A stretch of 64,000 nt of DNA from Geodermatophilus poikilotrophus (GTDB lineage: Bacteria > Actinomycetota > Actinomycetes > Mycobacteriales > Geodermatophilaceae), in contig NZ_FOIE01000001.1 in assembly GCF_900111455.1 (NCBI RefSeq), forward strand, positions 880,376-944,375, read 5' to 3'. Shown piece by piece: positions 1 through 64,000 of this stretch. Every line of letters begins with the position of its first letter. Position 1 is the stretch's first letter. The translations under genes and the position numbers were made by a program. The notes under the pieces were generated by a model that was not told the DNA's origin, made no database searches, and worked only from the letters and a program-made list of their open reading frames with translations.

Positions 1-1
1 C

Positions 2-934
2 CCCGCCGGGGAGCCCGAGGGCACCGGCAAGGCCGCCTACGACCACGCCTTCGTCGTCCTCGCGGCCGCCAGCGCCACCGCGGCGGGACGGGCGGGTGCC
101 GCGGAGCTGCTGCAGGAGGCCCTCGCCGTCGTCGAGCAGCACTTCTGGCGGCCGGACGAGGGCCGGTGCGCGGAGAGCTGGGACCAGGACTGGTCGATCC
201 CCGAGCCCTACCGGGGCGCCAACAGCAACATGCACATGACCGAGGCCTTCCTCACCGTGGCCGCCGTGACCGGCGACACCCGCTGGCTGGACCGGGCGCT
301 GAGCACCGCCGAGCAGCTGATCCACCGGGCGACGCGGGAGAACGGCTGGCGCCTGCCCGAGCACTTCGACGCGCAGTGGCGCCCGCTGCCGGACTACAAC
401 GCCGAGCGCAAGAACGACAAGTTCCGCCCGTACGGCTCGACCCCGGGGCACTGGCTGGAGTGGTCGCGGCTGCTGCTGCACCTGGAGGCGGCTCTGCAGG
501 ACGCCGGGCGGCAGGCCCCGGACTGGCTGCCGGAGGCCGCCCGCAGCCTGTTCGCCGCGGCGGTCGAGGTCGGCTGGGCCCCGGACGGGCAGCCCGGCTT
601 CGTCTACACCCTCGACTGGGAGGACCGCCCGGTGGTCGCCTCCCGGCTGCACTGGGTGCTCACCGAGGCGATCGGTGCCGCCGCGGTGCTGCGCGCGCGC
701 ACCGGCGAGGCGCAGTACGAGCGCTGGTACCGGACCTTCTGGGACGAGGCCGTCGCGCGCTACACCGACCGGGACCGCGGCAGCTGGGTGCACGAGCTGT
801 CGGTCGGGGACACCCCGCCGGTCTGGTCGGGCAAGCCGGACGTCTACCACGCCTACCAGGCGGTGCTGCTGCCCCAGCTGCCCCTGGCGCCGGTGCTGGC
901 CGGGGAGCTCAGGGCAGCGCTCGAGCGCGACTGA
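2..934 (+). CDS. AGE-family sugar isomerase/epimerase (5' partial)
   Basis: Enzyme of the N-acylglucosamine 2-epimerase (AGE) family, (alpha/alpha)6-barrel proteins that interconvert aldose and ketose sugars; mannose isomerase and the sulfoquinovose isomerase YihS belong here. The start lies outside the window; 310 residues are visible in a frame open from base 2. Family histidine motifs are all present: YDHAF near visible residue 13, NMHMTEAFL at about 77, STPGHWLEW at about 146 and KPDVYHAYQ at about 278. The stop is 34 bases before an aldolase gene, followed by two sugar kinases, so it is probably the entry enzyme of a ketose-phosphate pathway. The substrate cannot be read from the sequence; mannose or sulfoquinovose are the obvious candidates. 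Confidence 0.9.
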   Translation, partial: PAGEPEGTGKAAYDHAFVVLAAASATAAGRAGAAELLQEALAVVEQHFWRPDEGRCAESWDQDWSIPEPYRGANSNMHMTEAFLTVAAVTGDTRWLDRALSTAEQLIHRATRENGWRLPEHFDAQWRPLPDYNAERKNDKFRPYGSTPGHWLEWSRLLLHLEAALQDAGRQAPDWLPEAARSLFAAAVEVGWAPDGQPGFVYTLDWEDRPVVASRLHWVLTEAIGAAAVLRARTGEAQYERWYRTFWDEAVARYTDRDRGSWVHELSVGDTPPVWSGKPDVYHAYQAVLLPQLPLAPVLAGELRAALERD

Positions 935-968
935 CCGACCCCCCACACGACGACCCGAGGAGCACCTC

Positions 969-1802
969 ATCCCACGCGCAGCACTGACCGACGTCCTGTC
1001 CGCGGCGCAGTCCGGGCGCCGCGGCGTCGGCGCCTTCAACGTCATCCAGGTCGAGCACGCCGAGGCCATCGTGGCCGGGGCCGGGGCCGCCGGGCGGCCG
1101 ACCGTGCTCCAGCTCAGCGAGAACGCCGTCCGCTACCACGGGGCCCTGGCCGCCGTCGGGCGGGCGATGCTCGCGGTGGCCGACGCGGCCGACGTCCCGG
1201 TGGTGGTGCACCTCGACCACGCCACCGGCGTCGAGCTGGTGGAGGAGGCGCTCGACCTCGGCTTCACGTCGGTCATGTACGACGGCTCCACGCTGCCCGT
1301 CGAGGAGAACCTCGCGACCACGCGCCGCGTCGTCGAGCGGGCGCACGGTCTCGGCGCGTCGGTCGAGGCGGAGATCGGCGAGATCGGCGGCAAGGACGGC
1401 GTCCACGCGCCCGGCGTGCGGACCCGGCCGGAGGACGCCGCCCGGTTCGTGCAGGAGACGGGCATCGACGCCGTCGCGGTGGCGGTCGGGAGCTCCCACG
1501 CGATGACCGAGCGCACCGCCCGCCTCGACCTGGACCTGATCACCGCGATCCGCGACGCCGTGCCGGTGCCGCTGGTCCTGCACGGCTCCTCCGGCGTCCC
1601 CGACGACCACCTCCGGGAGGCCGTCACCGCGGGGATGACGAAGATCAACATCTCGACGCACCTCAACGCCACCTTCACCCGCGCCGTCCGCGACGCGCTG
1701 GCCGCCGACCCTGCGCTGGTCGACCCGCGCACGTACCTGGGGGCCGCGCGGACGGCGACCGCGCGCGAGGTGGAGCGCCTCGTGCGCCTGCTCGCGGACT
1801 GA
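969..1802 (+). CDS. Class II (zinc) ketose-1,6-bisphosphate aldolase family protein, probable ATC start
   Basis: Zinc-dependent class II aldolase of the fructose/tagatose-bisphosphate type (277 residues), cleaving a ketose phosphate to DHAP and an aldehyde. Seen: HLDH zinc motif at about 77, GFTSVMYDGS, EAEIGEIGG, GSSHAM (zinc His), VLHGSSGVP and KINIST phosphate-binding segments. The conserved reading begins PRAALTDVLSAAQSGRRGVG, but no ATG, GTG or TTG exists in frame nearby. A strong ribosome binding site GAGGAG (957-962) lies 6 bases before an in-frame ATC, so translation most likely starts there (969). It sits between the AGE isomerase and the PfkB kinase in one operon. A sulfofructose-1-phosphate aldolase role is possible because class II enzymes of that type are known; ordinary hexose-phosphate cleavage is equally possible. 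Confidence 0.88.
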   Translation: MPRAALTDVLSAAQSGRRGVGAFNVIQVEHAEAIVAGAGAAGRPTVLQLSENAVRYHGALAAVGRAMLAVADAADVPVVVHLDHATGVELVEEALDLGFTSVMYDGSTLPVEENLATTRRVVERAHGLGASVEAEIGEIGGKDGVHAPGVRTRPEDAARFVQETGIDAVAVAVGSSHAMTERTARLDLDLITAIRDAVPVPLVLHGSSGVPDDHLREAVTAGMTKINISTHLNATFTRAVRDALAADPALVDPRTYLGAARTATAREVERLVRLLAD

Positions 1803-1840
1803 CCCCGTACCCGCCCCGGCCGACCCCAGGAGGACACCCC

Positions 1841-2806
1841 GTGCACGGACCCGGCCCGACGGTCCACGTCGTGAGCCCCAACCCCGCGCAGGACCGCCTG
1901 CAGGTGGTCCCCCGGCTGGTGGTCGGCGAGGTCCACCGCGCCACCGAGGTCGTCAGCCGGCCCGGGGGCAAGGGGATGATCGTGGCCCGCGGCGTGGTGC
2001 GGCTGGGTGGCCGCGCCGCGCTGCACGGCTTCCTCGGCGGCCCGGTGGGCGCCCACATCTCCGAGGGCTGCCGGGAGCTCGGGATCGAGGACCGGCACGT
2101 CCGCGTCGACGGCGAGACCCGGGTGAACACCGTCCTGGTGGATGCCTCCTCGGGGTCCTCCACCGTCGTCAACGAACCGGGCCCGCAGGTGGCCACCGCC
2201 GCGGTCGAGGCCCTGGTCGAGGGGCTGCTGGGCGCGGTGGCCCGGGGCGACACCGTGGTGTGCACCGGCAGCCTGCCCCGCGGGGTGGCGCCGGACCTCT
2301 ACGCGCGGTGCGTCCGCGAGCTCCGCGGCCGCGGGGTCCGCACGGTGGTGGACACGTCGGGGGCGGCGCTGGCACTCGCCGTGCGCGCGGCGCCGGACGT
2401 CCTCAAGGTCAACGAGCAGGAGCTGCGCGCCGACGCGGGTCTCGCCGAGGAGGACGACGGCGCCGACCTCGACACGCTGATGCGACACGTCCTGGACGCC
2501 GGCGTCGGGGCGGTCGTCGTCACCCGCGGTGCGGACGGGCTCTGCTACCGGTCGCCGACCGGAGCGTGGGACGTCACGGCGCCCGCCGTCCCCGTGGTGA
2601 ACGCCACGGGCTCCGGCGACCTCATGCTGGCCGGCTTCGTGACGGCCCTGGCGCACGGGGAGGACGTCGAGACGGCGCTGCGCACGGGCGCCGCGGCCGG
2701 TGCGGCCAACGCGGCCCGGCTCGAGCCGGACCTCAGCGGGCCCGACGAGGTGCGCGAGCTGCGGGCGCGCGCCGTCGCCACCGCCGTCCCGGCGGTGCGC
2801 CGGTGA
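1841..2806 (+). CDS. PfkB-family hexose(-phosphate) kinase, 1-phosphofructokinase-like
   Basis: Ribokinase/PfkB-fold kinase (321 residues) resembling 1-phosphofructokinase FruK and tagatose-6-phosphate kinase LacC, which phosphorylate a ketose phosphate before aldol cleavage. GTG start with a perfect AGGAGG at 1828-1833. Seen: N-terminal substrate motif RPGGKGMIVARGVVRLGG at about 44, and the C-terminal anion-hole/catalytic motif NATGSGDLMLAGF at about 249 with its Asp base. The first PfkB motif normally reads GGKGxNVA; here GGKGMIVA lacks the Asn, which may mark an unusual substrate. The stop overlaps the next gene start (GTGA at 2803-2806), so it is translationally coupled to the FGGY kinase. 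Confidence 0.88.
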   Translation: MHGPGPTVHVVSPNPAQDRLQVVPRLVVGEVHRATEVVSRPGGKGMIVARGVVRLGGRAALHGFLGGPVGAHISEGCRELGIEDRHVRVDGETRVNTVLVDASSGSSTVVNEPGPQVATAAVEALVEGLLGAVARGDTVVCTGSLPRGVAPDLYARCVRELRGRGVRTVVDTSGAALALAVRAAPDVLKVNEQELRADAGLAEEDDGADLDTLMRHVLDAGVGAVVVTRGADGLCYRSPTGAWDVTAPAVPVVNATGSGDLMLAGFVTALAHGEDVETALRTGAAAGAANAARLEPDLSGPDEVRELRARAVATAVPAVRR

Positions 2807-4206
2807 GCGCCACCTTCCTCGGGATCGACGTCGGCTCGACGCGCACCAAGGCCGTCGTCCTGGCGAGCGGAGGCTCGGACGCGCTCGCCGCGGCCGCCGC
2901 GGCGACGCCGCAGGGCGAGGCCGACGGCGTTCCGGTGCACGTCCCCGGGGCGGTCCGGGACGCGGTCGTCGACACCGCCCGGCGGGCGCTGGCCGAGACC
3001 GGCCCCGAGGCGCGCGCGCGACTCGGCGGCATCGCCGTGACGTCGGTCGGCGAGGAGGCGGTGCTGCTCGACGCCGGGGCCCGCCCGGTCGGGGACGTAC
3101 CGACGTGGTTCGCCGGGGTCGGGCACGCCCCCGCGCGGGAGCACGCCGAGGAGCTCGACCGCCGGGCACCGATCACCGGGCTCCGGCACCCCGAGTACAC
3201 CGTCCACACGCTCGGGTGGTGGGCGCGCACCCGTCCCGCGCAGGCGCAGGCCGCGGCGACCCTCACCGACCTCGGCAGCTGGCTGCTCTCCACCCTGGGC
3301 CCCGGCGAGCTGGTGATGGACCACTCGCACGCCTCCCGCACCGGGCTCTTCGACGCGCCCACCCGGTCCTGGCGGGCCGAGGCCCTCGACGTCGTGGGGA
3401 CCGGGCACCTGGCCCTCCCCCGGCTCGTGCCGTCGGGCACCGTCGTCGGCGAGCTCGGCGCCGACGCCGCCGCGGCGCTCGGCGTCGCGCCCGGCGTGCC
3501 CCTGGTCACCGGCGGGCACGACCACTTCTGCGGCGCGCTGGCCGCCGGCGCCCGATCACCCGGCGACCTGTACATCTCGGCGGGGACCTCCGAGGCCCAC
3601 CTCCTGGTCACCGACTCGCTGGACCCGGCGGCCACCGCCGACAGCGAGGTCGGGTGCTTCGTCACCGACGGCCTGTACTACCTGCACGCGGCGCTGCCCT
3701 CCGGGGCGCTGTACCTGACCTGGACCCGGCTGCTGGGGCTGGACCCCGCCGCGCCGCTCGACGCCCTGCTCGACGCCGAGCCGGTCGGCAGCCGCGGGGT
3801 CCGCGGGCGGCTCGCCGCCGACCGCCGGCTGTCCCTGGAGGACGTGCCGGTCGACGTCTCCCCCGCCACGCTGCTGCGCGCCCTCATGGAGACGACCGCG
3901 GTGGCCTCCCGCGACCTGACCCGCGACCTCAGCCGCACCGCCGCGCGGCCGGTCGCCCTGCGCCTGCTGGCCGGGACCCCGGTCGCCTCCCCCGCCTGGC
4001 GCGAGCTGCGCAGCGTCCTCGGTGAGGGCGCGGCCGCGTTCGTCGACGCCCGCGAGGCCACTGCCCTCGGCGCCGCCCACCTGGCCGCCCGGGCGGTCAC
4101 CGGGGAGCTGCCGCCACCGCTCCCCCGCAGGGCGCCGGACCCGGAGGTGCCGGCGGCGCGGCGCGAGGAGTACGCCCGCGCCTTCGGGGGGACCGCCCTG
4201 CCGTGA
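2803..4206 (+). CDS. FGGY-family carbohydrate kinase
   Basis: Sugar kinase of the FGGY/ASKHA superfamily (467 residues; the family is usually 450-550). The N-terminal domain starts FLGIDVGSTRTKAVV, the adenosine/phosphate-binding signature; the second domain carries VTGGHDHFCGALAAG (about 235) and SAGTSEAHL. The start codon GTG overlaps the PfkB stop by four bases. It is the last gene of the isomerase-aldolase-kinase operon and ends against a hairpin shared with convergent aroG. FGGY kinases act on free sugars or polyols (xylulose, glycerol, ribulose and others), so two kinases in one operon suggest either two substrates or a two-step phosphorylation. The actual substrate is not readable. Confidence 0.87.
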   Translation: MSATFLGIDVGSTRTKAVVLASGGSDALAAAAAATPQGEADGVPVHVPGAVRDAVVDTARRALAETGPEARARLGGIAVTSVGEEAVLLDAGARPVGDVPTWFAGVGHAPAREHAEELDRRAPITGLRHPEYTVHTLGWWARTRPAQAQAAATLTDLGSWLLSTLGPGELVMDHSHASRTGLFDAPTRSWRAEALDVVGTGHLALPRLVPSGTVVGELGADAAAALGVAPGVPLVTGGHDHFCGALAAGARSPGDLYISAGTSEAHLLVTDSLDPAATADSEVGCFVTDGLYYLHAALPSGALYLTWTRLLGLDPAAPLDALLDAEPVGSRGVRGRLAADRRLSLEDVPVDVSPATLLRALMETTAVASRDLTRDLSRTAARPVALRLLAGTPVASPAWRELRSVLGEGAAAFVDAREATALGAAHLAARAVTGELPPPLPRRAPDPEVPAARREEYARAFGGTALP

Positions 4207-4247
4207 GCGGTCCCGCTCGGCGCCTCCGTGCACGGGAGGACCCGCTC
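4205..4247. terminator. Hairpin between convergent FGGY kinase and aroG
   Basis: Inverted repeat GAGCGGTCC (4205-4213) versus GGACCCGCTC (4238-4247), one-base bulge, with an inner CCTCC/GGAGG stem around GTGCACG. It overlaps both gene ends and could terminate transcription from either side. There is no U-tract, as usual in high-GC actinobacteria. Confidence 0.5.
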
Positions 4248-5469
4248 AGGCGACGGCGCGCCGCCGTGACCGGACGGCCTCGGCCAGCTCGGCCAGCACC
4301 ACCTCGGTCGTCGGGAGGTCGACGCAGGCGTCGGTGACGCTCGTGCCGTACGCCAGCCTCTCGGGGTGGCGACGGTCCAGGTCCTGCCGCCCGGCGACGA
4401 GGTTGCTCTCCACCATCACGCCGCGGATCGCCCGCTCGCCGGCAGCGATCTGCCCGGCCAGGTCCCGCACGACGACGACCTGGCGCCGGTGGTCCTTCTG
4501 GCTGTTGCCGTGGGAGGCGTCGACGACGACCACCTCCGGCAGCCCGCGCCGCGCCAGCTTCCCCTTGGTGTCGGCGATGTGCGCAGCGGAGTGGTTGGGG
4601 CCGTCCTTGTCGCCGCGCAGGATGACGTGCGCGGTGTCGTTGCCGGTCGTCGAGAGCTGTGCGCTCACCCCGTGGTGGTCGACGCCGAGGAACTCGTGCG
4701 GGGCCCGCGCGGTCAGCACGGCCGAGACGGCGGCGTCGATGCTCCCCTCCGGCGAGTTCTTGAAGCCGACGACGGACGAGAAGCCCGAGACCCGCTCCCG
4801 GGCGGTCTGGTCGGTGACGTTGCGGGCGCCGACGCCGTTGTAGGTGACCAGCCCGTTGACGTACTGCGGCGTGAGCGCGTTCAGCGGCTCGGCCGCCACC
4901 GGCACGCCGAGGGCCGTGATGCGGCACATGAGCACCCGGGTCGCGACCAGCCCGACGCTGATCCGGCTGGACCCGTCGAGGAACGGGTCGTAGGCGAACC
5001 CCTTCCAGTCGACCTCGGTCCGCGGCTTCTCGGTGTAGGTCCGCATCAGGATCTCGAGGTCCTCGCCGTGCCGCTCCCGCATGCGGACGAGGAAGGCGGC
5101 GTACTCGAGCGCGGCCTCCGGGTCGTGGATCGAGCAGGGGCCGGCGATGACGGCCAGCCGGTCGTCGGCGCCGGTGACGATGCCGGTCACGGCACGCCGA
5201 CCGGCCCGGGTCGTGGCGGCGGACTGCGCCGACAGCGGGACGACGGTCGCGACCGCCGCCGGGGTGACCACGACGCTCAGGCCGGTGATCCTGGTGTTCA
5301 CCAGGCCGGCGAGGTCGACGGCGTCCGCCGGTGAGACGCCCAGTCGCTGCTGGACCTCGGGCAGCAGCTCCGTCAGCGCGGCGTCGATCTGCCCGTTCAC
5401 CCGCGTCTGGACGTCCAGCAGGAGGTCGGCGATCCGCGTCGCCGCGTCCAGGATCCGGTCAGCCGGGAT
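4246..5469 (-). CDS. aroG: 3-deoxy-7-phosphoheptulonate (DAHP) synthase, class I, with N-terminal extension
   Basis: Condenses erythrose-4-phosphate and phosphoenolpyruvate, the first step of the shikimate pathway. Seen: VIAGPCSIHDPEAALEYA, EKPRTEVDWKGF, NSPEGSID, GNDTAHVILRG, VDASHGNSQKDH (metal ligands) and GVMVESNLVAG, all characteristic of the AroF/G/H type. The core of about 350 residues begins near VNTRITGLSVVV, where a GTG at 5301 would give the E. coli AroG length (351 aa) but has no ribosome binding site. The reading frame is coding-like further upstream and reaches GAGGAGG (5482-5476), six bases before an in-frame ATC at 5469 (407 aa). I therefore prefer the ATC start and a 56-residue helical N-terminal extension that could be regulatory; the shorter form cannot be excluded. 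Confidence 0.9.
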   Translation of the reverse strand: MPADRILDAATRIADLLLDVQTRVNGQIDAALTELLPEVQQRLGVSPADAVDLAGLVNTRITGLSVVVTPAAVATVVPLSAQSAATTRAGRRAVTGIVTGADDRLAVIAGPCSIHDPEAALEYAAFLVRMRERHGEDLEILMRTYTEKPRTEVDWKGFAYDPFLDGSSRISVGLVATRVLMCRITALGVPVAAEPLNALTPQYVNGLVTYNGVGARNVTDQTARERVSGFSSVVGFKNSPEGSIDAAVSAVLTARAPHEFLGVDHHGVSAQLSTTGNDTAHVILRGDKDGPNHSAAHIADTKGKLARRGLPEVVVVDASHGNSQKDHRRQVVVVRDLAGQIAAGERAIRGVMVESNLVAGRQDLDRRHPERLAYGTSVTDACVDLPTTEVVLAELAEAVRSRRRAVA

Positions 5470-5684
5470 GGGAGGCCTCCTCGTCGTTCCCGCCCGTCGC
5501 GACCCGACGGGGCGGCCCGCCGCTCGGGCGGCTCGGCACGCACCGGTGAGCCAACCACAGCGGATGGGACGGGGCCGTCGCCGAGCGATCCGGGACCCGG
5601 CCCGGCCCCGCGGCGTCGCGGGCCGTGCGGACCACGCGCTCCGGCGGCCCCGGGGGTCTCGGCGTCGACCTGCCCGGCCCCGGC

Positions 5685-6566
5685 TCAGGCCCGGTCGATC
5701 GCGGGGGCGGCCACGTCGGCGGCGGTGGCCGCCCAGCTGGCCAGCAGCGTGAACCCGTCCTCGGACGGGGTCCCGGGCTCGGCGGTGTAGACGGTCATGG
5801 CGAGCTTCCCGCTGTCCTGGGTCGGCAGGTCGAACGTGTGGTAGACCAGCTCGAGGGTGCCGACGACGGGATGACGGAACTGCTTGGCCCCGGCGTGGTG
5901 GATGCGCACGTCGTGCGCGGCCCAGCGGGCGCGGAACTCCTCGCTGACCGTCGACAGCTCCCCGACGAGCTCGCGCAGGTCCTTGTCGTGGGGGTCGCGG
6001 CCGGCCTCGGCACGCAGCAGCGCGACGGTGACGCTGGCCGCGCCGTCCCAGTCGGTGTGGTACTCCCGGGCCCGCGGGTCGAGGAACTGGAAGCGGGCGA
6101 TGTTGGCCGGCCGGCCGGGCATGTCGAAGACCGGTGAGTACAGGGCACGGGCCAGCGTGTTGGCGGCCATGACGTCCAACCGGCCGTTGACCACTAACGC
6201 CGCCGAGGCGCTCATCGAGTCGAGCATCCACTGCACGCGCGGGGACACCTGGGCGCGGCTGCGCCGCTGCGGCGTACGGCTCGGCTTGGCGGCGCGGGCG
6301 AGGTCGAACAGGTAGCGCCGCTCGGCCTCGTCGAGCTGCAGCGCCCGGGCCACGGCCTCCAGGACGTCCTCGGAGACGCCGCCGATGTGGCCCTTCTCCA
6401 GCCGGGTGTACCAGTCGGTGCTCACCCCGGCCAGGACGGCGACCTCCTCGCGGCGCAGCCCGGGCACCCGACGCCGGCCACCGCCCGGCAGCAGCCCCGC
6501 CTGCTCCGGGGTGATGCGAGCGCGCCGGCTGGCGAGGAAGTCGCGGATGTCGGAGCGGTTGTCCAC
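5685..6566 (-). CDS. XRE-family regulator with MmyB-like ligand-binding domain
   Basis: Transcriptional regulator (293 residues). Residues about 5-85 form an XRE-type helix-turn-helix containing RREEVAVLAGVSTDWYTRLEKG; residues about 105-285 match the MmyB ligand-binding domain architecture common in actinobacteria, including VMAANTLARALY and the C-terminal LVYHTFDLP strand. Regulators of this type often control the divergent neighbouring redox operon. Here the 136-base gap faces a zinc alcohol dehydrogenase operon (6703-10010), its most likely target. ATG start chosen from the conserved N-terminal RDFLASRRARI. Confidence 0.88.
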   Translation of the reverse strand: MDNRSDIRDFLASRRARITPEQAGLLPGGGRRRVPGLRREEVAVLAGVSTDWYTRLEKGHIGGVSEDVLEAVARALQLDEAERRYLFDLARAAKPSRTPQRRSRAQVSPRVQWMLDSMSASAALVVNGRLDVMAANTLARALYSPVFDMPGRPANIARFQFLDPRAREYHTDWDGAASVTVALLRAEAGRDPHDKDLRELVGELSTVSEEFRARWAAHDVRIHHAGAKQFRHPVVGTLELVYHTFDLPTQDSGKLAMTVYTAEPGTPSEDGFTLLASWAATAADVAAPAIDRA

Positions 6567-6702
6567 CGGATCGACGGTACGGCGGCACGCCGGTCCAGGG
6601 AGGTCGTGCTTCTCCCCCCTACAAGCCCGACCACCCGCGCCCGGGACGGACGGGGTTCCCTGGGGTGGTCAGCCCAGCCACCGAGCAGTGAGGAGCACCG
6701 CC

Positions 6703-7725
6703 GTGCGAGGAGTCGTTCTCCACGTCCCCGGTGACGTCCGGGTCGAGGAGCGCCCGGACCCGAGGATCGAGCAGCCCACCGACGCGGTCATCCGGGTGAC
6801 CGCTGCCTGCGTGTGCGGCTCGGACCTGTGGCCCTACCGCGGCATCGAGGAGGTCGACGGGCCCGCGCCGATGGGGCACGAGTACGTCGGCGTCGTCGAG
6901 GAGGTCGGCAGCGACGTCCGCACGCTGGAGCGGGGCCAGTTCGTCGTCGGCTCGTTCTTCGCCTCGGACAACACCTGCGAGATCTGCCGGGCGGGGTACC
7001 AGTCGCGCTGCGTGAACGCCGTGCCGGTGGGTGCCCTCGGCACCCAGGCGGAGTACGCGCGCATCCCGCTGGCCGACGGCACCCTCGTCGCCACCCCCGA
7101 GCTGCCCTCCGACGACCTGGTCCCCAGCCTGCTCGCCGCCTCCGACGTGCTGGGCACCGGCTGGTTCGCCGCCGTCGCGGCCGAGGCCGGCCCGGGCAGG
7201 ACGGTCGCGGTCGTCGGCGACGGTGCGGTCGGCTTGCTCGGTGTGCTGGCCGCGAGACAGCTCGGCTCCGAGCGCATCGTCGTCTTCAGCCGGCACGAGT
7301 CCCGCCAGAAGCTGGCCCGGGAGTTCGGGGCCACCGACGTCATCGCCGAGCGCGGCGACGAGGGCGTGGCCCGGCTCGAGGACCTGACCGACGGGCTGGG
7401 CGCGCACTCGGTCATCGAGGCCGTCGGCACCCAGGAGTCGATGATGCAGGCCATCCGCGCCACCCGGCCCGGCGGGCACGTCGGCTACGTCGGCGTCACC
7501 CACGACGTGCAGATCCCCGGCGAGGAGCTCTTCTTCTCCGGCGTGCACCTGCACGGCGGACCGGCTCCGGTGCGCCGGTTCCTGCCCGAGCTGATCGACC
7601 TCATCTGCAAGCGCGAGATCGACCCGGGCAGGGTCTTCGACCTCGACCTGCCGCTGGAGCAGGCCGCCGAGGGCTACCGGGCGATGGACGAGCGCCGCGC
7701 CATCAAGACCCTGCTGCGTCCCTGA
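6703..7725 (+). CDS. Zinc-dependent alcohol dehydrogenase family oxidoreductase
   Basis: Medium-chain dehydrogenase/reductase (340 residues). Catalytic zinc site: Cys in CVCGSDLWPY and GHEYVGVVEEVG. The nucleotide fold shows VAVVGDGAVGLLGVLAA (about 165). The structural zinc loop reads NTCEICRAGYQSRC, giving only three of the usual four cysteines. GTG start with GAGGAG (6689-6694 region) upstream. It heads an operon with a cupin, a second alcohol dehydrogenase and an SDR, 17 bases before the cupin gene. Substrate unknown; the divergent XRE regulator may respond to it. Confidence 0.87.
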   Translation: MRGVVLHVPGDVRVEERPDPRIEQPTDAVIRVTAACVCGSDLWPYRGIEEVDGPAPMGHEYVGVVEEVGSDVRTLERGQFVVGSFFASDNTCEICRAGYQSRCVNAVPVGALGTQAEYARIPLADGTLVATPELPSDDLVPSLLAASDVLGTGWFAAVAAEAGPGRTVAVVGDGAVGLLGVLAARQLGSERIVVFSRHESRQKLAREFGATDVIAERGDEGVARLEDLTDGLGAHSVIEAVGTQESMMQAIRATRPGGHVGYVGVTHDVQIPGEELFFSGVHLHGGPAPVRRFLPELIDLICKREIDPGRVFDLDLPLEQAAEGYRAMDERRAIKTLLRP

Positions 7726-7742
7726 CCGCCCCGGAGGACAGC

Positions 7743-8153
7743 GTGCAGATCACCCGCAGCTCCATCGACACCGTCAAGGGCCCGGCAGACTGGTTCACCG
7801 GCGACGTGTACATCGACGCCGTCGCCGCCGCGCCCGCGCCGTCCCGGGTCAGCGCCAACCTGGTGCACTTCATGCCCGGCGCGCGCACCCACTGGCACCG
7901 CCACCCGCTGGGCCAGACCGTCTTCGTCACCGAGGGCGTCGGCCTGTGCCAGCGCCGGGGCGGCCCGGTCGAGGTCATCCGCCCCGGCGACCGCGTCCTG
8001 TTCGAGGCCGATGAAGAGCACTGGCACGGCGCCGCCCCGAACCGGCTCATGGTCCACGTGGCCATCAACGAGGGGGACGACGACCACGCCGTCGTGCACT
8101 GGCTGGCCCCCGTCACCGACGAGGAGTACGGCGCCGCCCCGGCCGCCGACTGA
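7743..8153 (+). CDS. Small cupin-domain protein
   Basis: Single-domain cupin (136 residues) of the type annotated as carboxymuconolactone-associated or (R)-mandelonitrile lyase-like cupin. The metal-binding motif is clear: [21 protein letters not shown] (first cupin motif, about 43-63) and [17 protein letters not shown] (second). Such proteins bind Fe, Mn or Zn and accompany aldehyde/alcohol dehydrogenases. GTG start preceded by GGAGGA. Sits between two alcohol dehydrogenase genes in one operon. Function in this pathway is inferred only. Confidence 0.85.
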
Positions 8154-8196
8154 TCCCCGCCCCACCCGAGCACCCCCGAGAACGAGGAGCACCCCC

Positions 8197-9237
8197 GTGC
8201 AGGTCCACGCCTACGCCGCCCCCGCAGCCGCCGAGCCGCTCGTCCCCACCGTCATCGAACGCCGGGACGTCGGCCCGCGCGACGTCCTCATCGAGATCAC
8301 CCACGCCGGCATCTGCCACAGCGACATCCACACCGTCAACGGCGACTGGGGCCCGCAGCCGTTCCCGGTGGTGCCCGGCCACGAGATCGTCGGCACGGTC
8401 ACCGAGGTGGGCGCCGAGGTCACCACCCACCGGGTCGGCGACCGGGTCGGCGTCGGCTGCATGGTCAACTCCTGCGGCCACTGCGCCAACTGCCTGGGCG
8501 GCGACGAGCAGTACTGCCTCAACGGCATGGTCGCCACCTACGCCGCCACGGACCGGGACGGCAGCACGACCCAGGGTGGGTACTCCACCCACGTGGTGGT
8601 CGACGCCGGCTTCGTGCTGCGGGTGCCGGACGGCATCGACCCGGCGGCCGCGGCCCCGCTGCTGTGCGCCGGCATCACGACCTACTCCCCGCTGCGCCAC
8701 TGGGGCGCCGGCCCCGGCAAGCAGGTCGCCGTCGTCGGCCTCGGCGGTCTGGGGCACATGGGCGTCAAGCTCGCGCACGCGATGGGCGCCGAGGTGACCG
8801 TGCTGTCGCAGTCGCTGAAGAAGCAGGAGGACGGCCTGCGGCTGGGTGCCGACTCCTACTTCGCCACCAGCGACCCGGACACGTTCAGCGAGCTCGCCGA
8901 CCGGTTCGACCTGATCGTCAACACCGTCAGCGCACCGATCGACGTCGACGCGTACCTCTCGCTGCTGGCGGTGGGCGGCGCGCTGGTCAACGTCGGCGCG
9001 CCCGCCGAGCCGCTGAGCCTCAACGTCTTCTCCCTCATCGGCGGCCGCCGCAGCTACGCCGGGTCGATGATCGGCGGCATCGCCGAGACCCAGGAGATGC
9101 TGGACTTCTGCGCGGAGCACGGCATCGGCGCCGAGGTCGAGGTCATCGCCGCCGACCAGGTCAACGAGGCCTACGAGCGCGTCCTGGCCTCCGACGTCCG
9201 CTACCGGTTCGTCATCGACACCGCCACCCTGCGGTGA
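8197..9237 (+). CDS. NAD(P)-dependent zinc alcohol dehydrogenase (cinnamyl-alcohol dehydrogenase type, YahK/AdhC-like)
   Basis: Medium-chain alcohol dehydrogenase (346 residues). Catalytic zinc: [14 protein letters not shown] and [15 protein letters not shown]; structural zinc: the four cysteines of [16 protein letters not shown]. The Rossmann motif [21 protein letters not shown] lies near 180. The C-terminal region with [20 protein letters not shown] is typical of broad-substrate aldehyde reductases such as YahK. GTG start with GAGGAG upstream. Its stop overlaps the SDR start (GTGA), so the two enzymes are co-translated. Confidence 0.92.
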
Positions 9238-10010
9238 CGGCCTCGGGGAGCGCCCGCTTCGCCGGGCAGGTCGCCTTCGTCACCGGCGCCGGCAGTGGCA
9301 TCGGCCGGGCCACCGCGCTGGCCTTCGCCGCCGAGGGCGCCGCCGTCGCCGTCGCCGGCATCCCCGAGGACGACGTCCGCGCGACCGCGCGGCTGATCGA
9401 GCAGGACGGCGGCCGCGCGCTGGCGCTGACCTGTGACGTGACCAGCGAGGACGACGTCCGGGCAGCGCTGGACCGGACGGTCGGGGCGTTCGGGCGGCTG
9501 GACGTGGCGTTCAACAACGCCGGGGTGGAGCAGCCGTTCACGCCGCTCGCCGAGCTCCCCACCGAGGAGTGGCAGCGGATCGTCGACGTCGACCTCACCG
9601 CCGTGTTCCTGTGCATGAAGCACGAGATCCCGCTCATGCAGGCCGCCGGCGGGGGTGCCATCGTCAACACCTCCTCCGGCGCCGGGGTCGTCGGCATCGC
9701 CGGACAGGCCGGGTACGCCGCCGCCAAGTGGGGCGTGATCGGCATGACGAAGTCCGCGGCCCTGGAGTACGTCGGCGCCGGCATCCGGATCAACGCCATC
9801 TGCCCCGGCATCGTCGACACGGCCATGATCGGCCGGGTCAGTGGCGGCACTGACGAGGGCCGCGAACGCATGGTCGGCCAGGAACCGATCGGCCGCATGG
9901 GGCGTCCCGGGGAGATCGCCTCGGCGGTGCTGTGGCTGTGCTCGGACCTCGGCGGGTTCACCGTCGGCCACGCCCTCGTCGTCGACGGCGGCCAGACCGT
10001 CGGCCTGTGA
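9234..10010 (+). CDS. SDR-family oxidoreductase
   Basis: Classical short-chain dehydrogenase (258 residues). Cofactor motif [15 protein letters not shown] near 17, NNAGV near 95, catalytic Ser in NTSSGAGV and YAAAKWG (YxxxK). The C-terminal [21 protein letters not shown] and GHALVVDGG are typical. Start GTG at 9234 overlaps the preceding dehydrogenase stop, giving a tight operon. Likely reduces or oxidises a carbonyl/hydroxy intermediate in the same pathway. Confidence 0.9.
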
Positions 10011-10229
10011 GGACGGCGGGCGGCCCCGTAGCCGCGGCTCCGCGTCACCGCCTCGAGGGCCCGGGCTCCCACCGGTCCGGAGACCCCGGCACCGTCCACG
10101 CCCTGCCCCAGGACGTGCCCGAGCCAGGACGCCGAGGCCGCCCGCAGGTCGACGAACCCGGCCGGACGGGTGTGGTGGGACCCCGACGTCCACAGCGACA
10201 CCGCCGGTCACCCGGCCCGCGCTGCGGGA

Positions 10230-11060
10230 TCAGTCCTCGAAGTCGGTGCTGACGCTCAGCTCCTCCCACTGGTCGGCCTCGGCGAGGGCCGTGCGGAGCA
10301 CCCGCCGGTAGCTGGTCAGGGCGTCGGTGCCCAGCAGCAGCATCGCCGGTGGCTGGGCGGACTCCACGGCGGTGAGGATGGCCCGGCCGGCGCGCACCGG
10401 GTCGCCGGGCTGGGTTCCGTGCGTCGTGTCGCGCTCCTTGCGGCGCTTGCCCGCCGTCTCGGCGTAGTCGTCGATCACGGTTCGGGACTGGGTCAGCGAC
10501 CGACCGGAGAAGTCCGTGCGGAATCCGCCGGGCTCGACGACCGTCACCGAGATGCCCAGCGGTTGCAGCTCGGCGCGCAGGGATCCGGACATCCCCTCGA
10601 GTGCCGCTTTCGCCGCCGAGTAGTAGCCCGATCCCGGTGGGGTGATCTGCGCCCCGATCGAGGAGATGTTGACGATCGCCCCCGCACCACGCGCACGCAT
10701 CCCGGGCAACACCGCCTTGATCATGGTCACCGACCCGAAGAAGTGGGTCTCGAACAACGCACGCACCTCGGCGTCATCCCCTTCCTCGACCGCGGCGCGG
10801 TAGCCGTACCCGGCGTTGTTGACCAACACGTCGACGGCGCCGAAGCGGTCCTCGGCCTGCTGGATGACGGCTGCCGCTCGCGCCGGGTCGGTGACGTCCA
10901 ACGCCGCGCCCAGCACGCGATCCGGGGCCAGCTCCACGAGGTCGGCGACCTTGGCCTCGTCGCGCGCAGTGACCACGGCGTGGTGGCCGGCCTCGATGAC
11001 TGCTTCGGCAAGGGCTCGGCCGAGCCCGCTCGAGCAGCCGGTGATGAGCCAGGTGGACAT
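10230..11060 (-). CDS. SDR-family oxidoreductase (classical, 3-ketoacyl reductase-like)
   Basis: Short-chain dehydrogenase (276 residues): WLITGCSSGLGRALA at the N-terminus, VLVNNAGYGY, NISSIGAQITPPGSGYYSAAKAALEG (contains the YxxxK pair) and VVEPGGFRTDF. The TGCSSGLGR type is common in actinobacteria and acts on ketones or steroid-like substrates. ATG start at 11060 has GAGAGGAA upstream. It points toward the preceding operon but is on the opposite strand with a 219-base gap in which I see no clear gene. Confidence 0.9.
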   Translation of the reverse strand: MSTWLITGCSSGLGRALAEAVIEAGHHAVVTARDEAKVADLVELAPDRVLGAALDVTDPARAAAVIQQAEDRFGAVDVLVNNAGYGYRAAVEEGDDAEVRALFETHFFGSVTMIKAVLPGMRARGAGAIVNISSIGAQITPPGSGYYSAAKAALEGMSGSLRAELQPLGISVTVVEPGGFRTDFSGRSLTQSRTVIDDYAETAGKRRKERDTTHGTQPGDPVRAGRAILTAVESAQPPAMLLLGTDALTSYRRVLRTALAEADQWEELSVSTDFED

Positions 11061-11391
11061 CGAGTTCCTCTCCGACGGTGGTCCTGCTCGGGTTGCGGAG
11101 GCCCGCACGATCCAGACGGTCGACCGCGACCGCAACAGCCGTCGCCCGGTCCCGACTCCGCGGGCACGATGCCCCACCCGAGATGCCGCGAACCGCACGG
11201 GGCCGCTGCTGACGAGAGGGTGTACTACGCGCCGGTCCCGCGCGCGAACGGCCACCTCGGCCGCGTGGACGCCGGTCGCGGGGCTCGGGGAGGATCGGTC
11301 GCGCCATGGTCACAGCCCCGCCGCCCGTCCGACCCGACCCACGGCCCGGACGGAGCCGACCCCAGGCCGTCACCGTCCGCCAGGAGGACTC
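11061..11391. other. 331-base intergenic region upstream of two divergent genes
   Basis: Divergent control region for the SDR at left and the zwf-like gene at right. I see only an inverted pair GTTGCGG/CCGCAAC around 11094-11136 that could be a regulator site, and the AGGAGG of the right-hand gene at 11382-11387. No protein-coding signal. Confidence 0.4.
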
Positions 11392-12792
11392 GTGATCAGC
11401 CGGTTGCTCCTGCTCGGTGCCACGGGGGACCTGGCCGGACGGTTCCTGCTGCCCGCGCTGGCCCGGCTGTCGGCCGACGGCCGGGTGCCCGATGGCCTGC
11501 AGGTCGTGGGCGGCGCTCACCAGGACTGGGACGACCGGACCTTCCGAACCCACGCGGCCACCCGCTTGCAGCAGCACGCCGGGGACGTGCCGACCGAGGT
11601 GCGGAATGCACTCGTCGATCGACTGCGGTACCGGGCGGTCGACCCCGAGCAGCCCGACACCGTCGCCGCCGCGGTGCGCGCACTCGATGACGGCGGCGAT
11701 GCCACTGACCGGGCGGCGGTAGCGGTCTACCTGGCCCTGCCCCCGGCGCTGTTCCCGGCGGTGCTGGGCGCGCTCAGTGGGGCGGACCTGCCGGCCGGCA
11801 GCCGCACCGCGGTGGAGAAGCCGTTCGGTTCCGACCTGCGCAGCGCGGTGGCGCTCAACGAGCTGCTCACCCGCGTGACCGGCGGCGACCAGGAGGCCGC
11901 GTTCCGCGTCGACCACTTCCTCGGGATGCCGAAGGTGCAGGCGCTGCTCGACCTGCACGCACCCGGCCGCTCGCTGGCCCCCGTCTGGAACAGTGCCTCG
12001 ATCGCACAGGTCGACGTGCTGTGGGAGGAGACGCTGGGGCTCGAGGGCCGGGCAGACTTCTACGACCGGACCGGTGCCGTCCGGGACGTGATGCAGAACC
12101 ACATGCTGCAGGTCCTGACCCTCGTCGCGATGGATCCGCCGGCCCGGCAGACCGAGGGTGACCTGCATGCGGCCAAGCTGGAGCTGCTGCGGTCGGTGCG
12201 CGTGCTCTCCGCCGCGGAGGTCCCCGTCCGGACCCGACGAGCGCGCTACACCGCCGGGACACTGAGCGGAGCGGGCGCCACCGGCGGTCGGGCCGTGCCC
12301 GGGTACACCGACGAGGACGGCGTCGACCCCGCCCGCGGCACCGAGACCTACGCCGAGCTGCTCCTGGAGCTGGACACCCCTCGGTGGACCGGCACCCGGT
12401 TCGTGCTGCGCACCGGGAAGGCACTGGGGACGCCTCGCAAGGGAGTCGCCCTCCACTTCCGGACCGCCGCGCCGGCGTGCGACCCGCGCGACGCCCAGCG
12501 GGTGGCGGCTGACCGGTTGTGGATCGAGCTGGACGCGCCGGAGGAGACCCGGCAGCCCGGCGTGCAGGTGGCCGCCCCGGGCGAGCGCGCCGCGTACGGC
12601 CAGGTCCTGACCGACCTGCTGTCCGGCGGTAGCCGACTCTCGGTGAGCGGCGAGGAGGCCGAGCAGGCCTGGCGGATCGTGGATCCGGTGCTCCAGGCGT
12701 GGGCCCAGGACGCCGTGCCGATGCTGGAGTACCCCGCCGGCGCGGCAGGCCCTCCCCCGCTCGAGGGGACCGCCGGCTCGACGCGGTGGTGA
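11392..12792 (+). CDS. Glucose-6-phosphate dehydrogenase paralogue
   Basis: G6PDH-family protein (466 residues), separate from the canonical zwf at 61324. Seen: N-terminal LLLGATGDLAGRFLLPAL, EKPFG at about 143, the substrate segment FRVDHFLGMPKVQ, DVMQNHMLQVLTL with the catalytic His, and GTETYAELLLELDTPRW. In normal enzymes the substrate motif is RIDHYLGKE; here Tyr is Phe and the phosphate-binding Lys is Met, so substrate or efficiency may differ. GTG start chosen from AGGAGG five bases before it. It is monocistronic and lies directly left of an accessory region. Probably a secondary G6PDH or a related hexose-phosphate dehydrogenase. Confidence 0.88.
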   Translation: MISRLLLLGATGDLAGRFLLPALARLSADGRVPDGLQVVGGAHQDWDDRTFRTHAATRLQQHAGDVPTEVRNALVDRLRYRAVDPEQPDTVAAAVRALDDGGDATDRAAVAVYLALPPALFPAVLGALSGADLPAGSRTAVEKPFGSDLRSAVALNELLTRVTGGDQEAAFRVDHFLGMPKVQALLDLHAPGRSLAPVWNSASIAQVDVLWEETLGLEGRADFYDRTGAVRDVMQNHMLQVLTLVAMDPPARQTEGDLHAAKLELLRSVRVLSAAEVPVRTRRARYTAGTLSGAGATGGRAVPGYTDEDGVDPARGTETYAELLLELDTPRWTGTRFVLRTGKALGTPRKGVALHFRTAAPACDPRDAQRVAADRLWIELDAPEETRQPGVQVAAPGERAAYGQVLTDLLSGGSRLSVSGEEAEQAWRIVDPVLQAWAQDAVPMLEYPAGAAGPPPLEGTAGSTRW

Positions 12793-12915
12793 ATGTCCCG
12801 AAGCGGACCAGCGACACCTGGTGTGGGAGGCCTGCTCGCACGGGACCGCCTCCTGCGCCGTCGGCTGTCAGCCCCTGGAGCCGTCGCGTGCCGGTGGAGC
12901 CCTAGCCTCAGACGC

Positions 12916-13071
12916 GTGCGAGCCGTGCAGATCACCCGCTTCGGCGGCCCCGAGGTCCTCGACGTCGTCGACCTGCCCGACCCCACGCCGGGCGAGGGTC
13001 AGCAGCTCTTCGACGTCTCCACCGCTGGCGTGAACTACGCCGACACCCACCACCGGCTGTCGGCCAACTGA
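12916..13071 (+). pseudogene. Severed 5' end of a quinone oxidoreductase gene (copy A)
   Basis: Encodes only 51 residues starting MRAVQITRFGGPEVLDVV and ending in ADTHHRLSAN. It matches the first 46 or so codons of the intact gene at 18885. A leaderless promoter is retained: TAGCCT (12903-12908) seven bases before the GTG, the same arrangement as in the intact gene. Its third-position GC matches the chromosome. I infer that this is the ancestral native 5' end, cut off when DNA was inserted after about codon 46. Confidence 0.8.
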
Positions 13072-13260
13072 GCTGACGAGGCGCTGGTGTCCCGCAGCAG
13101 AGGTCAGGAACGCTGCTGCCAGCTGCGTCCAGCCACGCAGGTCGACGTCACGTTCGGCCTTCGAGGTAGTCGACGACATGGCGCGGGAGGTCATCCGCCG
13201 GCGGGGGGACGGTTCGGATCGCGTATCCGGCTCCAGTCCCTGCCTTCGTCGTGGCGCCGG

Positions 13261-14007
13261 TCAGGGGTAGATGAGCCGGTTGACCCGGACAAGGAAGTCA
13301 TCACCCCGGTCGACGGTGGCATCGGCGCTCAGCTCGGCGATGACCTCCATCGCCAGGTCCCGACGCCGGGGCGCCCGACCGGGGACCGCCGCGGCGAGAG
13401 CGCGCCGCAACTCGTCACGGGAGAGGTCGGTGCAGTAGGCCGGGGTCCCGGGTTGCTGGCGCCACGACTCTGACAACGGGCCGGCGTCGAGCCCGTCGAA
13501 GCCGGTGTCCTCGACGAGGGAGATGCCGAGGCCGCGGTCTGCGTCGGCGTCGGCGGCAACCGGGGGGGCGAGGCGACGGGAATCGGCTGCAGCGACGGCC
13601 TTCGCGTCGAAGGATCCGGTGGTGATGGCGTTCCACGCCTTGGCCACGGGGCGGCTCAGCTGCTCCGTGACCCAGAGGCTCTCCACCTGCCCGTCGTCGA
13701 GGGCGGCGATGTGGCCGTCGCGCATCGGGTAGTAGTTCGAGGTGTCGAGCAGGACAGCGCGGGTGGGCAAGTCGTCGACGAGCGGCCGGATGTCAGGGAT
13801 CCGGAACAGAGGGATGGAGATGATCAGGGCGTCGACGTCGGTGACGACGTCGCGGGCATTGACCGCGCGTCCGCCCACGGACAAGACGTCGGCCGGGATG
13901 GTCTCGGGACCGCGGGAGTTGGCGACCTTCACTTGGTGACCGGCCTCGCTCAGCCGCTGGGTCAATGTGGCGCCGATGTTCCCGACGCCCAGGATGCCGA
14001 TCTGCAT
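13261..14007 (-). CDS. NAD(P)-binding Rossmann protein (F420-dependent NADP reductase-like)
   Basis: 248-residue protein starting MQIGILGVGNIGATLTQRL, a dinucleotide/F420-NADP binding fold, followed by VKVANSRGPETI, the site typical of NADP 2'-phosphate recognition in this family. Further hallmarks are LDTSNYYPMRDG and the late segment LSESWRQQPGTPAYCTDL. The family (F420_oxidored domain) includes F420:NADPH oxidoreductase and related 2-hydroxyacid-type reductases. It is co-directional with the flavin monooxygenase genes but 420 bases away and behind a hairpin, so probably a separate transcript. ATG start with GGAGGAG-like sequence just upstream. Confidence 0.82.
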   Translation of the reverse strand: MQIGILGVGNIGATLTQRLSEAGHQVKVANSRGPETIPADVLSVGGRAVNARDVVTDVDALIISIPLFRIPDIRPLVDDLPTRAVLLDTSNYYPMRDGHIAALDDGQVESLWVTEQLSRPVAKAWNAITTGSFDAKAVAAADSRRLAPPVAADADADRGLGISLVEDTGFDGLDAGPLSESWRQQPGTPAYCTDLSRDELRRALAAAVPGRAPRRRDLAMEVIAELSADATVDRGDDFLVRVNRLIYP

Positions 14008-14427
14008 TGCTGCTCCTCCGCTGAAGTTGCTCGTGGTGCGTCACACCGGGTCGGGGGCGCGTGGTGTCACTGCGGTGCGATGTGCGGGGTCGGCTGTAGT
14101 GAGGGGTCGACGGTTGCGGTGGGGGTGTCCGCCGGCCGGGCGTCGAGCCCGGCCGACGGACACCGTGCCGAGCACGGGGCCACGCCGATGCACCTCGCGG
14201 TGGAAAGACCGTCCGCCTCACCGAGACCGACCTGGGCCATGTCCAGCACTCCGGCGCGTCGCGGACGTGGGGGCCCGGCCCGAGCCACGGCCGTCGACAC
14301 CACCCTGCTGTTCTAACGGCGCGAGCCGTGTCGTCCGTCGCGGGGCGAGTCCCGTTCTGGCGCTGAAGATGCGGGCAGGGGACCCTTCACCGCTTCGCGC
14401 CCCGATGCCTGAGTTCCGCGTGTCGAG
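14008..14427. other. 420-base intergenic region with one strong hairpin
   Basis: Lies between the Rossmann reductase start and the monooxygenase stop. Apart from the inverted repeat at 14125-14163 I see no gene; short reading frames here lack a ribosome binding site and biased codon use. Confidence 0.4.
14125..14163 (-). terminator. 17-bp near-perfect inverted repeat
   Basis: Arms 14125-14141 and 14147-14163 differ at one position and enclose a 5-base loop GTCGA. It is about 265 bases downstream of the monooxygenase stop and 118 bases upstream of the reductase start, compatible with a terminator for the flavin monooxygenase transcript. Confidence 0.45.
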
Positions 14428-15768
14428 TCAGCTGTCCTCGCCAGAGGTGACGCGCGGGTCCAAGCCGTACAGCTCGGGCACGCCGAGGTTCTCGCGCAAG
14501 GTCCTGCCCGGGTACTCCGTCGGGTAGATGCCTCGCTCCTGCAGCAACGGCACGACATGGTCGACGAATGCGTCGACGCCGTCCTCGTAGACGTCCGGGC
14601 TGAGCCAGAACCCGTCAGCAGCTCCTGCCTCGAACCACTCCTGCAGGTGGTCGGCGTGAACCTCGGCCGGGCCGACGGTGACGGGGTGGTAGTCGATCAC
14701 GCCGTGCGCGAGGATGTCGCGAACCGTCCATCCCTGGCGCGCCACCTCCAGGGCAGGTCCCGAGCGCGGGTCCATCGGCGAGGCCTGGGCAGCCGCGAGC
14801 TGTTCCGGTGTCAGCGGCTGGTCGAGCTGGCTGTGCTGCAGCTGCACCCCGAGCATCGCCGCCAGGTGCGGCACTTGCGCGGTAAGGGTGTCCCCCGCTA
14901 TCGCGATCCGTCGGTCGAGCCCCTCACGCACGCTAGGAGCAACGGTCGTCATCAGTCCCACGATGTACTTGATCTCGTCGGGGTCGCGGCCAGCCTCCTC
15001 AGCCGCCCGCCGGACCATGGCGCGCTGCGCCCGGGCTTCCTCGATGGTCCACACCTCGGAAATGAAGCCGCTCGCATAGCGACCGGCGATCGACAGCAGG
15101 TGGGGGCTCGGGCCTCCGGAGGTGAAGATGACCGGCTGCCCCTGCTCCGACGGCGGGATCGGCAGGGGGCCGCGCGAGGCGACGTACTCGCCCTGCAGGT
15201 TGATCGGCTTCAGTTTCGAGGGATCGGCGAACCGCCCGGACGCCTGGTCCTTGATCCAGGCTTCCTTCTCCCAGCTCCCCCAGAGCGCCTGCACGATCTG
15301 GATGGACTCGTGGGCGCGCTGGTATCGCTCGGTGCGCTCGGCCACCGGACGGCCGTAGTTCGCGGCCACCGCGGGGTCGCTCGTGGTGACGGCGTTCCAC
15401 CCTGCGCGACCGTGGCTCAGCACGTCGAGCGCCTTGAACTGGCGGGCTTGGTTGAAGGGTTCCTGGAACGTGGTCGATCCCGTGGCGACGAAGCCGATGC
15501 GGGACGTCGCCTGGGAGATCGCTGTCAAGGAGATCAGCGGTTCGATGATGTTGCTGATGGGCGCGCGCTCGACGTCTGCGCGTACCGCCGGGAAGTCGGG
15601 GGTGAAGAGGAAGGCGAACTTGCCTCGTTCGGCGGCCTGCGCGTAGCGGATGTTCGCCTCGATGTTCACGTAGTTGCTCGGATCGACGTTGGGCGCCCGC
15701 CACGCGCCTCTCAGGTTCCCGTATCCGTCGGTCAGGGCCATGCCGAGGATGAGGTTGTTCTTTGTCAT
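14428..15768 (-). CDS. LLM-class FMN-dependent monooxygenase (NtaA/DmoA/SnaA type)
   Basis: Bacterial luciferase-like monooxygenase of the NtaA/DszA/SnaA subfamily (446 residues), which uses FMNH2 from a partner reductase to oxidise nitrogen- or sulfur-containing organic compounds. Seen: LTDGYGNLRGAWR near the N-terminus, FKALDVLSHGRAGWNAVTTS (about 125-145), VIFTSGGPSPHL and the C-terminal HVVPLLQERGIYPTEYPG. ATG at 15768 preferred because GGAAAGAGA precedes it; an upstream in-frame ATG lacks one. The partner flavin reductase ends 23 bases upstream. With the divergent MerR regulator it makes an inducible degradation module inside the accessory region. Substrate unknown. Confidence 0.92.
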   Translation of the reverse strand: MTKNNLILGMALTDGYGNLRGAWRAPNVDPSNYVNIEANIRYAQAAERGKFAFLFTPDFPAVRADVERAPISNIIEPLISLTAISQATSRIGFVATGSTTFQEPFNQARQFKALDVLSHGRAGWNAVTTSDPAVAANYGRPVAERTERYQRAHESIQIVQALWGSWEKEAWIKDQASGRFADPSKLKPINLQGEYVASRGPLPIPPSEQGQPVIFTSGGPSPHLLSIAGRYASGFISEVWTIEEARAQRAMVRRAAEEAGRDPDEIKYIVGLMTTVAPSVREGLDRRIAIAGDTLTAQVPHLAAMLGVQLQHSQLDQPLTPEQLAAAQASPMDPRSGPALEVARQGWTVRDILAHGVIDYHPVTVGPAEVHADHLQEWFEAGAADGFWLSPDVYEDGVDAFVDHVVPLLQERGIYPTEYPGRTLRENLGVPELYGLDPRVTSGEDS

Positions 15769-15791
15769 CGTTCTCTTTCCGTAGGGGAGGG

Positions 15792-16289
15792 TCATTCGGC
15801 GAGCCGGTGTGAATTGCTGCCGAAGAAGACGAGGGGCCGTTGCTCGTCGTCGCGATGGAGGTCGAGGACCCGCAACAGGCTGAGGACGTGGTCGCCGGCC
15901 GGGATCTCGGTGTCGAGCTCGACGGTGAGCCTCGCGAGAGCGCCTCGCACGAAGGCCGCGTCGTCCACGACGTCCATGGCGATGCGGTCGAAGCGTTCGG
16001 TGGACGGGCGGCGGAGGTCCTGCAGCAGCCCCGTCTGGGTCTCGCCGAGGATGCTGATGCCCCAGCGGGTCGCCCTGCGCAGCTGTGGCCACGTCGTCGA
16101 CGTGTCAGAGAATGCGACCGACACGAGGGGTGGGTTGAGGGACACCGACGTGAACGAGTTCGCGGAGAGCCCGACGACCTCGCCGTCGATCTCCGCGGCC
16201 ACGACAGCGATGCCCGTCGCGAAGCCGGCAAGCGCATGCCGCATGCCCAGCGGAGACACGCGCTCGGACGGCGCAGACGTGTGAGTCAT
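15792..16289 (-). CDS. Flavin reductase family protein (FMN reductase partner)
   Basis: 165-residue flavin:NAD(P)H reductase-like domain of the HpaC/DszD type. Seen: LGMRHALAGFATGIAVVAA, GLSANSFTSVSLNPPLVSVAF (the flavin-binding signature), and GISILGETQTGLLQDLRRPS. It supplies reduced flavin to the adjacent LLM monooxygenase 23 bases downstream. First gene of the transcript; its promoter carries a MerR-type dyad at 16304-16325 shared with the divergent regulator. Confidence 0.92.
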   Translation of the reverse strand: MTHTSAPSERVSPLGMRHALAGFATGIAVVAAEIDGEVVGLSANSFTSVSLNPPLVSVAFSDTSTTWPQLRRATRWGISILGETQTGLLQDLRRPSTERFDRIAMDVVDDAAFVRGALARLTVELDTEIPAGDHVLSLLRVLDLHRDDEQRPLVFFGSNSHRLAE

Positions 16290-16303
16290 ACGACCATCCT
16301 CGA

Positions 16304-16325
16304 ACCTTCACACCCATGTCAAGGT
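16304..16325. promoter_or_regulatory. MerR-type operator/promoter dyad
   Basis: 22-base dyad ACCTTCACA-CCCA-TGTCAAGGT; arms match at 8 of 9 positions. On the minus strand a TTGACC sits just before it, and a 19-base spacer contains the dyad, the long spacer typical of MerR-activated promoters. It lies between the divergent flavin reductase and MerR genes. Confidence 0.65.
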
Positions 16326-16341
16326 CAAGGAGAATGGGCGA

Positions 16342-16743
16342 GTGCGCATCGGTGACTTGTCCCACAGGACCGGCGTCTCTCCCCGCATGCTGCGGTACTA
16401 CGAGGAACAGGGCCTGATCACGGCGCGGCGCCTGGACAACGGATTCCGCGAGTACGACGACTACCTCGTCGACCGCGTTCACAAAATCCGCGGATTGCTC
16501 GATGCGGGGATTCCCACCCGAATCATCGGCAACATCCTGCCCTGTCTGCACCAGGCGGAGATCGTTGTCGAGGATGCCGACCCGCAGCTTCGGGCCATGC
16601 TCGTCGAGCAGCGCGACAAGATGACCGAACGCATCGCGGTCCTCGAGCAGAACCGAGACGCCCTCATCCGCTACATCGACGCCATGGATCGAGCGGCGCC
16701 CGAGTCGAACCGTTCCAGCGGCGAAACGACCGCCGTTGCCTGA
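16342..16743 (+). CDS. MerR-family transcriptional regulator
   Basis: 133-residue regulator. N-terminal winged helix MRIGDLSHRTGVSPRMLRYY with EEQGLI and RRLDNGFREYDDY, then a C-terminal dimerisation coiled coil (about 80-120, QLRAMLVEQRDKMTERIAVL). No cysteine cluster typical of metal sensors, so it probably senses an organic or redox signal. GTG start, divergent from the flavin reductase with the dyad operator between them; it probably controls that monooxygenase pair. Third-position GC is visibly lower than in core genes, fitting acquisition by transfer. Confidence 0.9.
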   Translation: MRIGDLSHRTGVSPRMLRYYEEQGLITARRLDNGFREYDDYLVDRVHKIRGLLDAGIPTRIIGNILPCLHQAEIVVEDADPQLRAMLVEQRDKMTERIAVLEQNRDALIRYIDAMDRAAPESNRSSGETTAVA

Positions 16744-16959
16744 TGGTGATCCGGATCGCCCTCGACCCGGCCATGTGGTCGACTTTGCTGTGACGGGGTT
16801 CGTCAAGCGACCCAGGCGAAAGCCCTCCTTGAGGCGGGACGAGCGCCCATAGCGTCCATGGGGCGGCTGACGGGCCGGCCGCGTGTCTGAGCGGCGGAGG
16901 CCAGCTCTCAGCACACCGCCCGCCACGTGCAGCCGCGTTCCCTCATCCCCGTGCCGTCC

Positions 16960-17106
16960 ATGCGTGCCGTGCAGATCACTCGCTTCGGCGGTCCCGAGGT
17001 CCTCGACGTCGTCGACGTCCGCGAGCCGGAGCCGGCCGACGGGCAGGAGCTGTACGAGGTCTCGGCCGCCGGCATCAACTTCGCCGACACCCACCACGCC
17101 CTGTAG
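16960..17106 (+). pseudogene. Severed 5' end of a quinone oxidoreductase gene (copy B)
   Basis: ATG-initiated 48-codon fragment, MRAVQITRFGGPEVLDVV through INFADTHHAL, then a TAG stop. It aligns with copy A and with the intact gene, but no TANNNT promoter element precedes it, so it is probably silent. After the ADTHH codons it shares the junction CTGT-GG-CAACTGA with copy A. It marks the border between the two cargo modules. Confidence 0.8.
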
Positions 17107-17300
17107 GTCAACTGACGTGAGCAGATCACCAGCGCAGGGTTCTGAAGGCACGCCAGGAAGTGGCGGCCAGCCAGCTCATGTTCCTGGAAGCCGACCTTCC
17201 GCGTGCATGCGGAACGACTGGAGCGCCGTGCGGATCGTTGGAGGCCCGTGGCACTTAGGCCGGTGACCTGCCGGTTCGGGCGCGCGAGGTCTGCCGTCCG

Positions 17301-17663
17301 TCACTGGTTGACTGGAGGCGGCTTGGGAAGCTCCCAGACGCGCTTGAAGTCGTCGGCCACCAGCGGCCAGACCAGCCGGAGGCCGTCCCCGACCGAGTCG
17401 ACCCCGTCGGCCAGGGGTGGGAAGACGACGAACTCGTGGGGGATTACGCGGCCGGCCCGGTCCCGCCGCCCCAGGGGGTCGGGGAACCGCAGAGCCACCA
17501 GCTCGGGGAGCGCACCCGTGCCGGGGACGCGTGCCCGCACCTCGGACCGCTCCTCAAGACCTGAGAATGCGGTGTCGTAGACCGGCAGCGGGTCCTCGAA
17601 GCCCCCTCGACGGAGGAACCGGAATCCCCAGGTCCGCCCGCGCGTGGCCCAGATGAGGCTCAC
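17301..17663 (-). CDS. Small partner protein of the GTPase (function unknown)
   Basis: 120-residue protein, not recognised. It begins VSLIWATRGRTWGFRFL, is rich in aromatic and hydrophobic residues with no membrane segment, and ends in VADDFKRVWELPKPPP. The GTG start overlaps the stop of the GTPase gene (17660-17663), so the two are translationally coupled and presumably work together. Such tight pairing with a GTPase suggests an adaptor, effector or modulator. Found only inside the accessory segment between severed gene copies. Confidence 0.6.
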   Translation of the reverse strand: MSLIWATRGRTWGFRFLRRGGFEDPLPVYDTAFSGLEERSEVRARVPGTGALPELVALRFPDPLGRRDRAGRVIPHEFVVFPPLADGVDSVGDGLRLVWPLVADDFKRVWELPKPPPVNQ

Positions 17664-18808
17664 CGTGGGCTCTTGAGGAAGATGTGCTCCGCCTCGCCCC
17701 TCTCCAGGTCCAGCTGGAAGCCGGTCAGGGTTGCCCGGAGGTAGTCGTGCTCGGCCAACGCCTCGGCGTTGACCTCCCTCAGCTTGTCCCCCGCTAGCCT
17801 CGCCACCTCCTCGAGGCCGGGGCCGACGAACTTCGACAGCCGGCCGAGCGGGCCGGGCAGCTTGCCCAGACGTTTGGTCAATACGTTGGCTAGAGGTGCG
17901 ACGCCGCGGAGCAGAGTCTCCGCCACCTTCCCGGGCAGCAGCTTCGCCCGGGCCCACCGGATGTGGCGCTCGAACGGGAGCATCGCGGCCAGGGGGAGGA
18001 TCATCTCCAGGCCGACGCGCTCGGTCACCCGGATCGCGCCTACCTCGAACTTCGCCGACGAGAGCAGGAGGAAGTCCTCGCCCACGGACAGGGCGTCGCC
18101 TGCCTCGACCAGGCCGGCGATCACCGTGCGCAACTCGTTGAGGTCCTCGCCCGCCTTGTCCACGAGGAGGTCCCGGAAGGCGAATACGTCGAGATCCGGC
18201 AGCAGGTCGGACTTCGACAGCGCCATGATCCAGATGCGCGGGAACTCGACGAGCGGCTTTCCATCCGGCAGCAGGTCGTCCCGGAGCTTCAGCAGTCCGT
18301 TGCGGACGTTGGCCAGCAGCGACTTCAGGTACCGCTCCTCCTCGCCGGCGTTGTCCACCAACCGCTGGCCGTCTACTAGCAGCAGGGCGACATCGGAACG
18401 CAGCAGGGACCGGAACGTGTCGACCCGGCGTTCGGCCTCCTCCGGCCCGCTCACATCCTGCTCGAACCACTCCCCCGGGTAGTCGTGCCAGACCAGGCGC
18501 AGGGCGTCGATTGGCCGGCCCTTCGCCGCCTTGGCGTCGGACCCCGGCTTCAACTTGAGTGAGAAGGCGTAGGACGTCGCGGAGAAGCGATTGAGCTCTG
18601 GCAGCCGCGCTGAGTTCTTCATGCCGAGGTAGTTCCGGTGCAGGCGGGTGCCTTGGCCGAAGTCGTCCGCCACGACGTCGAAGAGCGCCTTCTTCCGGTA
18701 CTGCGGCTCCTGTGTGGCTCCGTAGAACGACGACAGCAGCACGGTCTTGCCGCTGCCGCTCTCACCGAACACCGCGATGTGCTGCTCCAGCGCAGCGCTC
18801 AGTTGCAT
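17660..18808 (-). CDS. P-loop GTPase-like protein (TRAFAC clade, YcjX/double-GTPase-like)
   Basis: 382-residue nucleotide-binding protein. Walker A FGESGSGKTVLLSSFYG lies at about 14-30; LVWHDYPGEWF (about 110) resembles the DYPGEW switch segment known from the YcjX (DUF463) family; VALLLVDGQRL follows; ALSKSDLL (about 190) fits the NKxD guanine-specificity position. The C-terminal half is helical without membrane spans. GTPases of this clade also occur in proposed bacterial conflict systems. ATG start: no ribosome binding site, but TACGCT a few bases upstream suggests a leaderless mRNA. It forms a two-gene cassette with the 120-residue partner and lies in an insertion hot spot. A role in defence or regulation is inference. 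Confidence 0.75.
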   Translation of the reverse strand: MQLSAALEQHIAVFGESGSGKTVLLSSFYGATQEPQYRKKALFDVVADDFGQGTRLHRNYLGMKNSARLPELNRFSATSYAFSLKLKPGSDAKAAKGRPIDALRLVWHDYPGEWFEQDVSGPEEAERRVDTFRSLLRSDVALLLVDGQRLVDNAGEEERYLKSLLANVRNGLLKLRDDLLPDGKPLVEFPRIWIMALSKSDLLPDLDVFAFRDLLVDKAGEDLNELRTVIAGLVEAGDALSVGEDFLLLSSAKFEVGAIRVTERVGLEMILPLAAMLPFERHIRWARAKLLPGKVAETLLRGVAPLANVLTKRLGKLPGPLGRLSKFVGPGLEEVARLAGDKLREVNAEALAEHDYLRATLTGFQLDLERGEAEHIFLKSPR

Positions 18809-18872
18809 GCGCGGAGCGTAGGAGCCGCTGCTGCCTTGTTCCTGACGGACACGGCCGCGGCGGACCAGGTCA

Positions 18873-18884
18873 TAGCCTGGCCCC
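18873..18884 (+). promoter_or_regulatory. Leaderless promoter of the intact quinone oxidoreductase gene
   Basis: TAGCCT (18873-18878) six bases before the ATG; the same element stands before severed copy A (12903-12908) but not before copy B. Confidence 0.55.
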
Positions 18885-19856
18885 ATGCGCGCCGTGCAGA
18901 TCACCGAATTCGGTGGACCCGAGGTCCTGAACGTCGTCGACCTCCCCGACCCCGTCCCCGGCGACGGACAGCAGCTGTACGAGGTGAGCGCTGCAGGCGT
19001 CAATTTCGCTGATACTCACCAGATCGAGAACAGCTACCTCGCGGCCCAACAGCTGCCGCTGGTGCCGGGTGCGGAGTTCGTGGGGATGACGAACGGTGGT
19101 GGCCCGCGGGTGGTCGGCCTGCTCGACGGCGGCGGTTACGCGGAGAAGGTCCTCGCCCACCCGCGGCTGACCTGGCAGGTCCCCGACGGCGTCACCGACG
19201 AGCATGCGCTTGCCGTCGTCCTGCAGGGCAGCACCGCCTACCACCTGCTGCGCACCAGCGCGCACCTCGCCGCCGGGGAGACCGTCGTCGTCATCGCGGG
19301 CGCCGGTGGCGTCGGGTCGCTGGCCGTGCAGCTGGCCCGCCGCTGGGGCGCGGGACGAGTGATCGCGACGGCGTCCAGCCCGGAGAAGCGGGCACTGACC
19401 GAGGAGCTCGGCGCCGACGCCTCGGTCGACCCGGCCCTGGCCGACGACGACCCGAAGGCCTTCACCGCCGCGCTGCGCGAGGCCAACGGCGGCCGGCCGG
19501 TCGACGTCGTCCTGGAGATGACCGGCGGCAACGTCTTCGCCGGGTCGCTGTCCGCGCTGGCCCCGTTCGGCCGGGTCGTCACCTACGGCATGGCCGCCCG
19601 CCAGGAGACCGCCGCCGTTCCGCCGGGGGTGCTGCTGCAGAAGAGCCGCGCGGTCATCGGCTTCTGGCTCGCGCACTGCATGGCCCGGCCGGCGATGCTC
19701 GACGACGCGATGACCGAGCTGCTGCCGCTGGTGGCCGACGGCGCACTGCGGCCGGTCATCGGCGGGCGCTACCCGCTGACCGCCGTCCGGGAGGCGCACC
19801 AGGACCTGCTCGCCCGGCGCACCACCGGCAAGCTCGTCCTCGACCCCGCTCGGTGA
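18885..19856 (+). CDS. NADPH:quinone oxidoreductase, zinc-independent MDR (intact copy)
   Basis: Quinone oxidoreductase of the Qor/zeta-crystallin type (323 residues), reducing quinones or enones with NADPH. Seen: RAVQITEFGGPEVLNVV, VNFADTHQIENSY, LPLVPGAEFVG, VVVIAGAGGVGSLAVQLARRWG (about 127) and the C-terminal HQDLLARRTTGKLVLDP. It lacks the zinc ligands of alcohol dehydrogenases. The first 46 codons use more A/T third positions than the rest of the gene, suggesting that this 5' end was replaced, while the native 5' end remains as copy A at 12916. Confidence 0.9.
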   Translation: MRAVQITEFGGPEVLNVVDLPDPVPGDGQQLYEVSAAGVNFADTHQIENSYLAAQQLPLVPGAEFVGMTNGGGPRVVGLLDGGGYAEKVLAHPRLTWQVPDGVTDEHALAVVLQGSTAYHLLRTSAHLAAGETVVVIAGAGGVGSLAVQLARRWGAGRVIATASSPEKRALTEELGADASVDPALADDDPKAFTAALREANGGRPVDVVLEMTGGNVFAGSLSALAPFGRVVTYGMAARQETAAVPPGVLLQKSRAVIGFWLAHCMARPAMLDDAMTELLPLVADGALRPVIGGRYPLTAVREAHQDLLARRTTGKLVLDPAR

Positions 19857-20036
19857 CCACCGGGGCGGGCCGCCCTCCACACGGCCGGGAGCCCGACCCG
19901 GACGGGTGACGAGGGGATGACCTGACGTAGCGATCTCCCTACTGTCAGACATGACCGCAGCTGAGGGGCCAGCGTCGCCCTCCCGCCCTGCGGGTGTCTG
20001 TCGGCCGCGGCCTCGTGCCGCACCCAGGGAGAACTC

Positions 20037-20675
20037 GTGATCACACCCATGTCCCGGCAGCTCCGGGCAGGGGCGGTACTGCTCGTGCTCACCAGCGTGG
20101 CCCTCTCGGGCTGCACGCTGCCCGACGTCAGCATGAGCCCCGACCTCGGCGCCGCGCCGGCGTCGACCACCGCACCCCCTCGCACCCCGGAGCCGGCGGC
20201 CCCGGCCACCGTTGCCGTCGCGGACCCCGGCCCGGCGCGGCCGGTCGGCGACCTCGACACCGGCTCCACCACCCGCACCGTGCCGGCCGGCGACCGCGCC
20301 CTGGTCGTCGACTGGTGGACCCCCGAGCCGGCCCGGCAGTGGCGGGCCGCCGACACCAAGGGTCTGCAGCTGTCCGCCCACCTCGAAGGCGGTGACCCCG
20401 ACCTCGAGGTGCTGGTCACCCGCTTCGTGGCCACCGCCGACGACGGCACCACGCGCAGCACCGTGGCCGAGGACCGAGGTGAGTTCGCGCTCCAGCCGCC
20501 CTACAGCTACGGCACCGCCCTCGTCCTCACCCCCTCGGCGGCCGACGCCGGGCAGGTGGACCTCTCCGTGCAGTTCGACCTGCTCGTCGAGACCGAACCC
20601 GGGTCCCGGCGCTACTTCCGCCAGACCGTCCTCGACAGCATCGTGCTGCCCTTCCTCCAGGAGGAGACCCAGTGA
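20037..20675 (+). CDS. Putative lipoprotein
   Basis: 212-residue secreted protein. N-terminal signal with basic start, hydrophobic AGAVLLVLTSVAL and lipobox LSGC (Cys near residue 23), so probably lipid-anchored outside the membrane. A Pro/Ala/Thr-rich linker (about 35-65) precedes a beta-rich domain containing ALVVDWWTPEPARQW. I do not recognise the family. The stop overlaps the glycosyltransferase start by four bases (GTGA at 20672), so it is probably an accessory subunit of polysaccharide synthesis or export. Confidence 0.78.
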   Translation: MITPMSRQLRAGAVLLVLTSVALSGCTLPDVSMSPDLGAAPASTTAPPRTPEPAAPATVAVADPGPARPVGDLDTGSTTRTVPAGDRALVVDWWTPEPARQWRAADTKGLQLSAHLEGGDPDLEVLVTRFVATADDGTTRSTVAEDRGEFALQPPYSYGTALVLTPSAADAGQVDLSVQFDLLVETEPGSRRYFRQTVLDSIVLPFLQEETQ

Positions 20676-22153
20676 CCCAGCTCGTCCTGCACGGCATGCG
20701 GCGGGCGACCGACCGCGTCCAGCTGCTCGCCCGGGGAACCGGCCAGGTCCCCGACATCAGCTCGCTCGTCCCCGCCGAGTTCGGGGGCCCAGCGACGCCC
20801 GAGGAGCAGCGGCACGCCACGATCAGCTGCATCATCCCGGCCTACAACGAGCAGTCGACGATCAGCGAGGTCCTCACCTCGCTGCTCGGTCAGACGCGGC
20901 TGCCGGACGCCATCCACGTCATCATCAACAACACCGACGACGACACCCCGGAGATCGCCCGCAGGTTCGAGGGCGAGCACCAGCGGGTGGTCAAGGGCGA
21001 GCTGTTCACCACCGTCGTGCACGTCCACGACATCGGCGAGAACCCCGACAAGAAGGTCGGGGCGCTCAACTTCGGCTACTACGTCAGCCGCGGCTACGAC
21101 TACATCCTCGGCGTGGACGGCGACACCACCCTCGACCGGCGCTGCCTCGAGTGGCTGGAGAAGGAGATGGTCACCGACCCGCGGATCGGCGGGCTGTCGG
21201 CCATCTACACCTTCGACAAGTCGAGGGTGAAGGGCGCCATGGCGACGTTCCTCGTCGCCGGCCAGCGGGCCCAGTTCGCCGGGTTCAACATGGACAACCT
21301 GGTCCGCGGCCGGAACATGGCCGTCCTCGGCGGGCAGTGCAGCCTGTTCAGCGTCCGCGCGCTGGAGACCGTCATGTACCGCAACCACCAGTCCGCGCCG
21401 TGGGTGCGGGACTCGGAGGTCGAGGACTCCAAGCTGTCCCTGCAGATCAAGGACGCCGGCTTCAGCACCAAGATCAGCGCCCGGGCACGGGCCTTCGTCG
21501 GCCCCATGGAGACCCTGCGCGCACTGCACGGCCAGCAGGTGAAGTGGAACTTCGGCGGCATCGACCTGCTCTGGCCCGGCCAGCGCGGGGACAACAAGGG
21601 CCAGCCGCTGCACCCGAACCTGCGGCTGCGCTGGTACGAGAACGTCTCGATGCTGTTCAACATCAGCACCCGCATGGCGTTCCTGCTGCTGCTGGCCGCG
21701 GCGCTGTCGATCGACGCGTTCGTGTTCAACCCGGTGTGGCTCATCCCGCCGGTGGTGGCCACGCTGCTCAACCTGCGGATCGTCGCGTCGATGCACGACA
21801 AGAGCGCCTCGGACATCTTCTACGCGCTGCTGCTGGCCCCGGCGGAGCTGTACATGTGGATCCGGATGGGCCACTTCGTCACCGCGTGGGTGCAGTTCTT
21901 CGCCCGGGTGGAGAAGGACAACTGGGCGGCGCAGGCGGACGCGGAGCGGGGCCGCGGCTCGGCCTACGTCATGCCGGCCGTGTGTGCCGCGGCCACCTTC
22001 GTGGTGCTCATCTTCGCCTGGAGCCAGCAGAGCGTCGGCATCCAGTCGGCGATCCTGTCCATCGGCTGGCCGGTGCTCTACCTGGTCACCGTGCTGCAGA
22101 CGCTGTTCATGGTGAAGAAGCTGGTGCGCCGCCAGCGCGGCTTCACGGTGTGA
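20672..22153 (+). CDS. Membrane glycosyltransferase family 2 (processive, PgaC/cellulose synthase-like)
   Basis: 493-residue inverting GT2. Cytosolic catalytic domain: ISCIIPAYNEQSTISEVLTS (about 51), ILGVDGDTTLD (DxD, about 148), EVEDSKLSLQIKDAG (catalytic acidic motif) and QQVKWNFGG, equivalent to the QxxRW acceptor motif of processive enzymes. Hydrophobic segments follow at about 340-385 and at 428-480, giving about four membrane spans. Likely polymerises an exopolysaccharide. The coupled upstream lipoprotein is its only obvious partner; no deacetylase or export porin is nearby. Confidence 0.88.
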   Translation: MTQLVLHGMRRATDRVQLLARGTGQVPDISSLVPAEFGGPATPEEQRHATISCIIPAYNEQSTISEVLTSLLGQTRLPDAIHVIINNTDDDTPEIARRFEGEHQRVVKGELFTTVVHVHDIGENPDKKVGALNFGYYVSRGYDYILGVDGDTTLDRRCLEWLEKEMVTDPRIGGLSAIYTFDKSRVKGAMATFLVAGQRAQFAGFNMDNLVRGRNMAVLGGQCSLFSVRALETVMYRNHQSAPWVRDSEVEDSKLSLQIKDAGFSTKISARARAFVGPMETLRALHGQQVKWNFGGIDLLWPGQRGDNKGQPLHPNLRLRWYENVSMLFNISTRMAFLLLLAAALSIDAFVFNPVWLIPPVVATLLNLRIVASMHDKSASDIFYALLLAPAELYMWIRMGHFVTAWVQFFARVEKDNWAAQADAERGRGSAYVMPAVCAAATFVVLIFAWSQQSVGIQSAILSIGWPVLYLVTVLQTLFMVKKLVRRQRGFTV

Positions 22154-22156
22154 GTG

Positions 22157-22212
22157 GGAGGACCCCCTGCCCCCCGCCCCCCGCGGGCTCGGGCCGGGGC
22201 CCTGCAGGGGGG
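22157..22212 (+). repeat. Stop-adjacent palindromic repeat, copy 1
   Basis: Starts 4 bases after the glycosyltransferase stop. Shares the pattern GGAGGACCCCCTGCCCCCCG, a GGGCTCGGGC centre and a closing CCCTGCAGGGG with five other copies in the window. Confidence 0.6.
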
Positions 22213-22213
22213 C

Positions 22214-23170
22214 TCAGAGCAGGCGGTTGGTCCAGAGCAGGCTGAGGACGACGCCGATCAGCGCGAACAGCACGCCGCCGCGGACGAACCAGTAGCTGAC
22301 GTCGCGCGGCTCGGTCGTGTAGCCGATCTGGCTGCCGAGGTCCTGGTAGACCTGCTCGAGCTCGGCGGCGCTGGCGGCCTCGCTGTAGCTGCCGCCGGTC
22401 TGGTCGGCGATCTCCTCCAGCGTGGCGCGGTCCACCGGCACCGGCACCCGCTCGCCGTCGAGGTCCAGGGTGCCGTAGTCGGTGCCGAAGGCGATCGTGG
22501 AGACCGGGATGCCGGCGTCGAGCGCGGCGGAGACGGCCTGGGTGTCGGGGCGGCCGACGGTGTTGTAGCCGTCGGACAGCAGCACGATCCGCGCCGGCGG
22601 CACCTCCTCGCCGTCGGTGTCCAGCGACGACTGGAAGTTCTCGATCGCGGTCAGCGAGGTGAACACCGCCTCGCCGATCGCGGTGGACTCGGCCAGCTCC
22701 AGGTTGTCGATCGCGGTGCTCACCTGCCCGCGGTCGGTCGTCGGGGTGACCACGGTGGTGGCGGTGCCGGCGAAGGACACCAGCCCGAGGTTGATCCGGT
22801 CCGGCAGCACGTCGACGAACTCCTTGGCCGCCACCTGCATCGCCTCGAACCGGCTGGGCTCGATGTCGGTCGCCTGCATCGACAGCGACACGTCGACGGC
22901 CATGACCACCGTGGCGCGCTCCCGGGGCACCCGCACCTCGGTGCTGGGCACCGCCAGGGACACGACCAGCGCGGCCAGCGCGAGCGCGACCAGCCCGAAG
23001 GCCAGGTGCCGCCGCCAGCCGGGCCGCTTGGGCACCAGCGTGCCCAGCAGCGCGACGTTGGTGAACCGGGCGGCGTAGGCCTTGCGGCGCAGCTGCAGCA
23101 CCACGTACAGCGCCACCAGCGCGACGACGGCCAGCAGACCGAGCAGCCACCAGGGGGCCTGGAAGGTCAT
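22214..23170 (-). CDS. BatA-like VWA-domain membrane protein
   Basis: 318 residues. Two N-terminal membrane helices (about 8-28 and 54-75), a von Willebrand factor A domain with the MIDAS motif AVDVSLSMQATD at about 91, then a C-terminal helix (VRGGVLFALIGVVLSLLW). MoxR AAA ATPases work with VWA and DUF58 proteins as a chaperone-like system, and all three genes are here in order. ATG start with GGAGGAG upstream. Preceded by a duplicated gene junction (see 23167-23229). Confidence 0.9.
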   Translation of the reverse strand: MTFQAPWWLLGLLAVVALVALYVVLQLRRKAYAARFTNVALLGTLVPKRPGWRRHLAFGLVALALAALVVSLAVPSTEVRVPRERATVVMAVDVSLSMQATDIEPSRFEAMQVAAKEFVDVLPDRINLGLVSFAGTATTVVTPTTDRGQVSTAIDNLELAESTAIGEAVFTSLTAIENFQSSLDTDGEEVPPARIVLLSDGYNTVGRPDTQAVSAALDAGIPVSTIAFGTDYGTLDLDGERVPVPVDRATLEEIADQTGGSYSEAASAAELEQVYQDLGSQIGYTTEPRDVSYWFVRGGVLFALIGVVLSLLWTNRLL

Positions 23171-23229
23171 CGGGAGGCTCCTCCGCTGCGGGCACGCCGG
23201 CGGTCGCGCGGTGTCATCGGGAAGGTCAT
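23167..23229 (-). CDS. 20-codon mini-ORF from a duplicated gene junction
   Basis: Reads MTFPMTPRDRRRARSGGASR. Its start overlaps the DUF58 stop (ATGA) and its stop overlaps the BatA start (ATGA). Its C-terminus RDRRRARSGGASR mirrors the DUF58 C-terminus ADRRRAGSGGASR, and its MTF start mirrors BatA. It is a by-product of a roughly 58-base tandem duplication; it could be translated by coupling, but a function is doubtful. Confidence 0.4.
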   Translation of the reverse strand: MTFPMTPRDRRRARSGGASR

Positions 23230-24254
23230 CGGGACGCGCCTCCGGAGCCCGCCCGTCGCCGGTCCGCGACGAACCTGACGACGTCCATCAGCCAGTCGCG
23301 GTCCGTGCGCAGCTGCAGGTGCCCGGCGCCGGCGCGGCGCAGGGCGGCGGCGATGGCCCGCCGCTGGGCCGCGGCCCCCTCCGCGAAGCGGGTCCGGAAG
23401 GCGGCGTCGCCGGTGGGCACCTCGAGGGTCTGACCGCTCTCCGGGTCGACGACGGTGAGCAGGCCGACGTCGGGCAGCTCCAACTCCCGCGGGTCGACGA
23501 CCTCGATGGCCAGCAGCTCGTGCCGGCCCCGCAGGCCCCGCAGCGGGCGCTCCCAGTCGGGGACCGCCGACGCGTCGGAACCCAGGAAGTCCGACACGAC
23601 GACGACGAGGCCGCGGCGGCGCGGCGGCCGGCGCAGCGACTCCAGCGCGGCGGCGAGGTCGCCGCGGCGTCCACCCTCGGCCCGCGGGGTCGCGACGACG
23701 GCGCGCAGCAGCCGGTCGGCGGCCAGCCGGCCGGCCGTGGCCGGGTAGCGGTCGACCCGCTCGCCGGTGGTGACGACGGCGCCGAGCCGGTTGCCGCCGT
23801 GCACCGTGAGGTGGCTGACCGCGGCCAGCCCGGCGATCGCCAGGTCGCGCTTGGTGCAGGCGGCGGTGCCGAAGTCCAGGCTGGCGGAGAGGTCGACCAC
23901 CGCCCAGGTCTCCAGCTCGCGGTCGGCGATCGTCTCGCGGACGTGCGGCACCTGGGTGCGCGCGGTCACCGGCCAGTCCATCCGCCGGACGTCGTCACCG
24001 GGGTGGTAGCTCCGCGAGTCGCCGGCCTCGGTGCCCGAGCCCGGGACCAGCCCAAGGTGGTCGCCCTGCAGCAGACCGTCGAGCCGGCGCCGCACGGTGA
24101 GCTCCAGCCGCTGCAGCAGGACGTCGGCCGGCCCCTCGCCGAAGCGCGGGGGTGCGCTGTCGCCGGCGCCCGGGTCGATGCCGGAGCCGGGGGTGGGTGC
24201 TGGACCGGCCTGTTCCGGGGCCGCGGCGCCGCCGGACCGGCGACGCAGCCTCAC
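23226..24254 (-). CDS. DUF58-domain protein
   Basis: 342 residues. The DUF58 signature SRSYHPGDDVRRMDWPVTAR is at about 80-100, followed by a VWA-like fold with VVDLSASLDFG. Members are encoded beside MoxR ATPases and are thought to act with them in assembly or maturation of other complexes. GTG start overlaps the MoxR stop by four bases, giving translational coupling. A Pro/Gly/Ala-rich N-terminal tail of about 30 residues precedes the domain. Confidence 0.9.
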   Translation of the reverse strand: MRLRRRSGGAAAPEQAGPAPTPGSGIDPGAGDSAPPRFGEGPADVLLQRLELTVRRRLDGLLQGDHLGLVPGSGTEAGDSRSYHPGDDVRRMDWPVTARTQVPHVRETIADRELETWAVVDLSASLDFGTAACTKRDLAIAGLAAVSHLTVHGGNRLGAVVTTGERVDRYPATAGRLAADRLLRAVVATPRAEGGRRGDLAAALESLRRPPRRRGLVVVVSDFLGSDASAVPDWERPLRGLRGRHELLAIEVVDPRELELPDVGLLTVVDPESGQTLEVPTGDAAFRTRFAEGAAAQRRAIAAALRRAGAGHLQLRTDRDWLMDVVRFVADRRRAGSGGASR

Positions 24255-25549
24255 GCCGGCGAGGACCCGCGGTCGACGCCGTTGGCGGACACGTCCGGGC
24301 GACCCTGCGGCGCCGGGCCCGGCTCACCCGGACCGCCGAACGGTCCGCCGGCCGGCACGGGACCGGGCTGGCCGGGCTGACCCGGAGCGGGCATCCCGGG
24401 GACGCCGAAGGGCTGGCCGGGCGGGCCGTACTGCGGGCCGGGCGGGCCGAACTGCGGCGCGCCGAACGGCGGCGCGGTCGGCACCGACGGCCCGCCGGGG
24501 CTGCCCGGGCCGAAGCCGCCCGAGCGCTGGCGCGGGGCCACCTGCGGCAGCGGCACGGTCTGCAGGATGCGCTTGACCACGTGGTCGGCGGGCACGCCGT
24601 CGGCCAGCGCGTCGTAGGAGAGCACCAGCCGGTGGCGCAGCACGTCGGCGGTGACGTCGAGGACGTCCTGCGGCAGCACGTAGTCGCGGCCGCGGACCAG
24701 CGCCAGCGCCCGGCTGGCCGCGATCAGGCCCAGCGAGGCGCGCGGGCTGGCGCCGTAGGACACCCACGAGGCGACGTCGTCCATGCCGTGCTCGCGCGGC
24801 GCGCGGGTCGCGACCACGAGCCGGACGACGTAGTCGACCAGCGCGTGGTGCACGAACACCTGGGAGGTGGTGCGCTGCATGCGGATCAGGTCGTCGGGCC
24901 CGAGGACGGTCTCGGCCACCGGCGGCGTCGAGCCCATCCGGTAGATGATCTCCCGCTCCTCCTCCGGGCTCGGGTAGTCCACGAGCACCTTCATGAGGAA
25001 GCGGTCGCGCTGGGCCTCGGGCAGCGGGTAGACGCCCTCGGACTCGATCGGGTTCTGCGTGGCCAGCACGAGGAACGGGTCCGGCAGCGGGTGGGTGACG
25101 CCGCCGATGGACACCTGGCGCTCGGCCATGACCTCCAGCAGCGCCGACTGCACCTTCGCCGGTGCCCGGTTGATCTCGTCGGTCAGCACGAAGTTGGCGA
25201 ACACCGGGCCGAGCTCGGTGTCGAAGGCGTCCTGCCCGGCCTTGTAGATCCGGGTGCCGATGATGTCGGCCGGCACCAGGTCGGGGGTGAACTGGAGGCG
25301 GGCGAAGCGGCCGCCGACGACGGTGGCCAGCGTCTCGACGGCGAGGGTCTTGGCGACGCCGGGGACGCCCTCGAGCAGCACGTGCCCGCGCGCCAGCAGC
25401 GAGACGAGCATCCGCTCGACCAGCCGGTCCTGGCCGACGATCACCCGCTTGATCTCGAACAGCACCCGCTCCAGGTGGGCGGCGTCGACCGACGGCGGGA
25501 CCGGCTGCCCGCCGGACTGCTCGAGCGGGGTGCTGGCGGCGCTGCTCAC
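24251..25549 (-). CDS. MoxR-family AAA+ ATPase
   Basis: 432 residues. Walker A LLEGVPGVAKTLAVE (about 58), Walker B LTDEINRAPAKVQSALLEVM (about 122), ATQNPIESEGVYPLPEAQRDRF with sensor 1 and arginine finger, and the lid domain with SYGASPRASL. About 85 extra C-terminal residues are a Pro/Gly/Phe/Gln-rich low-complexity tail (about 345-430), unusual for the family and probably disordered. First gene of the MoxR-DUF58-VWA operon; GTG start with GGGAG upstream. Confidence 0.93.
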   Translation of the reverse strand: MSSAASTPLEQSGGQPVPPSVDAAHLERVLFEIKRVIVGQDRLVERMLVSLLARGHVLLEGVPGVAKTLAVETLATVVGGRFARLQFTPDLVPADIIGTRIYKAGQDAFDTELGPVFANFVLTDEINRAPAKVQSALLEVMAERQVSIGGVTHPLPDPFLVLATQNPIESEGVYPLPEAQRDRFLMKVLVDYPSPEEEREIIYRMGSTPPVAETVLGPDDLIRMQRTTSQVFVHHALVDYVVRLVVATRAPREHGMDDVASWVSYGASPRASLGLIAASRALALVRGRDYVLPQDVLDVTADVLRHRLVLSYDALADGVPADHVVKRILQTVPLPQVAPRQRSGGFGPGSPGGPSVPTAPPFGAPQFGPPGPQYGPPGQPFGVPGMPAPGQPGQPGPVPAGGPFGGPGEPGPAPQGRPDVSANGVDRGSSPA

Positions 25550-25886
25550 GGAACTCCCTGATCGTGCCGGTCCACGGCCTCGGCCCCAGGGGGCACCGCG
25601 AGGCCGACGACGGACGGCGTGCCCGTCCCCGCCAGTGTCCTACACGTTGCTGGGGAGCAGCTGGGCGCGCACGCGGGCGAGCCGACCGGACACCGAGAGT
25701 GGCCGACACCAGCCGTCCGCGCACCGCGTGCGCAGCCCTGCCCCCAGCCTCCGCTGACTGCTAGCCTCGGTCTTGCGTCGGGCAGCTCCCCCCGTGGCTG
25801 CCCGACGCCCCATCTCCCGGCCTCTTGCTGGTCCCCGCCGCGCCCCTGCCCTGAGCCCGTGGAGGGTGGGCAGGACGGTGCCCTCC
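25550..25886. other. 337-base intergenic region (moxR promoter side, repeat copy at left end)
   Basis: Promoter region of the MoxR operon on the minus strand; GTGTAGGACAC near 25639-25649 is a small palindrome that may overlap the -10 region. The left end holds a degenerate copy of the stop-adjacent repeat. On the plus strand a TAGCCT at about 25764 has no gene behind it. No coding signal seen. Confidence 0.4.
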
Positions 25887-25889
25887 TCA
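25838..25889 (-). repeat. Stop-adjacent palindromic repeat, copy 6 (degenerate)
   Basis: On the minus strand begins at the NlpC/P60 stop codon: TGAGGAGGGCACCGTCC, then CCACCCTCCACGGGCTCAGG. The GGACCCCC block is eroded, the central GGGCTCAGGGC is kept. Confidence 0.45.
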
Positions 25890-27239
25890 GGCCGTCGGCC
25901 GCACCGCGCCGTAGTAGTCGCTGCCGAACCACATCGACGAGATCCGCACGACGTCCCCGCTCTGCGGCGCCTGGACCACCTGACCGCCGCCGATGTAGAG
26001 CGCCACGTGGTAGATCGACGTGTGGTCCGCGGTCTCGCCCCAGAACACCATGTCGCCGGGCTGCAGGTCGTCGGCGGCGACGGTCCGGTCGCGGAAGCGC
26101 CAGTACTGCTCGCGGCTGGTGCCACCGATCCAGATGCCGGCCTGCGCGTAGGCGTACTCGGTCAGCCCCGAGCAGTCGAAGCCGTAGACCGCCGTGTCCG
26201 GCGGGATGCCGTGGGTCGGGCCGTTGCCGTTGCCGCCACCCCAGCTGTAGGGCAGCCCGCGCTGGCTCTTCGCCGCCGCGATGGCCCGGTCCACCACCGA
26301 CCCCGTGGGCGCGCCGGCCGTGGTGCCGGTGCCGGTCGGCGCCCCAGCGCCGGAGTACGTCGACGAGGACGAGCCGGCCGACGACGAGGAGCTGCTCGAC
26401 GAGGACCGTGCGGACGAGCCGCTCGACGCGGGCGGAGCCGCCGGCGGGCGGACCTGCGCCGCGCCGGCCGTGGCCGCCGCGGCAGCAGCCGCGGCCGCGG
26501 CACCCTGGGCGCCGTGGAGCACCTCCTGGGCCTCCACGAGCTCGGCCTCCAGCACCTCGCGCCGGTCGGCGAGCTCGGCGGCCTGGGCCCGCGCCGAGAC
26601 CTCCTGCGACTGCGCACTGGCCAGGGACTCCGCCGCCGCGGCCTCGGCCTGACCGGCCGCCTGCACCGCGACCTGCGCGGCCTCCTCGGCAGCAGCGGCC
26701 TCCTGCTCCAGGACGGTCAGCTCGGCGACGACGTCGGCCCGGTGACCGCCCGCGGCCTCCAGCAGCGCGACCCGCTCCACCAGCTGCGCGGGCCCCGCGG
26801 CGGTGACCAGCGCGGCCGCCCCCGGGCTCGTGCTGCCCTGCATGTAGCTCGACCGCGCGAAGGCGACCACCTGGTCACGGCCGCGGCCCAGCTCGGCGGC
26901 GGCCCGCTCGGCGGCCGCGGCGGCGACATCGGCGGTGGCCCGCGCCTCCTCCTGGGCGGCACGGCGCACCTCGTACTCCTGCAGGGCGATCTGCGCGCCC
27001 CGGCGGGCGGCGTCCACCCGCTCCTGGGCCTGCGCCAGCTGGGCGCCGATCTCACCGACGCGGGCGGCCGCGGCATCGCGCCCGGCCTGGGCCGCGGCCA
27101 CCTGCTCGTCGCCGGGAGCGGCCACGGCCGCCCCGGGCACCAGGCCGGCCAGGACCAGGGCGGTGACTGCCGTCCCGGCTCCGCGCACCAGCCACCCGCA
27201 GCGCCTCGGATGGCTCTCCCGCTCGTCCGTCCTGCCCAC
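25887..27239 (-). CDS. Coiled-coil NlpC/P60 peptidoglycan endopeptidase (RipA-like)
   Basis: Secreted peptidoglycan hydrolase, 450 residues. Signal peptide about 1-40 (TAVTALVLAGLVPGAAVA), a long Ala/Glu/Gln-rich coiled coil (about 45-270), a Ser-rich linker (about 285-315), and a C-terminal NlpC/P60 domain. Catalytic Cys is in YGFDCSGLTEYAY, His in SIYHVALYIGGG; the third polar residue appears to be the Gln of VVQAPQSGD. The coiled coil plus NlpC layout matches the RipA/CwlO-type hydrolases, which cleave stem peptides and are usually activated by division or FtsEX-type partners. No c-di-AMP riboswitch is visible upstream. Confidence 0.92.
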   Translation of the reverse strand: MGRTDERESHPRRCGWLVRGAGTAVTALVLAGLVPGAAVAAPGDEQVAAAQAGRDAAAARVGEIGAQLAQAQERVDAARRGAQIALQEYEVRRAAQEEARATADVAAAAAERAAAELGRGRDQVVAFARSSYMQGSTSPGAAALVTAAGPAQLVERVALLEAAGGHRADVVAELTVLEQEAAAAEEAAQVAVQAAGQAEAAAAESLASAQSQEVSARAQAAELADRREVLEAELVEAQEVLHGAQGAAAAAAAAAATAGAAQVRPPAAPPASSGSSARSSSSSSSSSAGSSSSTYSGAGAPTGTGTTAGAPTGSVVDRAIAAAKSQRGLPYSWGGGNGNGPTHGIPPDTAVYGFDCSGLTEYAYAQAGIWIGGTSREQYWRFRDRTVAADDLQPGDMVFWGETADHTSIYHVALYIGGGQVVQAPQSGDVVRISSMWFGSDYYGAVRPTA

Positions 27240-27329
27240 GTCCGACCTTCCTCACGACCTCGTCGACCGGCGCCCGGAGGCGCACTCCGGTGCCGGAACG
27301 ACAAGATCAGGGAAGGTGTTGAGCGGGCA

Positions 27330-27347
27330 CTCCCCCCGTGGGGGGAG
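27330..27347 (-). terminator. GC hairpin downstream of the acyl-CoA ligase
   Basis: CTCCCCCC (27330-27337) pairs with GGGGGGAG (27340-27347). It lies 110 bases past the acyl-CoA ligase stop and 90 bases upstream of the endopeptidase start, on the same transcript strand, so it probably separates them. Confidence 0.5.
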
Positions 27348-27456
27348 GCCACCGCCGGAAATGGGGTGTCAGGTGCGGGCCCCGTCCCGGGTCCCGGCCT
27401 GCGACGGGTCGGCAGGACGCGGTCCTCCTACCAGCGGTGGGGCACGGGGGTCCCCC

Positions 27457-28992
27457 TCAGTTGACCTGGCGGTCGGCGTCCGACCAGAAGGCCTCGCGCA
27501 GCTTGAACTTCTGGATCTTGCCGGTGGCGGTGCGGGCGAGCTCGTCGCGGAACTCCACGCGCTTGGGGATCTTGTACCCGGCGATCCGGCCCCGGCAGTG
27601 GGCGACGATCTCCTCGGCGGTGACCTGCCGGCCCTCGGCGACGACCACCACGGCGGTCACCATCTCACCCCACTTCTCGTCCGGGACGCCGATGACCGCC
27701 ACCTCCGCGACCGCCGGGTGGCTGAAGACGACGTCCTCGACCTCGATCGACGAGACGTTCTCCCCGCCGGTGATGATCACGTCCTTCTTGCGGTCGGAGA
27801 TGGTGAGGTAGCCGCCGTCGTCGATGCTGCCGCCGTCCCCGGTGTGGAACCAGCCGCCCTCGAGGGCCTCGCCCGTGGCATCCGGGTTGTCCCAGTAGCC
27901 GGCCAGCACCGTGTTGCTCTGCACCAGCACCTCGCCGGACTCGCTGGTCCTCATCCGGGTGCCGAGCGCCGGGACGCCGGCGCGGGACAGCTTCCTGGCC
28001 CGTTCCTCCGGCTCGAGGGCGTCGTACTCCTCACGCGGCCGGTTGACGGTGACCAGCGGGGCGGTCTCGGTGAGGCCGTAGATCTGGTTGAACTCCCAGC
28101 CCAGCTCCTCCTCGATGCGGGCGATGGTCCGCGACGGCGGCGGCGCGCCGGCGACCACGATGCGCACCCGGTCGCGTCCGGGGATCTCCCCCTCCCAGGA
28201 GGCCGCGGCGTCGAGGACGGCGCTCCACACCGCGGGCGCCCCGCACATCAACGTCACGCCGTGCTGCTCCACGCGGCGCAGGATCTCCGCGCCCTCCACC
28301 TTGCGCAGGGCCACCTGGCGGGCGCCGAGGCCGGCCAGGGCGTAGGGCATGCCCCAGCCGTTGCAGTGGAACAGGGGCAGCGTGTGCAGGTAGACGTCCC
28401 GGTCGCTGACCTGCATGTGCATGCCGAAGGTGACCGCGTTGACCCACTCGTTGCGGTGGGTCATCTGCACGCCCTTGGGCCGCGCCGTCGTGCCGCTCGT
28501 GTAGTTGACCGTGGCGGTCGCGTCCTCGTCGGGCTCCGACCACGGCCGTGGCTCGACGTCGAACCGCAGCAGCTGCTCGTACTCCTCGCCGATGGTGAAC
28601 CGGTGCTCGGCCTCGATGGGCTTGAGCGACGACTCCAGCTCCGGGTCGACGAAGAGGACACGAGCCCCGGAGTGGCCGACGATGTAGCCGACCTCCTCCT
28701 GGGAGAGCCTGAAGTTGATCGGCACGAGGATCCGGCCCGACGACGGGACGCCGAGCAGCAGCTCGATGAGCCGCCCGGCGTTGTGACTGACGACCGCCAC
28801 CCGGTCGCCCTCGCCGATGCCCAGCCCGTCGAGGGCGGCCTGCATGGCGCGGGCGCGGCGGGCGACCTCGCGGTAGGTGACGTCGCCCAGCGACGGCGCG
28901 GGCTGGTTCGGCTCGTCCACGATGCCGACCCGGTCGCCGTAGACCAGCTCGGCGCGGTCGAGGAAGTCTCGGGTGGTCAAGGGCACGCGCAT
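27457..28992 (-). CDS. Acyl-CoA synthetase (AMP-binding, fatty-acid CoA ligase type)
   Basis: Adenylate-forming enzyme of 511 residues that activates a carboxylic acid to its CoA thioester. Seen: the P-loop YTSGTTARPKGVQMT (about 165), PLFHCNGWGMPYAL, YGLTETAPLVTVN, GWFHTGD (about 385) and the hinge DRKKDVIITGGENVSSIEVE; Lys of RTATGKIQKFKL near the C-terminus is the catalytic lysine. Similar proteins act on medium/long-chain or aromatic acids. Monocistronic, ATG start. Confidence 0.93.
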   Translation of the reverse strand: MRVPLTTRDFLDRAELVYGDRVGIVDEPNQPAPSLGDVTYREVARRARAMQAALDGLGIGEGDRVAVVSHNAGRLIELLLGVPSSGRILVPINFRLSQEEVGYIVGHSGARVLFVDPELESSLKPIEAEHRFTIGEEYEQLLRFDVEPRPWSEPDEDATATVNYTSGTTARPKGVQMTHRNEWVNAVTFGMHMQVSDRDVYLHTLPLFHCNGWGMPYALAGLGARQVALRKVEGAEILRRVEQHGVTLMCGAPAVWSAVLDAAASWEGEIPGRDRVRIVVAGAPPPSRTIARIEEELGWEFNQIYGLTETAPLVTVNRPREEYDALEPEERARKLSRAGVPALGTRMRTSESGEVLVQSNTVLAGYWDNPDATGEALEGGWFHTGDGGSIDDGGYLTISDRKKDVIITGGENVSSIEVEDVVFSHPAVAEVAVIGVPDEKWGEMVTAVVVVAEGRQVTAEEIVAHCRGRIAGYKIPKRVEFRDELARTATGKIQKFKLREAFWSDADRQVN

Positions 28993-29087
28993 GCGGAGCT
29001 CCCGGGTCCTCGGGCCGACCAGCCGGCCGGCCGCTCGACGTGGTGCCCGTCACGCTAGCGGCCGATCCCGGTCCGGTGCGTCCCGGC

Positions 29088-29510
29088 TCAGCCCAGCAGC
29101 GCCCAGAGTGCAGCGCCGGTCCCCGCCGTCGCGGCGACCGCCCGCACGGTGTCGACCCGCAGCAGCCCCCGGTGCGCCGCGTCGTCCCAGGCCGCCCCCA
29201 GCCGGCGGTGCAGCGGGACGGCGCCCAGCGCGGTGGCCGCCAGGACGACGGCCAGGCACGCGGCGCCCAGGAGGACCGGCGGCAGCGGCGTCCCCCCGGG
29301 CCGGGCGGCGAGCAGCCACAGCGTCGTGACGCCCTGGCCGGCGAACAGCGGCCCCACGACCGGGGTGATCCGCTGCTGGTGGCGGCGCTCGTAGGCCGGG
29401 AAGGCCGCCGGCGGGACGAGCGCGAACTGCGGGTAGACCAGCGCCCGCACCGTCCACTGGAAGCCGGCGTAGGCCGCGGTCAGCGCCAGGTGGACGGCCA
29501 GCAGCGTCAC
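29088..29510 (-). CDS. Four-helix membrane protein (DUF1772-like)
   Basis: 140 residues with about four hydrophobic segments (VHLALTAAYAGFQW, PLFAGQGVTTLWLL, LLGAACLAVVLAATAL, AVAATAGTGAALWALL) and conserved-looking NTRL-type region around VPLHRRLGAAWD. Resembles DUF1772-type integral membrane proteins of unknown function. GTG start overlaps the stop of the upstream gene (29507-29510), third member of a coupled Sir2 operon. Confidence 0.75.
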   Translation of the reverse strand: MTLLAVHLALTAAYAGFQWTVRALVYPQFALVPPAAFPAYERRHQQRITPVVGPLFAGQGVTTLWLLAARPGGTPLPPVLLGAACLAVVLAATALGAVPLHRRLGAAWDDAAHRGLLRVDTVRAVAATAGTGAALWALLG

Positions 29511-29818
29511 CCCTTCGGCCGCTTGCCGCGCCAGGCCAGGCTCTGCGCGTCCAGCTCGCGCAGCAGCGGGTCCCCCTCGGCCAGCACCCGCTCGGCGAGC
29601 GCCACGGCGGCGGCCAGCTGGTCGTCGTCGAGCTGCCCGGAGGCCGGCGAGCGGCGGCGGTCCAGGACGTCGTACCAGCGCCCGCCGACGGCGTGGTCGA
29701 GCAGGATCCGCCCGAAGCAGTGGTCGGCGGTGACCACCCACCGGCCGGCCCGCGCCCGCCGGGGCAGCTCGTCGTCCACCAGCTGCCGGTAGCGGGCGTA
29801 GAGCTCGTCCCGCGTCAC
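29507..29818 (-). CDS. Small conserved hypothetical protein in the Sir2 operon
   Basis: 103-residue soluble protein with a basic N-terminal half and the notable segment ADHCFGRILLDHAVGGRWYD, where conserved-looking Cys and His residues occur. Family not recognised beyond its regular actinobacterial look. Both ends overlap neighbours by GTGA, so it is translated from the same mRNA as the Sir2 deacylase and the membrane protein. Confidence 0.75.
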   Translation of the reverse strand: MTRDELYARYRQLVDDELPRRARAGRWVVTADHCFGRILLDHAVGGRWYDVLDRRRSPASGQLDDDQLAAAVALAERVLAEGDPLLRELDAQSLAWRGKRPKG

Positions 29819-30549
29819 GGCGCCAGCAGCCGGGGCAGCGACGTCCCGATCGGCTCGCGCACGACCAGGTCGGCGACGACGTCGTAGGGGGTCGGCTCGG
29901 CGTTGACGACCACGACCCGCGCGCCGGACTGCTGGGCAAGGTCGGTCAGCCCGGCCGCCGGGTGCACGGTCAGCGAGGTGCCGACGGCGAGGAAGACGTC
30001 GCAGTCGGTCGCCGCCTCCGCGGCGGCCTCGACGACCGCCGGGTCGAGCGCCTGGCCGAAGCTGACCGTCGCGGACTTGAGGATGCCGCCGCAGACCCGG
30101 CAGGCCGGGTCCGGTTCACCGGCGTCGACGCGGGCGAGCGCCTCGGCCATCGTCGTCCGGTCCCCGCAGGCCAGGCACTCGACGGCGTGCACCGTGCCGT
30201 GCAGCTCGAGCACCAGCTCCGGCGAGGACCCGGCCGCCTGGTGCAGCCCGTCGACGTTCTGGGTGAGCAGGGCCCGCAGCCGGCCCTGCCGCTCCAGGTC
30301 GACCAGCGCCCGGTGGCCGGCGTTGGGGCGGGCGTCGGGCGCGGTGTCGCGGCGCATCAGCCAGGCCCGGCGGCGGATGTCGGGGTCGGCCACGTAGTAG
30401 GACAGCGTCACGAGCTTCTCGGCGTCCGGGTCGCGGGTCCACACGCCGTTGGGCCCGCGGTAGTCGGGGATGCCGCTGTCGGTGGAGATGCCCGCGCCGG
30501 TGAGCACGGTCACCCGCCGGGCGTCGGCCAGCCAGCCGGGGTGCGTCAC
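29815..30549 (-). CDS. NAD-dependent protein deacylase (sirtuin, Sir2 family)
   Basis: Sirtuin of 244 residues, removing acyl groups from lysines with NAD. Seen: VLTGAGISTDSGIPDYRG, LLTQNVDGLHQAAG, ELHGTVHAVEC with the catalytic His, zinc cysteines CLACGD and CRVCGG, and VVVVNAEPTPYD. GTG at 30549 preferred: TACGGT lies seven bases upstream, a leaderless promoter. A GTG three codons earlier (30558) would overlap that element. Divergent from aconitase; heads a three-gene coupled operon. Confidence 0.92.
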   Translation of the reverse strand: MTHPGWLADARRVTVLTGAGISTDSGIPDYRGPNGVWTRDPDAEKLVTLSYYVADPDIRRRAWLMRRDTAPDARPNAGHRALVDLERQGRLRALLTQNVDGLHQAAGSSPELVLELHGTVHAVECLACGDRTTMAEALARVDAGEPDPACRVCGGILKSATVSFGQALDPAVVEAAAEAATDCDVFLAVGTSLTVHPAAGLTDLAQQSGARVVVVNAEPTPYDVVADLVVREPIGTSLPRLLAP

Positions 30550-30791
30550 GTCGTCCACCGTAGGAGCCCTCGCCCGACGACCAGCCGGGACCGGCGTTGC
30601 GGCTGCTGGCTCACGACCGGTGGTGAGCCAGGAGCCGTTCCGACCAGCCCACCTGGTCACCGGGAGGCGACCGCGGGGCCCCTCGGAGCCAGGGAAGGGT
30701 CGCCTCACCTCTGCAGGATGGCGGGCTCCTGGGATGATGCGGGGTGGCAAGCAGCAGCGCGACGGACCAGCTGAGGGGTAGGCGCAGAGAA

Positions 30792-33638
<2,847 letters not shown>

Positions 33639-33648
33639 CGCACACCGC

Positions 33649-34410
33649 ATGGACCTGGGCCTGGGCGGCCGCGGATACCTGGTCACCGGCGCGAGCCGGG
33701 GGCTGGGGTTCGCGGCGGCCCAGGCCCTCGTCGCCGACGGCGCGCGGGTGCTGGTGAACTCGCGCTCGACGGGGGCCGTGGACGCCGCCGTCGCCGCCCT
33801 GGGCGGGGCGCCGGCGGCGTCCGGCCTCGCCGCCGACCTCACCGACCCCGACGCCGCGGAGCGCCTCGTAGCGGCCGCCCTCGACCGCCTCGGCCGGGTC
33901 AACGGCGCGCTGCTCAGCGTCGGCGGCCCGGAGCCGGGCACCGTGCTGGACACCGCCGAGGACGCCTGGCGGGACGGCGTGGAGAGCGTGCTGCTCGGCC
34001 CGCTCCGGCTGGTGCGGGCGCTGGTCCCCCACCTCGCCGAGGGTGCGGCGATCGGCTTCGTGCTCTCCACCTCCGCCCGCTCCCCGCTGCCCGGCCTGGC
34101 CGTATCCAACGGCCTGCGCCCCGGCCTGGCGATGACCGCCAAGCAGCTGGCCGACGAGCTGGCCCCCCGCGGGATCCGGGTGGTCGGGCTGCTGCCTGGC
34201 ACCTTCGCCACCGAGCTGGTCGTCGGGCTCGAGGACGCCTCCGGCGACCCGGCGCGCGCCCGCTCCCGGGCCGAGGCCGGCATCCCGCTGGGCCGGGTCG
34301 GCGAACCCGCCGAGTTCGGCCGGGTGGCCGCCTTCCTGCTCTCCCCCGCCGCCTCCTACGTCACCGGTACCAGCGTCGCCGTCGACGGTGGCCGGCTGAG
34401 GACGCCGTGA
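33649..34410 (+). CDS. SDR-family protein lacking the catalytic YxxxK
   Basis: 253 residues with an intact cofactor site (YLVTGASRGLGFAAAQAL) and C-terminal PAASYVTGTSVAVDGG. At the usual NNAG position it has LLSVGGP, and the active-site Tyr-Lys is replaced by VSNGLRPGLAMTAKQ, a variant known from atypical SDRs. It may bind NAD(P) without classical reduction or use another mechanism. Only 10 bases after aconitase, so probably same transcript. A stop-adjacent repeat and a chelatase gene follow. Confidence 0.85.
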   Translation: MDLGLGGRGYLVTGASRGLGFAAAQALVADGARVLVNSRSTGAVDAAVAALGGAPAASGLAADLTDPDAAERLVAAALDRLGRVNGALLSVGGPEPGTVLDTAEDAWRDGVESVLLGPLRLVRALVPHLAEGAAIGFVLSTSARSPLPGLAVSNGLRPGLAMTAKQLADELAPRGIRVVGLLPGTFATELVVGLEDASGDPARARSRAEAGIPLGRVGEPAEFGRVAAFLLSPAASYVTGTSVAVDGGRLRTP

Positions 34411-34431
34411 CAGAGGACCCGCTCGTCCCCC

Positions 34432-34492
34432 GAGGAGGACCCCCCTGCCCCCCGCCGCTCGCGAGCTCGCGGCGGGACCCTGCAGGCGGGCC
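34432..34492 (+). repeat. Stop-adjacent palindromic repeat, copy 2
   Basis: GAGGAGGACCCCCCTGCCCC, central CCGCTCGCGAGCTCGCGG (perfect palindrome), closing ACCCTGCAGG. Starts 22 bases after the SDR stop. Confidence 0.6.
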
Positions 34493-34529
34493 GGTCGACG
34501 CCCAGGGTGGGCCCCTGGAAGGGGGCCCC

Positions 34530-35222
34530 GTGCTGGTCGCCTGCGCGCACGGCACCCGCAACCCCACCGGTCGGCGGCTGATCGCCCAACTGGCCCTCGC
34601 CGCGCGTGACCTGCGCCCCGGCCTGGTCACCACCGCCGCCTTCGTCGACGTGCAGCCGCCCACGGTGGCCGACGTCGTCGCGGGCCTGGCCGACGGCGGG
34701 CGTCCCTCGGTCGTGGTCCCGCTGCTGCTCTCCGGCGGCTACCACGTGCACGTGGACATCGCCCGGGCCGTGCGCGACCACGACGTGGCCCGCGCCGCCC
34801 GTCCGTTGGGCCCCGACCCCCGGCTGGTCGCCGTCCTGCACGACCGGCTGCTCGCCGCCGGCGCCGACCCGAACGACCCGGCCACGGCCGTGGTGCTCGC
34901 CGCCGCGGGGTCCAGCGACCCGCGGTCGGTCGCCGACGTCGACGCGACGGCGGCCGCGCTGCAGGAGCGCTGGACCGGCCCGGTGAGCACCGGCTACGGC
35001 TCGGCCGCGCAGCCGCCGGTGCCCGAGGCGGTCTCGGCGGCCCGCGCCACCGGCGCCCGGCGGGTCGTGCTCGCCGCCTACCTGCTGGCACCGGGCCACT
35101 TCCACGACAAGCTCGGCGGGGCCGGCGCGGACACGGTCACCGCTCCGCTGCTGCCCGACGACCGCATCGCCGCCGTCCTGCTCGACCGCTACGACGCCGT
35201 GGTCTCCGCCTGGTCCACCTGA
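34530..35222 (+). CDS. CbiX/sirohydrochlorin chelatase-like protein
   Basis: Two-half CbiX-type protein (230 residues) that inserts Fe, Co or Ni into a tetrapyrrole such as sirohydrochlorin. N-terminal half VLVACAHGTRNPTGRRL carries the metal His; VPLLLSGGYHVHVDI supplies another. The second half has AAAGSSDPRSVADVD (no His) and AYLLAPGHFHDKL. GTG at 34530 chosen: GGAAGGGG lies just upstream and the chelatase fold begins there; an earlier GTG at 34407 would translate through the repeat. No nir/cys/cbi genes are adjacent, so iron versus cobalt specificity is open. Confidence 0.87.
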   Translation: MLVACAHGTRNPTGRRLIAQLALAARDLRPGLVTTAAFVDVQPPTVADVVAGLADGGRPSVVVPLLLSGGYHVHVDIARAVRDHDVARAARPLGPDPRLVAVLHDRLLAAGADPNDPATAVVLAAAGSSDPRSVADVDATAAALQERWTGPVSTGYGSAAQPPVPEAVSAARATGARRVVLAAYLLAPGHFHDKLGGAGADTVTAPLLPDDRIAAVLLDRYDAVVSAWST

Positions 35223-35270
35223 CAACCGGCGCAACGGCTGGGATCATGGAGTCGGGCCGCCTCTCGGCCC

Positions 35271-35313
35271 CCGGACGAGCGGTGCCGTACCCGGACAGCG
35301 ACAAGACGGCGCC
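35271..35313 (+). ncRNA. Guanidine-III (ykkC-III) riboswitch
   Basis: Compact pseudoknot aptamer. It opens CCGGACGAGC (35271-35280), has GGTGCCGT (35281-35288) pairing with ACGGCGCC (35306-35313), and contains the conserved ACCCGGACAGCGACAAG between them. This agrees closely with the known ykkC-III consensus (as in Thermobifida fusca), recalled from the literature. It ends four bases before the ribosome binding site GGAGG (35317-35321) of the SMR exporter gene, a position for translational control; this class turns expression on with guanidinium. Confidence 0.88.
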
Positions 35314-35326
35314 TGTGGAGGCCGTC

Positions 35327-35641
35327 GTGTCCTGGCTCGTGCTCGTCCTGTCCGGTGTGCTGGAGGCCGTGTGGGCCACCGCGCTGGGCCGTTCCGAGGG
35401 ATTCAGCCGCCTCGCCCCGTCCGTGGTCTTCGGCGTGGCTCTGGTCCTGAGCATGGTGGGGCTGGCCTACGCGATGCGCGAGCTGCCCGTCGGAACGGCG
35501 TACGCGGTGTGGGTCGGGATCGGCGCGGTCCTGACCGTCGTGATCGCCATGGTGACGGGCGAGGAGGCCGTGTCCCCGGTGAAGCTGCTGTTGCTCGCCG
35601 GGATCGTCGGCTGCGTCGTGGGGCTGAAGGTCTTGCACTGA
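35327..35641 (+). CDS. gdx: SMR guanidinium exporter (Gdx/SugE type)
   Basis: Small multidrug-resistance transporter of 104 residues with four membrane helices. Gdx hallmarks: SWLVLVLSGVLEAVWATALG with the essential Glu at 13 and Trp at 16, then RSEGFSRLAPSVVFG, ELPVGTAYAVWVGIGAVLTV and KLLLLAGIVGCVVGLKVL. Gdx proteins exchange guanidinium for two protons as homodimers or antiparallel dimers. GTG start with GGAGG five bases before. A guanidine-III riboswitch lies in the leader, confirming substrate by context. Confidence 0.93.
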   Translation: MSWLVLVLSGVLEAVWATALGRSEGFSRLAPSVVFGVALVLSMVGLAYAMRELPVGTAYAVWVGIGAVLTVVIAMVTGEEAVSPVKLLLLAGIVGCVVGLKVLH

Positions 35642-35643
35642 AC

Positions 35644-35698
35644 GAGGACCCCCTCCCCCCACGGCGCGCAGGCTCGGGGCGGCGCCCTGGACGGGGCC
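35644..35698 (+). repeat. Stop-adjacent palindromic repeat, copy 3
   Basis: GAGGACCCCCTCCCCCCACG, then GCAGGCTCGGGGCGGC, starting three bases after the exporter stop. Confidence 0.6.
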
Positions 35699-35806
35699 GG
35701 CGGGCCCGTTCGGGGTGGCCGTTCCGGGCCCGCACCGGCTACCTGCAGGCGGGCCCCTCGGCGCCGCTTCCTACAGTCGCTGTACCGAGGACGACGGACC
35801 CGCAGG

Positions 35807-36271
35807 TCACTGCGGTGCGAGTAGCCCCCGCAGCTCCTGGGTCAGCGCCTCGCGGGCCTCGGGGTGCTGGTGCCAGGCCGCGGGAGTGGCCTGGAGGAGG
35901 GAAATCCGCCAGCGTCCGGCTCCCTCGTCGACCGCGATCAGCGTGTGGACCGTGTGGTAGCGCGGGTGGATGTCGTTGTCCCCGGGCGGGATCATCCCGG
36001 CGTGGGCCAGCAGCACCGCGACGCCCGGCGCCACCGGCCGCACGGACCGGATCACCGCGATGTAGGTGGCCGTCTGGTGACCGGAGAAGATCTGCCGGAA
36101 GTCGGCGGCGATGGCCAGCCGCCCGTGGTGGTGCGTGCCGTCGTACCCGATGATGTCCCCGTCGTCGGCGAAGGCGGCTGCGACCGCGGCGCCGCTGCGC
36201 CGGTTCCACCCGTCGAGGAACTGGGCGTAGAGCGCACGGATCTGGGCGTCGTACGGGTGCGCGGACGTCAC
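35807..36271 (-). CDS. SgcJ/EcaC-type NTF2-like protein
   Basis: 154-residue cone-fold protein of the SnoaL/NTF2 superfamily. Seen: IRALYAQFLDGWNRRSGAAV and VAAAFADDGDIIGYDGTHHHG, the pattern of the SgcJ/EcaC oxidoreductase family. Such domains bind small hydrophobic ligands or act as uncharacterised enzymes. GTG start. Monocistronic, 43 bases from the ABC exporter start-side gene end at its right. Confidence 0.82.
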   Translation of the reverse strand: MTSAHPYDAQIRALYAQFLDGWNRRSGAAVAAAFADDGDIIGYDGTHHHGRLAIAADFRQIFSGHQTATYIAVIRSVRPVAPGVAVLLAHAGMIPPGDNDIHPRYHTVHTLIAVDEGAGRWRISLLQATPAAWHQHPEAREALTQELRGLLAPQ

Positions 36272-36314
36272 GCTGGCTCCTCCTGCGTTGCTGGGACAGG
36301 AGGAACGGTAGTGG

Positions 36315-38213
36315 TCACGCCGCGCCGACCGTCCGCCCCTCGCCGACCGCGAACTGCGTGCGGTAGAGGTCGGCGTACCGGCCGCCGAGCGCCAGCAACT
36401 CCTCGTGCGTGCCCGACTCCACGATGCGACCGCCGTCGACCACGAGGATCTGGTCGGCGCTGCGGATCGTGGACAGCCGGTGCGCGATGACCAGCGACGT
36501 CCGGCCGCTCAGCGCGGTGTCCAGCGCGTGCTGCACCGCCACCTCGGACTCGCTGTCCAGGTGCGCGGTGGCCTCGTCGAGGATCACGATGCTCGGTGCC
36601 TTGAGCAGCACGCGGGCGATCGCCAGCCGCTGCTTCTCCCCGCCGGACATCCGGTAGCCGCGGTCGCCAACCACGGTGTCCAGACCGTCGGGCAGCGACC
36701 GGACCAGCCCGGCGATCCGGGCGCCGGAGAGCGCCTCCCACAGCTCGTCCTCGGTGGCCTCGGGCCGGGCGTAGACCAGGTTGGCGCGGATGGTGTCGTG
36801 GAACAGGTGCGCGTCCTGGCTGACCACACCGATGGTGTCGCGCAGCGAGGCCAGGGTGACGCGCCGGACGTCGACCCCGCCGACGCGCACCGTGCCGCCG
36901 GTCGCGTCGTACAGCCGCGGTACCAGGTTGGCGATCGTCGACTTGCCGGCGCCGGAGTGGCCGACCAGCGCGACCAGCTGGCCCGGCTCGACGCGGAAGG
37001 AGACGTCGTGCAGCACCGCCGTGGGCCCGCCGTGCTCCGGCAGCGAGACGTCCTCCAGTGACGGCAACGAGACGTCGGCAGTCGACGGGTAGCTGAAGGA
37101 GACCGAGTCGAACTCGATCGACCGGTCGCCGGCGGGAACCGGGACGGCGTCGGGCGCCTCCTGGATCATCGGCCGCAGGTCGAGCACCTCGAAGACCCGG
37201 TCGAAGCTCACCATCGCGCTCATGACGTCGACCCGGACGTTGGCCAGCGCGGTCAGCGGGCCGTACAGCCGGGAGAGCAGCAGCGCCAGCGCCACGACGT
37301 CGCCCGGGCTCAGCGAGCCGGTGAAGGCCAGCCATCCGCCGAGGCCGTAGACCAGCGCGGTGGCCAGCGCCGCGACGAGGGTCAGTGCGGTGAAGAAGGT
37401 GCGCCCGTACATGGCCGACAGGACGCCGATGTCGCGCACCCGCGCCGCGCGCCCGCGGAAGCCGTCGGCCTCGGCCTCGGGCCGGCCGAACAGCTTGACC
37501 AGCAGTGCGCCGGCCACGTTGAACCGCTCGGTCATCGTGGCGTTCATCGAGGCGTTGAGCCCGTAGGACTCCCGGGTGATCTCCTGCAGCCGCCGGCCGA
37601 TCCGCCGGGCGGGCAGCACGAACACCGGCACGAGCACCAGCGACAGCGCGGTGATCTGCCAGGACAACGTGAACATCACCCCGGCCGTGAGCACCAGGCC
37701 GATGACGTTGGACAGCACCCCGGACAGCGTCGAGGTGAAGGCCTGCTGGGCGCCGATGACGTCGTTGTTCAGCCGGCTGACCAGCGCGCCGGTCTGGGTG
37801 CGGGTGAAGAAGGCGACCGGCATCCGCTGCACGTGCTCGAACACCCGGCTGCGCAGGTCGTAGATGACGCCCTCGCCGATCCGGGCGGAGAACCAGCGGG
37901 TGGCCAGCGAGATGCCGGCGTCGACCACCGCCAGCGCCGCGATGAACAGCGCGATGCGGACGATGTCGGCCGCCGTCCCCTCCAGGCCGGCGATCCGGTT
38001 GACGATCTGGCCGGCCAGCAGCGGGGTGAGCACGCCGATGACCGACGAGCCGACGACGAGGAGGAGGAACCAAGTCAGGTCGCGCCGGTAGGGCCGGGCG
38101 ATGCCGAGGATGCGCCGGACCGTGCCCTTGGGCAGCCGACGCGAGGTGACCGACGGGTCACGGCGGAAGGACCGCATCGCCGCCATGGAGGACATGGGAC
38201 CGCTCACGTCCAT
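36315..38213 (-). CDS. ABC exporter, fused permease and ATP-binding protein
   Basis: 632-residue half-transporter of the ABCB/MsbA-like export type. An N-terminal membrane domain with six spans (about 40-330) is followed by the nucleotide-binding domain: Walker A VGHSGAGKST (about 420), Q-loop VSQDAHLF, signature YRMSGGEKQRLAIAR, Walker B SIVILDEATAHLD and H-loop VIAHRLSTIRSA. An extra loop LPSLEDVSLPEHGGP interrupts the start of the ATPase domain. Works as homodimer or with another half; substrate unknown (lipid or drug). Confidence 0.93.
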   Translation of the reverse strand: MDVSGPMSSMAAMRSFRRDPSVTSRRLPKGTVRRILGIARPYRRDLTWFLLLVVGSSVIGVLTPLLAGQIVNRIAGLEGTAADIVRIALFIAALAVVDAGISLATRWFSARIGEGVIYDLRSRVFEHVQRMPVAFFTRTQTGALVSRLNNDVIGAQQAFTSTLSGVLSNVIGLVLTAGVMFTLSWQITALSLVLVPVFVLPARRIGRRLQEITRESYGLNASMNATMTERFNVAGALLVKLFGRPEAEADGFRGRAARVRDIGVLSAMYGRTFFTALTLVAALATALVYGLGGWLAFTGSLSPGDVVALALLLSRLYGPLTALANVRVDVMSAMVSFDRVFEVLDLRPMIQEAPDAVPVPAGDRSIEFDSVSFSYPSTADVSLPSLEDVSLPEHGGPTAVLHDVSFRVEPGQLVALVGHSGAGKSTIANLVPRLYDATGGTVRVGGVDVRRVTLASLRDTIGVVSQDAHLFHDTIRANLVYARPEATEDELWEALSGARIAGLVRSLPDGLDTVVGDRGYRMSGGEKQRLAIARVLLKAPSIVILDEATAHLDSESEVAVQHALDTALSGRTSLVIAHRLSTIRSADQILVVDGGRIVESGTHEELLALGGRYADLYRTQFAVGEGRTVGAA

Positions 38214-38292
38214 GCCACCTCCTCTCCCGACCGGCCAACACCCCTGCCGGGCGGGCTGTTCCGGAGACAGCCTGGCAGTTCCCTCCGACGGT

Positions 38293-39042
38293 TCAGCTCC
38301 CGCCGACCAGCTCGGCCAGCCGGCGGACCTGCGCGGCCCGCTCGGCGGCGTCCTGGCTGTCCGGGTCGTTGCGGACGGCGGAGCGGACCAGCGCCGCGGT
38401 CTCCCGGCTGGCCCCCGCCGGCGCCGCGGTGATCGCGGTGACCAGGGCGCCCACCGCCTCCTCGAGCCCGGCCGCGGGGACGACGGCGTTGGCCAGCCCG
38501 ATCGCCTCGGCCTCGGCCGCGCCGACCGGGCGCCCGGTGAGGCACAGCTCCATCGCCCGGGAGTACCCCACGAGCTCCACCAGCGTGCTGGTGCCGGTGA
38601 GGTCGGGCACCAGCCCCAGCGTCGTCTCCGGCAGCCGCAGGTCGGCGTCCTCGGTGAGCACCCGCAGGTCGCAGGCGAGCGCCAGCTGCGCGCCGGCGCC
38701 GATGGCGTGCCCCTGCACCGCGGCGATCGAGACGACCCCCGGCGAGCGCAGCCACCGGAAGCCCGCCTGGTAGCGGCGGATGCGCTGCTGGGCCTCCCCG
38801 GCGGGCAGCCGGCCGAGCTCCCCCAGCCCCCCGGCGGTGCCCGGGTCGGCGCTGAACAGGCTGCGGTCGAGCCCCGCGGAGAACGAGCGCCCGGCGCCGC
38901 GGACGACGACCACCCGCACGTCGTCGTCGAGCGAGCTGCCGACGGCTGCCAGGGCCTCCCAGGTGGCGGGGGTCTGCGCGTTGAGCCGGTCGGGCCGGTC
39001 GAGGGTGACGGTGAGGACGGCGCCGTCGCGCGCCGTCCTCAC
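38293..39042 (-). CDS. Enoyl-CoA hydratase/isomerase family protein
   Basis: Crotonase-fold protein of 249 residues. Seen: VTLDRPDRLNAQT, FSAGLDRSLFS, the oxyanion-hole segment AVQGHAIGAGAQLALACDLR (about 105-125), then DADLRLPETTLGLVPDLTG and FTG-type motif CLTGRPVGAAEAEAIGL. Acts on acyl-CoA thioesters, probably in fatty-acid or branched-chain degradation. GTG at 39042 is the first start after the small HTH gene; the ribosome binding site is weak, so exact start uncertain. Confidence 0.88.
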   Translation of the reverse strand: MRTARDGAVLTVTLDRPDRLNAQTPATWEALAAVGSSLDDDVRVVVVRGAGRSFSAGLDRSLFSADPGTAGGLGELGRLPAGEAQQRIRRYQAGFRWLRSPGVVSIAAVQGHAIGAGAQLALACDLRVLTEDADLRLPETTLGLVPDLTGTSTLVELVGYSRAMELCLTGRPVGAAEAEAIGLANAVVPAAGLEEAVGALVTAITAAPAGASRETAALVRSAVRNDPDSQDAAERAAQVRRLAELVGGS

Positions 39043-39065
39043 CCACCCGTCGTGGTCGGGCCCGC

Positions 39066-39293
39066 TCAACTCTTCCTGCTGTTCCGGTTGGCTCCTCCGC
39101 GACTGCGGAGGCTCGCGCCGGACTCCGACAGGAGCCGGTGCACGAAGCCGTACGACCGGTTGGTCGACGACGCCAGCGAGCGGATGCTCTCGCCGCCGTC
39201 GTAGCGCTTGCGCAACTCGTCGGCCAGCGACGTGCGGTCGCCTCCGGTGATGCGCTTGCCCTTGCCGAGATCCGCGGTGCTCGAGTCGGCCAT
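39066..39293 (-). CDS. Small helix-turn-helix protein (conserved actinobacterial)
   Basis: 75-residue basic protein MADSSTADLGKGKRITGGDR with RTSLADELRKRYDGGESIRS and SLASSTNRSYGFVHRLLSES, a resolvase-like helix-turn-helix. Short proteins with this exact architecture (GKGKR..., SYGFVHRxLSES...LRxRGG) are widespread in actinobacteria as putative DNA-binding factors; function unknown. Lies 23 bases before the enoyl-CoA hydratase start and may share its transcript. Confidence 0.88.
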   Translation of the reverse strand: MADSSTADLGKGKRITGGDRTSLADELRKRYDGGESIRSLASSTNRSYGFVHRLLSESGASLRSRGGANRNSRKS

Positions 39294-39490
39294 GACTCCC
39301 CTCCGTCAGCAACCGGTCGCGGACCCGTGGCCCGCCGAGGCTGCTCGTCCCGTCGGCGCCGGGCCCCGCTGACCTCGGCGTCCCACGTCCTCATGATCAC
39401 CCGGACGGGCGATACCGGCCACGCGAAGGAGGAGAAACGCGCAGCCGGGACGGCACCCGCCGCGGCGCGGTCCGCCGAGGGCCGCAGGGC

Positions 39491-41092
<1,602 letters not shown>

Positions 41093-41099
41093 TGATCCC

Positions 41100-41105
41100 A
41101 GGATA
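41100..41105 (-). promoter_or_regulatory. Leaderless -10 element of the ABC-F gene
   Basis: TATCCT on the minus strand, seven bases before the GTG start. Confidence 0.55.
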
Positions 41106-41219
41106 GGCGCTCCGGCGCCCGATCCCGACCGCGTTCCGGGTGACGTCGGCGGCAGTCCGCTGTCCACAGCCGGGCGGACCGCCTCCCGCGGCGGCCGGCG
41201 ACGGGCCACGATCCCGGCC

Positions 41220-41258
41220 ATGACCTCGACCGACGAGTTCCCCCGAGCGGGACCGTGA
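41220..41258 (+). CDS. 12-codon upstream ORF (possible leader peptide)
   Basis: ATG at 41220 reads MTSTDEFPRAGP and its TGA overlaps the GTG start of the next gene by four bases (GTGA). It could be a leader peptide coupling translation, or chance. Confidence 0.25.
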   Translation: MTSTDEFPRAGP

Positions 41259-41821
41259 GCTCCGGGGTGGCACTCGCCCTGCTGGCCGCCCAGCCCGTCC
41301 CCGTGGTGCTCCTCGGCGCACTGGTGACGGCGGCCGGAGCTCCGCACACACCCGAGTCCGCCCTGGTCGGCGGCGTCCTCCTCACCGCTCTGGTCGATCT
41401 GCTCCTGACCCCGCGGGTACCGCCCTCAGCACGGGTCCTCACCGAGGTGCTGGCGCGCCTGGCCGCTCTGGCCGGAGTGGTGTACGGACTGCTCGTCATC
41501 GCGACGACGCCCGCCGCGACCGATGCGTGGACGACGGCGGCCGTGCTCGCGCTGGCCGGCGTGTGCACCCTCCTGCTGCGCGGGGACCCCCGGCTGGCCC
41601 CGCACCTCCCGGGCTCCGGTGTCCTGACCGGCACGGTGGCGGGGGTCGGCGCGCTGGCCCTGGCCGGGTCGCTGGCCCGCCTCCGCGGCGTCGCCGACCT
41701 CCTCGCCGCGGGGCTGGTCCTGGCGACCGTGGGCGGGGCGGGCGCGCTGTTCCTCGTGGCCGCCTACCGCGCGTCCCGGGCCCGGTGGAGGCGCCGACAC
41801 GAGGCGCCCGGAACGCGCTGA
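41255..41821 (+). CDS. Predicted multi-span membrane protein
   Basis: 188-residue or shorter hydrophobic protein with about six membrane segments (ALALLAAQPVPVVLLGALVT, VGGVLLTALVDLLL, AALAGVVYGLLVIATTP, LALAGVCTLLL, GVGALALAGSL, LVLATVGGAGALFLVAAY) and a basic C-terminal tail. Family not recognised. GTG start, overlapping a short upstream ORF. Codon bias supports coding; it precedes the larger membrane protein by 73 bases. Confidence 0.65.
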   Translation: MSSGVALALLAAQPVPVVLLGALVTAAGAPHTPESALVGGVLLTALVDLLLTPRVPPSARVLTEVLARLAALAGVVYGLLVIATTPAATDAWTTAAVLALAGVCTLLLRGDPRLAPHLPGSGVLTGTVAGVGALALAGSLARLRGVADLLAAGLVLATVGGAGALFLVAAYRASRARWRRRHEAPGTR

Positions 41822-41894
41822 GCCGGCGGGAGCGCGGCCCGGGAGCGCCCAGCCCTACCGTGGACCGGTCGCACGGACGTGGGAGGGGGACGTC

Positions 41895-43691
41895 GTGGAC
41901 TCTGCGCCGGTGCCACCGCTCCCCTACCGCGCCCGGCCGCCGCAGCTGCTGCTCGTCGTCGGCGCCGTGCTGGTCGTCAGCGCCGGCGGGGCGGCGGCCG
42001 CGGCCTACGGCGGCGGGTCCGCCCGGGTGCTGCTCCTGGCGCTGGCCGCGGCGGCCGCGGGCGCCTCGGCCTGGGGCTCGTACGCCCGGCTGCGCGCCAC
42101 CGAGGAGACCCTCGCCGCTGCCGCGGTGGCGCTGGCCGTGCTGGGCGCCGACGCCGGGGCCTCCCTGCTGCGCGGCTCCGTCGTCCCGCCGCTGGTGCTC
42201 AGCGGCGTCTTCCTCGTCCTCACCCGGCTGCTGCGCCGCCCGGCGACCTGGCCGCTGGCCGCCTGGCTGACCGGGCAGCTGGCCGCGCTGCGCGCCCTCG
42301 ACGGAACCGAGGCCGGCGACGTCCGGACCGTCTGGATGCTGACCGTCGCGCTGGTCGGGCTCGGCGTGGCGCTGGGCGCCCGCCGGCTCGTCGCCCGGGT
42401 CGCCCTGGTCACCACCGCGCCGTGGTGGGTCGCCGGCGTGGTCGGTGCCGTGGGGACGGCGTGGACCGCCGACGCGGGCGCCCGCTGGACCTCGGCCGCG
42501 CTCACGGTCGCCGCTGCGCTGGAGCTGGTCGCCGCCCGGCTGGACCGTGCCCTGGAGCCGTTGCTCGGGCCGCCGGCCGCGGTTCCCGTCCTGGCCGGTG
42601 CGGTCTCGGGGGCGGCGCTCGCCGGCGCGCTGGGCGCTCCGGGGCCCGGCGCGGTGCTGCTCGCCGGCTACACCGGGGTGCTGCTCGCCGCGGCCGCTGC
42701 GGCGTTGCCCACCGGCTGGGTGCGCGGCCTGCTCCTCCCGGCTGCCCTCGCGGCGGGCGGCACGATGGTCGTGCTGAGCGTCGGCCGGCTCGTCGCCGGG
42801 TCGCAGTGGCCGGAGCTGGTCCTGCTGCTGGTGCTCACCGCGCTGCCGTGCGTGCTGGTCGCGGCGCTGCGGCGCGACGACCGGCCCGTGGCCGCGCCGG
42901 CCGCGGTCGGCTGCCTGGCCGGTGCTGTACTGGTCGCCGTCGGGAGCGGGCTGATGGGTGCCGGGGCGGCCGCGGTCTGCCTCGGCGTCCTCTACACGGC
43001 GTCGCTGGGTGCCGGGCTGGTGCTCGATCGGCAGACGCGGCGGGCCACCGTCGTCACCGGTGCGGTCTGCGCGGGTCTGGCCGTGGTGCTGCTCGTGGTC
43101 GCCCACGACCGCGGTGCGCTGGCGGTCCAGCTGGCCGCGCAGGGACTGGTGACCTGCGCCTGGGGCTGGCACGCCTGGCACACGCCGGACCCGCGGACCG
43201 GCGCCCCGGAGGGAGCCCCCGCCTGGCGGGCCGGCGCCGCCCAGCTGGTGGGCGCCGCGTGGACGGCCGCCGCGCTGGCGGGCTCGTCGGTCGTGGAGGC
43301 CTACACGCTGCCGGCCGCGCTGGGGCTGCTGCTGGCCGCCGGGCCGCGGCTGGCCGCCGGGCCGTCCTGGCCGGCGTGGGGTCCGGGGCTGCTGGTCGCA
43401 GCGGTCCCGTCGGTGACGTGGGCGGTGGTGGCGCCGGGCAGCACCCGGCCGGTGCTGGTCCTGCTGGTGGCCGCCACGGTGATGGGCGCGGCGGCGTGGC
43501 GCGCGGTGCGCGCGCCGCTCCTCGTCGCCGCCTGGACCGCGGTCGTCCTGGCCCTCGGGCTCGCCGTGCTGGCGCTCCCGCTCCCGGTGACCGGCGCCCT
43601 CGTCGTCGGGGTGGTGCTGCTGGCGGTCGGCGCTCGGCGGGAGCGCCACCCGGTGGCCGGGTTCAACGCCCGCCTGGCCGAGATGCGCTAG
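41895..43691 (+). CDS. Large multi-span membrane protein (SCO7613-like)
   Basis: 598 residues, almost entirely Ala/Leu/Val/Gly with some 15-17 hydrophobic helices, starting QLLLVVGAVLVVSAGGAAAA after a short cytosolic tail and including ARLRATEETLAAAAVALA. The order resembles the C-terminal domain described for SCO7613 of Streptomyces, a family of unknown function. GTG start preceded by GGGAGGGGG. No motif for transport or catalysis is visible. Confidence 0.8.
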   Translation: MDSAPVPPLPYRARPPQLLLVVGAVLVVSAGGAAAAAYGGGSARVLLLALAAAAAGASAWGSYARLRATEETLAAAAVALAVLGADAGASLLRGSVVPPLVLSGVFLVLTRLLRRPATWPLAAWLTGQLAALRALDGTEAGDVRTVWMLTVALVGLGVALGARRLVARVALVTTAPWWVAGVVGAVGTAWTADAGARWTSAALTVAAALELVAARLDRALEPLLGPPAAVPVLAGAVSGAALAGALGAPGPGAVLLAGYTGVLLAAAAAALPTGWVRGLLLPAALAAGGTMVVLSVGRLVAGSQWPELVLLLVLTALPCVLVAALRRDDRPVAAPAAVGCLAGAVLVAVGSGLMGAGAAAVCLGVLYTASLGAGLVLDRQTRRATVVTGAVCAGLAVVLLVVAHDRGALAVQLAAQGLVTCAWGWHAWHTPDPRTGAPEGAPAWRAGAAQLVGAAWTAAALAGSSVVEAYTLPAALGLLLAAGPRLAAGPSWPAWGPGLLVAAVPSVTWAVVAPGSTRPVLVLLVAATVMGAAAWRAVRAPLLVAAWTAVVLALGLAVLALPLPVTGALVVGVVLLAVGARRERHPVAGFNARLAEMR

Positions 43692-43750
43692 GGGCGACGA
43701 CGGCCCGCACCTCGGCAGGGAGGTGCGGGCCGGCGGTGACGTGGTGGAAC

Positions 43751-43813
43751 GGCCCCCTTCCAGGGCCCCGCCCTGAGCCTGCGAAGGGTGGGGAGGAAGG
43801 GGGTCCTTCCTCA
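43751..43813 (-). repeat. Stop-adjacent palindromic repeat, copy 5
   Basis: Minus-strand orientation, beginning at the stop of the DUF59 gene: TGAGGAAGGACCCCCTTCC, centre CGCAGGCTCAGGGCGGGGCC, closing GGAAGGGGGCC. Confidence 0.6.
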
Positions 43814-44200
43814 GACGCGGAAGCCGAGGGCGCGCAGCTGTTCGCGGCCGTCGTCGGTGATCTTGTCCGGGCCCCACGGCGGCATCCAGACCCAGTTGAT
43901 CCGGATGTCGTCGACCAGGCCGGGGCCGGGGCCGCCGGTGAGGGCCTGGCGGGCCTGGTCCTCGATGACGTCGGTCAGCGGGCAGGCCGCCGAGGTCAGC
44001 GTCATGTCGATGACCGCGACCTCGTCGACCACGTCGATCCCGTAGACCAGGCCGAGGTCGACGACGTTGACCCCCAGCTCGGGGTCGACGACGTCGCGCA
44101 TGGCCTCCTCGACGTCCTCGAGCAGCGCCGACTTGTAGGCCGGGAGGTCGCCCGGCGCCCCGTCGGTCGCCGGAGTGGCGTTGTCGGTGGTCTCGCTCAT
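43811..44200 (-). CDS. sufT: SufT/MIP18-family Fe-S assembly factor (DUF59)
   Basis: 129 residues. An acidic N-terminal tail precedes the DUF59 core: VEEAMRDVVDPELGVNVVDL and LVYGIDVVDEVAVIDMTLTS, then AACPL with the single conserved Cys, and WVWMPPWGPDKITDDG. MIP18/PaaD-like proteins help load or transfer Fe-S clusters to apoproteins. ATG start overlaps the SufU stop (ATGA), with GGAGG at about 10 bases. Last gene of the SUF operon. Confidence 0.92.
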   Translation of the reverse strand: MSETTDNATPATDGAPGDLPAYKSALLEDVEEAMRDVVDPELGVNVVDLGLVYGIDVVDEVAVIDMTLTSAACPLTDVIEDQARQALTGGPGPGLVDDIRINWVWMPPWGPDKITDDGREQLRALGFRV

Positions 44201-44666
44201 GGCTTGTCGCCTCCAGTCGGGGTGGCCGCCAGTGCCCGGGCGGACGCGTCCTTGAGGGCCATCCAGCTCATCAGCGCGCACTTGATCCGCGCCGGGTACT
44301 TCGACACACCGGCGAATGCGATGGCGTCCTCCAGCTCGTCCTCGAGCTTCTCGGCCACCGACGCGTCGCCCTTGCTCTGCATCAGGGTCATGAAGTGCTC
44401 ACCGGTCTCCAGCGCCTCGGGCACCGGCCTCCCGATGACCAGGTCGTACATCGCCGACACCGACGCCTGGCTGATCGAGCAGCCCATCCCCTCGTAGGAG
44501 ACGTCGGCGATCGTGTCGCCGTCCAGGTGCACCCGCAGGGTCACCTCGTCCCCGCAGGTCGGGTTGACGTGGTGCACCTCGGCCTGGAACGGCTCGCGCA
44601 GCCCGCGTCCGTGCGGGTTGCGGTAGTGGTCCAGGATGATCTCCTGGTACATCGACTGCAGCTGCA

Positions 44667-44667
<1 letters not shown>
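44197..44667 (-). CDS. sufU: SUF Fe-S scaffold/sulfur-transfer protein SufU
   Basis: 156-residue zinc-containing sulfurtransferase partner of SufS. Seen: MYQEIILDHYRNPHGRG, NPTCGDEVTLRVHLDGD, YEGMGCSISQASVSAM and YPARIKCALMSWMALKD, which supply Cys ligands and the sulfur-accepting Cys. ATG overlaps the SufS stop by one base (TGATG); GAGGTGA is the ribosome binding site. Confidence 0.95.
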
Positions 44668-46765
<2,098 letters not shown>

Positions 46766-46780
46766 TTCTCTTCTCGCTCC

Positions 46781-47146
46781 TCAGTTGCCGGCCGCGCGGG
46801 GGAGGACGTCGTCGGACACAGCGCTTGCCTCCGTGTCGACGAGCACGTCCTCCCCCTCCACGCGGACCGGGTAGACGTCGACCGGCTCGGTGGCCGGCAG
46901 GTTGGTGGGCTCGCCGGTGCGCAGGTCGAAGCACGACCCGTGCAGCCAGCACTCGATGGTGGGGGCGCCGTCGAACTCCTCGACGTCGCCCTCCGACAGC
47001 GGGACCTCGGCGTGCGAGCAGACGTCCTGGATGGCGTACACGTCGTCCTCGTAACGGACGACGGCCACGTCGACGTCGGCCAGCTCGACCCGCAGCGCCC
47101 CGTTCTCCGGGACCTCGGAGAGCCCGCACACCCGCTCGAAGGCCAT
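46781..47146 (-). CDS. Rieske-type ferredoxin in the SUF operon
   Basis: 121 residues. A Rieske [2Fe-2S] site is formed by CSHAEVPLSEGDV and ECWLHGSCFDLRTG (CxH...CxxH). Proteins of this type (naphthalene dioxygenase ferredoxin-like) are often encoded inside actinobacterial suf operons, between sufD and sufC, and may donate electrons or act as a cluster recipient. Three bases after the SufD stop; its own start ATG. Confidence 0.92.
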   Translation of the reverse strand: MAFERVCGLSEVPENGALRVELADVDVAVVRYEDDVYAIQDVCSHAEVPLSEGDVEEFDGAPTIECWLHGSCFDLRTGEPTNLPATEPVDVYPVRVEGEDVLVDTEASAVSDDVLPRAAGN

Positions 47147-47149
47147 GGG

Positions 47150-48472
47150 TCAGGCCACCTCGACCGGCTGCTCGTCCAGGCCGGGCAGCGCACCGAGACG
47201 GGTCTCGATGGTGCGCATCAGCCGGTCCTGCAGCGCGTCGATGCCGATGCGCTGGACGACGTCGGCGAAGAAGCCGCGGACGACGAGGCGGCGCGCGGTC
47301 TCGGCGTCGATGCCCCGCGAGCAGAGGTAGAACAGCTGCTCGTCGTCGAACCGGCCGGTGGCGCTGGCGTGGCCGGCGCCGACGATCTCTCCGGTCTCGA
47401 TCTCCAGGTTGGGCACCGAGTCGGCGCGGGCGCCGTCGGTGAGCACCAGGTTGCGGTTGAGCTCGTAGGTGTCCGTGCCGGTGGCCGCGGGGCGGATCCG
47501 GACGTCGCCGATCCACACCGTGCGGGCGCCCTCGCCCTGCAGCGCGCCCTTGTAGAGCACGTTGCTGGTGCAGTTGGGCACCGCGTGGTCCACCCAGAGC
47601 CGGTGCTCCTGGTGCTGGGTCTCGTCGGAGAAGTAGACGCCGAAGAGCTCCGCCGTCCCGCCGGGGCCGGCGTACTGCACGTTGCTGACCAGCCGGACCA
47701 GGTCGCCGCCGAGCGTGACCACGACCTGCGAGAAGGTCGCGTCGCGGCCGACGACGGCGTCGTACTGGCCGGCGTGGACCGCCCCCGGGGCCCAGTCCTG
47801 CACCGAGACGACGGTGACCTGCGCACCGTCACCGACGAGGACGGCGACGCCGCCCGCGTACCTCGCCAGGCCGGCGTGGTCGAGGACGACGGTCGCCTTC
47901 GCGAAGGCGCCGACCTCGATGACCAGCTGACCCCAGACGACGTCCTCGGAGCCGGTGCCCGACAGCCGCAGCGTGACCGCGCGGTCGAGCTGCGCCTCGG
48001 CCGGCACGCGGACGACGGCAGCGCCGCCGCTGCGCTGCCGGGCGAGGGCGGCCAGCCGGTCGACCGGGTCGGGCAGGCCCTTGAGCAGCGGGTCGTCGGC
48101 CTCGACGCCGGCCAGCTCGACGCCGTCGGGCAGGTCGGTGTCCCACTGGAGGTGGGCGTCCGACGGGGCGCCGTCCAGCAGCGGGCGGATGCGCTTCATC
48201 GGCGTGAAGCGCCAGTCCTCCTCGCGGCCGGTGGGCACCGCGAAGGCGTCCGGGTCGGTCGAGGTGAAGCGCTCGGCCGGCGAGCCGGTCGGCGCCGGCC
48301 CGCCGTGCGAGTGCGCACCCGGCGCGGCCTGGCCGGCGGTGCCGGTGCCGGGGGCCGGCGTGCTGGGCGGGCCGGCCTGCGCGCCCACGCCCTCGGCGAA
48401 GAGCTCGCCGGCGAGCGTGGCCGACTCGGTGGTGAGGCCGGTGGTGTTGGCGGGGGTGTTCTCTGCCGACAT
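47150..48472 (-). CDS. sufD: SUF scaffold protein SufD
   Basis: 440 residues, beta-helix scaffold partner of SufB. N-terminal region (about 1-70) is Pro/Gly/Ala-rich and unstructured-looking; then REEDWRFTPMKRIRPLL, the beta-helix core with HQEHRLWVDHAVPNCTSNVL and GHASATGRFDDEQLFYLCSR, typical of the SufBD family. ATG overlaps the SufB stop (TGATG). Confidence 0.95.
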   Translation of the reverse strand: MSAENTPANTTGLTTESATLAGELFAEGVGAQAGPPSTPAPGTGTAGQAAPGAHSHGGPAPTGSPAERFTSTDPDAFAVPTGREEDWRFTPMKRIRPLLDGAPSDAHLQWDTDLPDGVELAGVEADDPLLKGLPDPVDRLAALARQRSGGAAVVRVPAEAQLDRAVTLRLSGTGSEDVVWGQLVIEVGAFAKATVVLDHAGLARYAGGVAVLVGDGAQVTVVSVQDWAPGAVHAGQYDAVVGRDATFSQVVVTLGGDLVRLVSNVQYAGPGGTAELFGVYFSDETQHQEHRLWVDHAVPNCTSNVLYKGALQGEGARTVWIGDVRIRPAATGTDTYELNRNLVLTDGARADSVPNLEIETGEIVGAGHASATGRFDDEQLFYLCSRGIDAETARRLVVRGFFADVVQRIGIDALQDRLMRTIETRLGALPGLDEQPVEVA

Positions 48473-49908
48473 CAGCCGACGGCACCTTCCATCTGCAGCT
48501 CGATCAGGCGGTTGAGCTCGAGGGCGTACTCCATCGGGAGCTCGCGGGCGATGGGCTCCACGAAGCCGCGGACCACCATCGCCATCGCCTCGTCCTCGGA
48601 CAGACCGCGGCTCATCAGGTAGAAGAGCTGGTCGTCGCTGACCCGGGAGACGGTCGCCTCGTGGCCCATCGCGACGTCGTCCTCGCGGACGTCGACGTAG
48701 GGGTAGGTGTCCGACCGGCTGATGGTGTCGACCAGCAGCGCGTCGCACTTGACCGTCGACTTCGAGCCGTGGGCGCCCTCGTCGACCTGGACCAGGCCGC
48801 GGTAGGAGGTCCGGCCGCCGCCGCGGGCCACCGACTTCGACACGATGGTCGAGGAGGTGTTCGGCGCCGCGTGCACCATCTTGGCGCCGGCGTCCTGGTG
48901 CTGGCCCTCGCCGGCGAAGGCGATGGAGAGCACCTCGCCCTTGGCGTGCTCGCCGGTCATCCAGACCGCCGGGTACTTCATCGTCACCTTGGAGCCGAGG
49001 TTGCCGTCGACCCACTCCATGGTCGCGCCCTCGTGGGCGATCGCCCGCTTGGTGACCAGATTGTAGACGTTGTTCGACCAGTTCTGGATGGTCGTGTACC
49101 GGCAGCGCGCGTTCTTCTTGACGATGATCTCGACGACCGCGGAGTGCAGCGAGTCCGACTTGTAGATCGGCGCGGTGCAGCCCTCGACGTAGTGCACGTA
49201 GGCGCCCTCGTCGACGATGATCAGCGTCCGCTCGAACTGGCCCATGTTCTCGGTGTTAATCCGGAAGTAGGCCTGCAGCGGGATCTCCACGTGCACGCCC
49301 TTCGGCACGTAGATGAACGAGCCGCCCGACCACACCGCGGTGTTGAGCGCGGCGAACTTGTTGTCGCCGGAGGGGATGACCGAGCCGAAGTACTCGCGGA
49401 AGAGGTCCTCGTGCTCGCGCAGGGCGGTGTCGGTGTCGAGGAAGACGACGCCCTGCTCCTCGAGGTCCTCGCGGATCTTGTGGTAGACGACCTCGGACTC
49501 GTACTGGGCGGCGACACCCGCGACGAGCCGCTGCTTCTCCGCCTCGGGGATGCCCAGCCGGTCGTAGGTGTTCTTGATGTCCTCGGGCAGCTCCTCCCAC
49601 GAGGTCGCCTGGGCCTCGGTGGAGCGCACGAAGTACTTGATGTTCTGGAAGTCGATCCCGGACAGGTCCGACCCCCAGTCCGGCATGGGCTTGCGGCCGA
49701 ACAGCTTCAGGGCCTTGAGCCGGCGCTCGAGCATCCACTCGGGCTCGTTCTTGCGGGCCGAGATGTCCCGGACGACGTCCTCGCTGAGGCCGCGCCTGGC
49801 GGCGGAACCGGCGACGTCGGCGTCCGCCCAGCCGTACTCGTAGCGGCCGAGCTGGGCGATCTGCTCGTCCTGCGTCAGCGGCTGCGCCGGCTGCTGCGTG
49901 CTGGTCAT
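48472..49908 (-). CDS. sufB: SUF scaffold protein SufB
   Basis: 478 residues, main Fe-S scaffold. Seen: [25 protein letters not shown] segment at about 50, [33 protein letters not shown], and [23 protein letters not shown] at 49908 has GAGAGGA eight bases upstream and overlaps the SufR stop (ATGA). First structural gene of the operon. Confidence 0.97.
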
Positions 49909-50762
49909 GCGGGCGTCCTCTCCCGGTCGTTCGTGGGGGTGCTGCTGGTGGACGGTGCGGGGCGCCCGCCGGCTCGCCGCCGGTGCGCCGTGCGCTCGTT
50001 CGGTACAGGGCTCGCGGGGCCCGATCTGTTCCCCGCGCGCATGTGCTCTCCGCCGCTCGCGCGGCGGACCGGCCCCGGGATGTGCGTGGTGCACACCCCG
50101 TCGCCGTGGGCGATCGTGGCCAGCCGCTGCACGTGCGTGCCGACGAGCCGGCCGATCACCGCCGTCTCGGCCTCGCACAGCTGCGGGAACTCCGCCGCCA
50201 CGTGCGCGACCGGGCAGTGGTGCTGGCAGAGCTGACCGCCGCCGGAGATCGCCGAGGCCGAGGCAGCGTAGCCCTCGGCCGTGAGCGCGCCGGCGAGGGC
50301 CTGCGCCCGGTCGACCGGGGCGCCCGGTGCCGCCTCCACCGCGGCCGAGCAGCGCTGCTCCAGCCCGGCGAGCTGCGCCTCGGCCACCGCCCGGACGGCG
50401 TCCGGCCCGCCCTGCGCCGCGACGAACCGCAGCGCGGTCAGCGCCAGGTCGTCGTAGGCGTGCGGGAAGTCCGAGCGGCCGGCGTCGGTCAGGTGGAACA
50501 ACCGGGCCGGGCGGCCCCGCCCACGGGGGGTGCCGGGGGCGTGCCGCTCCTCGATGCGGCCGGTGGCGACCAGCGCGTCGAGGTGCCGGCGGACGGCGGT
50601 CGGCGAGACGCCCAGCCGCCCGGCGAGCTCGGTCGCGGTCTGCGGGCCGTGCTCGAGCAGCAGGGCGGCCACGCGGTGCCGCGTGCGCCCGTCGTCGGCG
50701 GACGACGAGGGCCGGGCCGGCGCGCTCGCCCCGCCCGTCACCTGCACCGTGCCGCTTTCCAC
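49905..50762 (-). CDS. sufR: Fe-S sensing repressor SufR with C-terminal tail
   Basis: 285-residue helix-turn-helix regulator of suf. DNA-binding region with [20 protein letters not shown] and [18 protein letters not shown] (about 30-70). The cluster ligands are [19 protein letters not shown] and GVCTTHIPG near the C-terminus; with a cluster bound it represses, without it the operon is on. About 50 further residues, Arg/Ser/Pro-rich ([12 protein letters not shown] onwards), extend to the SufB start and look disordered; most SufR proteins end soon after CTTHIP. GTG start within a putative own operator. Confidence 0.92.
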
Positions 50763-50773
50763 AACACGAGTGT
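50759..50773. promoter_or_regulatory. Putative SufR operator
   Basis: Minus strand ACACT-CGTGT-TGTGG matches the form ACACT-N5-TGTGA reported for mycobacterial SufR. It overlaps a TAACAC -10-like element and the GTG start, as expected for autorepression of the suf operon. Confidence 0.6.
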
Positions 50774-50870
50774 TACCTATTTCCCGGCGCGTGCAAGCAA
50801 GGGCAACCTAAGCCGGGACCGGGGCCGGCCCGAGCCGGGACGGGCCCTGACCTGGGCCGCAGCCGGCGGG

Positions 50871-50901
50871 GGCGGGGGCGGTGCCGTGCACCGCCCCCGC
50901 C
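50871..50901 (-). terminator. Terminator of clpC
   Basis: Perfect 13-bp inverted repeat: GGCGGGGGCGGTG (50871-50883), loop CCGTG, CACCGCCCCCGCC (50889-50901), 47 bases past the clpC stop. Confidence 0.65.
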
Positions 50902-50947
50902 GGCCCGGTGACCCGTCCGGTACCTGCAGGCTCCGGACGGTCGTCCG

Positions 50948-53491
<2,544 letters not shown>

Positions 53492-53698
53492 GCCTCACGT
53501 CCAAGGGAGTCGGATCGGCCGGTGGGCTCTCGGAGTCGTCCGCGGAAGGCTCCCGCTGAGGGGTCCCCTACCCGGGTGCGCGCACCGGCACCGGCGGCGG
53601 CCCGTCGGCCGCTCGTGTCCCGTACAGCGCGGGACGCCGGCCTGCGCTTCCACCCGGTGATCTGCTCTGGGCGAACCGGGAGCGGGCGTCCGCGCGGC

Positions 53699-53704
53699 TA
53701 GCAT
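53699..53704 (+). promoter_or_regulatory. Leaderless -10 element of ctaA
   Basis: TAGCAT six bases before the GTG of the heme A synthase gene. Confidence 0.55.
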
Positions 53705-53710
53705 CGGCTC

Positions 53711-54640
53711 GTGCCGGTCTCCCCCACCGTCGTCTCGCGGCTCGCCCTGGCCAACGCCGTCGCCAACGGCGCCATCGTCGTCACGGGCGGCGCCGTCCGG
53801 CTCACCGGCTCGGGCCTGGGCTGCCCGACCTGGCCGCGCTGCACGAGCGAGAGCTTCGTCGCCACGCCCGAGCTCGCCGGCCACGGCGTCATCGAGTTCG
53901 GCAACCGGCTGCTGACCTTCGTGCTCGCCGCGGTCGCCATCGCCACCGTCGTCGCGGTGTGGCGGTCCGCGCGCCGCGACCTGCGCCCGCTCGCCGTCCT
54001 GACCTTCCTCGGCATCCCCGCGCAGGCGCTGCTCGGCGGGGTCACCGTGCTCACCGGCCTGAACCCGTGGACGGTCGCGGCGCACTTCCTCGTCTCGATC
54101 GTGCTGATCGCGCTGGCCACCGTGCTGTGGCTGCGCTCCCGCGAGCCCGGGGTGGGCCAGCCGCTGCTGCGCCGTCCGCTGGCCCTGCTGGTGACCGGCA
54201 CCGCCGCCGTCACCGCCGTCGTCCTGGTGCTCGGCACGCTGGTGACCGGCAGCGGGCCGCACAGCGGCGACGTGGACGCCGACGACGTCCCGACCGGCGA
54301 CCGGATGGGCTTCGACGTCGAGCTGATCAGCCAGCTGCACGCCGACGCGGTGTTCCTGCTGGTCGGGCTGACCGTCGCGCTGCTCGTCGCGCTGCACGCC
54401 ACCGACGCCCCCGACCGCGTCAGGCGGGCGGCGCGCGACCTGCTGGTCGTCCAGCTGGCGCAGGGCGTGGTCGGCTACGTGCAGTACTTCACCGACCTGC
54501 CGATCGCCCTGGTGCTGCTGCACATGCTGGGCGCGGTGCTGGTGACGGCGTACACGGCCCGGCTGGTGTGGTCGGTGCGCGGGCCGGCGTCCGAGCTGCC
54601 GCTGGACTCCCCGCAGGTCCCGGCGTCCGCCGCGCGCTGA
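53711..54640 (+). CDS. ctaA: Heme A synthase (COX15/CtaA)
   Basis: 309-residue membrane protein that oxidises the methyl group of heme O to give heme A for aa3 cytochrome oxidase. About eight helices; heme-ligand motifs in GHGVIEFGNRLL, VAAHFLVSIVL, QLHADAVFLLVG and LLHMLGAVLVT. N-terminal AVRLTGSGLGCPTWPRC contains the paired Cys loop. GTG start with a leaderless promoter. Convergent with ctaB across a large inverted repeat; both serve the same pathway. Confidence 0.94.
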   Translation: MPVSPTVVSRLALANAVANGAIVVTGGAVRLTGSGLGCPTWPRCTSESFVATPELAGHGVIEFGNRLLTFVLAAVAIATVVAVWRSARRDLRPLAVLTFLGIPAQALLGGVTVLTGLNPWTVAAHFLVSIVLIALATVLWLRSREPGVGQPLLRRPLALLVTGTAAVTAVVLVLGTLVTGSGPHSGDVDADDVPTGDRMGFDVELISQLHADAVFLLVGLTVALLVALHATDAPDRVRRAARDLLVVQLAQGVVGYVQYFTDLPIALVLLHMLGAVLVTAYTARLVWSVRGPASELPLDSPQVPASAAR

Positions 54641-54663
54641 CGCCCGCGCGCTGACGCCCACCT

Positions 54664-54725
54664 CTGCGCCGTTCCCCGCGGTGTTGCGCCCGTGCACGAG
54701 CGCGGGACCGCGGGGAACGGCGCAG
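54664..54725. terminator. Perfect 19-bp inverted repeat between convergent ctaA and ctaB
   Basis: Arms 54664-54682 and 54707-54725 are exact reverse complements (CTGCGCCGTTCCCCGCGGT) around 24 bases that hold a smaller CCCG/CGGG stem. Bidirectional terminator by position; the length and perfection are unusual. Confidence 0.7.
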
Positions 54726-54846
54726 GAGTCGGTGCCTCGCGGTCAGCCACGCTCGTCCTCGTGGCCGAACGCGGGGGTCAGCGTGCTGGTGCACGCACCG
54801 GACCGCTCGACAGCCGGGCGCAGCGCGGGGAGGACGGAGTCCGGGC

Positions 54847-55767
54847 TCAGACCAGGACGTCGACGATGATCGCGACCGAGAGCAGCGCCATGTACGAGAT
54901 GGAGACGTGGAACAGCTGCATCGGCCTGGTCTCCGCACCCGAGCGGATGCGCCGCAGCAGCCGGTGCGCCTCGGCGATGAACCAGACCCCCAGCGCGGCC
55001 GCGGCTCCGGTGTAGACCCAGCCGATCCCGTAGCCGTCGGCCACCGGCCACAGCAGCAGCGAGACCGCGACGGTCGACCAGGTCCAGACGACGGTCTGCC
55101 GGCCGACCGACAGGGGGCTGGCCACCACCGGCAGCATCGGGACGTCGGCCCGCGCGTAGTCGGCGCGGAAGCGCATGGCCAGCGCCCAGAAGTGCGGCAG
55201 CTGCCAGCAGAAGACGACGCCGAAGAAGACCACCGCGGGCCAGGCCAGCGTCCCGGTGACCGCGGCCCAGCCGATGAGCACCGGCGCCGCCCCGGGCACC
55301 CCGCCGAACAGCGTCGAGTGCCGGGTGTGCCGCTTGAGCACCACCGTGTAGACGACGGCGTAGTAGACGATCGCGCCCAGGGCCAGGACGGCGGCCAGCG
55401 GTGTGGTCGTGACGTACAGCAGTGCGACCGACAGGACCGTGAGCACCAGGCCGAACACCAGCGCCGCGCGCGGCGTGATCTCACCGGTGACCAGCGGACG
55501 GCGCTCGGTCCGGTGCATGAGCCGGTCGATGTCGCGGTCGTACCAGCAGTTGAAGACGTTGGCCGCAGCGGCGGCGAGGGTGCCGCCGGCCATGGTGGCC
55601 AGCAGCAGCTCCCAGGAGGGCAGCCCGCCGACGGCCAGCATCATCGCCGGCAGGGTCGTGATGAGCAGCAGCTCGATGATCCGCGGCTTGGTCAGCGCGA
55701 CGTAGGCGCGGATCGTGGCCGACAGGCGCCGGCCCTGGACGGCCGGGCGTTCGGACAGCGTCGTCAC
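54847..55767 (-). CDS. ctaB: Protoheme IX farnesyltransferase (heme O synthase)
   Basis: 306-residue UbiA-type prenyltransferase with about nine helices, converting heme B to heme O. Seen: YVALTKPRIIELLLITTLP, the Asp-rich site NVFNCWYDRDIDRLMHRT, RRPLVTGEI, and PHFWALAMRFRADYARADVP. GTG at 55767 (VTTLSERPAVQ) selected as first start of the conserved domain; ribosome binding site weak. Product feeds the COX15 step encoded by the convergent neighbour. Confidence 0.95.
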   Translation of the reverse strand: MTTLSERPAVQGRRLSATIRAYVALTKPRIIELLLITTLPAMMLAVGGLPSWELLLATMAGGTLAAAAANVFNCWYDRDIDRLMHRTERRPLVTGEITPRAALVFGLVLTVLSVALLYVTTTPLAAVLALGAIVYYAVVYTVVLKRHTRHSTLFGGVPGAAPVLIGWAAVTGTLAWPAVVFFGVVFCWQLPHFWALAMRFRADYARADVPMLPVVASPLSVGRQTVVWTWSTVAVSLLLWPVADGYGIGWVYTGAAAALGVWFIAEAHRLLRRIRSGAETRPMQLFHVSISYMALLSVAIIVDVLV

Positions 55768-56150
55768 CGGGCGGCCACCGACGGGGTGTCGGCGCACGGG
55801 CAGGGCACCACCGGGCACGGCTCCACCAGGTACGGAGACAGCACGGGGTCCCTTTCGACCGGGGACGGGAGAACGGACCAACTGTAGCCCGCGGCCACCC
55901 CTCCTTCCGGTGGGCATGACCAGGGTCTCCCCCCGGGCAGACCACTAGGGTCGATCACGTTGGTGCCGCGCACGCAGCGGGTAGGGCCGACGTCGACGAC
56001 GACGGTGCGTCCTGGGGACGAGCAGCCGGGCCGGAACTGACGCGGGGCCGGTCGCTGGGGCCAGGCACCGCCGTCCGCCCGGGTCGACAGGTCGCCGCAG
56101 AGCGCCCGGGCGGGTCCCGCACGGCCGACCCGAGGGAGCACGACAGACCG
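55768..56150. other. 383-base divergent promoter region (ctaB and tkt)
   Basis: No coding signal. On the minus strand TACAGT near 55883-55888 could be the ctaB -10; on the plus strand TAGGGT at about 55946 is a possible -10 for tkt. GAGGGAG about 12 bases before 56151 is the tkt ribosome binding site. Confidence 0.4.
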
Positions 56151-58376
<2,226 letters not shown>

Positions 58377-58377
58377 C

Positions 58378-58433
58378 GAAAGGACCCCGGTGCCCCCCAC
58401 CGCTCGCAGGCTCGCGGCGGGTCCCTGCACCGG
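58378..58433 (+). repeat. Stop-adjacent palindromic repeat, copy 4 (inside the tkt operon)
   Basis: GAAAGGACCCCGGTGCCCCC, centre CCGCTCGCAGGCTCGCGGCGG, closing GTCCCTGCACCGG. It starts two bases after the tkt stop and lies before the tal ribosome binding site (GGAAGGA), so it is not a full terminator. Confidence 0.6.
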
Positions 58434-58466
58434 AGCCACCTCCACCAGTCCGGAAGGAACCTGACC

Positions 58467-59573
58467 ATGGCACAGAACGAGAAGCTGGCCGAGCTGTCGT
58501 CGGCGGGGGTCGCCGTCTGGCTCGACGACCTCTCCCGCGACCGCATCCGCAGCGGGAACCTGCAGTCGCTGGTCGACGAGTACAGCGTCGTCGGCGTCAC
58601 CTCCAACCCGACCATCTTCGCCGCGGCGATCAGCGGGTCGGAGTCCTACGACGACCAGCTGCACGCCCTCGCGGTGCGGTCGGTCAGCGTCGAGGAGGCG
58701 CTGCGCACCATCACCGCCGCCGACGTCCGCGACGCCTGCGACCTGCTCGCGCCGGTGGCGGAGCGGCAGCCCGGCGACGGCCGGGTGTCGCTGGAGGTCG
58801 CCCCCGGCCTGGCCCACGACACCGACGCGACGGCCGCCGAGGCCGCACACCTGTGGTGGCTGGTCGACCGGCGGAACCTCTACATCAAGATCCCGGCCAC
58901 CGAGGCCGGCCTGCCGGCGATCACGACGTCCATCTCCCGCGGCATCAGTGTGAACGTCACCCTCATCTTCAGCCTCGAGCGGTACCGGGCGGTCATGGAC
59001 GCCTACCTGTCCGGGCTGGAGCAGCGGCTGGCCGAGGACGCCGGCGCGGACCTGTCGGGCATCGCCTCGGTGGCGTCGTTCTTCGTGTCCCGCGTGGACT
59101 CCGAGATCGACAAGCGCCTGGAGAAGGCCGGCGCCGACGCCTCGCTCAAGGGCAAGGCGGCGCTGGCCAACGCCCAGCTGGCCTACCAGGCCTACGAGGA
59201 GGTCTTCACCTCCGACCGCTGGAAGGCGCTCGAGGCCAAGGGCGCCCGCCCGCAGCGGCCGCTGTGGGCCTCCACCGGCGTCAAGGACCCGGCCTACCCC
59301 GACACCCTCTACGTCAGCGAGCTCATCGCCCCCGGCACGGTGAACACCATGCCGGAGAAGACGATGAAGGCCTACGCCGACCACGGCGAGCCCGGCACCC
59401 CGGTCCAGCAGACCTACGAGGACGCCGCCTCGGTGATGAAGGCCGTGGCCGACGCCGGCGTCGACCTGGACGACGTCTTCCGCGTGCTCGAGGACGAGGG
59501 CGTGCAGAAGTTCGTCGACTCGTGGGACGAGCTGACCGAGTCGGTGCGCACCGAGCTCCAGGACAAGAAGTGA
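58467..59573 (+). CDS. tal: Transaldolase
   Basis: 368-residue class I aldolase-type enzyme moving three-carbon units between sugar phosphates. Seen: [47 protein letters not shown] with the Schiff-base Lys, [32 protein letters not shown] and [16 protein letters not shown]. Length matches actinobacterial transaldolase. ATG with GGAAGGA upstream. Confidence 0.97.
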
Positions 59574-59619
59574 CCCCACCCGACCGGACCCGGCCCGCGG
59601 GCGCCGGCGGGGAGGCCGT

Positions 59620-61218
59620 GTGACCTTCGCGTTCCGCTGCACCGGGCTGGACGTCCCCGAGCCGGTGCGGACCCAGCTGGCCGGCGACGACGTCGCCGCC
59701 CGGCTGGTGGCCGAGGACCCCACCCTGTGGGGGCCGGAGGCCGAGCGCGAGGCCTCGGTCCGGCTGGGCTGGCTGGACCTGCCGGCGACCTCGCGGCCGC
59801 TGGTCGCCCGGCTGGCCGAGCTGCGCGCCGAGCTGCAGTTCGAGGGCCTGGACCGGGTGGTGCTCTGCGGGGTGGGCGGCGCGTCGCTGGCACCGGAGGT
59901 GATCTGCCGGACGGCGGGCGTGCCGCTCGTCGTCCTGGACACCACCGACCCGCACCAGGTCGCGGCCGCCATGATCGACCTGGACCGCACCGTCGTCGTG
60001 CTCAGCGCCGAGTCCGGCGGCACGGTGGAGACCGACAGTCAGCGGCGGGCCTTCATCCAGGCGTTCGCCGACGCGGGCCTCGACGAGAAGCAGATCGGCG
60101 CCCGGTTCGTCGTGGTCACCGACCCCGGCTCGCCGCTGGCGGAGACCGGCGCGGCGATGGGCGCCCGCGAGGTGGTCCTCGCCGACCCGCACGTCGGCGG
60201 CCGCTACAGCGCGCTGTCGGCGTTCGGCCTGGTCCCGGCGGCGCTGGCCGGGGCCGACGTCGGCGCGCTGCTCGAGGAGGCCGCCGAGCTGGCCGAGCAC
60301 CTGGCCGAGCCCGGCAACGCCGCGCTCGAGCTGGGCGTGGCCATGAGCGCGGGCTTCCGCACCGGGCGCGACAAGGTCATCCTCGCCGACGGCGGCTCGG
60401 CGATCACCGGCTTCGGCGACTGGGCCGAGCAGCTGGTCGCCGGGTCCACCGGCAAGGACGGCCGCGGGCTGCTGCCGGTCGTCGTCGAGTCCCCCGACGC
60501 CCCCGGCGCCACCGCCCCCGACGCGCTGCTGGTCGTCGTCGGGGGCGGCCCGGTCGAGCCGGGCCCCTCCGTCGGCGTGACCGGCCCGCTCGGCGCTCAG
60601 TTCCTCGGCTGGGAGTACGCCACCGCCGTGGCCGGGCGGGTGCTCGGCACCAACCCGTTCGACCAGCCGGATGCGGTCGGGTCCGAGGAGGACACCCGGC
60701 GGCTGCTGGACGCCGGCCTGCCGGTCGAGCCGCCGCTGGCGACGATCGGCGCGGTCGAGCTGCGTGCGCCGGGCGGGCTGCTCGAGGGGGTGGACCTCTC
60801 CCAGCACGACGGGGTGGCCCTGGCCCTGCAGGCGCTGCTGGCCGCCGTCCCGCCCCGGGGCTACCTCGCGGTGACGGCCTACCTGGACCGGGAGGCCGAC
60901 GCCCGCGCCGGCGAGCTGCGGGCCGCGCTGGCCCGGAACACCGGGCACGCCGTCACCTTCGGGTGGGGCCCGCGCTCCCTGCACTCCACCGGCCAGTACC
61001 ACAGAGGCGGGCCGCGGACCGGCGCGTTCCTGCAGTTCACCGGGGTCGTCACCGGAGACCTCCCGGTGCCCGACCGGCCCTACGGCTTCGCGACGCTGCA
61101 GGCCGCCCAGGCCGCCGGTGACCGGCAGGCCCTCGTCGCGCGGCAACGGCCGCTGCTGCACCTGCACCTGACCGACCGCGCCGCGGGCACCGGCCAGCTG
61201 CTCGACGCGCTCGGCTGA
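59620..61218 (+). CDS. pgi: Glucose-6-phosphate isomerase
   Basis: 532 residues interconverting glucose-6-phosphate and fructose-6-phosphate. Seen: VVLCGVGGASLAPEVICRTA, LSAESGGTVETDSQRRAF (substrate-phosphate site), HVGGRYSALSAFGLVPAAL and FGWGPRSLHSTGQYHRGG. This is the form found in actinobacterial tal-pgi-zwf clusters; the sequence is more divergent than E. coli PGI. GTG start with GGGGAGG upstream. Confidence 0.94.
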   Translation: MTFAFRCTGLDVPEPVRTQLAGDDVAARLVAEDPTLWGPEAEREASVRLGWLDLPATSRPLVARLAELRAELQFEGLDRVVLCGVGGASLAPEVICRTAGVPLVVLDTTDPHQVAAAMIDLDRTVVVLSAESGGTVETDSQRRAFIQAFADAGLDEKQIGARFVVVTDPGSPLAETGAAMGAREVVLADPHVGGRYSALSAFGLVPAALAGADVGALLEEAAELAEHLAEPGNAALELGVAMSAGFRTGRDKVILADGGSAITGFGDWAEQLVAGSTGKDGRGLLPVVVESPDAPGATAPDALLVVVGGGPVEPGPSVGVTGPLGAQFLGWEYATAVAGRVLGTNPFDQPDAVGSEEDTRRLLDAGLPVEPPLATIGAVELRAPGGLLEGVDLSQHDGVALALQALLAAVPPRGYLAVTAYLDREADARAGELRAALARNTGHAVTFGWGPRSLHSTGQYHRGGPRTGAFLQFTGVVTGDLPVPDRPYGFATLQAAQAAGDRQALVARQRPLLHLHLTDRAAGTGQLLDALG

Positions 61219-61323
61219 GCGGCCTCGGGGAGGATCAGGGTCCACGAGCCCACCCGCACCACCCGCCGCCCGGTGCACCGCCGCGCCGGACGGCGGCCAC
61301 CCCTCCGACCTCGAGGACGGACC

Positions 61324-62841
61324 ATGATCTCCAATCCGCTGCGCGATCCGCGGGACCGGCGGCTGCCCCGCGTACCCGAGCCCTGCGCCCTGGTCGTCTT
61401 CGGCATCACCGGGGACCTCGCCCGCAAGAAGCTGCTGCCGGCCGTCTACGACCTGGCCAACCGCGGACTGCTGCCCACCAACTTCGCCCTCCTGGGCTTC
61501 GCCCGCCGCGACTGGGGCGACGAGGACTTCGCCGAGCTGGCCCGCGACGCCGCCCGCAAGGCCGCCCGCACCCCGTGGCGGGAGGAGGTCTGGGAGCGGC
61601 TGGCCGCCAGCGTGCGCTTCGTCCAGGGCTCGTTCGACGACGACAACGCCTTCGACGAGCTGGCCGCCACCCTCGGGGACCTCGAGGGCTCCCACGGGAT
61701 CGGCGGCAACGCCGCCTTCTACCTGTCCATCCCGCCGGCGATGTTCCCCGTCGTGCTCAAGCAGATGCAGCGCACGGGCATGGCCGACAGCACCCCCGAC
61801 CGCTGGCGCCGGGTGGTCGTGGAGAAGCCGTTCGGCACCGACCTGGCCTCCAGCCGGACCCTCAACGAGCTGGTCGACTCGGTGTTCACGGCCGAGGACG
61901 TCTTCCGCATCGACCACTACCTGGGCAAGGAGACCGTCCAGAACCTGATGGCGCTGCGGTTCGCCAACACCCTCTTCGAGCCGGTCTGGAACGGCCACCA
62001 CGTCGACTCGGTGCAGATCACCATGGCCGAGGACGTCGGGATCGGCGGGCGGGCCCAGTTCTACGAACAGACCGGCGCCGCCCGCGACGTGCTGCAGAAC
62101 CACCTGCTGCAGCTGCTCGCCCTCACCGCGATGGAGGAACCGGTCGAGTTCTCCGCCGAGGAGATCCGCACCGAGAAGCTCAAGGTGCTGCGGGCCGTCT
62201 CGCTGCCCGAGGACCTGGGCACCTTCGCCGTGCGCGGCCAGTACGAGCAGGGCTGGCTGGCCGGCCAGCGGGCCACCGGCTACCGGCAGGAGGAGGGCGT
62301 CGACCCGCACTCCCGGACCGAGACCTACGCCGCCGTCCGGCTGGGCGTGGAGACCCGCCGCTGGGCCGGCGTGCCGTTCTACCTGCGCACCGGCAAGCGG
62401 CTGCCGCGGCGGGTCACCGAGATCGCGCTGGTGTTCAAGCGCGCGCCGCACCTGCCCTTCGCCGACACCGACACCGAGGAGCTGGGCAGCAACCAGCTGG
62501 TGATCCGCGTGCAGCCCGACGAGGGGATGACCCTCAAGTTCGGGTCGAAGGTCCCCGGCAGCGTGATGGAGGTCCGCGACGTCGCGATGGACTTCCTCTA
62601 CGGCGAGCAGTTCACCGAGGCCAGCCCCGAGGCCTACGAGCGGCTGCTGCTCGACGTGCTGCTCGGCGACGCCACCCTCTTCCCCCGCAACCACGAGGTC
62701 GAGGCCTCCTGGGCGGTGATCGACCCGCTCGAGGAGTTCTGGGCCGGGACGACGCCGCAGCCCTACCGGGCCGGCGAGTGGGGGCCGCGCGCGGCCGACG
62801 AGATGCTGGCCGCCGAGGGCCGCCGGTGGCGGCGTCCGTGA
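61324..62841 (+). CDS. zwf: Glucose-6-phosphate dehydrogenase (canonical)
   Basis: 505 residues; first oxidative step of the pentose phosphate pathway. Seen: LVVFGITGDLARKKLLPAVY, VVVEKPFGTDLASSRTLNEL, VFRIDHYLGKETVQNLMALR with intact His-Tyr and Lys, and AARDVLQNHLLQLLALTAM. ATG at 61324 has GAGGA ten bases before; an earlier GTG-like start would add non-family residues. Contrast with the paralogue at 11392. Confidence 0.97.
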   Translation: MISNPLRDPRDRRLPRVPEPCALVVFGITGDLARKKLLPAVYDLANRGLLPTNFALLGFARRDWGDEDFAELARDAARKAARTPWREEVWERLAASVRFVQGSFDDDNAFDELAATLGDLEGSHGIGGNAAFYLSIPPAMFPVVLKQMQRTGMADSTPDRWRRVVVEKPFGTDLASSRTLNELVDSVFTAEDVFRIDHYLGKETVQNLMALRFANTLFEPVWNGHHVDSVQITMAEDVGIGGRAQFYEQTGAARDVLQNHLLQLLALTAMEEPVEFSAEEIRTEKLKVLRAVSLPEDLGTFAVRGQYEQGWLAGQRATGYRQEEGVDPHSRTETYAAVRLGVETRRWAGVPFYLRTGKRLPRRVTEIALVFKRAPHLPFADTDTEELGSNQLVIRVQPDEGMTLKFGSKVPGSVMEVRDVAMDFLYGEQFTEASPEAYERLLLDVLLGDATLFPRNHEVEASWAVIDPLEEFWAGTTPQPYRAGEWGPRAADEMLAAEGRRWRRP

Positions 62842-62881
62842 GGCGCGAACCCGCTGCAGCCGCCCGACGGGAGGGAACCCG

Positions 62882-64000
62882 ATGACGACCCTGTGGGACA
62901 CCACCGGCTCCGCCGTGGTCAAGGAGCTCGCCGCGCAGCGGCGCACCGGCGGTGCGGTGCTCTCCGGCGTCGCGCTGACCCTGGTGGTCGTGGCCGACGA
63001 GAACCGGGTGGCCGAGGCCGAGGACGCCGCGACCGCCGCCGCCGAGCAGCACCCCTGCCGGCTGCTGATCGTCGTCCGCCGGCAGATCGAAGCGCCGACC
63101 CCCCGGCTGGACGCCGAGGTGCTGATCGGCGGGCGGCTGGGCCCCGGTGAGGCCGTGGTCATGCGCATGTACGGCCGGCTGGCGCTGCACGCCGAGTCGG
63201 TGGTGCTGCCGCTGCTGGCTGCCGACGCCCCCGTGGTGACCTGGTGGCACGGGGCGCCACCGGAGCAGCTGGCCACCGACGCGCTGGCGGTGATCGCCGA
63301 CCGGCGGATCACCGACAGCTCGCTGGCCGAGGACCAGGTGGCCGCACTGCGCGCCCGCGCCGAGGACTACGCGCCGGGTGACACCGACCTGGCCTGGACC
63401 CGCAGCACCCCGTGGCGCGCCACGCTGACCTCGACGGTGGACTCGGTGTCCGGGCGCCGCGGCGACGCCGTCCGGGTGCTGGGCGGCCGGGTCGAGGGGG
63501 ATCCGGGGAACGCCACCGCGCTGCTGCTGGCCGGCTGGCTGAGCGCGCGCTGCGGCCACGAGATCCCGGTGGTGTCCGGCGAGCGGCGGGCCGGGCCCAG
63601 CGGTGTCTCGGCGGTGGTGCTGGAGCTGGACCAGGACGAGCAGGTGCGGGTGGAGGCCGACCGGCGCGGCGGGGCGGTCATCCACCAGCCCTACCGGCCG
63701 GAGGCGACGGTGGCCCTGCCCGACCGGCAGCTCGGCGACCTGGTCGGCGAGGAGCTGCGCCGCCTCGACCCCGACGAGCCCTTCGCGGAGGCGCTGGAGA
63801 GCACCACCGGCGTGCCGGACCTGACGTACCGCTCCGCCGTGCGCGAGTACGTGTGGTTCGACCCCGCCGAGGAGAACGCCGGCAGCGGCGGGGAGACGCT
63901 CCCCGCCGTCCCGCCGGACTCCGAGGGCACGGACGAGGTCGCCCAGCAGGGCGTGGACGACGCCGACCAGGGCGCCCGCGACGCCGGGCAGGCCGTCCCG
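62882..64000 (+). CDS. opcA: OpcA, G6PDH assembly protein (3' end outside window)
   Basis: Allosteric/assembly factor for G6PDH in actinobacteria and cyanobacteria. 373 codons open to the window end. Seen: TLWDTTGSAVVKELAAQR, HPCRLLIVVRR, VVLPLLAADAPVVTWWHGAP and RVEADRRGGAVIHQPYRPEA. The last 45 residues are acidic and Gln/Asp/Ala-rich, an extension past the usual domain end. ATG start with GGGAGGG seven bases before; 40 bases after zwf. Confidence 0.92.
   Translation, partial: MTTLWDTTGSAVVKELAAQRRTGGAVLSGVALTLVVVADENRVAEAEDAATAAAEQHPCRLLIVVRRQIEAPTPRLDAEVLIGGRLGPGEAVVMRMYGRLALHAESVVLPLLAADAPVVTWWHGAPPEQLATDALAVIADRRITDSSLAEDQVAALRARAEDYAPGDTDLAWTRSTPWRATLTSTVDSVSGRRGDAVRVLGGRVEGDPGNATALLLAGWLSARCGHEIPVVSGERRAGPSGVSAVVLELDQDEQVRVEADRRGGAVIHQPYRPEATVALPDRQLGDLVGEELRRLDPDEPFAEALESTTGVPDLTYRSAVREYVWFDPAEENAGSGGETLPAVPPDSEGTDEVAQQGVDDADQGARDAGQAVP

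Follow-up and report, generated by a model that had tools for sequence, protein, structure and literature searches.

Tandem arrays of gene cassettes at codon 46 of a quinone-oxidoreductase-like gene are a family-wide system in Geodermatophilaceae

Why does a bacterial chromosome carry three beginnings of one gene, with other genes set between them? The question is raised by a 64,000-nucleotide stretch of Geodermatophilus poikilotrophus (hereafter the window; its genome is G000, and it spans 880376-944375 of contig C7), which belongs to the Geodermatophilaceae, a family of soil and stone bacteria. An earlier note, made from the letters of this stretch alone, had described three 5' ends of a quinone oxidoreductase gene of which only the last is whole, and had read them as two tandem insertions after codon 46, each supplying a new 5' end. 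The three copies are readily aligned over 160 nt from positions 12917, 16961 and 18886, the second and third (copies B and C) being 81% and 71% identical to the first (copy A), and the third alone runs into a full gene of 323 amino acids. We use "qor" as a working label for this quinone-oxidoreductase-like gene. The intact product contains zinc-binding dehydrogenase domains (Pfam) and its top NCBIfam model is quinone_pig3, but the score of 200 bits lies under the cut-off of 297, so the original naming is approximate. The features of the window are listed below (coordinates, strand, description).

5618..5689, +, weak match to positions 19-93 of the qor 5' profile (nhmmer 17 bits, E 0.0011), read as what is left of an older copy
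11392..12792, +, zwf-like gene (glucose-6-phosphate dehydrogenase-like; PF00479, PF02781)
12903..12908, +, TAGCCT, -10-like box of copy A, at leaderless spacing
12916..13053, +, copy A, qor codons 1-46, the displaced original 5' end
13053..17096, +, cassette 1, 4044 bp: arm, monooxygenase cargo and 5' copy B
13053..13077, +, conserved arm past the putative exchange point, CCGGCTGTCGGCCAACTGAGCTGAC (from the profile of 80 truncated copies)
13261..14007, -, F420-dependent NADP oxidoreductase-like (PF03807)
14428..15768, -, luciferase-like monooxygenase (PF00296)
15792..16289, -, flavin reductase (PF01613)
16342..16743, +, MerR-family regulator (PF00376)
16960..17097, +, copy B, codons 1-46, predicted to have been carried in by cassette 1 and displaced later; without promoter box
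17097..19021, +, cassette 2, 1925 bp: arm, GTPase pair and 5' end C
17097..17121, +, conserved arm of cassette 2, CGCCCTGTAGGTCAACTGACGTGAG
17301..17663, -, 120-aa protein, GTPase partner, no Pfam match
17660..18808, -, Double-GTPase 2 (PF19993, E 9.6e-9)
18873..18878, +, TAGCCT, -10-like box that cassette 2 would have given to the intact gene
18885..19856, +, intact qor-like gene, 323 aa; codons 1-46 foreign, remainder native

Much of what had been noticed in these letters is borne out by closer analysis. Copies A and B break at one point, both ending ...GCCGACACCCACCA, after which copy A continues with CCGGCTGTCGGCCAACTGA and copy B with CGCCCTGTAGGTCAACTGA. Copy A does keep a leaderless promoter, in that a promoter-like TAGCCT stands 6-7 nt ahead of the start codon; this box is found in A and C and is missing from B, and a TA...T box accompanies 73 of the 74 intact copies examined and 53 of the 73 truncated ones. 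The reported contrast in codon use is also real, with a GC3 of 0.933 in copy A, 0.933 in copy B, 0.778 in codons 1-45 of copy C and 0.949 in the body that follows it, and in 71 of 75 genomes the body exceeds codons 1-45 in GC3. The cargo is indeed the weaker in GC (0.685 in both window modules, and 0.694 as the cassette mean, versus a mean of 0.757 for qor bodies). Both of the proposed tandem insertions are seen, but the count of two may be too low: the weak remnant at 5618-5689 suggests the trace of an earlier, third event, and a similar remnant (33 bits) occurs in G009. The zwf-like gene is probably cargo of an older cassette. The conserved part of copy A begins 108 bp past it, and in G001, G002 and G004, too, a block of SDR and zwf genes stands directly ahead of either the intact gene or a 5' copy.

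The left neighbours of qor are a FabI-type enoyl reductase and FabG, oriented away from it. An uninterrupted relative, as the note had predicted, exists in G020, where fabG lies 120 bp from qor; in 36 other regions having both genes the gap is 2.3 to 38 kb, and in G000 it is 28.7 kb. Other cargo at the same codon, also predicted, is present in other genomes. All 26 Geodermatophilus genomes match and 25 have a qor orthologue (82-100% identity), while G021 shows truncated copies alone, on short contigs. At least one extra 5' copy was found in 19 of the 26. Six of the seven genomes with no visible extra copy nevertheless have 2-21 kb between fabG and qor, and therefore some cargo either came otherwise or has outlived its old copies.

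Across the family, extra truncated 5' ends occur in 53 of the 78 genomes examined, with a maximum of 12 per locus (G084), in a sample that is not unbiased: to the 26 genus genomes were added 52 more, 13 picked as copy-rich and 39 from the matches listed. The 84 locus pieces of these genomes hold 137 extra copies (G009's intact gene excluded from this and the next count), of which 114 reach the common boundary, and a single one of all profile matches at E <= 0.002 lies on the opposite strand; the repeated copies are therefore not chance. A query of the 46 amino acids matches 108 of 112 family genomes, with 11 matches in G084. In an order sample of 200 genomes, those that match outside the family have a single match each, except one with two. 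A search of the named genome collection yielded 12 stretches with the boundary pattern, from Geodermatophilus, Blastococcus, Goekera, a Geodermatophilaceae bacterium and a MAG labelled Frankiales, and a search of viral_contigs yielded none. Against plasmids the 46-aa query gave best matches (10, with 438 further records) that were 54-63% identical, five annotated as dehydrogenase or oxidoreductase and five without annotation, and against phages it gave six, all below 49% identity. Tandem arrays at codon 46 of qor are thus a family-wide system in Geodermatophilaceae. We found no account of them in the open PMC literature, which given that scope is weak evidence of novelty, and passages of PMC11706625 contain no description of such arrays.

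If cassettes arrive with a 5' end of their own, the oldest end in the window should be the native one and the newest should be foreign. The body of the G000 gene (codons 60-323) is closest to those of G009, G010, G017 and G023, and codons 1-45 of the same intact gene are closest to G007, G002 and G003. As had been anticipated, copy A shares 97% identity with the intact 5' ends of two of these body relatives, G010 and G017. Maximum-likelihood trees group the G000 body with G009 (98/94) and copy A with G010 (97/85, starred), but the 5' end of the intact gene with G007 (93/95), whose own body belongs to the opposite clade; the 5' tree was built from 135 columns and shows two strong branches only. 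A tree forcing the intact 5' end to join G009, G010, G017 and G023 was rejected (p-AU 3e-5). This comparison of 5' ends was run as set beforehand and came out as predicted, copy C falling apart from the sisters of its body. Copy A is thus the native 5' end and that of the intact gene is foreign, in keeping with insertion after codon 46 and the supply of a new 5' end. Distances over codons 1-45 are also less correlated with body distances (rho 0.30 in the genus, 0.21 in the family) than are those of control windows (0.35-0.77 for six windows in the genus, 0.34-0.49 in the family), and therefore 5' ends are exchanged more than the remaining gene.

As read from the aligned loci, each unit consists of a conserved 25-nt arm following ...GACACCCACCA, then the cargo, then a leaderless promoter and 46 codons that restore qor, the whole measuring 0.4-15 kb. 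In the first alignment the boundary read CACCAG in intact genes and CACCAC in all truncated copies except a degraded one in G005; a few truncated copies with CACCAG were seen in later loci. A position profile of 80 truncated copies shows conservation after CACCA as far as +25 (about CNGGCTGTCSTGNRACNNACNTSA) and background beyond. The 114 tails divide into 79 with a TGTC-type arm, 11 close variants of it and 24 others that lack it, these 24 including G009's intact gene, counted in error; look-alike "other" tails in G065, G078, G064 and G034 may form a second class. The boundary lies at the centre of a dyad, CGACA-N12-TGTCG, whose mean pairing over 113 tails is 0.70, whereas none of 30 slid registers exceeds 0.40. 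Of 113 truncated copies, 91 reach a stop codon in frame no more than 42 nt on, compared with 15 and 45 in the other two frames and with 18% at random places in cassettes. A strict form of the arm pattern, which most arms fall outside, occurs five times in 108 family genomes, always inside qor arrays, and its reverse is absent from these genomes. We take the arm to be unlike dif.

We consider it likely that this is an array of mobile gene cassettes inserting by site-specific exchange at one point of qor. A cassette, probably circular and with one junction at which the leaderless promoter and qor codons 1-46 adjoin the conserved 25-nt arm and the cargo, would exchange with the intact gene at CACCA, after ...GACACCCACCA in codon 46. 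The resident 5' end would be left upstream, joined to the arm, and the promoter and 46 codons of the cassette would be joined to the native body, so that qor stays whole. The next cassette would enter the newest intact gene, so that new units are added next to qor and push the oldest 5' end ever farther upstream; decay of the copies shows no clear rise with distance from qor, and the growth order of arrays other than that in the window is presumed from the model. Such an exchange, which needs a recombinase, here taken to act in trans, would explain why the copies end at one point, why the native copy stands upstream while the intact gene has a foreign end, and why there is an arm and a right 5' copy that travels with its cassette. 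Against it weigh the seven genus genomes with no visible extra copy, the tails lacking a TGTC-type arm, the lack of a clear trend in decay, the recombinase not found in the loci searched and, as set out next, the limited likeness of most right 5' copies.

Movement of whole units can be followed among the 108 cassettes (median 3,396 bp) delimited in 50 locus pieces. One cassette is 96% identical between G084 (39602-45478) and G086 (15543-21436), and its homology stops at CACCA on both sides. On the right, the 5' copies are 99% identical and the neighbours past the boundary are unrelated; on the left, the neighbours are again unrelated and the older 5' copies show a likeness of 83%. Two cassettes common to these genomes stand in opposite order. 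Of the 14 pairs sharing a cassette right end, only that of G084 and G086 has a near-identical right 5' copy, the others being at 72-88%. A cassette gene encoding a DUF429-RelA/SpoT protein has 93-98% nucleotide identity across 10 genomes of four genera, exceeding in 45 of 45 pairs the identity of the qor bodies (78-96%). Matches to it were found in 31 family genomes, and placement upstream of qor on the same contig covers the 10 genomes and G031 among those 31; its distance from qor exceeds 250 kb in G078 and G083, and in genus g8 its protein identity is 77-81%. Judged by these identities, cassettes have moved between genera.

The lack of a recombinase in the window, remarked upon at the outset, extends to all of the loci searched, for tyrosine and serine enzymes alike. 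A tyrosine recombinase profile that recovers 22 of 23 of its own members, and which distant integrases could still escape, found none below E 0.1 among 9,708 ORFs in the 84 locus pieces. Full listings of PF00589 for G008, G012 and G024, which carry cassettes, and for G016, without an extra copy, show none near qor. The sole phmmer match (G050 13484-14944) was set aside as a pyridine nucleotide-disulphide oxidoreductase (PF07992). The serine recombinase family PF00239 is present in 19 of 26 genus genomes, in none of them within 100 kb of qor; the seven genomes without it include four with cassettes (G003, G008, G012 and G024) and two with partial extra copies (G007 and G025). A serine recombinase scan with four queries over the loci and 13 extensions gave no match, and no recombinase is among the 25 commonest families listed for 139 cargo proteins, where a lone one could be missed. 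One candidate for an enzyme in trans is the L167 family, a third tyrosine recombinase that is conserved, but its distribution led us to reject it: it occurs in 33 of 112 genomes, is absent from the array carriers G012, G021, G027, G028 and G034, and is present in G090, G093 and G099, all without a match to the 46-aa query. Because none was found in the arrays, we infer a recombinase acting in trans. The earlier note had left the choice between a passive hot spot and an element mobilised in trans, and the evidence favours the latter, with the enzyme not found in the loci searched.

The main rival is ordinary homologous recombination through the 5' copies and the qor body, following one ancient site-specific event. 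It would suit loci in which no recombinase was found; the copies are alike enough for pairing to happen (truncated and intact copies in G003 agree at 135 of 138 positions), and a donor with a truncated copy, a cassette and an intact qor, crossed with a plain qor, would give the same structure. Crossovers inside the copy are, however, argued against by eight pairs of cassettes with a common left end, whose left 5' copies barely exceed random pairs in similarity close to the boundary: aligned without gaps, the last 20 nt of the old 5' copy score 0.80-0.95 versus 0.86 at random, and the next 20 nt 0.50-0.80 versus 0.64. Nor does such pairing account for a 25-nt arm that is conserved across unrelated cargo and then stops, or for how new cargo acquires it, and we judge this explanation unlikely.

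We hold it distinctly unlikely that each unit was once a self-sufficient integrative element whose integrase was lost after integration. Accretion of this kind is established at the ends of target genes (PMC5704250), but no integrase-bearing element was found at qor in the loci searched, the median cassette is only 3.4 kb, and the identities of 93-98% that some cassettes show between species and genera imply recent movement. Tandem duplication of a promoter region or of paralogues, with no insertion at all, is hardly credible. The copies are homologous and face one direction, as duplication would have them, but copies A and C differ in origin, the cargo between copies is unrelated in different genomes, G020 has an uninterrupted locus, and both the trees and the shared cassettes contradict it.

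Integron-like capture is known mainly from Gram-negative bacteria. By analogy, site-specific exchange at qor would work like CALIN, or like CIME accretion combined with SXT-like insertion at a 5' end. CALIN are integron cassette arrays without an integrase, for which PMC11389934 expects mobilisation in trans. The qor arrays resemble them in tandem few-gene cassettes, a defined boundary common to the 108 cassettes and the mobilisation expected. Integron and CALIN cassettes have attC hairpin sites moved by IntI; full PF00589 listings of four genomes, three of them with cassettes, show no member near qor. The qor arrays differ in that no integron integrase was found in the loci, in using as their site a protein-coding gene's 5' end, which every cassette restores, in having cargo on both strands, and in being seen only in Geodermatophilaceae in what was searched. 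Streptococcal CIMEs are likewise tandem elements with common att sites and without integration genes (PMC5704250), and the qor units share with them a common boundary and the lack of any integrase found; CIMEs, however, are described there as decayed ICEs or IMEs, whereas qor cassettes seem to have been transferred recently with no resident integrase, and no parental integrase-bearing element was found at qor in the loci searched. The ssrA islands of Dehalococcoides (31 islands, 16 with an integration module; PMC3146451) also lie in tandem at a single gene, carry varied cargo and are accompanied by repeated fragments of the gene end, but as described there they use a tmRNA 3' end and the serine recombinase DsiB, where qor offers a protein gene 5' end and no recombinase was found. 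In a self-sufficient element with a serine or tyrosine integrase the recombinase adjoins att, and none was found in the qor loci searched. SCC elements also form tandem units at one gene, with ccr acting in trans; they use the 3' end of rlmH and resident serine recombinases, and the qor arrays differ in site, a 5' end, and in that no resident recombinase was found. The SXT element supplies a new 5' end to its target gene, and SXT/R391 ICEs integrate in the 5' end of prfC; qor arrays target a zinc-binding dehydrogenase gene instead, have units of median 3.4 kb, and gave no match to a tyrosine recombinase in the loci searched. The SXT element, about 100 kb in size (PMC2654960), carries genes for Int and for conjugation (PMC2791158).

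The cargo of the arrays appears, from its protein families, to be metabolic, regulatory and anti-phage (Hachiman, Pycsar, TIR, SIR2). We analysed 139 cargo proteins chosen from 203; among the 25 commonest Pfam families listed, MFS transporters (8), HTH_31 regulators (6) and alpha/beta hydrolases (5) lead, and TIR_2 and DO-GTPase2 are found three times each. PADLOC models in this set include RmrA, RmrT, PycC and HamAB, and two PHROG transposase families occur once each. The newest cassette of G023 carries a Hachiman pair, HamA and HamB, G065 a Pycsar cyclase and a SIR2 protein, and G105 a TIR protein; several other large cargo proteins tried were not recognised by PADLOC. In the first 78 modules 138 cargo genes lie on the minus strand and 72 on the plus, and because both strands are used the cargo is not read from one promoter. 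The GTPase and its 120-aa partner are adjacent in 8 of 78 genomes (fetched regions), and for the window pair PADLOC returned nothing beyond weak ATPase-like matches.

A broader reading, which we advance tentatively, is that of an Actinobacterial cassette-capture system, comparable with integrons but unrelated to them, in which the 5' end of a host gene would serve as both recombination site and mark of insertion, the cassettes would be complete transcription units, several of them anti-phage, and a recombinase of unrecognised kind or borne by a helper would move them across genera. The arrays sharpen the question of how cassettes with no evident recombinase gene of their own are moved, and by which enzyme. 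For the family, they provide a single address for the gain of accessory and anti-phage genes; this gain probably proceeded in order and could thus be dated along the array. Defence genes that are probably new, among them the Double-GTPase 2 pair, can also be drawn from these arrays.

The following genes lie in the regions around qor, the quinone-oxidoreductase-like gene at whose codon 46 the cassettes are inserted:

Window, 17301-18808: adjacent genes encoding Double-GTPase 2 and a 120-aa protein that matches no Pfam family
L093 (locus piece from G023), 14337-17410: Hachiman (HamAB) pair, in the newest cassette
L134 (locus piece from G101), 13231-14964: DUF429-RelA/SpoT fusion protein, with relatives elsewhere too

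The HamAB pair has a GC content of about 0.58, against a cassette average of about 0.69. The DUF429-RelA/SpoT gene is found as a recent cassette in several genera, and it also occurs far from qor in two genomes of another genus of the family, g8 (G078 and G083). In g8 the protein is 77-81% identical, and the gene there is possibly close to the source of the cassette.

At the same qor codon, tails of a different type (e.g. CACCACGCCTRAGC...) follow truncated 5' copies in G078, G065, G064 and G034, which may reflect another recombination specificity. A tyrosine recombinase additional to the XerC/XerD-like ones (L167, L164 and L166, from G008, G016 and G024) has matches in 33 of 112 family genomes. 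Islands of 2-21 kb between fabG, the left neighbour, and qor display no visible 5' copies in G013-G016, G018 and G019; these copies may have been erased, or the genes may have been gained by another route.

The adjacent Double-GTPase 2/120-aa pair recurs: of the 78 genomes whose qor regions were fetched, 8 carry it there. The pairs in the other genomes (G003, G034, G035, G054, G083, G087 and G102) share 64-76% protein identity with that of the window, and we regard the pair as a candidate new defence or conflict system.
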